Source: Pseudocercospora fijiensis CIRAD86 (lineage: Eukaryota; Ascomycota; Dothideomycetes; Mycosphaerellales; Mycosphaerellaceae). From it: a DNA stretch of 64,000 bases. The position numbers and the translations under genes are program-made. The notes under the pieces were generated by a model. The model was given only the letters and a program-made list of their open reading frames with translations. It had not been told where the DNA came from and did no database searches. The stretch is from positions 1,798,001 through 1,862,000 of the forward strand of contig NW_006921538.1 in NCBI RefSeq assembly GCF_000340215.1. Direction: 5' to 3'. This document shows positions 1 through 64,000 of this stretch, piece by piece; position 1 is the first letter of the stretch; the number at the start of each line of letters is the position of its first letter.

Positions 1-240
1 AAAAACAAAAAGAGTAAAGCTATAGCAATATCAATCGAAGGCAAAAAACAAAAGAGCAAAACAATAGACAAGGTAAAAGCAAAGGAGGGTAACAACTAAG
101 AGCATTAATATCCGTAGGAACTAGGAATAGGCAGTAAGGACTAAAGGCAAAGGGCAGCGCTACATTAACAGCGCGGAGAATAGTTAATAGAGGCAAGGAA
201 AGCAACGTAGTAGAGGTAGGAAAGGATATACGATTATTTA
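1..240. other. A-rich non-coding stretch at window edge
   Basis: Purine-rich, A-rich sequence with no readable domain. It lies downstream of the minus-strand pol of Gypsy relic E, so it is probably the 3' untranslated part of that element. It does not resemble the candidate LTR at 7211, so the other LTR should lie left of the window. Confidence 0.35.
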
Positions 241-3200
241 GTCTCGGGGTCGTCTAGCTATAATTCTAGGCGGTCTTTATCGCTAGACTAGTTAGGTTCC
301 TCGGAGTTAGAGTTAGATAGCTAGAAGTCTAGTTTACTATTAGAATCGGAATTAATATCGGAAACGCTCTATATATAGTTAATCCGTATATAACCCTCCC
401 TTTGTTCTTAAGTTATTTCTAATAGCTTACTAAGACGAATCTAGGGATAGGCATAGTTCTTAGGTAGAACAGGATCTAGAATAGCGGTAGGATCCTCCTC
501 CCGATAGGCATCTAAGGACGGTAGAGGGTCTATAGAGGCACGGACTTCCTCCTCGGTCGGCGGAGGGCGGGCAGGTTCTCGTAACTTAACGATCTTCTTT
601 AGATTGGCCCGAGGGTGAGTGTACTTTAAGGTAGCACTATCTAGCTCCTAAAGAAGGTATACGGAACCCGAGTAAAGGACCTCCTTTACTCTATAAGGAC
701 CCTTCTACTTAAAGGCTAGCTTATAGGAGTAACTATACTCTAGTTCGGACTAGTATAGAAGGACTATATCGCTAACCTTTAGAGGCTCCTAGTTAATAGC
801 ATTATAGTCGTCGAAATACTACTTAGCCTCCTTACGAAGGCGACGTTGTCGAGTAAGTCCCTCCTAAGAAGTAGTAGTTATATCCTTAAGAGCCTTAGCG
901 CGTAGGGCAAGGAGATCTACTCTAGTACGAACAGACCCCTAGTCGTAAACGCTATACGTATAGTAGGACAACTTAATCGGAAGAACGGCGTCCCTTCTAA
1001 TTATAAGCTCTACTAGCGTAAGTCTAGTCGTATCGATAATAGTAGTTCGATCCGCCTAGAGAAGGGCTAGAACGCGGATAGAGATAGGAACGGACCTGTC
1101 GCTACTATTAGTTATCTTAGATAGGGCATTAATCAACGACCGATAGCCGCGCTTAACAATAGCATTCGACTAGGGATAGTACGGGGAGATGCGAACGTTC
1201 TTAGCCCCGTACGAAATAAGCAGCGCTTAAACCTTATTAGCTATATTATTCGTAGCGTTGTCTAAGATAACCTCGTAAGGTATTCCCTAGTAGCAAAACA
1301 GATCCTTAAATAGGAAGGTAGCTATATTATAGGCATTAATAGTACCGCAACCTTTATAGAAATAATAGGCCTCCGGCTATCGAGAAAGACCCTCTCGAAT
1401 AATATATAGGCTATTATTGCGGCTAAGATAGACCCTATCGCTATACTACCGCTCCCTAACTAACTAGGTAGTAGGGATACGCAGCTCCCCTAGACGTCGG
1501 TAGCTATTCCTAAAGTTGCACTTAGGACAGCTCTTATAGTAGCGGGAGACGTTAGCCTATACGCCGTCCTACTAGTAGCGTCGACGAAGGACATCGAAGG
1601 TGCCCTCCGCTGCCCGGTAGCCGAGCTTATCGTAAACAGAACGAAGGATTTCTTATCGGGCTACTAGATCGTTAATAACATACTAGAGCGGTATATTAAC
1701 TATAGCCTATCGCTAAAGGATACGATCCTTAATAAGGAACCTCCGAGAATAGCGAATAACACGACGGTATTAACTCTTTAATAGACTAGGAGCTCTCTTC
1801 GTATAGGTAAGGAAATAGGCGATATTATAGGAGTCGTCGGAGTAGACCCTATTAAGGATATTATCCCTGCCTAGTTCGCCCGCCTTAGTATCGTCCTAGT
1901 CCTCGCCGTTAGTAGTAGGGTCTTCGTTAGGTTAGTTACTAGGTTAGTCGTCGGCAGTAGACCTAGTAATTACCGGTATAGCGTTAATATAGAAGGCAGT
2001 AAAGAAGGTGCGGTTAATAACCGCGTCGATATCCTCTTCTTCTATTATCTCGGCAATGTCTTCTTCTATAGTAGGCCTTCTAGAAAGGCTATCCGGTCTA
2101 GTGTGCTTCTTGCTAGGAACATAGAAGACGTCGAAATCAAATAAATAGATCTAGGCAACCTACCGAGCTATCGCAGAGTTAGGCAGGTCGGAGGCTATAC
2201 GGTTAAGTTAATAGACTAGCGTCTAAGCGTCGACTTCTAGGCGAAAGAACACTCTAAAGAGCTAAGGTCGGAACTTCTTAAGAGCCTTATAGACACTAAG
2301 GCACTCTCGCTTGCTAGTATCGTATCGGGCCTCGATAGGTTTCTATAGACTAGACTCGTACCGGATAGGGTAACGTAAGGAGGGCTCCTTACGATTATAC
2401 TATATTAGTATCTCGCCGTAGCCTTCCCCGCTCGAGTTGATAGCAATAATTAGTAGACCTGCGCCTTCTAAGTAGTTAATAGAGGTAAGCGTAGGCGCGC
2501 TAACAAGTGCCTTAGTAACCTTGTCCTTAGCGGCTTAGTAAACGGAGGTCTATTTAAACTCTATATCCTTCTTAAGTAAGGCGTATAGAGGCTTGTATAC
2601 TAACGCAAAGTTTTCGACCTAGATGCAGAAGTAGGAGACTACTCTAAGCTAGATCCGGACATCTTTCTAACAAGTAGGGTCGGGCTAGGACATAATCTTT
2701 AGGACCCGTATATTGTTAGGATAGCGGCCGTTCTTATTAGTTACAAACCCGACAATGTTTATTCGTTTGTATAGGAGCTAAAGCTTCTCCCTATATACCG
2801 TTAGGTTAGCTCGCTCTAGGTCGTAGAGGACACTATCGAGGTTCTAAATATGTTCGAGAAAGAACCTACGGATACTAGGCTCTACTTCTTTATTGTCGTA
2901 CCTAGTTTTAGGGCCCTTAATACCGATGTCGTTAAGGAAAGGCATCGCTATATAGGAGATATAGGCCGCAAGGACTTAGTTTATAATGCGAACGAACTAG
3001 GCTACGGAGTTAGTTGCCCCTTATAGAAGGGTAGTTTGTCTATATAGCCTAAGAGGTATCTCGAAACTAGTAAGGTCGCGGCTATTAGGATAGAGAGGGA
3101 TCTAGTCGTAGCCCGAGAAAACATTAACTAGTAAGGCTATAATACAGTTAGCAAAAGCTTCCGAGAACCTATTAGTCTCCGGAGGGAGGTTAGCATCTCT

Positions 3201-4750
3201 AATCGTAACTATGTTGAACTTTTATATAGCGTTAATTAGACGGTACTTCTTTAGTTCCCTAGGAGCTGTCTTCTTCTAAACTAGGAAGTATAGGTTGCGA
3301 TACGAGGCATAGGAAGGCTCTAAGGTGCTAGCCTTTATACGCTGCCGTATTATGTCCTTAACTATACCTCTTAGGCTTAGGTTTAGCTTAAACCCTAGGT
3401 AAGCCTAAGGCTTATACTCGATCGTTCGGATCCTCTATAGAGGGGCAACCTCCGGGTTAATCCTACCTAGATACGTAAAGTTATATACTAATACGGCTTC
3501 GCGGTTATATAGAAGCTCGTATAGTAAATCCAGTTTAAGATCCGAAAGCTCGATACTAGGTTTAATATTCGCTAGTCTCTCCGGCGTTAGCCTCGATCCC
3601 TTAGGAATAGCGGAGAACTTTTTAGTAATATACCTCTAGTCGTATAGACTATCCCTAGGTGTTAATATCGCTTCGCGGTTAAGGCACTTTTATCGCTAGT
3701 TAGGATTTCCGCTAGGATTAGACCTATCGGTTATATATACGCTGCCTTTTACGGGCTTAATCTTGTTAGCTACCCTCTTATATAGGGTATATATACTAAC
3801 CGCTCGTAATACCCGAGCCCTCTCTCTTTAACGTTAGGCCCGGAGATTAGCGCAATAGAATAGCGCGTAAACTTTATCGGAAGTCTCCTTAAGTCGGTAG
3901 GTATATAGCTAGTAATCCTAATTTATAATTCCGGCGAAAACGTTAGATTCCTAATAACACCCCCGGGGTAGCATTAGCTCGGCGCTCTAATTAGTTAGTT
4001 CGGATTCGGGCTCGGGTAGATCCGCTTCCGGCGGCGATACCTACGATAGCATTATTACCGAGATTCGTATACTAGGTAGTCGTTACACTATTATGCTCGC
4101 TATCGCTTCGAGCATTCGTCTCCTTAGTATAGAGCCTAGAAACTAGCCTTGTCGTACGGAGCGGCGCACCTCTAGATATAACCTATTTAAGCTATATTAA
4201 CTTATAGCGTAGATTGCCGGTCTTATAACCGCGCTATAGCGTTTCCCGAAGAGCGCTTAGAAGTAGCAAGGATATCCTCGTAGGACTTATAGCTAGTGTT
4301 TCCGATATAGCTAGTAAACACGACTTAGTTGCCCTTCTAGTTAGCGATAGTTCCTTCCTAGGAGCTATCGTCGCAGTTGCGCTAGATACCCCGGGTTATG
4401 CGAGACTATAGACGACCTAGAATAATTAGCGTGTTCGGGTTAGCGGCAATCTAGAAGGTAAAGGAAAAGCATATGCCGAAAGCGTCTACTATAATATTAT
4501 AGCAGGCACCTACTAGCGCAACCTCCCTATTTACTCCCTATATACTAAGGGAAATATCTCTATTTATTAGTAGTCGGAGCTGTTTAGCCTAGCGCTTACT
4601 TATAATAAGTAACTCTAAACTATTATTAAGCATTGCTAGCAACTGCTAGCTGTAGCTTCTAATAGTAACTCAAATATAGATAGCGGGAACGACGGTAAAG
4701 GAACGGGTAACTACGGAAAGGTCTATATTATTAGGGATAGAGTAAAGTTC
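240..4750 (-). pseudogene. Ty3/Gypsy pol relic, element E
   Basis: Decayed polyprotein of a Gypsy retrotransposon, read right to left. About 4300-4700 looks like a retroviral-type protease region, including an IILGR-like strand. About 2700-3500 is reverse transcriptase: I read RLINA..KFN, VTIRDANLPP, then PFLNDIGIKGPKTRYDN. RNase H should lie about 2200-2700. The integrase zinc-binding part reads SCPKCNFRN near 1500-1570. Its C-terminal SH3-like part reads KLAFK*KGPYRVKEVLYSG near 590-770. Stops are nearly all TAG or TAA at former CAG, CAA or TGG codons, as RIP produces. It cannot be functional. I assign the superfamily with confidence but recognise no named family. Confidence 0.85.
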
Positions 4751-4899
4751 CTTAGGTCGAGGAGGTCCTACTCGACCGATTTATTAGCTAGTAAATCGGA
4801 CAGCCTTAATAGAAACTAAAACCGAAGCAGGGTCGGCATTATTATTATCCCCTCGGCCTATCTCCTTAATCCCCTCTTCGTTAGTATTATCGATAGTCT

Positions 4900-7080
4900 C
4901 CTAGCTCTCGTAGGTTACTAATTCGCCTTCTACTAACTCCTAGGCCCCTAAAAATTTAGGAAGGAACTATAGGGAAGAGACGTCGATATAGTCCTCTCGC
5001 CCCTGTTTACGTTAGAGGGCTGCAAGGTCTTTTATAAAGGTAGCATCGTTAGGAATCCGGCTCTAGAATAGGTTAGTAGGCAAACTGTATACTAGAAGCT
5101 CCCCTATAGACACGTTAGACTTAAGGTCTAGGAACTATAAAGCTTAGAAGAGAGCATTTGCTTTTGTGTCGTAAGAGTTAGTAGGCCCGGTACTATACTT
5201 CTTTATATACCTATTAAAGCGAAAGCTCTTTAGGTCGGCTGACTTTCGTTTATAGGCCGGCGGGTTAGCTAGGCCTAGGGTACTACTAAGGTCGGTAGTA
5301 GTATCCTCTATCTCGATATCCGGAGTCTCTAGGACCTCCGAAGAGGCTATACTAGCTCGGGTTGCACGGTCTTTAGCTGTCTAGAGTGTTTTAGTCTTAG
5401 CGACTAATTCTCGCTATTTCTTAGCCTTGTTAGCTGCCTACTTCTTAAGTATCCTAGTAGGGGCTACCGTACTAAGGCGGGTAGGGTTCTGCGGGCTCTT
5501 GCCCTTACCCTAGGACGACTAGGTTTAGGACGACTAAGTTTAGGACCTTATAGTAGCGTAGATATCTATACTATTCTTAGTAACCGCGTAAACATTAGTA
5601 ACTGCGTCCGGGTCCTAAGACATAAAGTTGACTTTAATAGGCTTAGTAGTACTATTACTACTCCGCTCCTTAACCTATTTTGCCCTAACCTTCTAAGTTT
5701 CTCGTTTAGCAATAGCGGCGAGGGTACTGTTCCTAGTGTTCTTAAACTCGATCTTGCTGCTATACTTCTTCTCTAGAAGACTCCTAAGTTAAGGCAGCTT
5801 CGGAGCTCTACGATCCTACTCGAAGTTAATCTTATCGCCGGTGTCGGTATAATAGAACCGACTATTTACTTACATAACGAGCTTCCTCTTAAGAAGCTCC
5901 TTCTAGATAGGGTAGTCTAATTAAACATGTTTAAAACCGCCGTATATCTAGCACTTGCTATCTAAGTTAGAATAGATCTTTCGTATAGCGTAGACGTTAA
6001 CTAAAGGGGCCTTAGGGTAGTTAGGATCGGAGACCTAGTAGACTAGTAGCATATCCTTTAGTGTACTAGCATTAAGGACCTCCCTAACTCGCTATAGTGC
6101 TTTCGTATTAAGGTTGAGCTAGGCTAGGGATTTAGCTAAGTCCGCAACGTCCTAAGAATGCTTAGTAACGGTAGGAGTTATAGTACTAGGACTACTTTGC
6201 GATTTAGGAAGAAACTTAGGCCCTCTAGTTCCCGAGGCATCGTTCCTTACCTAGGCTAGGTTATTCCGGTCCTCGCCGTAAATAAACTTCTTTGCATCGG
6301 CGGAGCTATTAATGTCGTCCTTAATAGCCTCTAGGACCTCTTTGTACTTCCTAAAGGTCTTAGGATTGGCTTCGCTAAGCTTATAGCGACGGAAGATACG
6401 CTTAGCCGTAGACTACGGCAACCCTTTAAGGAGTAGCCTCGTTCTCTAAGAATTCTCGAGGTCCTGCTAGTCGATACTATCCGCTAACTTAATAAACTCG
6501 CGGACGTACTCCTTTAGGTCGTTATCTTCGGTACGCCTCTCTATATAGAGGTTCTTAAGCTACGTATAACTGCCTTTAATGCGACGGCTATCGCGATCCC
6601 GATACTCCCTTATAAAGGCCTGCTTAAAGACCTCCTAGTTAGTATTAGACTTGTCGTCCTTTTCTAGGTAGCTAACTAGGGTTCTAAGGGTTCGGTAAAG
6701 CTTAGTAATAGTAGTCCTCGTAAGAGACCGGACTTTGTACTAGTCCGACTCCTCTTCGAGTCCGTACTCGGCTAAGTTGTCCTTAAAGCGTTCTACGTAC
6801 GCCGTAGCGTTCTACCCTTCGAACAAAGGGTTCCTACTGCTTCCTAGCTCTAGCGGGCGACGCCTGTTCTAACGGAGAAGGTTAGTTTGCCCTTAAATTA
6901 TCTTTATAACGACATTATAGAGAGCCTCGGGCGTAGAAGGCTCGATAGCCCCTAGGTCGATAGCGCTTATAACAACTAGTCGTCGCCTGATTTCTTCGTT
7001 AATAGGGTCCGGCGGGTTATTAGATTCCGAAGATTCCGCTAATTCGTAATGCTTGTTTTCGCTAGAGCTAGAGCTTATTC
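4900..7080 (-). pseudogene. gag relic of Gypsy element E
   Basis: Decayed capsid/nucleocapsid gene upstream of the pol relic. The N-terminal part near 6700-7080 is acidic and then reads PLFEG*NATAYVERFKDNLA, a typical fungal Gypsy gag segment. A zinc knuckle lies at 5912-5953 with exact C-x2-C-x4-H-x4-C spacing. Its second and last Cys read as Tyr and the first intervening residue is a stop, both explained by TpG to TpA changes. The start codon is not clear. The knuckle would bind retroelement RNA in the living element. Confidence 0.8.
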
Positions 7081-7210
7081 GATTATCGTAAAGTAGTTAA
7101 AATAAAACTTAAATGCTATAGGAAAGTGTTTTTTTTAGTATATATTATAGGTTTGGTTTGTTTCGATATTGCTATGCGAGAGAATAGTGTGCTAGGCTGT
7201 TTTCTTCTAG

Positions 7211-8150
7211 TGTTACCCCCGGGGTAGCATTAGAGTTTAGCCTCCTAGGGGTCGCCTAGACACCCCTAGGAGCTTCAATTTAGTAATTTTAGACAAAAGC
7301 CGCTCGGAGGAAGGAACTGCAATCTCTATTCACACCTAGATCCTAGAAACTAGCCACTTTACTAACTATCGTTATCTCCTTTAGCTAGGCGGGGGGGCGG
7401 GGACCTTCTTTTTCTAGTAGAAGGCTAAGCACTATCCGAACGAGGTAGCGAATCCCGAAATAGTCTATCCGGTTAATAGGGGAACCGTCTAGGCATCCGA
7501 CCTGTAATCCAGAAATTGCTATCGTACAGATAGTCTTAGCAAACTAAGCAAGGCCGATAGGTAATTAGTCTATCTCCTCCTTAGGCGGGGCTTATCTCAA
7601 GCAAGCGGTACTAAATAGGTCTTCGACTCGGAGCCGAGTCCTTAGAAGCTAGCTATAGTTATAGACTAGGCCCTAAGCTATAACAGTCCTAAGGGTTTGT
7701 AGCTTTTCGGGGTTAAAGCGATACCCTCGTTAAGAGGTTTCTCTACTTGTCGTAACGGCCCCTTAAGATACTTCGGTATCGTCCGTATCGTAGGCTCTTA
7801 TCGTGCCCTCGCTTCGGTTATAGCTATTCGTGCCTAGAGACTACCTTTAACATACCCGAACCTATTAGATATAAAGAGATAGCCCTACCTTCGGCTCTAA
7901 TAAAGGACGGAAACTAATACTACTACTACTACTTATAGCAATAGTATAGGCTACCGAGGGTAATATAACCTATAGCAATATAAGCAGCTATGTTTAGCAA
8001 GATAGGATAACGAGACTATCGCTTAGGCTAATAACTAGAGCCCTGCAATATAGGCATTATAGAAGTGTGATATAAACAATGTACTATACGAGGTTAATAA
8101 TCTGTCTACTCTGTAGAAGGAGGCCTCTTATATAGGCTTAAAACTAGCCT
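7211..8150 (-). repeat. Probable 5' LTR region of element E, right limit uncertain
   Basis: Begins TGTTACCCCCGGGG immediately upstream of the gag leader, which fits an LTR terminus of the minus-strand element E. An inverted repeat (CCTAGGGGTC/GACACCCCTAGG) lies near 7250-7271, and a G-run (seven G) near 7390. No coding signal was seen up to about 8100. No matching second LTR is in the window, so the assignment rests on position and the TG start. The right edge, where family A homology begins, could be anywhere between about 7900 and 8170. Confidence 0.45.
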
Positions 8151-10605
8151 ATAGGTGTACGGCCGGTTACTAGCTAATACTAAGTATAACTATATCGCCT
8201 TATTTAAAGGTTATTAGTATATAGCGCTTATCGTAGTAGGTCTTTTAGTACTCTTAAGCCTTTATTAGCTTCTTAGCTATCTTAGTATAGATTTCTCGTA
8301 TCTTCTAGATACGTTCTATTGCCGCTAGTATCTCTAGTACTTAACGCGCTTCCCTTTTCTTACGCTCGGCCTCGAGCGGTAGGGGGTCTTATAGTATAGC
8401 AGCGTTCTAGCCTATTATAGCTATATATAGTAACACCTTAGTTAATAAGTAGACACTATTATTATATACGAATTCGGCTAGTTATAGGAGGTTAACCTAG
8501 TCGTTAGGGTTCTCGTTAATATAGCTACGTAAGTACTGCTATAGGGTAGCATTTTGCCTCTCGGTTTAGCTATCTGTTTATAGATAGAATACTATAGACA
8601 GGCGATGCTTAAGTCTTAGTTGCAGGTATATCTTACTCTAATAATAAGATATAAATGTCGAGCCCCGGTTAGAGACTATCCCTTTAGGGGTTCCCTAATA
8701 GGTATAGAAGATATTATTCTATAGCGCTTCTGCTATATTAATAGCAGTCTAATCTTTCCGCGCTAGGATGTATCGAGCGCCCTTAGTAAACCGGTCTATA
8801 ACGACTAGGATAGCGTTAAAGATGTCTTTGCTTCCTCTTCGCTTAGTAGGGGGAAGACCTATAATAAAGTCTATTATAAGCTCTATAAATAGCTTATAAG
8901 GGATAGGTAATAAGGACAACTCGCTAAAAGGCTAATGCTTTAGTGCCTTAATACGTTAATATACGGCATACGTGTCTACGTAGTCCTTTATATCCCGCTT
9001 ACTGTTTAGCTAGTAGTATATACGCGATAGTAGCTCGTGCGACCTCTCTATACTATAGTAACTAGCAAGCTTACTATTATAGTGTCGCTTAAGAAGCTCT
9101 TGTCTAATCGATTGTTTAGCGGGGACATAGTATCTGCCCTTAAACTTTAAGTAACCCTTGTCGTCGATCGACTAATTATTATTACTCTTACTAGATCGAG
9201 TCTTTCGCCTACTTATAAGCTTATCGATTCGTTTAGTAGCAAAGGCGTCCCTCTACTAAGTACGTAATAGCTCATCTATAAACAATTAACTATCCCTATT
9301 TGCAAGGTTATTTAATAGCACCCTCGCTATCGAACGAGGTACGTATTACATATATCTAATAGCACTAGTAGCTAGATTAACTATAGCAGTGCTTTAATCG
9401 CTATTACTATATATAGCGATATCGACTAGGGAGTTATTACAACTTCTCCTATCTGTGTCCTTAATACGCACTACTAATACAGTAAGAGTATTAATATACT
9501 TTAAGCCGTCGCAGAGTCTAGTAAGCCGCTTATCCTACGCTTGCTTATTAATAACACGGGCTATAGCAATCTTATACTGCAGGGTTAGAAACAAAGAATT
9601 AATGTATTAGGTCTCGCTATTATAATTAGGTCGCCTCGATAGGCTATTAGTAGAGTTACTTACGCCTAGCCGATATAATATATCAAAATCGAACCTAGCG
9701 AGGTAGACGGCCTATCTAGCCTATCGACCTATAACCCTAGTAACCTTCGTAATTCTACGGAGGTTGTTATAGTCTATATAGACCTAAATAGGGTGCTAAG
9801 CACTATCGAGATAATAGCGCTAGTACTTAAAGGCTTCTACGATTACTAAGAGCTCTTACTTATAGGTCTCGTACCGACGTTCTATATCGATTATCTTCCG
9901 TAAAAAGAAGGCAATTAGGTACTAGTAATTGTTATTAGCCTATTATAACATAATAGCTAATATAGCGAACTATAAAGCGGTAGTCTTAATACGGATCTGC
10001 TTGCTTAGTACGAAATAGTACAATAAGGGGACTTTAGTAAAGCGCTGCTTTAAACCGTTAAAAGCGGCTTATGCTTTATTAGTCTATTTAAACTCTCTAG
10101 ACGGGTTAGCCTTAGTTTTAGTAAGCTTAGTTAGGGGCATTATATGCCGTAAATAGCCTTTAATAAAGCGACGATAGAAATTAGCGAAGCCGAAGAATAA
10201 CTAAAGCTCCTTAATACTAGTAGGTATTAGCTACTTAGTAATAGTCTTAATCCGATTAGGATTAGCCTTAATACCCTTAGTTAATACGAGGAAGCTAAGG
10301 AAGGCTACCTCCTTAGTAGCGAAGGTGTATTTAGAAGGCTTGCAATATAAGCTATAGGCCTATAGGCAGTCGAGTACCTTGCGTACGGCGGCCTAATATT
10401 CCGCAATATTAGGTAAGTGTATATAGACTAGGATATCGTCTAGGTAAACTATACAGAGGTAGTCTAATAGGCCTAATAGGGCCCGATTAATATAGGACTA
10501 GAATGTAGTAGGGGCATTAGCTAGCCTAAATAGTATAACTAAGTACTCGAAATAGCTATAGCGAGTACGGAAGGCTGTTTTCTATTTATCGCCCTTACGA
10601 ATACA
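8150..10605 (-). mobile_element. Chromovirus family A copy 1, left (3') half
   Basis: Homologous along its length to 35860-38330 (family A copy 2), in the same minus orientation. It contains decayed integrase (about 8590-8900), RNase H and the downstream part of reverse transcriptase. At 10605 the RT is cut by LTR element 1 and resumes at 57245. The duplicated target ATACA is at 10601-10605 and 57240-57244. Left of about 8150 the copy loses similarity to copy 2. Heavily RIP-mutated. Confidence 0.85.
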
Positions 10606-10793
10606 TATTACGATATAACACTATTATATATACGATAGTAGGCAGCGGTTACTATTAACCGCTACGGTCGCTATTGCTACTAATAGTAGGACTATTATAT
10701 AGATAGCTTGCCTCGCGGTACCTTAGAGAATATATTAACTTTTGTACTATATAACCGTTACGATACCTTCGTACTATAACCGTATACCTAGCA
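10606..10793 (+). repeat. 5' LTR of retrotransposon 1
   Basis: 188 bp, nearly identical to 57052-57239. It starts TATTACGATATAAC (TGTTACG in the other copy) and ends CCTAGCA. The target duplication ATACA precedes it at 10601-10605. Confidence 0.95.
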
Positions 10794-10859
10794 ACTTAGT
10801 AGCTTCGCTTAACACTTAGTTAGCTTCTATACTAACTATTAGTCCTCTACCCGAATCGA

Positions 10860-13800
10860 CCCTAGTCGTTACGGCTGCGACAAGAATCGACGCGATTAGC
10901 TATAGGTCCTACCGATCTTCCGCCGATTACTACGATTTAACTCCTATCCGTTACGATAGTACCTATTCGATTTACTACCCTTCCGTACTATACCCTACCG
11001 ACGCGCGAGCGCCTTATCGGCAATCCTATTAGTATACCGAGGAGATAGTAGTAGTAGTTTCTACCTTTAGTAGCAATTACCTCCTATACCTAGGCCTAGA
11101 GGCAGCCGCTTTCCCTAGGAGGACCTGCCTCGATAAGCTACGCTCCTCCGCCTTTAGTCGGTTCTCTATTATAGTCCTTTATCTAGAGACTATCTTACTT
11201 TTACCCTCTTACTAATAGTTTACCCGCTTACTATAGCTCCTTCGGACTCGCTTCTAACTTAGGTAGAAGCCTCGAAATTAGCTAAGCTAGCGGTTTAACC
11301 GCTACCCTAATACTATAATCTCGGATTGCTAGATATAGAGCCCTATATCCTACGTATCTATTCCTATATTTAGAACTACGTCGATTATAGCGAGAACTTC
11401 GCGACCTAGCTTAGAGTAAAGTACGGCCGAATCGACTTGCTTGCTTTATACGTTCTATACTATTACCCGCTCGTAGGAAATCCGCCGCCTCGGTAGGCTA
11501 AAATCGAGGAACTCTACCTAAATACCCTTAGCGGTTACAACTTCTTAGGATAGTAGGTAGTAGATAAAGGAATCCTAACTAAATCGGTTAAGGAGCTTAA
11601 AGCCGCGCTCCTAACGGTACGCGATTTACGCTATTACTATTAATTCTATCCGGAAATCTATCTACTACCTATAGTAGAGTAGCGTCTACCGGCCCGACCG
11701 GCTTAAGTTCTAGCGTAGCCTATAGTTTCGCCTATTACTACGGTAGAAACAACCGTACCGCCGGAATAGCGTCCTAGTTCGCCTAATAGCTCGCTCGAAT
11801 CGGTTTTCTTATAGAGGCTACTTAAGCTACGATACCTAGTAGACGAGAATCCTTAGAACCTAAAAGAGCCTCTACCTAAGACTTCGCCTAAGGAACCGTT
11901 AACCGGGCTTTCCGATCTATCGACGTCGCCGTTCTAGGATATCGGACGCGGCTAATTGCCTCTAATAAACGACGGCCTCGCCGACCTATAGGCTAACGAG
12001 CTACGTAGTCGTTTCTAATACCGTACCCTAGTAGATACCTCGTAGATAACTAAGGAGATCGATAGAGCGAATATTGCCGTATAATAAGACCGTTAGCGTC
12101 GTAATTATCTTCGCGAGTTAGCTAGATAGAGAGGAGTCTATCTTAACGAAGTCGTATTAGACTTTCTAATAGAATAGGCGATTTTACCGCTATCGGCTAC
12201 GCGTAAGCTAAGTCCGCCCTAGCCGAACCTACTATAGCCGAACCCGGGCTAATATAATTACTAGTAGAGGGCAGACGTATATATAAATGCCTATAGGCAT
12301 AGCCGCTTACGTCGGGGCGGCTTTACGCTAGGCGATCCGCCTAGTAATATACCTAGCAACCCTCCTAGTAACCCTACTAGTAAACCTCCTAGTAATTCGT
12401 CGGTCTATCTACTACTACTACTAGCTAGTAACTTCGATTCGGGCGATCCCTCTCGTAAGCCGGCGTAGGATTAGCCTTTACCCTTTCCGCTATTAGACCT
12501 ATAAGGTCTACTACGGGAAGGCAAGAAGCAACGCTAGAAACACCGTCGGTATTAGGGTAATTTAAGTAAGGATAGATCCTCGTTAGATAGCGAGGATTCG
12601 GACGATTCCGACTAATCTTCGTTAGACGACGATAGCTCCTCTAATAATAGCTATTATAGACGCACTCGACGTCGTAGATACCGTTAGTATTATTAGGACT
12701 ACGACGCGGAAACGCCGGATTCTAAAGCGAGCTATATTTATAGCTACTACGCCCGCCCTTAGCGGCCGCGGTTTAATCTAGCCTATCTTAGCTTCTTCGA
12801 TCCTCTACTTAGTATCGCGGATTATAGCAAGGGGGACTATACCTTAGTCGGAAATAAGATAATATACCGTTTAGTATATGCTTTTATTAAAGCGGCTAAG
12901 GATTATATCTATATTATAGGACGAGAGACGGTTCGCCTTAACCTCTCCTTATACTTCCGAAGAGTCGCGCTTAGTTAGTATTATAGTTACCTCTCGAGTA
13001 GGAACCGAGCTAAACTACGCGGTAGGTACGGTTTAAAGCGCTAGGAGCGTTGTCTTAGTAAGAAATAGAAGGTTCTACCGATAAAGGCGATAGATCTCCT
13101 TAATAAGTAGTACTACGACCGGTAGGATATCGTAGCTAGGCGCTCGGTAACGGATTTTATCGTTAAAACGGTACGCCTTACTAAGGATACCGGTATAAGG
13201 AAGTCTAATCGGCTCCTTAAGGCTTACCGTCGGATAGATCTACGACTTTAGCTTAATATCGACGAACCGAATTGCTATACGAAGGTCGATAGATAAGTTA
13301 CTTCTTACGAGAAGTAGGCGTTAATTTAGGAGTATATACTCTCGTTTTCGTCGAATCTCTGCTAGGATATTACGACTAGAGATAATAGCCGTACCGGTAA
13401 GGTTACCTAGTAGGGCCGGTCTAAAGGGAATACCTCCTATACCCTAGTAAGTTATACTCCGGTAAGAGCGCTCCTAGATAGCCGGAACCGCGACCTCGAC
13501 CGACCTACCCTACCTCGCCCTACTAATACCTACTAGCAGAATCGTCTACCGCTAGTACGAAATAGCGAAGGACCGTCGAAGGATAGTAGCCCTACCTTCC
13601 TCCCGAAAGATCTAAAGCGAGTTAATTCGCGCCTATTTAATCGATAGGATAGAAAGCGTAACGATCGAGCTCGTAAGTAGGCTAACTTTACTAATAGTAG
13701 TAAGAAAGTAGAAGATACCGTAAATAATACTAACTAAGCCGATAACGGCTATCGGGAGGATAGTTAGGAGGATAATAGGAGAATCGAAGTAGATAATTAG

Positions 13801-14000
13801 GGCTATTTCGGTAACGCCGGAGAAGACGCCGACTACTTTACCGACCTATACGACTCCGATCCGGGCTTAGAAGCCTACTTTGCGGGCGTAGGCGACCGCT
13901 TACTATTAGCGTTAAACTCGGTGCTATAGGCTAAAGCATTCCTACTAGCGGCGATCTAACTATTTGCCTCTACGAAGTACGTTTATAAGATCTATAAATA
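10860..14000 (+). pseudogene. gag relic of retrotransposon 1
   Basis: A long stretch reads as protein on the plus strand interrupted only by RIP-type TAG/TAA. Examples are LDIEPYILRIYSYI near 11330 and a capsid-like segment near 12760-13340 (SLYFRRVALS*YYSYLSSRN). The middle part is rich in Ser, Asp and Pro codons. At about 3 kb it is long for a fungal Gypsy gag. I did not find a convincing zinc knuckle, so the element may lack one or it may have decayed. Gag would form the particle that packages element RNA. Confidence 0.7.
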
Positions 14001-14169
14001 GCGATTTAAGTTAGGCAACCTTCTATACTAGTATATTTGTAGGGAGTATATAGGGGCGACGATACCTTCTACTATTATCGAACGCGTATCGGCAAACCCG
14101 GAAGTAATTTAGTCGAAGGCGCCTCCGTTAGCCTAGTAGGGTTACGTATTCCGGAATTAGTAGTATATA

Positions 14170-15595
14170 ACTTTCCCTCTTCGATTGTTACTATTCGGTA
14201 TATCTATATAGGTCTACCTAGATACTAGCTATACGCTTACTATTGCAGAAAAAGACTTTATTTTAAGCTATCGCCTAGACGTAGAGATACGTAAGCTACG
14301 CGAACCGATCGAAATTAGTAGTATTACCGGCGCGTATCGCTCTAGGGAATACGTTATATTAGATATATTTGTCCTAGTAGCGAAGGCGGACGGTATAGTC
14401 TCCCTAGTATAGATAACTCGTAAGGTTTACCTAGTTCCTAAACTAAAGGCAAATATCCTAGTCGGTATAGATACGATTGCCCTAGAGGGAATAAAGATCG
14501 ATATTCCCGCGCGGACGGTTACTATAGCTAGTTAGGACAACGCCTACTTTAAAGTAGCCGTTAAGCGTAAGAAAGGGAAGTCGGTTTAGCGCCCTATAAG
14601 GCTAGTAGAGGACGTAATATTAGCGCCGCGTACGGTCGCCCTCGCGCTAGTTAAGTACGGCGGTAACCTCCCTAAGGGCCGGGATTTTATTCTTAACGCC
14701 GGTTTCTTAGCCTAGCTAACCGGCAATGCCTAAGGATTGTCGTTACAAGCTCTACTACTAGTAACGGCGTATAATTAGGTCGTAGACGCTAATTTTTCTT
14801 ATACGTATATTCGTAACAATATAACGACTCCGGTAATAGTACGAGCTAGATAGCTACTTAGTTTATTAAGTAATAGGACTATTACTAGGGCCTACTATAT
14901 CGACGTAGCCGACTACGGACTAGTAGGATTAAGTCCTAACGCTTTTACGGCTACGCGGGATATACTAAATGCGTAGCGGGAATACTAGTACGCGTTAGGC
15001 GTAACGATCTATAGTAATAATAACTAGGTAGACTAAATCGCTATAGCGGTCGAGCGGTACTTAGAGCTTTTTACGGATCGCTAAACGGTAGTCGATATTC
15101 CTAAGCACGATTATATGCCTATCCCTATAGTACCGAACTACTTAGATCTATTGCCGCCTCCTCGTATAATTAACCTAGGCAAGAGGGATCGTAAGGTAGT
15201 AGACAAGATATATAACGACTTGTACCGCTAAGGGAAAATATAGCACACGACCGAGCCTACCCCCTTCGGCTTCCTAGTATTCGTAGTTTAGAAGCGGGTT
15301 ACTAACGGTAAAGGCGGTATAATTAATAAGCCGTAGGCGGTAGTCGATATCTGCGCCTTAAATAAGGTAACGATCCCCGATAGCTATTAGATACCGCTCT
15401 AGGCGGATCTTTTTATACAATTAGTAGGGTGCTAGTATATTAGCACTATAGACTGTCTAACCTTCTTCTACTAATAGGGCGTAAAGCCGGAGGATTGTTA
15501 CAAATTAACGATTAATACTTATCGCGGCTAGGAATAGTATAAGGTCGCTATTATAGGGTATTCGAACAGTGTCTAATTTATATAGCGGAAGCTAG
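14170..15595 (+). pseudogene. Protease and N-terminal RT of retrotransposon 1 (interrupted)
   Basis: The aspartic protease active site near 14218 reads YLDTSYTL, where DTG has become DTS by a TpG to TpA change. It is followed by PKLKANILVGIDTIA, the usual downstream strand. RT begins near 15180 (RKVVDKIYNDLYR) and includes TPFGFLVFVV, AVVDICALNKVTIPDSY and a fingers/palm part up to RKL. The frame is cut at 15595 by LTR element 2. The duplicated GCTAG sits at 15591-15595 and 32972-32976, and reading resumes in phase after it. Confidence 0.88.
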
Positions 15596-15941
15596 TATTA
15601 CGGTTACTCGCGACAGATCGTTAGGTAACTTCTTATTACGTGCAAGCCGAGGCTTCTTTAGAGAGGCTAATGCAAGCGGGAGGTAGAGACAGAATAATTA
15701 GTACAAAGGTAATTCTAATTAGTAAGTAGGTAATATAAGTTAAACGCCTCGAGCTATAAGGGCATTCCGGCGTTCCTAAATACAAAGGAGACATCTTATC
15801 TATAGTCGTAAGCGACGTAAGCGACGCTATCGCTCTCGACCGCTCCTATCGCTCCTAGTAAGATAGAGCGATAGCTTAGCCTACTAGTCTTAGCGTCGCT
15901 CTAAGATTATATAAGGACTCTAACTAATTAGATCCGTAATA
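15596..15941 (-). repeat. 3' LTR of retrotransposon 2
   Basis: 346 bp, paired with 32626-32971. In the segments compared the two LTRs differ by about ten positions, all C/T or G/A transitions, as RIP would give. The opening TG is TA here and TG in the partner. Confidence 0.95.
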
Positions 15942-16005
15942 CTATCCCCCTCCTTAAGCGGAATAGTCCCTTATTTCGGAACTTTCTAATTCTAACTTCT
16001 TTATT

Positions 16006-16590
16006 ATGCTGAAGTTATCGAAGGACTTGTCTTCTCGCTAGCGTAAGGAAAATATCGCAAATAATATCCTCGCCGACTGTCTCGAAATGCCGATCCGCTA
16101 CTTTTATTACGAATAGGCCGGTAAATCCTATAAGGTCGATCTTCGTTCTAGTCGCTGCTCCGAGTGCGCCCTATACGGCTAGTCCTATAATATGTAAGTT
16201 ACTCGTATAGAGTATAAAAAAATCCGGAAAGCGCGTCTAAAGATAGCTAAAGATCTTAAGGCGGCTAAAGAGGAGGAGGACCTCCTTATGCGGAAGCTTT
16301 TCGAGTATCGCGTAAAGGTCCGCCGCTTACGCAAGTCGCTACGTATAAAAGAAGATCGGGAGGTATAGGCTCTTAAGGTAGAGGAAGCCTCTATCTAATA
16401 AGCGGAGGAGCTCGAAAGAGAGTTAGGCTCTTCGCCTATAGAGCCGATATTATTCTCGTTGCCTACTAACGAGCCGTTTCCCCTAGATAGCCGATTATAG
16501 ATATCTCCTTATAACTAGAGTTATCTAGATAGGACATCCTAGCCTGTCTCTAAAATCCCTAGTAGGAGTGCCGAGAATCTAGTATCCTAA
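16006..16590 (+). pseudogene. Antisense Zn(II)2Cys6-like gene in retrotransposon 2
   Basis: A 195-codon frame from ATG to TAA on the strand opposite to gag-pol, broken only by RIP-type stops. Residues about 32-60 have exact binuclear-cluster spacing C-x2-C-x6-C-x8-C-x2-C-x6-C. Four of the six positions read Tyr (TAY from TGY), while the fourth and fifth Cys remain (SSRCSEC). A long charged, helix-prone stretch follows (KKIRKARLKIAKDLKAAKEE, about residues 75-150). In fungi this cluster binds DNA in transcription factors. Here the product may be element-specific. It lies between the 3' LTR and the chromodomain end of pol, facing it. Confidence 0.78.
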
Positions 16591-16789
16591 AGGTATGTAT
16601 TTTTAGTATTTCCTGTCTATTTTATCTTCTAGCTAGTTAGTCTAGTAGTATAATTCTTAGCTATAAAAGATATAGTTGCTAGGTACGCTATTAGAGTCCC
16701 CGCTCCTCGAGCTATACTGCCTTAGATCGTTAAGAACTCTAAGGCGCTATAATCGATAGGGTCTAAGAGGTCGTAGGTTTAATTCTTAT

Positions 16790-19700
16790 ACTAGTTATTT
16801 CCTTTTTGTCTAGTTTTAGTATTTTTTGATTATCTGCTAATAGTTCTATAGGTTTCCTTTTAGTTCCTAAGTGTTTTCTAAATGTAGGTATCCTTTCTAT
16901 TTAATAAGGTATTTCTAACCTTACTAGTCTAGGATCTTCTCGACTTTAAACTCGTTTTCTTCCTTAGGTTAGAAGTGAAATATTTCTTAGTACGGTGTTT
17001 CGGCGTCTATAGATTCTAGTATAGAGATATAGAACACTAGGTGGATTTTTGCGTCGTCCGGTAGTTTAAGTCGGTAATTAACTAGTCCTTTAGGCTTATT
17101 AATCAAAAATGGCCCGACTTTAACGTAGTCTAGTTTCTTAGTCGATCTCTAGGTTTTTAAATTCTTTGTTAGGAGGTAGACCTTATCCCCCTTTTTTAGC
17201 TAAGGTACTATTTTTCGTTTAGCATTACACGATCCCGTAATCTTTTCTTAAGACTCGGCAATTGCCCTTTACAATTGTTTATATACCTGCTTTAAGTCTT
17301 CTAAAGCGACTATCGCTTTATCCGCGTATAGATGCTATAAATACTATTCCCCGAATAGCTACGGATGTTTCCTAAAATTAGCGAAGAATAGTGTCTCTTT
17401 CGTAGTCTTAGATTGTTAGTTGTTTAGTGCAAGTTATGCTATAGGTAATAGCGATGCCTAATTGTTTTATACGTAATTAACGTAGTGCCGTAAGTATACC
17501 TCTAAGGCCTGATTCTTGATTTCCGTTTAGCCGTCTGTCTATAGATAGTATACCGTTAATAGCTTATACTTAATTCTAAGTATCGCTATAAGCGTCTTCT
17601 AGTAGTTTGACGTAAAGAGCTTATCTCTATCTATAATATAGGTCCTTAGGAATCTGTAGTATCGTATAAGTCTATCTAGTACGAGGTATCCGAGTTACTC
17701 TACCGTACTTGCTTCGTTAGTAGGAATAAAGTATATATATTTCGTAAGCCTATCGACTATAATAAGTATTATATCGTAGCTATGTCCTATAACCGGATCC
17801 TTAGACTTCGGTAGTTTCGTAATAAAGTCTATCGTAACTTCGTCCTATAGTTTGTCTAGTAGCGTCCTAAATTAGATATATCTATACTTAGCGTGTCTAT
17901 TAGCCTTATTACGCTAACATTGTAGATATTTCTTAATATATTCTAGAACTCGTTATCGCATATATAGGAATCCGAAGCTCCGCTTAACTAGTTCTATTGT
18001 TTTCGAAACTCTAGGGTGTCTATTTTCTAGTCTGTCGTAGTATTGTTATATATACTCTGCAACTCGTTCCTTAGGTACTTAGTATTTCCTATATTCGATT
18101 AGGAACTATTCTTCTATATCCTAAAGAACTCGCATAGTATAGTTGAATTCTTTTATATTAGTACTAAGGCTTCCGTCTTAGTTTGCTTTTAATATCTGCT
18201 GCTGTGCTAGTTCGTAACCCTCTGTATAGTCGCTACGGCGGCTTGGTACGTCGGCTCGTCCGTTCTCGCGTCCTAGGGTATAGCGGATTTCGAACTTGTA
18301 CTATCCTAGTAGCTCCGACTAGCGGGCCTATCTTCGGGTTAGTACTTTAGTTGTAGTAAAGTAAGTTAGATTCTTATAATTAGAAAGAATCGTAAGACTT
18401 AGTGCTCCCTTCGCGTATACTCGCTAGCATTATAGTAATACAACTATTGTAAGTAGCTCCTTATTATAGATATTATAGTTCTATTCCGCGGGTAATATCT
18501 TTCTCGAGTAATAGGCTACCGGGTGCCGTTTCCCGTTATGCTCCTATATAAGGTATACTCCTATAGCCCTATCCGACGCGTCTGTTTCTATCTAGACCGC
18601 CTTATTCCTATCGAATAATCGTAGCGTTAGCGCAGAAACGCATTGCTTCTTTAGCTACCTAAACGCTTCGTCTTCCTTTGTACTCTAGTTCTATTTCTTA
18701 TCTTTCTTTATAAGCTCCGTAAGGGGTACCGATATCTTAGAGTAGCCCTCGATGAATTTCCTATTATAGTTAGCTAATCCTAGGAATAATTATACGTCTT
18801 TAACGCATATAGGCGTTAGCTATTCCTATATTAACTTAGTTTTTTCTAGATCGATCCTAATTCCTATAGTGCTAATAATAAATCCTAGGAACTTAACTTC
18901 CTTCTTATAGAATTCGTATTTCTTAGGTATAGTCTTAAATCCTACTTAAGTAAATCGTTTAAAGACGTCCTACACTATCCGTATATAGTCCGCGAGAGCT
19001 CCCTTAGTATAGACTAAGATATCGTCTATATATACGATAACGTATATATCTAGGAGGTCTCGGAGGACTTCGTTTACAAGGTCTTAATATAACGCTAGGG
19101 CATTTGTAAGTCCTATAGGTATAACTAAGAATTCGTAAAGCCCGTATCTTGTTCGGAATGCTATTATCTACTCGTATCTAGCTGCTATACGTATTGCGTA
19201 AAACGCGTCGCGTAGGTTAATCTTCGTATACTAGTCTAATCTAGTTAATCGGTCTTGCATTTCTTCGATATTCGGTAGTAGGTACCGATTCTTAATCGTA
19301 ATGTCGTTAAGTCGTCTAAAATCGACTACTAGCCGTCCTTCGTCTAATCCGGCTTTCGGAACGAATATTACTAGCGAGGCTACCGAGGATATCGACTTCC
19401 GTATCTAGTAGACCCCGCAGTGGTTCGGTTTGCGAACTATAGAACGTATATGGTTTGGTTTCTTAGCGGTACCCCTCCGGTTTGGTTCCGGTTTGGTTTT
19501 TTGCCCCGCTAGTCTGAGCTGGTTTCCGAGAAAATCCGACTAAACTGCGACGATATACGACGACCTCGGATCGAGTCCGGGACGCGACGGGGGCCTATAT
19601 TGTATACGCTACACGATTGCATCTGTGTTTCGGGCTGTTTAGACGTGTTTTGGGATGGGTTTTTGTCCGTAGCCGGCACGTAGCCGGCACCTAGCCGGCA

Positions 19701-20590
19701 AACCGGTCCGTACACCGGTTTCTTGGCAAACCAAACCAAACCAAACTAGAATTTCGGCTTGGCAAACCAAACCAACCCAACCCGAACCACTACGGGGTCT
19801 AGTATCTAGCCTTTTTCTAATTTTTCTTTTAGCTATTTGTCTAGGGTTTTAAGCTCTTTCTTAGACATTACGTATAAGGGTCCCTATAGAGGCTCTTTCC
19901 TAGGCTGTAAGTATATCTTGTAATCCTATAGTTAGTATTTAGGTAAGGCTACCTTGCCTCTCTCCTCTTTAAAGAGTCGCTTCTACTTACTATACTCTTT
20001 AGGAATGTCTAGGTCCGAGATTCTAGTTTTATTCTTCGATAGCGTATAACTTCTGTCCTTCCCGTGATTGTTATTGTGACCCTCCTCGGTAGTGTCGATC
20101 CGGGTTAAATACGGTTCTCCGTAATTCCTATCGACGCAAACGTCTTACGAGTCGCTCTACGCTTATTAATCTCATCTATCTACGAACGCTGCCGCTATAT
20201 AGGTTAAATGCCGATTATATAGTCGTATTCCTTAAATATAAGTACTCCTCTTTTCTAGTCTACGGCTAGGTTATGCTTTCTTAACTAAGGTATACCTAAT
20301 ACAATATTATAACTAGCTATATTAGTAATATCTAAGACAATCTCCTCGTAGTACTATTAGATAGCTAGTAGTAACGGTATCGTCTCTCGTTCTATACTAG
20401 GTAGCGGTAACCTATCTACTGCTATAAGTTTATACGCTCCTTCTCTTCTACTTCGGGTTGCGATCCCTCGGCTTTTAACGAATAATTCGGAGGCAAAGTT
20501 CCCGCTCGCTCCGGAATCTATTAATATACTCGTCGGGTGCCCGTTAACGATAACTTTTGTACGGAAGACTACTATTAATGCTTAAGCGCT
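16790..20590 (-). pseudogene. pol relic of retrotransposon 2 (protease to chromodomain)
   Basis: Read right to left. Protease near 20480-20560 has ILIDSGASGNF with the catalytic DSG intact (20510-20518). RT about 18850-19400 and after the miniature element includes DDILVYTKG-like sequence and KFLGFIIS. RNase H near 18560-18620 reads ETDASDRAIGVYLI. Integrase lies about 17300-17950. The linker and chromodomain lie about 16820-17130 (KVEKILD**G*KYLIK*KGY). A 393-bp hAT-type insertion interrupts RT at 19409-19801, and the large hAT element cuts just upstream of the protease. Stops are RIP-type. Confidence 0.88.
19409..19801. mobile_element. hAT-type miniature element, copy 1 (393 bp)
   Basis: Terminal inverted repeats TAGACCCCGCAGTGGTTCGG (one or two mismatches at the right end) and an 8-bp duplication GTATCTAG at 19401-19408 and 19802-19809, the hAT signature. 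The ends match the 10-kb element at 20599 and the copy at 45928; relative to these it is inverted. It contains GTAGCCGGCA-type motifs at 19673-19703 and GGTTT-rich subterminal runs. No protein is encoded; the reading frames here are shadows. It sits inside the RT of retrotransposon 2 and is much less RIP-mutated than its surroundings. Confidence 0.93.
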
Positions 20591-20598
20591 TTCGGTAT

Positions 20599-20727
20599 TA
20601 GACCCCGTAGTAGTTCGGGTTGGTTTGGTTTAGTTTGCTAAGCCGAAGATCTGGTTTAGTTTAGGTTGGTTTGCTAAGCAACTACAAGAGTAGCTAGTTC
20701 GAACTATAGAATTTATCGGTTTCTAAG
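20599..20727. repeat. Left terminal and subterminal repeat of the large hAT element
   Basis: TIR followed by GGTTTGGTTT-type runs and GCTAAG(C), matching the left end of the copy at 45928 after allowing for RIP. In hAT elements such regions are transposase binding sites. Confidence 0.8.
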
Positions 20728-21133
20728 AAGTGTAAGAATGTCTACGTAACTCGAAGCAAGCCCTTTATAAGATACGAGAGTGTGGCCGGTAGCGTAGCCG
20801 GCGTTTTTTAGTTATAGGAAGGTACTTATATAACCCTAAATCTATAGGCAATTAGCTAAAGGCACTAACTAATCAAAAGTATATACACAGACAAGCTATT
20901 ATAGTTTAGTTTAGAAACTGCACTTATTAGAAGTGTAAGAATGTCTACGTAACTCGAAGCAAGCCCTTTATAAGATACGAGAGTGTAGCCGGCAGCGTAG
21001 CCGGCATTTTTCAGTTGTAGGAAGGTACTTATATAACCCTAAATCTATAGACAATTAGCTAAGGGCACTAACTAATCAAAAGTATATATACATACAAGCT
21101 ATTATAGTTCAGTTTAGAAACTGCACTTATTAG
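20728..21133 (+). repeat. Tandem duplication, 2 x 203 bp, promoter-like
   Basis: Units 20728-20930 and 20931-21133 are almost identical. Each holds one TAGCCGGC motif pair and a CTTATATAACCC box about 100 bp before the unit end. They lie immediately upstream of the plus-strand gene at 21186, so this may be a doubled promoter. That function is inferred from position only. Confidence 0.85.
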
Positions 21134-21185
21134 GTATGAATTTCATCCTTTCGCTCGCTATTCAATTCCCTAACTACTCGGTAGA

Positions 21186-21725
21186 ATGTTATTATCTAGA
21201 TCTAGGCAGAACTTATCGATTTCCCTAGAAGTCCTCCTCTTTAAGAAGTTCTAACACTTTCCTGCCGAACTGTTCGATAACATTAAGTACTAGGATAGCT
21301 CCTCCCTCGGTATCGGTATAGTATATAAAAGAGCTATAAGGCAGCTCTATAGAACGTTCTACTAGTTACTCGCTATACTAAGGCCGAATGCTAGTTCGTT
21401 CCTTAGAACTCTTAGTTATTTAGGAGATATAAAGGGTAGGGTAGGTAGTAACTTCGTATTATATAAGGAGGTAGAGGCTGCTATAGAAGAGGCCTTTAAC
21501 CTATAGAAGATAGTAAAAGATATAGAGGCAGCTATAGGTCTAGGTACCTAGTTGAATTTCTAGTAGGTAGAGTATAAGGATATTTAGAGGGAGTATTAGG
21601 TAGAGTTACGAAGGCAGGTATATAATATGCTCTAGAAAATAGGGATAGTGCCTATAACTATAACTATTAGGCTCTTCAACCTTCCTTATTTTTCCCTGTT
21701 TTCTTTTTATAAAAATCTAAACTAA
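21186..21725 (+). pseudogene. Unknown 180-codon gene in the hAT element
   Basis: One frame from ATG to TAA on the plus strand, opposite to the other genes of the element. It is interrupted only by TAG at likely former CAG/TGG codons. Readable segments include LLFKKF*HFPAELFDNIKY, IGIVYKRAIR*LYRTF and GRVGSNFVLYKEVEAAIEEA. The C-terminal half is charged and helix-prone. I recognise no domain. The start was chosen because it is the first ATG in this frame after the duplicated upstream unit; an earlier start is possible. It may be helper or passenger cargo. Confidence 0.6.
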
Positions 21726-22025
21726 TACAAATCAACCGGAATGTCTATCTTCTTTTAGTTCTTTAAAAAACCTAGCAGCGTAGCTAGCAGCGTAGCCGGC
21801 CTTTTTACTCCTTAGTACTAACGGGAATTTAGGAGACTTCTATTCCGTACGGCTAATAAAGCATACTATACTATATATATATACTTAGAGAGTATTTAGA
21901 GCGCGGTATGCAGCGCCGTATAATAGCGGCTTATTTCGCATATAGAAAAGCTTATAGATAACACTACAAACATCCTTCCTACTAGAATATCTATCCTACC
22001 TAGTACCGTCTCGAATGTAGACATT
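21726..22025. other. Spacer between plus-strand gene and H3-type gene 1
   Basis: Converging 3' ends. It contains a TAGC(C)GGC motif cluster at 21775-21805 and AT-rich sequence with a TATATATATATA run near 21875. Nothing coding was seen. Confidence 0.6.
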
Positions 22026-22111
22026 CTAGCCTTTCAGAATCTAATCGAGTGCTTTGAAATCCTTGTCTATAATCGTTATACGCTTCGCGTAGATAGCTAT
22101 AAGGTTAACCG

Positions 22112-22160
22112 CTAAAATAGTATTAGTATAGTCCGAAAAGAGGTAGAAGAGAAATATATA
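22112..22160 (-). other. Intron 2 of H3-type gene 1
   Basis: About 49 bp between IFE and NLIAI of the H3 fold. Branch-like TACTAATAC and acceptor ATTTTAG are clear. The donor has decayed, so the exact 5' end is uncertain. Confidence 0.7.
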
Positions 22161-22342
22161 TTCGAAGATACGAACTAGGTAGGCTTCTATAGCTTCTTAA
22201 AGGGCGCCTATCGCGGAGGCTTAGAAGCGAAGGTCCGTTCTATAATCCTAGGTAATTTCGCGAACAAGTCGTTAGAAAGGAGCTTTGCGGATTAGGAGCT
22301 TAGAACTCTTCTAATACTACCGAATCTAACGGAGGGCTACGG

Positions 22343-22433
22343 CTAAAGAAGGATTAGTAAAAAGATAGTAAGAATGCCGGCTACGCTACCGGCTACGCTA
22401 CCGGCTACGCTGCCGGCTATAAATAGGACTTAC
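22343..22433 (-). other. Intron 1 of H3-type gene 1, with TAGCCGGC motifs
   Basis: 91 bp with donor GTAAGT, branch-like ACTAAT and acceptor CTTTAG. Splicing restores the conserved R-x-x-G-T-V-A-L-R junction in phase. The centre holds four GTAGCCGG(C/T) motifs. Confidence 0.85.
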
Positions 22434-22698
22434 TGCCTAGGCGCTATCGACGCTTCGTACGATTGCTACTAGTAGTAGAAGCGCTAGTTGTCGTCTTACG
22501 TAGAGCCTTGCCCGCCGTTGTCTTACGCGGAGCCTTACTCGCGACGCCCTTTCTAGTACCGGAGCTAGCGGTAGTAGTAGCAGCCCTCTTGCGTTAATGT
22601 ACTATACTCGTTCTACTATTTCCGGTCTTATTACGACCCGTAGAAGTACTAGGTCCCTTCTTGCGAGGCGTCGTAACTTAGTTAAGTAGACTCGCTAT

Positions 22699-23239
22699 TA
22701 TAAAAGTCGTCGAATTGAGGAAAAAAGTGCGTTACGAAGGTATACGAAGGCGCGCGCGGAGCGAGGGTATTATAGAGGTAGTAGATATAGAGCGTAGAGG
22801 TATAGGTATCGATACGAAGGTTAAATATAGCGGTAGTATCGCGGTGTCGCTAGGTAATAGAGTAAGCTTCGCGTAAGCCTATATTATAGTAACGTTAGAG
22901 CAAGGAAAGAAGGCAGGTACGGCTAAAAAAGGTAGGTACGGCTAAAAAAGGCAGGTACGGCAGACTTTGAAATATAGCCGGCATATATAGCCGGCATAGT
23001 AATAGGCGAAAGCCTCCTTTTAATAAATAGCCGGCGTAATAATAGTATCCTACTATAGTATAGATATTCTTTAGTAATGCCTTTACTAGCTATAGTAATC
23101 TTATAAGTAACCTAGGCCTATTGCTAGTAAATATAAGAAATATTAGGTAGGCTATACTTAATAAGCTAGTTATTTAGTAGGAAAAGGCCTACTACCGTCT
23201 CTATATACCGGCTACGAGTGCCGGCTATCGCTCTAAATT
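22699..23239. other. Spacer upstream of H3-type gene 1
   Basis: Probable promoter side of H3-type gene 1. Contains a GGCAGGTACGGCTAAAAAA repeat (about three copies, 22913-22970), then TAGCCGGCATA repeats at 22975-23030 and another motif near 23207-23226. No coding frame recognised. Confidence 0.55.
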
Positions 23240-23961
23240 CAACTCCGCCCTATCTCGGAGGCTAAGGTACCGAGCGGAAACCTTATAGCTTATATTCACT
23301 CGGTTATCGCGGAGCGCTTATAGGTAAGGTATTAGAAAAGAGTATAAAAAGTACGAGAAGAGTATCCTAGGATATAGGTCGTAAGTAAATAAGAGTAGTA
23401 CGCCTAGTTATTTATATAGTACGTTACTCTATACGACTAAGAGCCTATATTATCTTATGCTTCGCTTATAAGACCTCGACTCTACTAGTATACTATCGAT
23501 CTCCTCCTCGGTCGCTAATACGCTATCTTAATTCTTCTTCGAGTTGCCGGACTTAGTACGTATCTATAGCTATATAATAGCGCTACGTATTATAGAGAAT
23601 CAACTCCGCCGTATCTCGAAGGCTAAGGTACCGAGCGGAAATCCTATAGCTTATATTTACTCGGTTATCGCGGAGCGATTATAGGTAAGGTATTAGAAAA
23701 GAGTATAAAAAGTACGAGAAGAGCATCCTAGGATATAGGTCGTAAGTAAATAAGAGTAGTACGCCTAGTTATTTATATAGTACGTTACTCTATACGACTA
23801 AGAGCCTATATTATCTTATGCTTCGCTTATAAGACCTCGACTCTACTAGTATACTATCGATCTCCTCCTCGGTCGCTAATACGCTATCTTAATTCTTCTT
23901 CGAGTTACCGGACTTAGTACGCATCTATAGCTATATAATAGCGCTACGTATTATAGAGAAT
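23240..23961. repeat. Tandem duplication, 2 x 361 bp
   Basis: Units 23240-23600 and 23601-23961 differ at only a handful of positions, nearly all transitions. The minus strand of each reads as a charged protein fragment (VR*LEEELR*RISDRGGDR) with RIP-type stops, so it may be a duplicated gene piece. No domain is recognised. It lies between the two H3-type genes. Confidence 0.85.
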
Positions 23962-24351
23962 TTCTCGTTAAAGTTTCTCTCTCGTAGGCTTACTATCTAC
24001 CTCGTAGTATAGAGGATTAAAGTGCTAATACTAAAGAATCTCCTTATAGTTAGGATACTAGGGCTCCTTAGGACCTTTGTATTTTAGGTCTAAATAGAGA
24101 CGTATTATAAACGTTCTATCGCCCTTTCGCTTACTACTCGCTAGGTCGCGATATACGAAGAAACTAATCTAAATATAGCTCGTCTCTGTAATAGCCGGGT
24201 AAATATAGAGCGCTAGGTTTCTACTTCGTACCTTAGATTTAGGGACGGCGCGGAGATAAAATTAGAAATGTAGCCGGTACCTATAGCCGGCAAAAGGATG
24301 CGAAAATAGGCCTCCTCCTAGGTTAATCTAACGACTAAATACAATTTCTAA
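23962..24351. other. Region downstream of H3-type gene 2
   Basis: Continues from the 361-bp repeat without an identified domain. It may hold the rest of the unknown minus-strand gene represented in that repeat. A TAGCCGG motif pair lies at about 24272-24291, just past the stop of H3-type gene 2. Confidence 0.45.
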
Positions 24352-24993
24352 CTAATCCGCTATAAACCGACGCCGAATTTTAGCTAGAAGCTATATATCT
24401 TTATTTTAAAGAGTAACCCGCTTCGTATAGATAGTAAGGAGGTTTAAAAGCTTAAGCTCGGTTACGAGAAATGCCTCCGTAGCTTTCTAAAGAGCACTAA
24501 TCGCCTTAGCCGTAAATCGTATACTAGACCGAAAATCTAATATAATTTCTCGGACGAGTCGCTAGAAGGGAGTCTTAGGGATTAAAAGCTCGGTCCCTCT
24601 TTTATTTTAGAAAAGCCGGATCTAGCGAAGGGTAATAGTACCTAGTTTAAAGCGCCGCTTCTTTATCGTCGAGTCCTACCTTATTCCCTTTCTTTTAATA
24701 GAAAGATAACTTTTCTTCGCGATAGTCTTCGTCCGCCTACTCTTTTTAGCCTTCTCCTATCTACCTATAGCCTTCTTGTTTTTCGGTACTATTTTCCGAA
24801 GAACCCCCTTCCTTCGTATATACTACGGAGAGCCTTACTCTTCCGATATCTCGTTCTCGCTACGGTCTCCCTATACTTAGCTTGCTTTACCCTTGCCCTT
24901 TAGCCTCTAAAGATATTTATCTACGCGTTTAGGCGATAAGGGTATATCGGTAGGACCTAGAAAATTAATAAGTATATAATCGTAAGGAGACAT
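24352..24993 (-). pseudogene. Divergent histone H3-type gene 2 with long N-terminal tail
   Basis: One continuous minus-strand frame of 214 codons from ATG to TAG, no intron seen. Residues 1-130 form a basic tail: it starts MSPYDYILIN, includes LSPKRVDKYL, and later KKSRRTKTIAKKSYLSIKRK. The H3 fold follows: GTITLR*IRLF*NKRGTELL, IPKTPF*RLVREIILDF, SAL*KATEAFLVTEL, then IYTKRVTL*NKDI*LLAKIR. The three-residue longer alpha-N/alpha-1 junction and the long tail recall centromeric H3 (CENP-A) variants, but loop 1 is not extended, so the class is uncertain. Stops are RIP-type. Confidence 0.85.
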
Positions 24994-25343
24994 TAATGCT
25001 TCTTACCTTCTAGAACAAACAGTCTTCTATTAAACTACCTTAGTAGGTTATCGTTAGATTCGAATAAAGGATAGTAGCTTAAGGAAGGGGAGGTAGCCGG
25101 CTTAGGAAGGCCCGAAGAGCCGAATCCTTAAGGTATATTTATCTTTAAGAATATAGGGAAAGGGAAGAAGGAGAGGAAGAGCGAATAGAGAATTAGAAAT
25201 AGTCCGTAGGTAAGCGGGGTCGGTTGCTATAGCAACTAGTCTATTTAGGTCCTAAGAATTCGAAATATATTTCAGATATATACCGGCTATATACGCCGGC
25301 TATATTACCTTATATATAAACGCTTCGTCTCCTTAAAGCTGCT
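24994..25343. other. Spacer between H3-type gene 2 and transposase
   Basis: Upstream side of H3-type gene 2 and 3' side of the transposase. Motifs at 25087-25094 (TAGCCGGC) and 25283-25304. Otherwise A/G-rich, with nothing coding recognised. Confidence 0.55.
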
Positions 25344-26652
25344 CTAAGCCTATATACGTTTCCGCTTCTCGACCCGGTATCGCCTTCTACCTCCGCCCTT
25401 CTCCTCTTCGTTATCGCTAATTAGGGTTTCGCTTAGACTAAATTTCGTATTCTCTTCGCGCTCCTAGATTTCTTCGATCTTAAGGTTTTCTAATTCCTCG
25501 ATTAACTCCTTTAGCATAATCTTTAGTAACCTGCCTTAGCGATTCTAGTAGAGGAGATAGTATCGGAATACTATAATAGATTCGAAGGTAGTAGGCGAGT
25601 ATATTCGATTAAAGCGGCCCTAGTAACGAGCGATACTAAAAGACCTCTTATAGCCTATACCTACGCTTAGGATAGCGAGGACGTCCCGAGCGACCGACGC
25701 TATCGTTAGAAACTTAGGCTCTAACCGCTGCTATATAGCGAGAATATCGTCTCCGAATTCGTCTAAAAGACCGGTAAGATCTAGAGATTATTAGCCCTCT
25801 TTCCGAGCCTACGGGTTTATACTTACTCGCGCGCCGATAGAGATCGAACTCTTCTTTATTTACTTTAGTAGTTACTTCCTCTTCTGCCTCTACTTCCTAC
25901 CTACGAAATAGGTATAATATCGGAGCCTTCTAAACCTTCTTTTTCTTTATAGGAGCTGCATTTAGACTAGTTTCTTTCCGACGCTCGTAGAATATCTTTT
26001 CTAGAATAGTCTAGTAATGCTTCGGCTATACCTCGTCCGCCTTCTATTCCGGCCTCTACTAGTATATATCCTTTTCTACCGGGTTAAGCAAGTACGCAAC
26101 GCTATAGATATCCCCGAACGAGTTAAAGGTAGTACTGTAATATTTATATAACTTAGTATAGGAGGTATCTATAGCTTTCGTTATAGCTACTTTCTAGGGA
26201 ACGCTCTTCTTAGCTAGCTTAGCTACGGTTTCCTCGAGCTCGTTAAAGAGCTAGTTATAGTACGTAAAGATAAGGTAGATCGTCGGTCCTCGGGTTCTTC
26301 TAATCGTAGTAGTAACCTTTGCGTAATGCTTACTAATATCGACGAGATACTCTACTTAGCGCTATTCGGCGGCGGTAAGGCCGAGCTACTTAATACCCTC
26401 GGAACTCTAATAGATCTCGAGAGCGGTACGTAAAGTATATCCCTTCGTAACTATATAGAAAGTCGAATCGAACTAGGTCTTAACGTCTTAGGTAAAACGG
26501 AGTAGGCGCTAAGGAGGCCGCTTTTGCTATCGCTTATTCTATACGATATTCTAGGTATCGGTTTTCGGGCGCTCGATTAGGTTCTTTTAAATAGCCTCGA
26601 ATCGGCTATATCTCTATAAGCTCGAGTTCGTATATATTGCTAGACGACGAAG

Positions 26653-26728
26653 CTAGAGAAAAAGAGTTAGAACTATACTAGGTTACCGGCTATAGGTACC
26701 GGCTATAGACAAAAGTTATACCTTATAC
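26653..26728 (-). other. Putative transposase intron with TAGCCGG motifs
   Basis: About 76 bp, donor GTATAAGG and acceptor TTTTTCTCTAG. It holds two TATAGCCGGTA motifs. The donor choice is tentative; a second GTATAAC lies a few bases inside. Confidence 0.6.
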
Positions 26729-27676
26729 AAAACGAGAGCGAGGCTCTCTGCCTTATCCCGTCTTATTACTATAATAAGTTTCTCGACTTTCGACTTTGCT
26801 TTATCCTTATCTAGGATCTTCTATTAGTCGTCGTTTAATAGTGCAATTTTAAGCGTCTTAAAGAGGGCTCGGATCGCGATTTAAACTATATAAGCGAAGC
26901 AGGGAAACTTCTATAGGGATATAACTAGCAACGACGTCGGCTCCGATTTAATAGGGCTAGGGCTATTAATAGGCTCCTCTTTATCGTTATTATCGTGCGT
27001 ATTGTCGTACGTATCCGGAATCGTAGCGAGCTTAATATTCGGAAGATTAAGCTAGATTGTAGACCTTGTAATCTCCTCTACGTACTCGACCCTATCGATA
27101 TAATTAATGATTTTAAAGATATATACGAGTAAATTGTATATAAAACGCCTTATACAATGTTCGATTATTACTAGCGTTGTCCGTAGTAATCGAGATTAGT
27201 TTCGTTGTTACGCTAACCCTATCTATTACCGTATAGATAAGCTTCGCTATATCTTTACTAGTATAGGAACCTAGAATTTTAGGGAATCCGATTATAAGTT
27301 CCTAGAGTTTCTAATCCGAATTGATAAAGTATAGTATAATCGAGAGGAAGGAGGCTCTTATAGTCTAGCTTAACTAGCTATCGATAGCAATAGCTACTCG
27401 GCGAGTATTACGGAGGATCTCCCGAATGTCGTCTAACGCAGCCTCTTTATTCTTTTCGAATATAATACGCTAGGTTGTCGCGCCGAGAAATAGGGGAGGG
27501 TAGTTTGCAAGATATAGGCACATCTTCTATATAGACTCCCTTTCGTAGAAGTCTTCCGGAAGACCGTTTATAGCTAGCATTTCGTTTACTAGTTGCTTAA
27601 AGTCTTCGGAGGAGAAATCGGTAGCCTTTAATCCTAGAGCTTCCTTAAGCGTAGCCTATAATAATTAGCTAGACCT

Positions 27677-27794
27677 CTACGGTTGATTTAGGTAGCCGGA
27701 ATCTATAGCCGGAATCTATAGCCGGTAGCTATAGCCGGCAGCTATAGCCGGCAGCTGTAGCCGGCAGCTATAGCCGGTATTTTAGAAGACGTAC
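27677..27794 (-). other. Putative transposase intron filled by a CCGGCTATAGCTG array
   Basis: About 118 bp. Donor GTACGT and acceptor CCGTAG bracket six or seven tandem 13-bp motif units. Which acceptor AG is used decides the frame and is unresolved. Confidence 0.65.
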
Positions 27795-28460
27795 CTCTTT
27801 CTAGAACGCTATATCTATATTAACTCTCCTCTTTCCTTAAGATTCCCGATACCGTTTAGAATAGAGATAGTTCGTAGGCGATAAGTTCCTATCCCCTAGT
27901 TTCGGGTATTTTAAGATTAAACCGTAGAAGTTACAGACAATTACTAGTTAACCTTTAAGTCGAGAAGTCGTATAACGGTACAATGCCCCCTCTATAAAGA
28001 ACTTCTAGAATGTATCCGTTCGCTCCTTACTCCCCTATCGCATCGAGTACTTCCGGAGTTTATACTCCTTTAAACGTAAGTATAAAGGGAACTATATCTT
28101 ATAGACCTATTAATTGAACTGCTCTATACACTCGGGTTTCTAAAGATACGCCTAGCTAGCCTTTTCGAAGATTTCCGGGTTAATACTCGATATTCTTATA
28201 TCTCCGAATAACCTTCTACTTAGACTCTATAAAGGTAAGGACTAGATAGCAGTACCCTATAATAAATTCCTACTACTAGGATTCGGAGAGGATGAATCTA
28301 GCCCTAATCGTCGTCTAGGACTCGATAGGCTCGAAGGTAAGTATACGACCTCCTCTCGACGTTATCGCAATCTCGCTCGTATACTAGACTGTTTCGACTA
28401 TCGTCTCGTTATTACCCTTCCTAGTATAGCGCCTAGTATATACACAATGTCGGTCGGCAT

Positions 28461-28725
28461 GTTTTAAGGTTTCGTACGGTAAGGTAAGGACTTAGGAGTA
28501 GTAGATATATACTAGTAGCTATAGGGAAACACCCTTTCTTTTATAGTATCGTATCGTTAGGAACAGCTAGGTAGTAAATAGCTAGCTACCTTTTTTTTTG
28601 TTTCCTAGCTACCTAACTACTAGATTTTTTTTTCCTAGCTACCCTAGCTAGCCTAACTACTAGAATTTCTTTCCTAGCTACCCTAACTACCTGAATTTTG
28701 CCTTCTATACGGCGGCTCTCTCCTA
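28461..28725. repeat. Spacer with imperfect repeats after the lysine-rich gene
   Basis: Between about 28575 and 28700 three or four copies of a roughly 35-bp T-rich unit (CTAGCTACC(C)TAACTA...TTTTT) are visible. The rest is unassigned and may include the true start of the transposase. Confidence 0.6.
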
Positions 28726-29124
28726 CTAACGGAACCGAGCTACTATACCTAACGAATCTAAGCTCGTTTTTAGTCTTAATCTATCCTCTTTCGGTATAAG
28801 ATACTCGACAAGCAAATGCTTAGGCCGAGTCTAACTACGAAACCTAAGACTAACTAATAGCTCTATTAACTAATCCTAATCCTCGAACTCCTTCCGCTTC
28901 TTAGTAAAGACCTTAAAGAGCGCTCGAGCTTCTTCGGGTGCCTGCGGAGTAGTCGAGATAAAGCCGTATCGCTAAAATAGGTAATCCTTCGGAGGCTTAT
29001 ATAGAGATTTAGAGAATTCTAACGCTAACCTATCCTACTAGTAGCTTAGATTCCGGATACAAGCCCTCTCTACCTTAGTAAAGATTTTATATAGTAGTAG
29101 CACTCTACCTTCGAGAAACGCTTT

Positions 29125-29172
29125 CTATTTAACTATTAGTATCTGCCGGCTACGAACGCCGGCTATATATAC
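29125..29172 (-). other. Intron of the lysine-rich gene (second)
   Basis: About 48 bp: donor GTATAT, two TAGCCGGC motifs, branch-like ATACTAAT, acceptor AAATAG. Confidence 0.65.
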
Positions 29173-29671
29173 CGAGCATAGAATAATTACCTATACCCCT
29201 TCCTCCTATAGTAACACTTCTGCCGTCCCTAGATACCTAGCCCCGATCGTATTAATCGCAAGCTACTTTGCCTTTATAGACGCAAAGGCTTCGCTCTAAT
29301 ACTAATAAAGAACCTTCTACTCTATATCGAGGATATAAAGACGACTAGTCTCGATTCTAATCCTTGCTAGCTTTTCGTAGTAGCTTTAACTATAATTTTC
29401 TAGATTAATAGGACTTATGCCTTAGCCCTTTACTAGTATCTCGTCTCTTTAACTATACTCGATCTACTCCTAGCGCTTATCGTCTATAGCGTTAGGCCCT
29501 AAGACTATACCTATTACTAGATCGACGTATAGTATCTCCTCGCTTTTTTTAGTTCCTTTATTCGTAGTATTAAGCTCTATCGCGGTATCCTAAACTCTAG
29601 CATTATTGTTCTCGGCTATCTAAACATCTCCGTTACTATCGGTCGTATCGATAGAGGTAGCGGCTACAGGT

Positions 29672-29778
29672 CTAAATGCTATTAGTTAACGTATTAAAGA
29701 AAAATATACCGGCTATAGCTGCCGGCTACGGCTGCCGGCTACAGCTACTAGCTACGGCCGCTAGCTAGATTAACTTAC
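29672..29778 (-). other. Intron of the lysine-rich gene (first)
   Basis: About 107 bp: donor GTAAGT, three GTAGCCGGCAG-type motifs, branch-like GTTAACTAAT, acceptor CATTTAG. Confidence 0.75.
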
Positions 29779-30229
29779 GCTGCTAGAACTTTACGCTCGA
29801 AAACTAGCCGCAATTCTTTCCTCCTCTTAGCCTTTTCTTAGGTTGTCTTCTTATTCTAACCTTTACTTTTTTCTATAGGCGCTAGCTATCGATAGAATGC
29901 CTTATTCCGCGCCTTTCTTCGCTTATCCTTAGCTCTTTTATCCTTATCTATCTTCTCCTTTCTCTTACGGTCTCGTACGGAATTCTTCTTCGTAGAGTAC
30001 TCCTCTTTAGTCTTACGCTTTTTAGTTAGACACTTAGGCAAAACAAACTCGCGGTCTTTAGTTCTATCTTCTATTTAGCGCGCGGCGCGCTTCTCTTTTG
30101 CTATTATAAGGGAAAGGGGCGGGGGCGTAGCGTATAGTAGTTATTGTCGGTATAGGTATAGAGGAAGAAGTTGAAAGTATAAGAATATCGCGAAGCCCTA
30201 ATTGTTGCCGCCTACGTAACATTATATAG

Positions 30230-30540
30230 GTAAGCTTTCGTAACTACGGCAACTACGCCCCGGTAATAGTAACTACGCCCTAGCAACGGTAACTACGCCC
30301 TAGCAACGGCAACTACGCCCTAGCAACGGTAATAAAGCGTAGTAAATACAACCTAGTAACTATTATAGCCGGCAATCGTAGCCGGTAGTCGAATAAGAGT
30401 GTCCTTATAGCAAAACTACGCCCTAGTAACGGCAACTACGCCCTAGCAACGGCAAAAGAGCGTAGTAAATGTAACAAAGTTACTATTATAGCCGGCAATC
30501 GTAGCCGGCAGTCGAATAAGAGTGTCCTTATAGTAAAACT
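30230..30540. repeat. Subterminal tandem repeats near the right end of the hAT element
   Basis: A 20-bp unit AACTACGCCCTAGCAACGGC is repeated about four times at 30247-30330 and twice more near 30412-30450. Each block is followed by a near-identical segment holding TATAGCCGGCAATCGTAGCCGG. This mirrors the duplicated motif-bearing unit at the left end (20728). Confidence 0.8.
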
Positions 30541-30682
30541 AATATAGTCTCTAGTTTAAACTAGGAATCTATATAGTTCGAAAAAACCAAACCGGAACTA
30601 GGGAGCTAGTTCGCCGCTAAGAAACCAAACTATATACGTTTAGTAGTTTGGAAACCGAACTACTACGGGGTCTATTCGGTAT

Positions 30683-32600
30683 TAAGGAACTCTCTTAGAA
30701 CGCTCTAATCTAGAGAGTTAGTCCGTTTCCCGACTAATTAGTAGCCTAACGTTGTTCTAACTAGCTACGGATCCGTAGTCCTACCGTTCGTGCTTCTTCG
30801 GTATATAATTTTTCTTCGAGGATATCGTTATATATATCCCGTCCTTGCGCTACTATAGCCTTTCGGTATTGCTAATTTAATCGCTAGACCGTCTAACGTA
30901 TCTCTTAAGTAATAATCGTCCTCTCGTCGGATAGGACGTATCCGTAGGGCGTAATTATACTTCCTATCGGTACTCGCTCCGTAATAAAGTTATAGTACGT
31001 ATAGTCTATAGGTATTCGGGGGTAATTCTAGAATTTTACCCGTAAGCTTATCTAGAAATAATTAAATTAGATAGGATCGACCTTCCGTTGCCCGTTAACC
31101 TTTAGAAACATTTCCTCGTATTTACGTACTAGATATAAGGCGATTGTTCGCGCTACTATAGGTATATCTATTATAAACGTAAGGATCGTATCGTCGTTAA
31201 TCCCGAATTCGTCTTTACTTTCTTTATTTGTAGTTTCTTCCTCGGTATCTAGACTTCCTTCTAAATCTTCTTACTGTTCCTCCTTTTACTAAGGGGACTC
31301 CGGTACTTCTAGGATAGCTCCTAACTCCTCCCCGGGAGGGAATAAAGCTTCCGGATCTCGGTTTTCTTTATCGTCGGTATCTAAGCAAGATTTATTAATC
31401 GTTTCTTCTTCTAACTAGGATTTCGTATCTTCTCGTATAAGTCGCCTAATCTAAGGGAAGAATCCTGCTTCTATTTTAGTAGAATAATGAATTTAGTATT
31501 AGTCGTCGTAATAGAATCTCTAGTAAAGGGTTCTATATATAGGTTCTTATCGTCGTGCTATTATATAGATTTGTCGTAGCTCTTTCCTTACGACCTTTAT
31601 ATAGGTCCTCGGCGCGTTATTAATAGAGTATAGCTCTACTATTATTCGGTAGCCTTCTCTATCCGAGTCCTTTCGTTATATTATATTAAACTGTTTGCGT
31701 TGCACTATATTCTTGCCGCGGCAGTTCCGTGCTATATAGCCTTCCTTGCTATAGGTATAGCAAGTTAATCTTCCTACTTTCTTAGGCGAACTCTTGCCCT
31801 TTCTTCCTTTAAATGCTTGACCCTTCTAGGTAGCGTCTAGCTCTATTAGTTGCGCGCTATAGTAGTTGTTCCCCTTTGGTTTATCGTAGGTACTATAGTT
31901 TCGCCTACTATTATATCTAGGAGTATAACTAGCTTTTCTAGAAGTCTTAGAATCGTAGCGTCGTTCTAAAGCTCGTTCGTAGAGCCTGTCGTCGAGATCG
32001 ATCGTAACCTTAACTAATGTTCCTATATTATCTATTTTTCTACTATCGCGTATAAGCTCGTCCTTAACGTTGTCCTTAAAACCTCGCCGATATATTATTA
32101 TAAGAGCTTCGTCGTCCTAATCCGTAAGTTAGGCGTATTCCTAGAATTTAGCGGCGTAATCGGTATATAACCCCTTCTAAGTTAAGTATTAGATAACCCT
32201 AACTACGGTAGCAACCTCGTTAGAAGATCCGAAGACCTTCTTTATCGTACGCTTAAGATGTTCGTAGCTTGCGAAGATTCTATTCGAGTAGTCGGTCCCG
32301 TTGCTATCTAGATAGGTTCTAAGAAATAGTTTAACCTAATACTAAGCCCTGCCTCGTATAAACGTCGTTACGAAGACTAGCTTTAAGTTGTTTTAAACCT
32401 AGTTAAATATAAAATACATATCTATCTAGCTAACCTAGGTATCGAACTTGTCTCGGTCGCTGTAATAAAAGTCTAGCTTTCCGATCTTAAGGGAATCGTT
32501 TCCGGTATAGGTTCCTAGTATACTGCTAATACTAGAGGTAGTACGTCGAGTACTGCCTATCTCGCTAGGGGCGGGAGTTCCTCTTCCGACTTGTAATAAG
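30683..32600 (-). pseudogene. gag relic of retrotransposon 2
   Basis: Minus-strand gag between the 5' LTR and the 10-kb hAT insertion. A zinc knuckle at 31721-31762 has C-x2-C-x4-H-x4-C spacing. The first and last Cys remain, and the second Cys and the His read Tyr (C Y T Y ... E G Y I A R N C). Downstream the frame runs into the hAT target TTCGGTAT (30675-30682) and resumes at 20598. Surrounding sequence is Asp/Glu- and Ser-rich. Confidence 0.8.
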
Positions 32601-32625
32601 GCACTTATCCTAAGGGCGTTTAAAG

Positions 32626-32971
32626 TGTTACGGTTACTCGCGACAGATCGTTAGGTAACTTCTTATTACGTGCAAGCCGAGGCTTCTTTAGAGAGGCTAA
32701 TATAAGCGGGAGGTAGAGACAGAATAATTAGTATAAAGGTAATTCCAATTAGTAAGTAGGTAACATAAGTTAAGCGCCTCGAGCTATAAGGGTATTCCGG
32801 CGTTCCTAAATACAAAGGAGACATCTTGTCTATAGTCGTAAGCGACGTAAGCGACGCTGTCGCTCTCGACCGCTCCTATCGCTCCTAGTAAGATAGAGCG
32901 ACAGCTTAGCCTACTAGTCTTAGCGTCGCTCTAAGATTATATAAGGACTCTAACTAATTAGATCCGTAATA
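32626..32971 (-). repeat. 5' LTR of retrotransposon 2
   Basis: 346 bp direct repeat of 15596-15941, starting TGTTACGGTTAC in plus orientation. The target duplicate GCTAG follows at 32972-32976. No standard tRNA-complementary primer site was recognised next to it. Confidence 0.95.
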
Positions 32972-32976
32972 GCTAG

Positions 32977-34028
32977 ATTAGATCCTTCGCGACTGTCGTA
33001 GCTTTGCGCGAGCTTATATCGACGATATCGTAGTATTTTCGTAGACGTTACCCGAGTATCTCGATTATCTAGAAGCGGTCTTCTAGAGATTAGACGCCGT
33101 AAGGATTAGTATTAGTCCGAAGAAGACTTTCTTAGGCTTCCCCTCCGCGACCCTTTTAGGTTAGTACGTTAGCGGCCTCGGTTTAGCTACGAGTAAGAAG
33201 AAAATCGTAGCGATTACCTCGCTTTAGTTCCTAGAAAACGTATAGAAACTAGAGTATTATCTCGGTCTAACTAATTAGTTGCGGCAATATATCCTATACT
33301 ATATATAGATAGCGGCGCCTCTATAGGCGGAGAAGATACGCTTACTAAAAGGGGCGCTAGTTACCGGCAATAGTCGTCGCTAGTACGTCGCCGTTACGAC
33401 GCTAGGTAAGAACGATTAGTACCGCGACGAGCTAGTAAAAGCGTTTCGCTTATTATAATCGATATTCTACGAGCCCTCCTTCCTATACTATTTTAACCCT
33501 AACTATCGCTTATACGCTAATATAGATTCCTTAAAAGAATTTAGCTATAGCGCGGTACTCTACTATATCGATAGGGATCTAGACCCGATTCTATCTAAGG
33601 GAAAGGCGCAGTTGTTTCCTTACTATAAGGTTTAGCCTATTCTGTTCTTAAGCCGAGGCCTAACTTAGGCAAAGATACGATATTAGCTAATAGAGCTCGA
33701 ATACTCGGGAATCGTATAGATAGTAAAGAAGGTAGGCTATTTAATATATACTTTATCGAGGCTAACGACTATCTTTATAGACTACTATACCGCGGTCGGT
33801 CTTACTAACTCGGTATCGATAACTACGACTACCGATATAGGTAAGCAGAACCTAAAATTAGTAAGGGTATCGATATTCCTTTCCTAATATCGAGTTAATA
33901 TAGTTTACCGTCTAGGGCAGATATACCTAGTTCTAGACGCCCTTAGTCGACTTCTAGGGGATATAGAGTCGCCTAAGTTAACGCCGGACGAGGAGAACTT
34001 AGACCCGCTCTCCTACTATACCGACGTT
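32977..34028 (+). pseudogene. C-terminal RT and RNase H of retrotransposon 1
   Basis: Continues the RT from 15595. The catalytic motif YIDDIVVFS is intact at 33015-33041, so both catalytic Asp survive RIP here. Next come SPKKTFLGF and a thumb/connection region (LEYYLGLTN*LRQYI), then an RNase H region to 34028. LTR element 3 then interrupts it, with target ACGTT at 34024-34028 and 50005-50009. Elsewhere the frame carries many TAG stops. Confidence 0.9.
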
Positions 34029-34225
34029 TGTAAGAAGGGTATATTAGCAGGTAGATAGGGTAGTAGTAGGTACGAGTAGTATTCGATAAGGAACTAGGAG
34101 GAGAGGGAGGAAGGCAGGCAAGTTAGCCTATTGCTAAGTGCTAAGCCCTACCTAAGGCACTAAGACCCTAGCTTTACTCGAGCCCGGTTATATACTAATT
34201 ACGTATAACCTCTTTAGCCCTAACA
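34029..34225 (-). repeat. Left LTR of element 3
   Basis: 197 bp, TG...CA, matching 49808-50004 with a few transitions. Target duplicate ACGTT at 34024-34028. Confidence 0.94.
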
Positions 34226-35416
34226 CACGCTTCCCTTCTAAAGGCCGCGCCCTCGTAGCCTTTCTATATTCTAATCTCGACCTCTATTGCTACTAACTTA
34301 GCAGATCTAATAAGCTATCTAGTCCGCGCTAAATTGAACACTTAACTACCTAATTATATAACTATATTAAACCTTACCTCTAACACAACATAATGTACAA
34401 CTCTAACTGCGCTATCCTTGTATATAATAAAGTAAAGGGATATAGAGCTACAAGAATTAAGGGCTATCGACTAATTATAATACGGGCGCGTCTTCCCTGC
34501 TATAATAGGTAGACGTACGAGGTATTGCAGCCCTGCCTCCGCTCTAAGTAATATCGTTCCGAGTTCTTTACGTCTACTCTAAAAGACCTAGAAATGTCCG
34601 CTCTAAGGGTTTGTCCGTTCCGAGGGTTGCTCTTATTATTACGAGGGCTATTATTTACTATCGTAGTTTTACTAGCCCTAATTAGTTAGGTTTAGCAGCC
34701 TTTAAGTGTTAACTAATTACCTCTTTTCAAAAAACTTAGTTCTTCTAGTTTCTATAGGTAAAGGCTATTATAAGTGTAGTAGTAGAGGTTTGCCTCGCTT
34801 AAAGGGTCGGAAAGATCGAGGAGTAACCTATTGTCCGCAAGATCGACCCCGGCTAGCTTAGCTCTATAGTTTTTGCCCTTAGTTAGTCTATTAGTCGCTT
34901 AATCTTTTAAGCGGCTTAAAGTTTTAATTAAACCTTTAACATGCTTAATCTTTTAACCTAGTATAGTGCCTTAGGCTCGTAGTATAGGTAAGGTTGTGTC
35001 TATAGGCGTAGCGATAGTAGCAGGTAATGTTAATAATAGCGGCGCTAGTCGTCTTAGCGCTAACTTTACCTTGCTTCTAATTTCCTCCTTTAACCTATAA
35101 TAACTCGGCAATACCGTTACTAATATAGCCGTATCTTTCCTCTCTTAAGTAGCAACACACTCCGCAATACCGTTACTAATATAGCCGCGCCGGCCGCGCC
35201 GTCCTCGCCGATTGCCTAGGCCTCGAGGCCTCGATAGAATAAGGGAATAAGAGGGGGACCTATAGGGCTCGGTAGTAGAGAGGTAGATGTCTTTTAGAAG
35301 AGCAGGTAATCGATTAGCGCGTTATAGCGCGCTTATTAATACTCGGTGCGCGTTTACTATAGTAGTATAGTCTTATTGTCCTTATTGCTAACAATTGCTT
35401 GCCTCTAATTAGTTAG
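34226..35416. other. Non-coding interior of element 3
   Basis: No domain seen. The 24-bp phrase beginning GCAATACCGTTACTAATATA occurs twice (about 35109 and 35165). GC-rich palindromic GCGCCGGCCGCGCC at about 35187. Confidence 0.6.
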
Positions 35417-35439
35417 CTAATAGTACCCCGGGGGTAGCA

Positions 35440-38400
35440 TTATTCCTAGGCAGCATTATAGGCCCTTAGCCTTCTTCTTGTTCTTTATACTAGTCTAATA
35501 CTTATCTAACAACTTAGTTATATCTTTAAAAGAGTCTTTAGCCTCCTACGAGTCCTATTTAGGCGAATAGCCTTACTATCTTAATAGGTACTCCTTCTTG
35601 CCTTTCCTAGTCCGATACTATAGGATGCGTTCTATAGACTATAGCTCTTTACTATCGGCTAAGACTTCTTCTAACTTAGTAGGCGCTTCGTCGCCTTCGC
35701 GCTAGTAGTATAGTTTAAGGAGGGAGATATAGAAGGTATTATAGATAGTATAATAAGGTAGAAGCTATAACTAGTAGGCCTAGCTATTGCCCTTCGGTTC
35801 TCGGATACGGAATAGGCTAATAAACCGTAGTGCTAGTTTGGGGCGTGTTTTGCTATTAGATAATAGGTGTTTGCGGATACGGAGGTTCTTAGTACTTGGT
35901 ATAACTATATCGCCTTGCTTAAAGGTTATTAGCGTATAGTGTTTGTTATAGTAGGCCTTCTAATAGGCCTAGGCCTTTGCTAGTTTGTTAGCCAACTTAG
36001 CGTGAATTTCCCGCATCTTTTAAACCCTCTTAATAGCCGCTAGTGTCTTAGGTGTTAGTACTTAACGCGCTTCCCTTTCCTTGCGCTCGGCCTCGAGCGA
36101 GGTAAATAGATCTTATAGCAAGGCAGCGTTCTAGCCTGTTATAGCTATATATAGTGAAACCTTAGTAGATGAGTGTACACTATTGTTATATACGAATTCT
36201 GCTAGTTATAGGAGGTTAACCTATCTGTTAGGGTCCTCGTTAATATAGCTACGTAGGTACTACTATAGCGTAGCATTTTGCCTCTCTGTTTGACCGTTAG
36301 TCTATAGATAGAAGGCTATTAATAGCCGATGCTTTAGTCTTAGCTATAGGCATAATTCGCTCTAATAGTGCGATATGAATGTCGAGCCCCTATCGGAGAC
36401 TATCCCCTTAGGGGTCCCCTAATAGCTGTAGAAGATATTGTTCTATAGGGCTTTAGCTATATTAATAGTAGTCTAATCCTTTCGAGCAGGGATGTAACGA
36501 GCGCTCTTAGTAAACCGGTCTACGACAACTAGGATAGCATTATATATATCCTTGCTGCCTCTACGCTTAGTAGGCGGAAGGCCTATAATAAAGTCTATCG
36601 TAAGCTTAGCAAATGGCTTCCTAGGAATAGGAAGTAAAGACAACTCGCTAAATAGTAAGTGCTTTAGTGCTTTAACTCGCTAGCATACTGCGTAGGTCTA
36701 TACGTATTCTTTTATATACCGCTTACTATTTAGCTAGTAGTATGTGCGCGATAGCAGCTCGTACGACCTTTCTATGCTATAGTAACTAGCGAGTTTACTA
36801 TTATAGTGCCTCTTTAAAAGCTCTTATCTAATCGATTGTTTAGCGGGGATATAATATCTACCCTTGAACTTTAAGTAACCTTTATCGTCGATCGACTAAC
36901 TATTACTCTTACTAGATCGAGTCTTTCGCCTACTTACAAGCTTATTAATACGTTCGATAGCAAAGGCGTCCCTCTGCTAAGCCCGTAATAGCTTATCTAT
37001 AAACGATTAACTATCCCTATTCGCAAGGTTATTTAATAGCACCCTCGCTATCGAACGAGGTACGTATTATATATATCTAATAGCACTAGTAGCCGGAACT
37101 ACTGCAATCTCTTCTATAGTGCTGTCGCTATAGATAGTAATATCTTTAATCGAGTTATTATAGCTCGAGCGATCTACGTCCTTTCTAACGTATACTAGAA
37201 GAACGATAACTCCGCTATAGTATTTGTTGCCGCCGCGGGGTCCGGAAGTCCGCTTATCCTACGCTTACTTATTAACAATACGGGCTATAGCAATCTTATA
37301 CTACAGGGTTAGAAACAATGAATTAATGTACTAGGTCTCGCTATCGTAATTAGGTCGCCTCGATAGGCTATTAGTAGGGTTGCTTACGCCTAGCCGGTAT
37401 AATATATTAAAATCAAACCTAGCGAGGTAGACGGCCTATCTAGCCTATCGACCTATAACTCTAGTAACCTTAGTAATACTACGCAGGTTGTTATAGTCCG
37501 TATAGACCTAAATCGTGTGCTAAGTACTGTCGAGATAGTAGCGCTAATACTTAAAGGCTTCTGCGATTACTAGGAGCTCTTACTCGTAGGTCTTATATCG
37601 ACGTTCTATATCGATTATCTTTCGTAAAAAGAAGGCAATTAGGTGCTAGTAATAGTCATTATCTAATTGCTGTAATATAATAGCCGATATAGCGAACTAT
37701 AAAGCGTTAGTCTCAATTCGGATCTGCTTACTTAGCACGAAATAGTACAATAAGGGGACTTTAGTAAAGCGTTGCTTTAAACCGTTAAAAGCGGCTTGTG
37801 TTTTATTAGTCTATTTAAACTCTCTAGACAGGTTGGCCTTAGTTTTAGTAAGCTTAGTTAGGGGCATTATATGCCGTAAATAGCCCTTAATAAAGCGACG
37901 ATAGAAATTAGCGAAGCCGAGGAACGACTATAGTTCCTTAATTAACGTAGGAATAGGCTATTTAGTAATAGTTTTAATCCGATTAGGATTAGCCTTAATA
38001 CCCTTAGTTAATACGAGGAAGCTAAGGAAGGCTACCTCCTTAGCGGCGAAGGTGCATTTAGAAGGCTTGTAATATAGTCTATAGGCTCGTAAGCGATCGA
38101 GCACCTTACGGACCGCAGCCTAGTACTCCGCAATATTAGGGGAGTATATATAAACTAGGATGTTATCTAGGTAAACTATACAGAGGTAGTCTAATAGGCC
38201 TAAAAGGGCCCGATTAATATAGGACTAAAATATAGTAGGGGTATTAGCTAGGCTAAATAGCATTACTAAATACTCGAAATAGCTATAGCGAGTGCGGAAG
38301 GCTGTCTTCTATTTATCGCCCTTGCGGATGCAGATACGATAGTACGCATCCTTAATGTCTAACGTAGTATAGAAGTAGGCGCTAGAAAGGCGATCGAGGG

Positions 38401-39420
38401 TCTCGTTAATAAGCGGAAGTAGATAGCGGTCTTTAATAGTAATAGCATTAAGTCTACGGTAATTAATATATAGGCGTAGGCTACTATCCTTCTTTAGTAC
38501 GAATAGGATAGGTACACTAGCAGGACTGTTACTATACCGAATTCGACTATTAGCTAGGTTCTTATCTAGGTACTTACGCAGTATAGCAAGCTCCCGTTTA
38601 CTAAGGTTATAGAGGGGCCTAAAAGGAACCTCCTTGCCCTATATAATATCGATCTTATAGTCCGTCTCTTTAAATATAGGCAATGTCGATGCTAGGTAGT
38701 ATTTAAATATATCGATATAGGTCTCTCGAATAGGCTCTAGTATGCGAGCAAGCTAATTAGGGTCTATACTATTAGGGGGCATAGGTTTATCGTTATTACT
38801 ACCGAGCAGGTCGGTAGTCGGATTAGCTAAGGCGGAGGCTAGTATTAGGTTGCTAATAAATAGGACCCTAATGTTGTTAGGGCACTCGCTAATATTAATA
38901 TGTTTAATGTCCTCTCTCCTAGCGATCCTAAATCGCTACTATTAACTGCCTAAGTCTATAACTATAGTATAGTGCTTAAGAATAGGGTTGCTAATAACAA
39001 TATCGGATAGGAGGTTGTCTATGTCTACTATATAGGTAGTAAAGTCTAACAAACGCTTATTGCCGAGGTCGTCCTTTAGAACTATAGGAATATAGTAGGC
39101 TCTATAGGTCAAGTGCCGAGCGTTATTAAACTAAGCAAGGGTTGGCATGTCGGTTCTAGGCAATTGTCGGAGGTCTAATTGCTTAGCTAGGCGGTAATTA
39201 ATAAGGGCGCTAACCGAATTTCCTAGATCTAGTATAACCTTAGTTTAATAGGTAGTTCTATACGTATCCTATATAAGACAGGTGCGTGTAATAGCTAGCA
39301 CAATATCGATAGTTTTACGCTATATAAGGCTAACAGTTAGTGCGGCGCTTACTCTTTTTTCGAAGGTTGGCCTATAGGGGTAGCGTTAGCTACTAAAAGG
39401 TGTTTCCTATATTTAGCGGA
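35440..39420 (-). pseudogene. Family A copy 2: pol relic with chromodomain
   Basis: Most complete copy of family A, read right to left. Protease-like LDLGNSVSALI lies near 39195-39230. RT about 38200-38720 includes LYINYRRLNAITIKDRYLLP. RNase H lies about 37500-38000. The integrase core about 36300-36620 includes TIDFIIGLPPTKRRGSKD, AILVVVDRFTKSARYIPARK and GIVSDRGSTF, so two catalytic Asp are visible. The chromodomain about 35520-35690 includes ERIL*YRTRKGKKEYLLR*. The Lys-rich tail (KNKKKAKG) near 35470 ends the protein. RIP-type stops throughout. Confidence 0.9.
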
Positions 39421-40713
39421 AGCGCGGTTAATCCGGGTCTAATCCCTTAGTTTATCGCATTAGCCTAATAGATAGCTAGTGCTATTACAGTTAAAGCACT
39501 TTAATCCGGTTAGGGGGTTGCTATAGCTATTGCTGCTATTATTAGTCGAGCGGTTAGTATTATAGGGATACGAGCCCCTTCTACGGCCTCTATTACGGCC
39601 TCCTCTATATAGCCGTCGGCTACGACCTCTTCTACGGTCGCTGTTACTGTTACTATTATTAGCACTATTGTTTTAGTAGGAACCTTAGTTTCCTCTGCGG
39701 CTACGATTGCTACGGTTAGTACTAGCTAGTCGGATCCTCGATTCTAATCGTTATTAAAGCTAGATAGCTCGTTCGGCTGTTTCTACTTCGACTATGAATT
39801 GAATACGTATTAGATTAGCCTATTCGAATACGCGACGGCGGTCTAATTCGAGGATAAGCTCCTATCTGAGTTTTAGGCGTATCTCGGAGATCTATATAGA
39901 ATTAGTCTTAGGCGGAAGGTCGTCTTTAAGGGTTTTTAAATAGGCCTCGAATAAGCGGGCCGATTAATTAGTCTTTTGCTTAGCTCGAAGGTACTAGTCC
40001 TAAGTATATTATTGCCTTAGTATAGGGTTTCTAAGGGTGTCTAGCATAATAGTTTTATAGGTTTGCTACTAGACAGCGGTCTAGTTATCGAGGGAGTCAA
40101 AATAGTTATTCTAGGTGCGTTTTAGGTCGCTATTAATGTACTGCATAGCGTAGACAACTAATAAATAGTCGTCTAGAAGGGCCCTTAGTGCATTTCGTTA
40201 GTTAAGCTTACAATCGCGTATATAATTATTGTACTGCTTGCGGCTAGAGCCCTTAAACACGGTATAGACCTTAAGCTTAGCGTCCTTCTTCTAGGCTAAT
40301 AGCGAGGAAGGTCCTGCTATTAGTTTAGTAGTAGTTATCGGAGCTTCCTAAAGGCGGCGAAGCTCGAGGAGGTTATCCTTTAGCTATTATTCTTAGCGTA
40401 AAGCAGCGAGCCTGTTTTAGGTAGCTTCTTAAAGTCTCGCTACTAGCTAGGGGCTAAAGGCTAGTTAGCTATATCGTCGATTAACAATATTGTTAAGAAT
40501 ATCGTTAATAGGCAATTCCGGATTATTACCTAGAATTATAGGTTCTTGTTTAGTAGGCTCTCCGATAGGCTCTTTAGTAGGAGGCACTTTAGTAGGTGCT
40601 CTAGTAGGCACTTTAGTAGGCACTGTGCTACTAGCGTTGTTATTGCTAGCGCTACTAGCGGCGCCGCGATTGTTGTTTCGTAATAAGCTAGCTATTATAA
40701 TAAGGGGTAGCAC
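39421..40713 (-). pseudogene. Family A copy 2: gag relic
   Basis: Starts MLPLIIIASLLRNN at 40713 or a little upstream. The first 82 codons are uninterrupted and contain Pro/Thr/Lys repeats (PTKVPTRAPTKVPPTKEP). A zinc knuckle at 39457-39498 keeps C-x2-C, the His reads Tyr and the last Cys is kept (KCFNCNSTSYLLG*C). Several Arg/Asn-rich stretches precede the knuckle (about 39530-39720). The plus-strand frame at 40490-40729 is a shadow. Confidence 0.85.
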
Positions 40714-40972
40714 TAATAATGTATTATAGCCCCTTATAGTGCGGATATAGCGGAATTAGCGAGTATTAGCCTAATGTGCTTAACTTAGTATAATAGGCCG
40801 TATAGAAGGCCTTACTTAATAATTGGTATAGTTGTTTTAATAGAGTGGTACGTATAGGTCCCGTTCTTCGGGCGCAATATAGTTAAATCGATAGTTTTCG
40901 TAGCTATACCGCTAAAAGCTTGAAATAAGGACTGTCTAGCTACTGCCCTTAAAGGGTAGATCGAATCAATAA
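40714..40972 (-). other. Leader region of family A copy 2, LTR not identified
   Basis: Non-coding sequence upstream of gag. On the minus strand GCGCCCGAAGAACGGG near 40860 could be a primer-binding site or hairpin. I could not match an LTR here with anything near 35440, so the exact ends of this copy are unknown. Confidence 0.4.
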
Positions 40973-41240
40973 TATAACAACTCAACAAAAGTTGGGGCCC
41001 CTTTAGGCTTAGTGCGGCTCAAAACGACCGAAAAGCCGACTCTGATTAGTCGGCGGCGAGGAACTTCAAAATTTCTCGATTCTCGCGCGGTCCGGAAGGC
41101 GTAGGAGTCGCAGGATCGACTATAACGCTCCGGCGCCGCGATAGCAGTGTTTCCGAGGCCGTCTCCGTCGTTTACGCCTAATCCGGCGGCGTTTTTTGCT
41201 CGAGGCGGTATCGTTCGCGCCTAATCCGGCGGTATTTGCT
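40973..41240. repeat. Satellite header module 1
   Basis: Opens TATAACAACTCAACAAAAGT followed by TGGGGCCCCTTTAGGCTTAGTGCGGCT. It ends with CTAATCCGGCGG-type repeats next to the 25-bp array. Less RIP-mutated in its first 60 bp than its neighbours. Confidence 0.8.
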
Positions 41241-44200
41241 CGGAGCGGTAGGCTCGAAAGGCTTATCCTACGCGTTCCGGATAGTACTACTCGCTATAGG
41301 CGTTTTATAGGGTACTTATAGTAGGCGTTAGATAAGGTACTCGCTATAAATAGTTCGAATCCTATTTAACTATAGGCGTTTTAGATAGTATTTGCTATAA
41401 GCGTTTCGGATAGGACTACTCGCTATAGCTATCTCGGACAGTTACCGCTATAAGCGTTTCGAATATTACTACTCGCTATAAGCGTTTTTAGTAGTATTTA
41501 CTATAAGCGTTTCGGATTAGACTTACTATAAGTATTCTAAATAGCACTTACTATAGGTATTTTAGACAGTACTACTTGCTACAAGCGTTCTTAATAGTAC
41601 TTACTATTTGCGTTCTGAATTAGACTTACTATACGCGTTCCGGATAAGACTTAGTATAAGCGTTTCGGATTAGAATTGCTATATAGTGCGTTCTAAATGA
41701 AACTTAGTATAGGCGTTATAGACAGTAGTACTAACTGTTAGCGCTCCGGATTAGAGTTATTAGACTTACTATACGCGTTCTAAATAGTACTTAGTATTAT
41801 AAGCGTTCTGAATTAGACCTATTATAGGCGTTATAGATAATAGTTAGCTTATCCTACGCGTTCCGGATAGTACTACTCGCTATAGATATTCTATAGAGTA
41901 CTCGCTATAGGCGTTATATAGGGTACTCGCTATAGATAGTTCGAATGCTATTTAACTATAGGCGTTTTAGATAGTAGATAGTACTTACTATAAGCGTTCC
42001 GGATAGTGCTGCTCGCTATAGTCTTAGCCTATAGGCCTTCCGGATAGTGCTTAATATAAGTATTTAGTTTCGGATTAGACTTAGACTTAATTTATACATT
42101 CCGGATAAGACTTTCTATAAGCGTTTTAGATTAGACTTAGTATACGCGTTCCGGTTTATATAGGACTAACTATACTAAGCGTTTAAAATAAGGCTTGTCC
42201 TACCGACTCCTACGCGTTCCGTATAGTACTACTCGCTATAGGTGTTCTATAGAGTGCTCGCTATAGGCGTTTTATAAGGTACTCGTAGTAGGCGTTATAT
42301 AGGGTGTCCGCTAAAAGTAGTTCTAATGCTATTTACTATAGCCTATAGGCGTTTTAGATAGTATTTGCTATAGGCGTTCCGGATAGTGCTACTCGCTATA
42401 GATATCTCGGATAGTTACCGCTATAAGCGTTTCGAATAATACTACTCGCTATAAGCGTTTTTAGTAGCATTTACTATAGGCGTTTCAGATATAACTTGCT
42501 ATAAGTATTCTAAATAGTACTTACTATAGGTATTTTAGAAAGTACTACTTGCTATAGGCGTTCTTAGTAGTACTTACTATTAGCGTTCTATATTAGACTT
42601 ACTATACGCGTTTCGGATAGTACTTACTATACGCGTTTCGGATAAGACTTAGTATAGGCGATCCGTATTAGAGTTACTATATAGCGCGTTCTAAATAAAA
42701 CTTAGTATAGGCGTTATAGATAGTAGTACTAACTGTTAGCGCTCCGGATTAGACTTACTATACGCGTTCCGAATAGTACTTAGTATTATAAGCGTTCCAA
42801 ATTAGAATTCCTATAGTTGTTTTCGATTAAAGTTGCTATAAGCGTTTTGAATTAGACTTACTATACGCCTTGTAGGCAGTACTTGCTATAAGTGTTCCGA
42901 CTCGGAAAGAACTACTTACTATAGATATTTCGAATAGTACTCGCTATAGGTATTCCGGATAGCAATTACTATTGGCGCATTCCGGCTCGCTATAGGCGTT
43001 TTTTAGGGCACTCGTAGTAGGCGTTATATAGGGTACTTGCTATAAATAGTTCGAATACTATTTAACTATAGGCGTTTTAGATAGTATTTGCTATAAGCGT
43101 TCCGGATAGTACTACTCGCTTTAGGCCTTCCGGGTAGTACCTAATATAAGTATTTAGTTTCGGATTACACTTAGACTTACTATATATATTCCGGATAAGA
43201 CTTTCTATAAGCGTTTTAAATTAGACTTGCTATACGCGTTCCGGCCTATATAGGACTAACTATACTAAGCGTTTAAAATAAGGCTTATCCTACGCGTTCC
43301 GGATAGTACTACTCGCTATAGGTATTCTATAGAGTACTCGCTATAGGCGTTTTATAAGGTACTCGTAGTAGGCGTTATATAGGGTACTTAGCGCTCGCTA
43401 TAAGCAGTTCGAATACCGATAAGCGTTTCGGATTAGACTTGCTATACGCGTTCCGGTTTATATAGAACTAACTATACTAAGCGTTTAAAATAAGGCTTGT
43501 TCTACGCGTTCCGGATAGTACTACTCGCTATAGATATCTTAGATAGTTACCGCTATAGGCGTTTCGAATATTACTACTCGCTATAGGCGTTTTTAGTAGT
43601 ATTTACTATAAGCGTTTCGGATATAACTTGCTATAAGTATTCTAAATAGTACTTACTATAGGTATTTTAGAAAGTACTACTTACTATAAGCGTTCGTAAT
43701 AGTACTTACTATTACCGTTCCGAATTAGACCTACTATACGCGTTCCGGATAGTACTTACTATACGCGTTCCGGATAGTACTTACTATACGCGTTCCGGAT
43801 AAGACTTAGTATAAGCGTTTCGGATTAGAATTACTATATAGCGCCTTCTAAATAAAACTTAGTATAGGCGTTATAGATAGTAGTACTAACTATTAGCGCT
43901 CCGGATTAGACTTACTATACGCGTTCCGAATAGTACTTAGTATTATAAGCGTTCTAAATAAGAATCCCTATAAGTGTTTTAGATTAAAATTACTATAGGC
44001 GTTTTAGATTAGACTTAGTATCCGCCTTATAGGTAGTACTTACTATACGCCTTATAGGTAGTACTTACTATAAGCGTTCTAACTCGGAAAGAACTACTTA
44101 CTATAGATATTTCGAATAGTACTCGCTATAGGTATTCCGGATAGTAATTACTATAGGCATATTCCGGAAGTAGTTACTATAGATATTTAAGACTATCTTG

Positions 44201-44304
44201 CTATAAGCGTTCCCAATAGTGCTCGCTATAAGCGTTTCTAAATAGTGCTTTCTAATATCTATAACGCGTTCCGGATTAATATTACTTTTTAGTATTATCT
44301 AAAA
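41241..44304. repeat. 25-bp satellite array, block 1
   Basis: About 3 kb of degenerate tandem units around GCGTTCCGGATAGTACTTAC plus TATAA/C. Clean 25-bp periodicity is visible at 43740-43800. Variants alternate GTTCCGGAT, GTTTCGGAT, GTTTTAGAT and TTCGAAT cores and are arranged in longer repeated strings. No coding potential. Confidence 0.92.
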
Positions 44305-44945
44305 TATAACAACTCAACAAAAGTTGGGGCCCCTTTAGGCTTAGTGCGGCTTAAAATGGGCCAACCGCGGCCTCTAATTAGTAGACGCGAGGAACGTTAA
44401 TACCTCTACGATCCGGAAGGGCGTAGACGTCGCAGTATATACCGCGACGAGCTATAACTTCGATAGTAGTCTCGAAAAGGGCGTCTTCGTCGTATACACC
44501 TTATCCGGCAGTGTTTGCTCGCGGCGGTATTGCGCGGAGTCTATATTATAACGCGTTGCCGCCGCGATAGTAGTATTCCGGAAGGGTATATCTAACTTTT
44601 AGGCCTAATCCGGCGGTATTTGCTTGCGGCGGTATTACGCGGTTACGCTATCTCTAATATAATAATAACTTAACAAACCGTAGGTCTACTTTAGGCTTAG
44701 TACGGCTTAAAACGATCTAAAAGCCGCCTCTAATTAGCTATATCCGAGGAACGTTAAAACTCCTTAGTTCGCGACCGGTTCGGAGGACATAGTAGTCGTA
44801 GTATGTATCGTAAGGCTTCGCCGCTATAATAGTAGTATTTCCGATACTATATATATCTTTTACGCCCGATCCGGTAGTATTTACTCGAGGCTATATAGTC
44901 GTTTACGCCTAATCCGGGGATATTTACTCGAGGCGGTATACTCGA
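44305..44945. repeat. Satellite header modules 2 and 3
   Basis: Module 2 (44305) repeats the opening of module 1 almost exactly. Module 3 (about 44661) repeats it with more changes (TAACTTAACAAACCGTAGGT). Each runs through CTAATCCGG(C/G)G-type sequence; module 2 has no array of its own before module 3. Confidence 0.8.
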
Positions 44946-47900
44946 AAGGCTAAGCGTATCGGATATAGCTTACTATAAGTGTTCTAAATAGTACTTATTA
45001 TAGGTATTTTAGATAGTACTACTTACTATAAGCGTTCTTAATAGTACTTACTGTTAGCGTTCCGAGTTAGACTTACTATACGCGTTCCGGATAAGACTTA
45101 GTATAAGCGTTTAGATTAGAATTACTATATAGCGCGTTTTAAATAAAACTTAGTATAAGCGTTATAGATAGTAGTACTAACTATTAGCGCTCCGGATTAG
45201 ACTTACTATATACGTTCCGAATAGTACTTAGTATTATAAGCGTTCTAAATTAGACTTATTCTTAGTATTATAGATATTCTATAGAGTACTCGCTATAGGC
45301 GTCCTATAGGATACTCGTAGTAGGCGTTATATAGGGTACTCGCTATAGGTAGTTCGAATACTATTTACTATAGGCGTTTTAGATAGTATTTACTATAAGC
45401 GTTCCGGATAGTACTACTCGCTATAAGCCTTCCGGATAGTACTTAATATAGGTATTTAGTTTCGGATAAGACTTGCTATATACGTTCCGGTTTATATAGG
45501 ACTAACTATACTAAGCGTTTAAAATAAGGCTTATCCTACGCGTTCCGGGTAGTACTGCTCGCTATAGGTATTCTATAGAGTACTCGCTATAGGCGTTTTA
45601 TAAGGTACTCGTAGTAGGCGTTATATAGGGTACTCGCTATAAGTAGTTCGAATATAGGCGTTTTAGATAGTGTTTACTATAAGCGTTCCGGATAGTACTA
45701 TTTGCTATAGATACCTCGGATAGTTACCGCTATAAGCGTTTCAAATATTGCTACTCGCTATAAGCGTTTTTAGTAGTATTTACTATAAGCGTTTCGGATA
45801 TAACTTGCTATAAGTATTCTAAATAGTGCTTACTATTAGTATTTTAGATAGTACTACTTGCTATAAGCGTTCTTAATAGTACTTACTATTAGCGTTCCGA
45901 GTTAGACTTACTATACGCGTTCCGGATTAGACCCCGCAGTGGTTCGGGTTGGGTTGGTTTGGTTTGCCAAGCCGAAATTCTGGTTTGGTTTGGTTTGGTT
46001 TGCCAAGAAACCGGTGCACGGACCGGTTTGCCGGCCACGTGCCGGCCACGGACAAAAACCCATCCCAAAACACGTCCAAACAGCCCGAAACACGGATGCA
46101 ATCGTGTAGCGTGTACAATATAGGGCCCCCGTCGCGTACCGGACTCGTTCCGAGGTCGTCGCATGTCGTCGCAGTTTCCTCGGAAACCAGCTCAGACCAG
46201 CGGGGCAAAAAACCAAACCGGAACCAAACCGGAGGGGTACCGCTAAGAAACCAAACCATATACGTTTGGTGGTTCGCAAACCGAACCACTGCGGGGTCTA
46301 TTCCGGATAAGACTTAGTATAAGCGTTTAGATTAGAATTACTATATAGCGCGTTTTAAATAAAACTTAGTATAAGCGTTATAGATAGTAGTACTAACTAT
46401 TAGCGCTCCGGATTAGACTTACTATGTACGTTCCGAATAGTACTTAGTATTATAAGCGTTCTAAATTAGACTTATTCTTAGTATTATAGATATTCTATAG
46501 AGTACTCGCTATAGGCGTCCTATAGGATACTCGTAGTAGGCGTTATATAGGGTACTCGCTATAGGTAGTTCGAATACTATTTACTATAGGCGTTTTAGAT
46601 AGTATTTACTATAAGCGTTCCGGATAGTACTACTCGCTATAAGCCTTCCGGATAGTACTTAATATAGGTATTTAGTTTCGGATAAGACTTGCTATATACG
46701 TTCCGGTTTATATAGGACTAACTATACTAAGCGTTTCAAATAAGGCTTATCCTACGCGTTCCGGGTAGTACTGCTCGCTACAGGTATTCTATAGAGTACT
46801 CGCTATAGGCGTTTTATAAGGTACTCGTAGTAGGCGTTATATAGGGTACTCGCTACAAGTAGTTCGAATATAGGCGTTTTAGATAGTGTTTACTATAAGC
46901 GTTCCGGATAGTACTATTTGCTATAGATACCTCGGATAGTTACCGCTATAAGCGTTTCAAATATTGCTACTCGCTATAAGCGTTTTTAGTAGTATTTACT
47001 ATAAGCGTTTCGGATATAACTTGCTGTAAGTATTCTAAATAGTGCTTACTATTAGTATTTTAGATAGTACTACTTGCTATAAGCGTTCTTAATAGTACTT
47101 ACTATTAGCGTTCCGAGTTAGACTTACTATACGCGTTCCGGATAAGACTTAGTACATACTTGCTATAAGCGTTCTTAATAGTACTTACTATTAGCGTTCC
47201 GAATTAGACTTACTATACGCGTTTCGGATAAGACTTAGTATAAGCGTTTCGGATTAGAATTACTATATAGCGCGTTCTAAATAAAAATTAGTATAGGCTA
47301 TAAATAGTAGTACGCTATAGGCGTTTTATAGGGTCCTATACGTTCCGGATAGTACTACTCGCTATAGATATTCTATAGAGTGCTTACTATAGGCGTTTTA
47401 TAAGATACTCGTAGTAGAGGTTATATAGGTTACTCGCTATAGGTAGTTCGAATATAGGCGTTTTCGATAGTATTTACTATAAGCGTTCCGGATAGTACTA
47501 CTCGCTATAGATATTCTATAGGGTACTCGCTATAGGCGTTTAATAGGGTACTCGTAGGAGGCGTTATATAAGGTACTTGCTATAAATAGTGCGAATACTA
47601 TTTAACTATAGGCGTTTTAGATAGTATTTACTATAAGCGTTCCGGATAGTACTACTCGCTATAAGCCTTCCGGATAGTGCTTAATAAAAGCATTTAGTTT
47701 CGGATTAGACTTAGACTTACTTTATATATTCCGGATAAGAGTTTCTATAAGCGTTTTAGATTAGAATTACTATATAGCGCGTTCTAAATAAAACTTAGTA
47801 TAGGCGTTGTAGACAGCAGTACGCTATAGATATTCTATAGAGTACTCGCTATAGGCGTTTTATAGGGTAATCGCTATAAACAGTTCGAATACTATTTACT

Positions 47901-49712
47901 ATAGGCACTTTAGATAGTATTTACTATAAGCGTTCCGGACAGTACTACTCGCTATAAGCCTTCCGGAATCCAGATAGTACTTAATATAAGTATTTAGTTC
48001 CGGATTACACTTAGACTTACTTTATATATTTAAGATAAGACTTTCTATAAGCGTTTTAGATTAGACTTACTATAAGCGTTCTGGATAGTACTATTTGCTA
48101 TAGATATCTCGGATAGTTACCGCTATAAGCGTTTCAAATATTGCTACTCGCTATAAGCATTTTTAGTAGTATCTACTATAAGCGTTTCGGATACAACTTG
48201 CTATAAGTATTCTAAATAGTACTTACTATAGGTATTTTAGATAGTACTACTTGCTATAAGCCTAAGCGTTCTTAATAGTACTTACTATTAGCGTTCTAAA
48301 TTAGACTTACTATACGCGTTCCGGATAGTACTTACTATACGCGTTTTAGATAGGACTTAGTATAAGCATTTCGGATTAGAATTGCTATATAGCGCGTTCT
48401 AAAGCGTTCCGGATAGTACTACTCGCTATAGATATCTCGGATAGTAACCGCTATAAGCGTTTCGAATACTACTACTCGCTATAACCGTTTTTAGTAGTAT
48501 TTACTATAAGCGTTTCGGATATAACTTGCTATAAGTACTCTAAATAGTACTTACTATAGGTATTTTAGATAGTAGTACGCTATAGATATTCTATAGAGTA
48601 CTCGCTATAGGCGTTTTATAGGGTACTCGTAGTAGGCGCTATATAGGGTACTCGCTATAAATAGTTCGTAGTAGTTAATATAAGTATTTAGTTTTAGATT
48701 AGACTTAGACTTACTTTATATATTCCGGATAAGATTTTCTATAAGCGTTTTGGATTAGACTTAGTATACGCGTTCCGGTTTATATAGGACTAACTATACT
48801 AAGCGTTTAAAATAAGGCTTATCCTACGCGTTCCGGATAGTACTACTCGCTATAGATATTCTATAGAGTGCTTACTATAGGCGTTTTATAAGGTACTCGT
48901 AGTAGGCGTTATATAAGGTACTTACTATAAACAGTTCGAAACGTTCCGGTCTATATAGAACTAACTATACTAAGCGTTTAAAATAAGGCTTATCCTACGC
49001 GTTCCGGATAGTACTACTCGCTATATATATTCTATAGAGTACTCGCTATAGGCATTTTATAGGGTACTCGTAGTAGGCGTTATATAGGGTACTCGCTATA
49101 AACGTTTTTAGTAGTATTTACTATAACCGTTTCGGATATAACTTGCTATAAGTATTCTAAATAGTACTTACTGTAGGTATTTTAGATAGTACTACTTACT
49201 ATAAGCGTTCTTAATAGTACTTACTATTAGCGTTCCGAATTAGACTTTCTATACGCGTTCCGGATAGTACTTACTATACGCGTTCCGGATAGTACTTACT
49301 ATACGCGTTCCGGATAGGACTTAGTATATACGTTTCGGATTAGAATTACTATATAGCGTGTTCTAAATAAAACTTAGTATAAGCGTTATAGATAGTAGTA
49401 CTAACTATTAGCGCTCCCGATTAGAGTTACTATACGCGTTCTAAATAGTACTTAGTATTATAAGTATTCTAAATTAGAATTCCTATAAGTATTTTAGATT
49501 AAAATTACTTTAGGCGTTTTAGATTAGACTTACTATACGCCTTATAGATAGTACTTACTATAAGCGTTCCTACTTAGAAAGAACTATATACTATAGATAT
49601 TTCGAATAGTACTCGCTATAGGTATTCCGGATAGTAATTACTATAGGCGTATTCCGGAAGTAGTTACTTTAGATATTTTAGACTATCTTACTATAAGCGT
49701 TTCTAATAGTAA
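44946..49712. repeat. 25-bp satellite array, block 2, with 835-bp higher-order repeat
   Basis: Same satellite as block 1. The stretch 45085-45919 recurs as 46301-47135: an 835-bp higher-order unit, nearly identical, once the hAT miniature element inserted at the start of the second unit is removed. 43740-43800 and about 49258-49310 show exact 25-bp runs. Non-coding; all reading frames around 45900-46300 belong to the inserted miniature element and are shadows. Confidence 0.92.
45928..46300. mobile_element. hAT-type miniature element, copy 2 (373 bp), not RIP-mutated
   Basis: Perfect 20-bp TIR TAGACCCCGCAGTGGTTCGG at both ends and 8-bp duplication TTCCGGAT at 45920-45927 and 46301-46308. Rich in CA and TG, unlike everything around it. 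Contains GTGCCGGCCACG motifs (about 46028-46048) and GGTTTGGTTT runs. Its ends match the 10-kb hAT element. No protein encoded. Confidence 0.96.
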
Positions 49713-49807
49713 TCTAGCTCACCCTACCCCGCTCGTCGCCTTAGCCTTTACTTATAGCTCTTCGGCCTTTACTTGTGGCTCTTCGAGCCACATAAACACT
49801 AGTACTA
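49713..49807. other. Junction of satellite and right LTR of element 3
   Basis: Short unique segment holding the hairpin GTGGCTCTTCGAGCCAC at about 49775-49791 and a partial direct repeat of CTCTTCGGCCTTTACTT. It may be the remnant of the leader with a primer site next to the 5' LTR; no tRNA match recognised. Confidence 0.5.
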
Positions 49808-50004
49808 TATAAGAAGGGTATATTAGTAGGTAGATAGGGTAGTAGTAGGTACAAGTAGTATTTGATAAGGAACTAGGAGGAGAGGGAGGAAGGCAGGCAA
49901 GTTAGCCTATTACTAAGTGCTAAGCCCTGCCTAAGGCACTAAGACCCTAGCTTTACTCGAGCCCGGTTATATACTAATTACGTATAACCTCTTTAGCCCT
50001 AACA
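49808..50004 (-). repeat. Right LTR of element 3
   Basis: 197 bp, starts TATAAGAAGGG (TG to TA), ends CCCTAACA. Followed by ACGTT at 50005-50009. Confidence 0.94.
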
Positions 50005-51730
50005 ACGTTACGCCCTCTTCGGCCGATCTAGAGGAAGTAGCCTACTTTTATACGATATTAGTAGAGCTAGATCCGGATTTCCGACGACGGTTAAACCGAG
50101 CGTACGATAACGACGAATATTAGTCTAGGGTTTTGCAACTAGTTCGATAAGTATAGGCGCGGAATGCTTTAGAGCGTCTTTATTCGAAAAGAGCTAATAT
50201 ACCTTCGGTAACGAAGACGTTAGTACGGTATAAGGGTAGCAAAAATCCGGACCTATTCGTAGGTAATAAGTTTAATAGTCCGCTAGGTATTCGATTCTTC
50301 GAGAGGGACGGCCTCTTATATTTCTATAACTAATCTTTAGGGCGCGAGCGACTCTATATCCCTTAGGCCTTAATAGGCGAGATTTTCGAGTAGGCTTACG
50401 ACGACCGTTGCTACTAAAGCTTTTAGTACGTCTTCGACCGTATTTAAGCTTCCTTCTTTATATATCGACTCGCTCGCTACCTTCGCCTCTATTTAGATTA
50501 TTGTTACTAGTGTCTCCTTTTACGTACCCCCCGATACGCTCCTTATAGCGAGCTTTACCCGATTTAGAATACAGAGGGCCTATACTATACTATAACGATA
50601 GATCTTGTAACTGCCTTGCCGGTTATAACCGATAGATTTAATATACTATATATAATTACTTATAAGACGTCTAAGCGGGTAGTAGTCGTCCTAGGTAAAG
50701 AGGACTAGAAGGCCTACGACTAGGGTATCGCTCTAATCGATAGGCTTTGTTTAATAGATATAAGTATACTAGTAGTACTTATTACTAATCGTAATCCTCG
50801 CTAGCTAAGCGACTTCTTTAAGAGCGTTTTTTCGCGCCTACTTATAAAGCTAGCTACGTCTACGGCCTACTACCCTTAGACCGATAGTTAATCCGAGCGA
50901 ACTAACTAAACGGTCGAGACGGCGATTCGTTACTAGTTAGCGGATTATCCTAGCGAGGATTAGACGACGTTTATCCTATAGCTATAGGCTACGCTTAATA
51001 ACTCCCGTAATACGACTACTAGTTAGTCGCCGAACGAGGTTGCTATAGGCGTAAGGACGAATCTCGACTCGCTCGATATACTATACGACTATCCGTATAA
51101 TAGGGCAGTAGCGCGTAGTCGTATCTAGAAGGAAGTCTAGGATATAATTACTTAGGCGAACGTAAAAATAAAAGAACGGTATAATAGCAAGTATAAGCCT
51201 CTATTCCTTAAGCTAGGTAACTATATTATACTTCGCCTATACTATAGTTACGAAGTGCTAGGTTAGTCGTACAAGTTTAGCTACCGTTTTAAAGGGCCTT
51301 TTACGATTCTCGAGAAGGTCGGACGACTAGCCTACTATCTCGAGTTACTGCTATTAATACGTATCTATCCGGTAATATCGGTTTCGTAGTTAGAAAAAGC
51401 TCCTAATAACCTAGATCCTTTTAAGAGAACTATTAATTACGAGCCCCCGCCCGTCGTAGCTAAGGACGGTCTAGGTTCGGGTAACGAGGGCAATTCTTAC
51501 GAAATCGAGCGCTTTTTCGGGCGAAGGACCGTCGTCCGAAGAGGCTAGCCTATTCTCTAATACCTAGTAAAGTAGAAGGGGTATAGGAGCGCCTATAATA
51601 TATAGTATAATATCGACGACTTAATAGGCGCGGACGATCTATATAAAATCTACGATAACGCCTACCCTCTAGAGGAGGCTCTACTATCCCGTACCCTCTA
51701 TAGGGTAGTAAAGCGGACGAGAGCTCGCTA
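50005..51730 (+). pseudogene. Integrase and chromodomain of retrotransposon 1
   Basis: Plus-strand integrase continuing after element 3. The conserved stretch around the third catalytic region, TAYYP*TDS*SERTN, is at 50862-50906, with His and Gln codons mutated. The C-terminal SH3-like part reads RFKGPFTILEKVGRLAY near 51280-51345. A chromodomain follows (YEIERFFGRR ... YLVK*KGYRSAYNI) near 51490-51670. Chromodomains in this position define chromoviruses and target insertion to modified histones in known families. Confidence 0.88.
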
Positions 51731-54700
51731 GCCTTTTTTAGAGGTTACTAGCTCCGCTAATAAAGGCGAGGCCGGACAATCCTTCGTAGTTCGTCGCAAA
51801 TCGACTCGACTCTATAGCGCAACTCCTCTTTTAGAGTCGTAATCCGCCTAGGCGTACCCTTACATTATTATCGTAACTACGTTACTTAGGCAACCGTTAT
51901 ACGTAGACGCGGGCTATCCCTTATTTAGTATCGATCTTTCTAGTATCCTACGATAAGAGAGCTTTCTATTAATTACTAACGACAAATAGAAATAGCCCTC
52001 GATCGCGAGAACTGCGTCCGTCGAGGGAAACGTAAAGTAGTAGCTTTTTAGCAAAAATTTCTATAGTACCGATCGCGATATAAGCGCCTAAACGTTATAC
52101 TATTTAAGGTAGATTTACAACGCGCGTCTCGCCTATACTATAAGGCCGATACGTTCGACCTCCTCTAAGGAGCGATAGCTAAAGAATATCGTAGAAGCGA
52201 GGATCGAGACCCCTAGGATACTACGATAGGGAATAGTAAGATTAACGCTCCTCACGGGGAACCGCTACTATTAGACGGCCTAGGATCGGCCGAATAGTCC
52301 TTATTTATTACCGGCTTAACGCCTACGCCTAAGCTAGAGAGTAAGGCAAGTAATAAGGATATAGTATTAGATACTACGGTCGAGAATCGTACGGCCGCGC
52401 CTAAGCTAGATAACGTAACGGATAAAAAGGATATAGTATTAGATACTACGGTCGAGAATCGTACGGCCGCGCCGGAGCTAGATAATATAACAAATAAGGA
52501 AGATACAGTATTAGATAAAACAGTCGAGAGTCGTATAGCCGCGCCGGAGCCTAAGGACGTAACGAGTAGAGAGGATATAGCCTTAGACACTTCGATCGAG
52601 ATTCCTACGAGCGCGGCTAAGCCTAAGAATATAACGAGTAGAGAGGATATAGCCTTAAACACTTCGATCGAGGTTCCTACGCTCGCGGCTAAGCTTAAGA
52701 ATATAACGAATAGAAAGGATATAACGCCTAACGCTACAGTCGAGATATATACAGCTATACCTAAGCTAGAGAATATAGAGAACTCGATAAAGGATTCGGT
52801 AGGCGAAGAAGATACGATAGCGGATTAGATCGGCGAGCATCGTAGAAAGATAGATAACGCCGCGCTTAACCCGCAATAACCGCGGCTAGAGGAATATACT
52901 ACTAACCTAACGTAGACGCTAGAAGGCTTTATAATCCTCGCTACGGTAGAAGGCAATATCCGATAGATCTTTCGTAGGGCGCTATAGCTTATTTCTACTA
53001 ACGGTAGCTTAAGTACTAGCGAGGTTTAGACGGTATTAAGCTATACTACCGAGGATAGGTATATACGGCCTTTCCTAATATTTACCGAGGACGGATCCGA
53101 TATAGAGCTATACTACGTATTAACGGATACCGGCCGATAACTATTATAGCGATACGTACCGTTATTCCTAGGTCGTAGTCGTATTAACGAAATACTAATA
53201 GCGAGCTTAGTACCGTTACCCCCGGCTAAGGATATAGACGAGTCCGATTTAGAATCGCTCGATATAATAGCTCGCCCGCAATTATAGGGAACGCCGGGTA
53301 GTAAGTTTAGTATAGTATAGCGTTAGACTATCGCTAGCCTATCGATAGTGCTTCTAAATCTAGACTATCCGCTTTCCGATATTAGACGGTTTTTATTTCT
53401 AAAGTATTACGTACCGGCGGTTATCGCGGTAGTTAATCTAGACTACGTTTTCGATAGGAAGTCGTTTATATAGGCGGTTATAGCGCTTACTACGAAGAAG
53501 AAATAGTTAACGGAATTAGTAAAGATATTACTAGGCGAGGGACAATAGATAGGCCGAGTACTCTATAAGGCTATAGCCGACTACTTTATTAATAAGGGCG
53601 ACCCTCCGCCGTACTATTTAGGTAAATAGGAGTTTATTTAGAAGGGTAAAGCGTTAGAGGTTAAGATTCTAGAGGCCGAGAAGCTATAGGACGCCGTATC
53701 TAGCTTCTTTGCCCTCTACTATAACGCCGCGGCCTACGCGTCTAGTAGCCCGGTTAATAGTATAGAAAGCAGCCCGATTAATCCCGTTAGCGCATAGCCT
53801 CTTTATACGCCTTCGGCTTTAGAATCGGCACTACCCTTAATAATACCCGTAAATCGACTAGCTTTGCTAAAATTACTATCTTCGCTAGCGCGTATACTTC
53901 CTAATTTACCGCTACTATAGGTATCCGCTTCTCTAATATAGGCGCTAAGTAACGGCTCGCTATAAGCGCCCGTACTAGCTCCCTCTAAGCTACTTACTAC
54001 TCCGATCGAGTCGGTATATAAAGAATACCTAGATCCTTTCCCTAAAGAACTTAAGTTCGAGTAATAGCGACTTCGAAAGTAGCGCGCGCGCTAGACTTTA
54101 ATTAATAAGCGTCTTCTTCGCGCTAACGAGATACCTAAACAAGCTATAATCCGGTAGTACGCAGAGTACGAAGACTATAATAAGAACGTCGATACGCTAA
54201 TCGCCGCTAACCCTATAGAGCGTAATAAGACTAAAGATATACGCTTTCTCTAGGCCGCGAAGCTTGTATATAACGCGTACGCTAAAGACGCAGACGGTCG
54301 ACTGCCTAATCTCTTCTACCTACGTCTATATAAGCGAATCGTCGAACACTATTTAGTAAGGCTTTAGTATTATCTATACTATCTATACCTTATAGCTAGC
54401 GATTGGCGCTTCTAGATCCTACGCGAATTGTATTCGTATATAGGCAAGCTAGTTACCGATTTTAAAAACCTACTCTTTACGTAACCGTACTCCTTCTAAA
54501 TTGTAAACGACGATCTCGCCCGTAAATACTCTATCTTTAGGACCGACTTCTACTCGGACGGTTACGATACGTAGTAGGAGATCTACGCGATACGCTTTAG
54601 CAAGTACGTAGTACTTACGATAGCGGGCGAATTAAAGGAGCTCTCTAAATTAGCTAACCTTAACGCGAACTTTCTACTAACTATTACTTTCTACTATACG

Positions 54701-57030
54701 AAGTTATAGTATCGACTCCTAGTAAACATTATTCGCTTACGTAAGAACTTCCTTAGCTTAAGCACTTATACCGGCGATCCGCGATTCTAGCTAGTACTGT
54801 CTCTAATTTATAATAGAGTAGTCGGTCTTATAGTACGCGCTATCCTATACTTCCTATAGACGGTTAACCTCGCGCGTAAGTAGCTCTACCGCTACGTCTC
54901 GAAAGAATATCGCGATAGCATTATAGTAGGCAGTTACCTAGTCCTATATAAGCGTAGCGAGAACGGTAAGGACGTCTCCTACCGCGACTATAGTAAGGAA
55001 TACTAGAAGATAGGTAAGCGACCTATTAGCGGATACGTTAGAGTAATAAAGTATTATAAGATCGACCTAACTACCTACGGCGAAGTCTAATTCTTATAGA
55101 TAGTAGCTACTAGGCGACTCTCGATAGTGCGCCTATCCCTACTAGACTCCTAGCTTAAGGACTATACGGTTTAGCTACTACTAATCGGTATAGAGCTTAG
55201 CGCCTAGTCGGCTATATAGCTTTATAAGTAGTACGAGTCTTCGTTAAATTCTAGTAGACTGCCCTATCTATACTGTCGCAATCTAGGTCGCCTAGCTATT
55301 ATATAGAACGTCGTCACCTATACCTAGCGGTATATTATAGTCTATAACGCCTATACGCTCCGTAGCGAGGGTTATATATTAGCTCTCTATACTAACGAGG
55401 CGCTTTCGGATACAAAGGCTACTAATACGTCGCGTACTAAGTAGTACGCTTAGCTTATAGGCGGCGGCCGCTACTAGAACAGTACGTACGCCGCTAATAT
55501 AGTAAGGGCAAAGGTATACTACTACTACTACTTAACTGTTAATACCTAGTAGACTTTAGCCTAGTCTACTAGCTAACGTAGATCGATCTAGTATACGCTT
55601 TAGCTACCTTTATCGCCTATATTTAGACGCTTAAGGATAGCGCTATTCTAAATAGATTAGAGCCCGCGCTAACGCTATAGTTCTATAATTTACTAAAGAA
55701 GGCCTCTACTAATCCTATCTTCGACCCTTTAGGTATCTAGGAGCGTATCTTATAGGGCAATACGATTTTTAAATATAACGAGATAGTAACGAATAAGAAT
55801 TATTAGTGGTATAACCTAGACTATACTTAGGATCCTATAGGTGCCTTCCTAGTACCGTCTCCTAACTACTTACTAGACGAGTCTAACTTTACTAACGCGT
55901 ATCTCTTTAGTAAAATTATCCCTCCTAAGCTCGCGACTTAGGCTAAGCTATAGCCTCCGGCCGTTACTCCGCTAACTAAGGCGATCTAGCTAAATTCCTC
56001 GCGCGTATTACTATCGACTAAGTTAAATACTCGCTAGAAGCTAACCGCTAGCCCGTTCTTAGCGCCTCTCCTACCGTCGAAGATACCGCCGCTATCTAAC
56101 CTATTCTCTACGCCTATAAAGGCTCTAGCTACGGCTTAGCTACTACCGCCTAATAATACTATTACGTAGCTATAGCACAAGCTTCTAGCGCTTCCGATAC
56201 GCTTGCCGCCTCTACCCGCTTTATAGGAAAACACTATAGGCGCCTACGGATAGTACTAATATAATGCGACGGCAATTAGTATACGTACGCTTAACTTATA
56301 AGCGCTTTACTATATACGCTAGTCCGAGTTAGTAGCAACCGAGGTACTCTAGCTTTAGCAAATACTAGCTAAGGCATAGATTCGTAAAGTAACTGAGCGC
56401 TAGATAGCCTAGTAGTACCGTCTCTCCGCTATAGTCTTAAAAGAGTCGCTTACGCTATTACTAATCTATCTCTACTACGATTTCCTACGCGTCGCGCCGT
56501 AATAGGTAATCCCTATACTATACCTAATTAACGAGGACGCTTTTAAGCTGCTCGGCGGCGTATAAGGCAATAATACTAAAGACGAGATCGCGAAGCTTAA
56601 CGTATAGATAGCCGACTACTTTAAGCTATATAGTACTATACGCGATGCCGATACGCTACTATTGCTAGGTACCGACTTCCCTAATATCCCTATCGATTAG
56701 CTAGACTGCGCTACTACTATAGCAGATATAGTTAATACCTCGCTATCCGATAATAAGACTATAAAGACTGTCGCGCCTTAGCCGTAGCTAAAGGCGGTTT
56801 AGACTATACCGACTAGCTTACGCGACGCCCTTTGTAACCGTCGCAATAAGCAAGTATAAAACCGACGCAGTTATTACTAGAGAGACACGATTCTATACCT
56901 AGTATTACCGTTCTAGCATACTGTTTAGGCTTAGCCTTTATACGACGCTACTACGCTCTTTTACCTTAAACCTTCCTACGGTACGGCCTACTAAGGACCT
57001 TTGTTTTAGGACACTATAGACAGTACTAAC
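51730..57030 (+). pseudogene. Extra 3' coding region of retrotransposon 1, unknown function
   Basis: About 5.3 kb between the chromodomain and the 3' LTR. It reads as protein on the plus strand with mainly RIP-type stops. I followed one frame codon by codon from about 54020 to 55110; it includes RRLRK-like basic patches and KIDLTTYGEV. Around 52300-52830 it encodes acidic 29-residue repeats, and near 55930-56230 a Pro-rich segment. I recognise no envelope or known domain. It could be an additional retroelement ORF, a captured host gene or the remnant of a further element whose ends I missed. Confidence 0.6.
52330..52760 (+). repeat. 87-bp coding repeats (29 aa), about five copies
   Basis: Successive units in one plus-strand frame carry the pattern DIVLDTTVENRTAAPKLDN with drift (DIALDTSIEIPTSAAKPKN). 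The first two units are almost identical. They are acidic and hydrophilic, as in disordered linkers. The minus-strand reading frame over the same interval (52252-52662) is a shadow of this periodicity. Confidence 0.8.
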
Positions 57031-57040
57031 CTTTTTTATA

Positions 57041-57050
57041 GGAAGGGAGG
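57041..57050 (+). other. Polypurine tract of retrotransposon 1
   Basis: GGAAGGGAGG one base before the TG that opens the 3' LTR. It is the expected plus-strand primer site and fixes the plus orientation of the element. Confidence 0.75.
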
Positions 57051-57051
57051 T

Positions 57052-57239
57052 TGTTACGATATAACACTATTGCATATACGATAGTAGGCAGCGGTTACTA
57101 TTAACCGCTGCGGTCGCTATTGCTACTAATAGTAGGACTATTATATAGATAGCTTGCCTCGCGGCACTTTAGAGAATGTATTAACTTTTGTACTATATAA
57201 CCGTTACGATACCTTCGTACTATAACCGTATGCCTAGCA
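57052..57239 (+). repeat. 3' LTR of retrotransposon 1
   Basis: 188 bp, TGTTACGAT...CCTAGCA. It matches 10606-10793 with transition differences only in the parts compared. Followed by the target duplicate ATACA at 57240-57244, after which family A RT resumes. Confidence 0.95.
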
Positions 57240-57244
57240 ATACA

Positions 57245-59533
57245 GATACGATAGTACGCATCCTTAATGTCTAATATAGTATAGAAATAGGCGCTAGAAA
57301 GGCGATCGAGGGTCTCGTTAATAAGCGGAAGTAGACAGCGGTCTTTAATAGTAATAGCATTAAGCCTACGGTAATTAATATATAGACGCAGGCTACTATC
57401 CTTCTTTAGTACGAATAGGATAGGTATACTAGTAGGGCTGTTACTATACTAAATTCGACTATTAGCTAGGTTCTTATCTAAATACTTACGTAGCATAGCA
57501 AGCTCGCGTTTACTAAGGTTATAGAGGGGCCTAAAGGGGATCTCTTTGCCCTCTATAATATTAATCTTATAATCTGTCTCTTTGAATATAGGCAATATCG
57601 ATACTAGGTAGTGTTTAAATATATTAATATAGGTCTTTCGAATAGGCTCTAGTATACGAGCAAGCTAATTAGGGTCTATGCTATTAGGGGGTATAGGTTC
57701 TTCGTTATTACTACCGAGTAGGTCGGCAGTCGGATTAGTTAGGGTTAGGTTGCTAATAAATAGGACCCTAATATCGTTAGGGCACTCGCTTATATTAATG
57801 TATTTAATGTCCTCTTTCCTAGCGATTCTAAATCGCTACTATTAGCTGCCTAGGTCTATAGCTACGGCGTAGTGCTTAAGAACAGGGTTGCCGATAACAA
57901 TATTAGATAGAAGGCTGTCTATATCTGCTATATAGGCAGTGAAGTCTAGTAGGCGTTTATTTCTAAGGTCGTCCTTTAGAACTATAGGAATATAGTAGGC
58001 TCTATAGGTTAAGTGCCGAGCATTATTAAACTAAGTAAGGGTTAGTAGGTTAGCCCTATTCAATTATCGAAGGTCTAATTACTTAGCTAGGCGATAGCTA
58101 ATAAGGGCGCTAACTAAATTGCCTAGGTCTAGCATAACCTTAGTCTTATAGTTAGTGCTATACGTGTCCTATATAAGATAGGTACGTATAATAGCTAGTA
58201 TAATATCGATAGTCTTACGCCGTATAAGGCTAATAGTTAGTACGGCGCTTATTCTTTTTTCGAAGGTTAGCCTATAGGGGTAGCGTTAGTTACTAAGAGG
58301 TACTTTCGGTACTTAGCGGTAGTACGGTCGATCTAGGCCTAATCCTTAGGTTTATCGCATTAGCCTAGTAGATAGCTAGTGCTATTACAGTTAAAGCATT
58401 TCAATCCGGTTAGGGGATTGCTATAGCCGCTATTACTACTATTATTAGTTAAGCGATTAGTATTATAGGGATACGAGCCCCTTCTACGGCCCCTATTACG
58501 GCCTCCTCTATATAGCCGTCGGCTACGGCCCCTTCTACGGTCGTTATTACTGTTCCTATTATTAGCATTGTTGTTCTAGTAGGAACCTTAGTTTCCTCCG
58601 CGGCTACGATAGGTAGCTAGGCGTATCTTAGATTCTAACCGTTATTAGAGCTAAACAGCTCGTTTAGCTGTTTCTACCTCGACTATAAATTAAATATATA
58701 TTAGATTAGCCTGTTCGAATATACGGCGGCGGTCTAATTTAAGGACTAGTTCCTATCTCAGTTTAGGTCGTATCTTAGATATCTAGATAGAGTCGGTCTT
58801 AGGTAGCAAGTCGTCCTTAAGGGTCCCTAGGTAGGCCTCGAAGGATCGAGAGGTTTAGTTAGCCTTTTGTTTAGCACGTAGGTATTAGTCTTAGGCGTGC
58901 TGCTAGCGCAATATAGGGTTGCTAAGGGTGTTTAGTATAATAGTCTTATAGTCCTGCTATTAAATAGCGGTCTAGTCGTAAAGGGAATTAAAATAGTTAT
59001 CCTATATACGCTTAGGGTTACCGTTAATGTACTATATAGTATAGACAACTAAGGAATAGTTATCTAGTAGCGCTCTCGGTATATTGCGCTAGTTTAGCTT
59101 ATAGTTACGAATATAGTTATTGTATTGCTTTCGACTAGAGCTATTAAACACAGTGCAGTCCTTAAGTTTAGCATCCTTCTTCTAGACTAGGACTAATAGT
59201 AAGGAAGGCCCTGCTGTCGGCTTAGTATTAGTTGTTAGGGCCTCCTAAAGGCGGCGAAGCTCGAGGAGGTTATCCTTTAGCTGCTACTCTTAACGTAGGG
59301 CAGTAAGCCTGTTTTAAGTAGCTTCTTAAAGTCTCCCTACTAGTTAGGGGCTAAAGGCTAGTTAGCTATATCGTCGATTAACAATATTATTAAGAATATC
59401 GTTAATAGGCAATTCTAGATTATTACCTAGAACTATAGGTTCTTTAGTAGGCCTAGTAGCAGGCTCTTTAGCAGGTGCTTTAGTAGGCTCTTTAGTAGGC
59501 ACTATACTAATAACGTTGTCGTTGCTAGCGCTA
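57245..59533 (-). mobile_element. Chromovirus family A copy 1, right (5') half: RT, protease, gag
   Basis: Continues the family A RT cut at 10605, homologous to 38325-40640. The RT palm (LNAIT-type) lies near 57340-57380. The protease-like stretch LDLGNLVSALI lies near 58110-58140. The gag zinc knuckle at 58357-58398 keeps C-x2-C, with His read as Tyr and the last Cys kept. Gag N-terminal Pro/Thr repeats lie near 59430-59500. Truncated at 59533 by the LTR of element D. Confidence 0.88.
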
Positions 59534-59706
59534 TATTAAGATATTAGTGCAGTAAACGACTATCTAGGTTAAAGAGTCGATAGAGAGAAGAAGTCTCTCT
59601 AGAGAGATTGTAAACGAGGTATATCCTCGAGTTAATGCCTTAGGCATCTACGGTCGCGTAACCTCTTAGTATTGCCGAGCTCAGCCTGCAAGCCGAGATC
59701 GTAACA
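59534..59706 (-). repeat. 3' LTR of Gypsy element D
   Basis: Plus-strand edges TATTAAG (from TGTTAAG) and TCGTAACA. Followed by GTATCCCCTCCCTTCG, the complement of a polypurine tract. 173 bp by these edges. The partner LTR is outside the window, so the target duplication (expected CGCTA) cannot be checked. Confidence 0.75.
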
Positions 59707-62700
59707 GTATCCCCTCCCTTCGTAAGAGCCGTCTACGGCTCCGTAGCGCAAGTAAACAGTCGTATACAAGCTATTATAATAGGTATTGCGGTATTAGCGT
59801 AGTTAGCTAAGCGTATAGCGGCGACAGCCGTTTCCTTCGGTCGTAGTTCAGTTAGATAGCGTTTACAGAACGCGTTTACTAACTCCTTAGTATTAGACAC
59901 TTCGTCGACCGTCTACTAAGTAGGCTTCTCGTATCTAATCTATTTAACGCGATACTTAAATACCTTGTCCTTTTCCCTACCGCGATAACTAGCATCGACG
60001 ATCTCTTCGACTTTAAACTCTTCCTTACCCTTAATAACTACGGGCGGCGGTAGATTATTATCTTAACCTAGTAAGGAGTTCTTTAGAACAAGCGTTAAGA
60101 GGTTAGTATAAAAGATAGGATATATCTTTATCGTTAAAGGCAGATCTAGTGTATACGTATATATTAATACTACCTTCTTAATTACGTAAGGGCCGCTATA
60201 CTTGAGGTCTAGCTTGTAAGACGGCCTGTTAGTAGTTAGTCCCTTAAGTAACAATATAACTTTGTCTCTAATAGTATAAGCGGGCGCCGGTCGTCGGTAG
60301 GTATTAACCGTTTCTTCTATACGGCTCTGTTAATAGCGTATCTATTCTACGAGGTAGGCTTTAAGGTCTTCGACGTAATCGATCTAAGCTTGAGCGTCTA
60401 TATCTAGCGGTGCTTCCTCGGTTGTAGGGGGTTCTATGCCTAGTCGAGGCTAATAGCTATAGCAGGCTTAGAACGGCGACAGTTTAGTAGTATTAGAGGG
60501 TGCGTTGTTAGCGGTAAATTTAGCTAGAGGCAGCTACTCTACCTAGTTGTCCTATTAGTAGTTAATATAGGCTCGAAGGTAGGCCTCTAATATACTGTTA
60601 AGCCGCTCCGTTTGTCTATTACTCTTAGGATGCCGAGCCGTTAAGAGGCTCCGTTTAATACCGAGTCGCATACAAAGGTACTTCTAGAAGTCGGCCGTAA
60701 ATTGCGTGCCTCTATCGGATACGATTGACTTAGGTAGGCTATAGAGCTTCTAAACATGCTACAAATATACGGTTGCGATAGCTTAAGAAGTAGCGTTTCC
60801 TTTTACTATAGGAATAAGATAACGCATCTTCGTTAGCCTATCGACTACTACTAGGATTAAGTCGCAACCGTTGCTAAGCGGTAGATCGGTAATGAAATCT
60901 ATAGAGACATACTACTATCGTGCCGTAGGAACCGGTAAAGGTCGTAGTAGGCCTCGCTTGCTATATCGATCGGGTTTAGTACGTAAGCAGATATAACAAT
61001 TCGCGATATAAGCGTCCGAATCCTTACGTAGCGACGGCTAGTAATAGCTAGCTAATACGAGTACGAAGCTCTTATTCCGTCCTAGGTGTCCGGTAAGTAC
61101 TAAGTCGTAATATATGCGGATAATGTCCGTACGGAGCGTAGGGTTAGTATTAGGAACGTATAGTCGATCGCGGTAATATATTAGTCCTTCTTCGGTAAAT
61201 CGGCAGTTAGAAGGAGAGAGCGGTAACGACGTTAGTAGGTCTATACGTTGCTCGAGGGCTTTACGGACTATAGAGGCTAGCTTATTATCCTTTATACTGT
61301 TACTAATCCGCTTAAAGATTGCCTCTACGTCTAGGAGGTTGTCTACGTTAAGACTAGAGGCCGCAAGCTATATAATAGAGTAGTCTTCTATACAGATACG
61401 GGCCTTATACGAGTCCTAGAGAGCACTATGCGTACGAACGTACGATAACCGTATATTATAGGGCTTGAGAACAGTTTAGTAGCGGTATTAAGTACGTAGA
61501 TTATCTTAGTTACCGTCCCTCGGTAGATTAGCTATACGACGAGTTAACGAGTCTAGCTTGCTACTATAGCAACCCGGTCGATAAGTAATCTCGAAGTTAA
61601 ATCGTAATAGGAACTTAGACTAACGAGTCTAACGGCGATTAAGCTGTTTCGTAGTTATATACTATTCTAAGTTGCGGTAATCGGTAATTACTCGGATAGG
61701 TTGTTTGTACTACCGTCCCTCTAGCTTAGGTCGCTAGGTTTCGAATGCCTATACTATAGCGAGTAACTCCTTGTCGTAAATCTTATAATTGTACTCCGTA
61801 GGCGATATCTTATAGCTAAAGTATGCTACGGGTAGCTATGCTTCCTTCTTAGTATGCTACTAAGAGAGTATGCCTACGGCAACGTAGTCCGAAGCATCTG
61901 TTTCTACTATAATTAGTAGGGAAGGATCGTAGTAAGCTAGTACTAGAGCTGTCGTAAAGGCGTGTTTTAGAGCCTTAAATGCGTCTTCGCACTATTAAGT
62001 CTAGATAAACGGAGCATCCTTGCGAGTTAATATAACGATAGGTTTCGCAAGACGTAAGAACCTATAAATAAAGCGGCGGTAGAAGTTAGCGAAGCTAAGG
62101 AAGGATTAGATGTCTTTAACATTCTCGGGCCGTAGCTAGTTAAGAATAGTAGCAATCTTGTCCGGATCTATGCTTATACTATCAGTTAACACGATAAGGC
62201 CTAGGTATTTAACTAAGGTAACTTTAAACTCGCTCTTAGATATGTTAGCCTATAGGCCTGCTTTGCTAAGCGCTTCTAGTACCTTATCGACGTGGACCCG
62301 GTGTTCTCTAAGGCTGTTCGAGTAGATTAGGATATTATCCAAATAGGCCGTATAGAAGACATCTAGATAGGGTGCTAAGACACTATTAATATATCTTTAG
62401 AAAGCTAAGGGTGCTCTATATAAGCCGAAGGGCATTACATTGTATTCGAACAATCTATAGCGGGTACGCAAAGCGGTCTTCTACTTATCCCCCGGATGCA
62501 TTCTTAACCGATTAAATATACTAATAATATCGATCTTAGTATAGATTACCGCCTTACTAAGCTTGTTAAGCGTTTCTTGTAACAAAGGGATTAAATAACG
62601 GTCTTTCTCGGTAATAGCGTTGAGTTTGCGATAGTCTATATAGAGCCTAAGACCCCCTCTAGGTTTCTTAACAAATAGCACCGGAGATAAGTAGGAAGAC

Positions 62701-64000
62701 GAGGATAGGCGGATAAAGCCTTTAGCGAGGTTTTCTTTAATATAGTCTCTAAGGACTTCTAGCTCTTCGTACGATATAGAATACAATAGTCTATAAGAGG
62801 GCTCGTTATTTCTAATGTTAATCTTATAGTCGGCACTAGGTCTATACGGAGGCAAAGTCTTAGCATCTTGTTACGAGAACACTTGCAAGTGTCGGTATAA
62901 GTAAAGAGGCAGTTTAGTGGCAGGATCGATCGCTTTCTTAGTAGCTATTACTTACTCTACGTCCTTGAGTATAACAGCAAAGAACTAGTAGTTCTTGCGT
63001 CTGTATATTGTCTTAAAGGTGCCTGCCGATATAGCTACTATAGTTATAGACCTAATGCTTATTATTCTTAGTCTATAAGGTATCGGTAATGTTAGAGGCG
63101 GCGGAGGAGCGGCGGGCGTCGGAATACCTAGTAGAGGGGATATACTAGGTTCGTAGGGCAGTGTATAGTTACGTCGTATAGCGTGTCGTCTTATAGCTCT
63201 TATAAGGTAGTTGTCTTCGTCGTCCGGTAGGAGAGGCGCTATTAACCTAGTAGGCTTAAGAGGCAACGGATTTGGCTAGGTTACTAGGTTGTCGGTAATT
63301 CGAGCGGGCTTATTATTAGTAAGGCTCTTGTGGTTTACTGGACACGTGCGGACTAGTATACCGTACTAGTTGTAGTGTTCGCGGTAGTAATCGGATTCGA
63401 AGAGCAGGGTATCTTTAGTCTAGTTAATACGAGGGTTATACCGCTTTAGCTAGGGTATTCTAAGAATAATAGAGTACTATAATATAGTAAGGTAGAAAGC
63501 GATATGCTCTATATAACCGTTAATGTTTAAAGAGGCTTTAATATAGTAAGTAACGTCGGCTACGAACTTGCCGTCGAAGGCAGTTAGCGTACGAGGGTAA
63601 GACAATGCTTAAGGAGTCAATCCGTAGATTTGCGCGTAGAGAGTGTTTATAAAGGAAGAGCTAGTGCAACCGTTATTAACTATTATAAGTAATTAATGAG
63701 CTTTATTTTAAATAGTACTTAATACTATATATAGCAGAATAAGATGATCTGCGTCGCTATCGGGTATAATACTGTCGTGTTTAATGCTATCGTATAATAC
63801 TACGAGTATACTAATTTGCAAATAAGAGTATTATAGTTGTAGCTTCGTCTTCTTCCTCTTTCCTACTCTTCTATCTTCCGACTTCTAATCGCGACGTTAA
63901 TTAGAAGTTAAGCATTTCCCTACTAAGGGGCCTACTACTACTACTAATCTCCGGTGCCTTAAATAGCGTTAGTAGGTAAAGTACTAGCGGTAGATAGGTT
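59707..64000 (-). pseudogene. Ty3/Gypsy element D pol relic (runs off the window)
   Basis: Read right to left. Protease near 63560-63700 reads NNGCTSSSFINTLYAQIYG, with the catalytic Asp apparently lost. A Pro-rich linker with 93 open codons lies at 62985-63266. RT at 62000-62855 has 124 uninterrupted codons at 62481-62855 (LSPVLFVKKPRGGLRLYIDY, LNAITEKDRYLIP). The catalytic YLDD reads YLDN at 62335-62346, a TpG to TpA change. RNase H is about 61600-61950. The integrase core at 60690-60960 includes [16 protein letters not shown] and IVSDRGTQFTA. The integrase C-terminus at 60063-60254 includes LDLKYSGPYVIKKV and YPIFYTNLL. Gag lies beyond the window. Confidence 0.9.
62481..62855 (-). pseudogene. 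Longest open RT fragment of element D
   Basis: 124 codons free of stops covering RT motifs 1-3: SSYLSPVLFVKKPRGGLRLY, then IDYRKLNAITEKDRYLIP, then IYTKIDIISIFNRLRMHPGDK. In this family the segment IDIISIFN (usually LDL..A.N) contains the first catalytic Asp, which is kept. It is only part of a protein; the flanking pol is broken. Confidence 0.85.

What the first reader, a model, noticed from the sequence alone, without database searches (positions are those of the whole stretch)
20599..30674. 10-kb hAT transposon carrying two histone H3-type genes and other cargo
The ends (20-bp TIR, 8-bp TSD TTCGGTAT), a hAT transposase core and hATC domain, and two independent H3-fold genes all lie inside one bounded element. 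hAT transposons normally carry only a transposase. I know of no described hAT family with H3 cargo, so this may be a new class of giant fungal DNA transposon that could influence host chromatin or centromeres.
Basis: partly seen in the sequence, partly recalled or inferred. Interest (0 to 1): 0.92.

Follow-up and report, generated by a model that had tools for sequence, protein, structure and literature searches.

The report
Known histone-carrying fungal jumping gene

Summary
20599-30674 is one bounded element: 23-bp inverted ends (96% complementary), an 8-bp target-site duplication, a mutation-riddled hAT-like transposase and two Pfam-confirmed histone H3 genes, saturated with RIP mutations. 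It is not new. The genome (73.9 Mb, intact H3 on contig 6, 772 histone candidates) matches Pseudocercospora fijiensis, in which Dhillon et al. 2019 described this family (784 H3-like copies, 20-bp TIRs, 8-bp TSDs, 9.5-9.9 kb, all RIP-inactivated). Manning et al. 2013 reported an H3-carrying hAT in Pyrenophora.

Additions: (1) The two H3 genes look like different genes. H3-A is intronless, long-tailed and has a 2-residue insertion; H3-B has two intron-like gaps. The second, 48 nt, is the likely source of the published "16-aa insertion", so the published retrocopy reading does not fit H3-B. (2) Three subfamilies keep H3-A in frame (12 of 14 copies), but my codon-position test for selection was not significant. 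(3) The hAT dimerisation match that the paper could not find is present only weakly. (4) Short derivatives of 373-393 bp share the ends; one in this window is un-RIPed inside RIPed DNA. Whether H3-A is a dedicated transposon histone remains open.

The parts
20591..20598 (.). left copy of the 8-bp target-site duplication TTCGGTAT
20599..20621 (+). left terminal inverted repeat (23 nt, 96% complementary to the right one)
   Evidence: genome count
22434..22698 (-). H3-B exon 1: basic N-terminal tail (start codon position inferred)
   Evidence: translations; boundary from the splice-like site
22343..22433 (-). H3-B intron 1 (inferred): starts GTAAGT in 14 of 14 copies, ends TTTAG in 13 and CTTAG in 1; length 69-116 nt, all three remainders mod 3
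22160..22342 (-). H3-B exon 2: histone fold, PF00125 61 bits
22112..22159 (-). H3-B intron 2 (inferred), 48 nt in 14 of 14 copies, ends TTTTAG in 14 of 14; first two bases GT in only 2 of 14 (AT in 12)
22026..22111 (-). H3-B exon 3: end of the histone fold
24352..24993 (-). H3-A: intronless frame of 214 codons with long tail and H3 fold, PF00125 71.3 bits
25490..25832 (-). transposase, hAT C-terminal dimerisation region (sub-threshold PF05699)
25872..26670 (-). transposase, later part of the core (by eye; no Pfam match)
   Evidence: no match
26724..27072 (-). transposase, middle part (by eye)
27114..27655 (-). transposase core with a stretch reading like ...TDNASNN... (hAT motif recalled, by eye)
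   Evidence: no hAT family
28690..29772 (-). cargo frame X of unknown function, two stretches with a repeat-bearing gap between them
   Evidence: no Pfam match; second stretch (X2) present in 8 of 8 TIR-selected copies
21201..21650 (+). cargo frame Y of unknown function; not aligned in the subfamily III copies
30652..30674 (-). right terminal inverted repeat
30675..30682 (.). right copy of the target-site duplication TTCGGTAT
19409..19801 (.). 393-bp short derivative with the same TIRs (1-2 mismatches), TSD GTATCTAG on both sides
45928..46300 (.). 373-bp short derivative, un-RIPed, TSD TTCCGGAT on both sides

Best explanation
A RIP-inactivated copy of the published H3-bearing hAT family of Pseudocercospora fijiensis. 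Shown: bounded ends, TSDs, two H3 genes, hundreds of TIR ends, heavy CpA-to-TpA loss. Inferred: a master element of about 10 kb moved by cut-and-paste, its transposase cutting at the 20-23 bp TIRs and leaving 8-bp TSDs. The H3 genes were part of that master before the three subfamilies split, since members of all three carry both. RIP then filled the copies with stops. Short derivatives sharing only the ends lie under the length at which RIP acts (about 400 bp, from PMC6710886), and at least one stayed un-RIPed. The H3 cargo has no working role now in the copies scored; in the master, H3-A at least was probably a translated histone.
For: Ends and TSDs; 887 TIR ends against 0 in the control; both H3 genes; both in 8 of 8 TIR-selected copies. 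Match to the paper: 20-bp TIR, 8-bp TSD, 9.5-9.9 kb, original H3 on scaffold 6, 784 H3-like sequences, against contig 6 and 772 candidates here. A 2026 paper repeats the finding (passages).
Against: The window copy is 10,076 bp, longer than the published 9.5-9.9 kb. The hAT assignment rests on TSD length, sub-threshold PF05699 and reading by eye: the protein search gave 1 hit, not a transposase; no solved structure; hhalign against a hAT ORF of this genome gave probability 1.0, E 0.052; and 0 of the 40 listed family places are among the 47 PF05699 matches.
Confidence: 0.92

Rival explanations
1. Published reading: one H3 transcript was captured as an intronless retrocopy and then duplicated, the second copy with a 16-aa insertion.
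For: H3-A has no intron. The paper reports recovering exon-exon junctions without introns. FastTree groups H3-A with H3-B (0.726).
Against: H3-B has a gap with GTAAGT in 14 of 14 copies and TTTAG/CTTAG, whose length varies in all three remainders mod 3, one codon from intron 2 of the host H3 and in the same phase; its second gap is 48 nt = 16 codons with TTTTAG. H3-A and H3-B share only 47 of 86 fold residues. IQ-TREE does not group them, with weak support.
Confidence: 0.2
2. H3-A is a dedicated transposon histone: a separate, old fungal H3 lineage kept by selection in hAT elements because it helps the element (for example by changing chromatin on its copies).
For: Frame kept in 12 of 14 copies; lengths 642, 633 and 618 nt in the three subfamilies differ by multiples of 3. 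Fixed transversions I-III: fold 11/302, tail 22/311; spacer 22/411 with only 27% alignable. Intact unnamed relative P0013 shares the 2-residue loop insertion (placed differently by the aligner) and C-terminal features; 72% support for H3-A + P0013, 76% with P0223 of Clarireedia.
Against: Fixed transversions by codon position 12/8/14 (p 0.44), fold 4/1/6: no significant third-position excess. Spacer between the H3 genes differs little in rate from H3-A as a whole. The context of P0013 (1,189-bp contig) and P0223 is unknown. No expression data.
Confidence: 0.3
3. The H3 genes are passengers without benefit, carried along because the element tolerates cargo.
For: The non-significant codon test; H3-B evolves fast (77-79% DNA identity to subfamilies II and III in the window comparison); other cargo frames X and Y are present too.
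Against: Both genes persist in all three subfamilies, and H3-A stays in frame.
Confidence: 0.5
4. The H3 genes belong to a separate element nested in the hAT.
For: None found.
Against: No inner TIR-TSD pair around them in the window (one search finds TIRs only at the element ends and the two short derivatives); the same arrangement in 8 of 8 copies.
Confidence: 0.02

Closest known systems
H3-bearing hAT family of Pseudocercospora fijiensis (Dhillon et al. 2019, PMC6710886; text parts 1-3 of 7 and Discussion part 1 seen)
   Same: 20-bp TIR, 8-bp TSD, one or two H3-like sequences, CpA-to-TpA RIP, intact H3 on contig/scaffold 6, hundreds of copies.
   Different: I read H3-B as intron-bearing and distinct from H3-A; see a weak PF05699 match where the paper found none; and describe three subfamilies and short derivatives, neither of which appears in the parts of the paper I read.
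H3L-carrying hAT of Pyrenophora tritici-repentis (Manning et al. 2013, PMC3538342; passages and section 20 part 1 seen)
   Same: hAT with an H3-like gene between its TIRs and a further ORF of unknown function; its H3L has tail insertions and matches neither H3 nor CenH3 fully.
   Different: 5.6 and 2.3 kb, one H3L, hardly RIPed; Dhillon et al. found no similarity of element consensus sequences. Protein-level relation not tested here.

Membership tests
hAT superfamily | 8-bp target-site duplication | tested here: met
   7 of 9 TIR pairs with flanks exact; L034 too
hAT superfamily | short terminal inverted repeats | tested here: met
   23 nt, 96%
hAT superfamily | hAT transposase with C-terminal dimerisation region (PF05699) | tested here: inconclusive
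   13.4 and 16.3 bits against cut-off 21.4; 3 of 3 rows of A2 at E<=1, best 0.048; 0 of 40 listed copies among the 47 genome matches
hAT superfamily | BED zinc finger | tested here: inconclusive
   no match; RIP turns Cys and His codons into Tyr codons, so absence says little
P. fijiensis H3-hAT family (Dhillon 2019) | 20-bp TIR, 8-bp TSD, 9.5-9.9 kb | tested here: met
   TIR and TSD as stated; 7 of 8 TIR-selected copies are about 9.57-9.93 kb and one 9,998 bp; the window copy is 10,076 bp. The TIR letters of the paper were not seen
P. fijiensis H3-hAT family (Dhillon 2019) | one or two H3-like sequences, RIP-inactivated, original H3 on scaffold 6 | tested here: met
P. fijiensis H3-hAT family (Dhillon 2019) | DUF659 domain in the transposase | tested here: not met
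   no match; the paper's detection may have used many copies or de-RIPed sequence, which I did not make
P. tritici-repentis H3L-hAT | homologous transposase and central ORF | not tested
   the Ptr sequences were not at hand; the transposase search returned no transposase

The most novel reading that the evidence does not exclude
H3-A belongs to a separate lineage of non-canonical fungal H3 histones that hAT elements carry as a gene of their own and keep by selection, with intact relatives alive in other fungi (P0013, P0223, perhaps Pyrenophora H3L), so that transposon-encoded nucleosome components are a recurring strategy and not an accident of capture.
Probability: 0.25. Interest if true: 0.8.

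Novelty: already known. Interest (0 to 1): 0.35.

Why it matters
As a discovery it has been made. What may still matter: the published mechanism (capture of one spliced transcript) does not fit one of the two genes; the two H3 genes probably have separate histories; and H3-A with its relatives would make testable whether some DNA transposons encode their own histone. The un-RIPed short derivative inside RIPed DNA suggests movement after the surroundings were mutated.

Tried and rejected
Six-frame Pfam scans with stops as X gave only the two histone hits. The transposase protein search gave one irrelevant hit, a Wolffia protein at 35% over 13%; solved structures none; comparison with another hAT ORF of the genome weak. 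A pattern for short derivatives was not accepted. Rfam: 0 matches in the window. The TIR pairs of L016 (5.2 kb) and L017 (3.5 kb) are a short derivative beside a truncated element, not H3-free full-length copies. L034, a TIR pair with exact TSDs, shows no H3, but its middle is largely N, so it says nothing. The codon-position test for selection on H3-A was not significant. In one search my bounds for H3-B exon 2, intron 2 and exon 3 were about 7 nt off, so I do not use those rows. The script stopped with an error after the L034 results; its L033 part did not run. Two trees disagree on H3-B. Nested insertion of the H3 genes was considered and rejected.
Full report
What is there. The interval 20599-30674 is a single bounded element. 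Its 23-nt ends are 96% complementary, and TTCGGTAT stands directly outside both. The 20-nt TIR, with up to 2 mismatches, occurs 444 times forward and 443 times reverse in the 73.9-Mb genome; the pattern read backwards occurs 0 and 0 times. Of the 8 other TIR pairs whose flanks I held, 6 have exact 8-bp TSDs, each different; with the window copy that is 7 of 9. L010 and L013 lack matching TSDs. L034 has an exact pair.

Both H3 genes are real. With stops read as X, PF00125 scores 71.3 bits at about 24373-24744 and 61 bits at about 22161-22340, both on the (-) strand, cut-off 26.4. Elsewhere in the element Pfam found nothing at E<=1 in the six-frame scans. The DNA is heavily RIPed: CpA and TpG at 0.21 of expectation, TpA at 1.66, and no ORF of 80 aa or more overlaps 18000-33000.

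It is a family. A histone search of the genome gave 772 candidates, of which 150 were scored; 148 of 150 contain stop codons. The two without stops are C6:1692026, the host H3, and C5:606604, which reads as a CENP-A and groups with a protein named cse-4 at 99. Among the listed part (100 places) of the 887 TIR ends I chose the 8 pairs about 9.5-10 kb apart, without regard to H3; 8 of 8 carry both H3 genes, the dimerisation exon and part of frame X. Of 12 further pairs with un-RIPed-type TIRs, 10 contain a place listed, one (L033) holds a shortened H3-A match and an H3-B match, and one (L034) is interrupted by N.

It is in print. Dhillon et al. 2019 (PMC6710886; I read text parts 1-3 of 7 and part 1 of the Discussion) describe in P. 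fijiensis 784 H3-like sequences in 471 hAT elements, full length 9.5-9.9 kb, 20-bp TIRs, 8-bp TSDs, all RIP-inactivated, the original H3 on scaffold 6. Size, contig of the intact H3, copy numbers and anatomy agree, so I take the window to be P. fijiensis; that is an inference, and the contig number (30) differs from the published 56 scaffolds. Manning et al. 2013 (PMC3538342; passages and section 20 part 1) describe an H3L-bearing hAT in Pyrenophora. A 2026 paper (PMC13041039, passages) repeats the Dhillon finding. A 2012 TE survey of this species (PMC3562529, passages) lists 9 degenerate Hobo-Activator copies and no complete one.

What I can add about the two H3 genes. H3-A (24352-24993) is one frame of 214 codons without an intron. 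In 14 copies from three subfamilies its frame runs through, apart from stops, in 12; L009 has a frameshift and L024 is disrupted by an inserted short derivative with its own TSD. Lengths of 642, 633 and 618 nt differ by multiples of three. Its fold matches the host H3 at 48 of 95 residues, the host CENP-A-like protein at 45 of 95 and the unnamed intact protein P0013 at 55 of 95. H3-B has a separate basic tail exon, then a gap that starts GTAAGT in 14 of 14 copies and ends TTTAG in 13 (CTTAG in one), of 69-116 nt with all three remainders modulo 3, then the fold. The gap lies one codon downstream of intron 2 of the host H3, in the same phase. A second gap of 48 nt in 14 of 14 copies ends TTTTAG; it begins GT in only 2 of 14 and AT in 12, a change RIP would make. 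Forty-eight nt are 16 codons, which fits the 16-aa insertion the paper reports for the second copy. So I read H3-B as intron-bearing, which the retrocopy hypothesis does not allow. No RNA evidence was available.

Trees: IQ-TREE supports the three H3-A sequences together (99), H3-A with P0013 (72), and these with P0223 of Clarireedia jacksonii (76); it places H3-B near the host H3 with 33 only. FastTree groups H3-A with H3-B at 0.726. RIP changes disturb both. P0013 (164 aa, 1,189-bp contig) scored 133 bits in the H3-A profile search where most ordinary H3 proteins scored near 114-118; higher-scoring entries include repeated-fold proteins (P0011 and P0012 seen; P0001-P0010 not examined).

Selection. 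Fixed purine-pyrimidine differences between subfamilies I and III were 12, 8 and 14 at codon positions 1, 2 and 3 (p 0.44), and 4, 1 and 6 in the fold (L009 and L024 left out). By region they were 11/302 in the fold, 22/311 in the tail, 22/411 in the spacer between the H3 genes, of which only 27% could be aligned, and 2.9-5.0% in the transposase pieces (group I being the window and three copies, group III three copies). This leans towards constraint on the fold but proves nothing.

Transposase. By eye the (-) strand from 27655 to 25490 reads like a hAT transposase in four pieces (motifs recalled). PF05699 is below cut-off: 13.4 bits here, 16.3 bits in L010, and 3 of 3 rows of a joined alignment at E<=1. 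Against: one search found no transposase relative, no structure, only a weak alignment, and none of the 40 listed places is among the 47 genome-wide PF05699 matches. DUF659, which the paper reports, did not appear in my scans.

Short derivatives. The window holds two sequences with the same ends: 19409-19801 (393 bp, TSD GTATCTAG) and 45928-46300 (373 bp, TSD TTCCGGAT). The second matches the element over about 84 and 97 bp at its ends only. It is not RIPed (GC 0.56, RIP ratio 0.75), while its flanks have ratios of 0.08 and 0.14. A DNA search gave 591 candidates, of which 40 were scored, all 40 covering nearly the whole 373 bp. RIP in the paper's account needs about 400 bp, so these could escape it; L018 and L019, however, do look RIPed, so escape is not complete.

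Verdict. The structure is confirmed and the novelty claim refuted. Open and interesting is whether H3-A is a histone that belongs to the transposon; I give this about one chance in four.

Noticed in passing
window 45928-46300 and 19409-19801: Two short derivatives with the TIRs of the 10-kb element; the first is un-RIPed inside strongly RIPed DNA.
   Followed up: yes
window about 41400-49580: Long stretches of degenerate 25-bp tandem repeats (units near CTTACTATAAGCGTTCCGAATAG), into which the un-RIPed short derivative is inserted.
   Followed up: no
window 38312-38638, 57104-57448, 62484-62870, 61041-61367 (-): Fragments of reverse transcriptase (PF00078, below cut-off) and integrase zinc-binding domain (PF17921, below cut-off): retrotransposon remains.
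   Followed up: partly
window 52255-52825: A 72-bp tandem repeat that leaves frames of 190 and 176 codons open on opposite strands; only a weak, sub-threshold Pfam match.
   Followed up: no
window 23239-23961, 20726-21133, 30291-30541: Tandem duplications of 361, 203 and 123 bp inside this element copy; the first makes this copy longer than the usual form.
   Followed up: partly
element gaps, e.g. 27693-27777, 22377-22420, 29144-29167: A 12-13 bp unit containing TAGCCGGC/GCCGGCTA recurs in both orientations in introns and spacers throughout the element; its role is unknown.
   Followed up: no
L024:4295-4666: A short derivative with TSD GGTAGCAC on both sides inserted in the H3-A region of a subfamily III copy.
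   Followed up: partly
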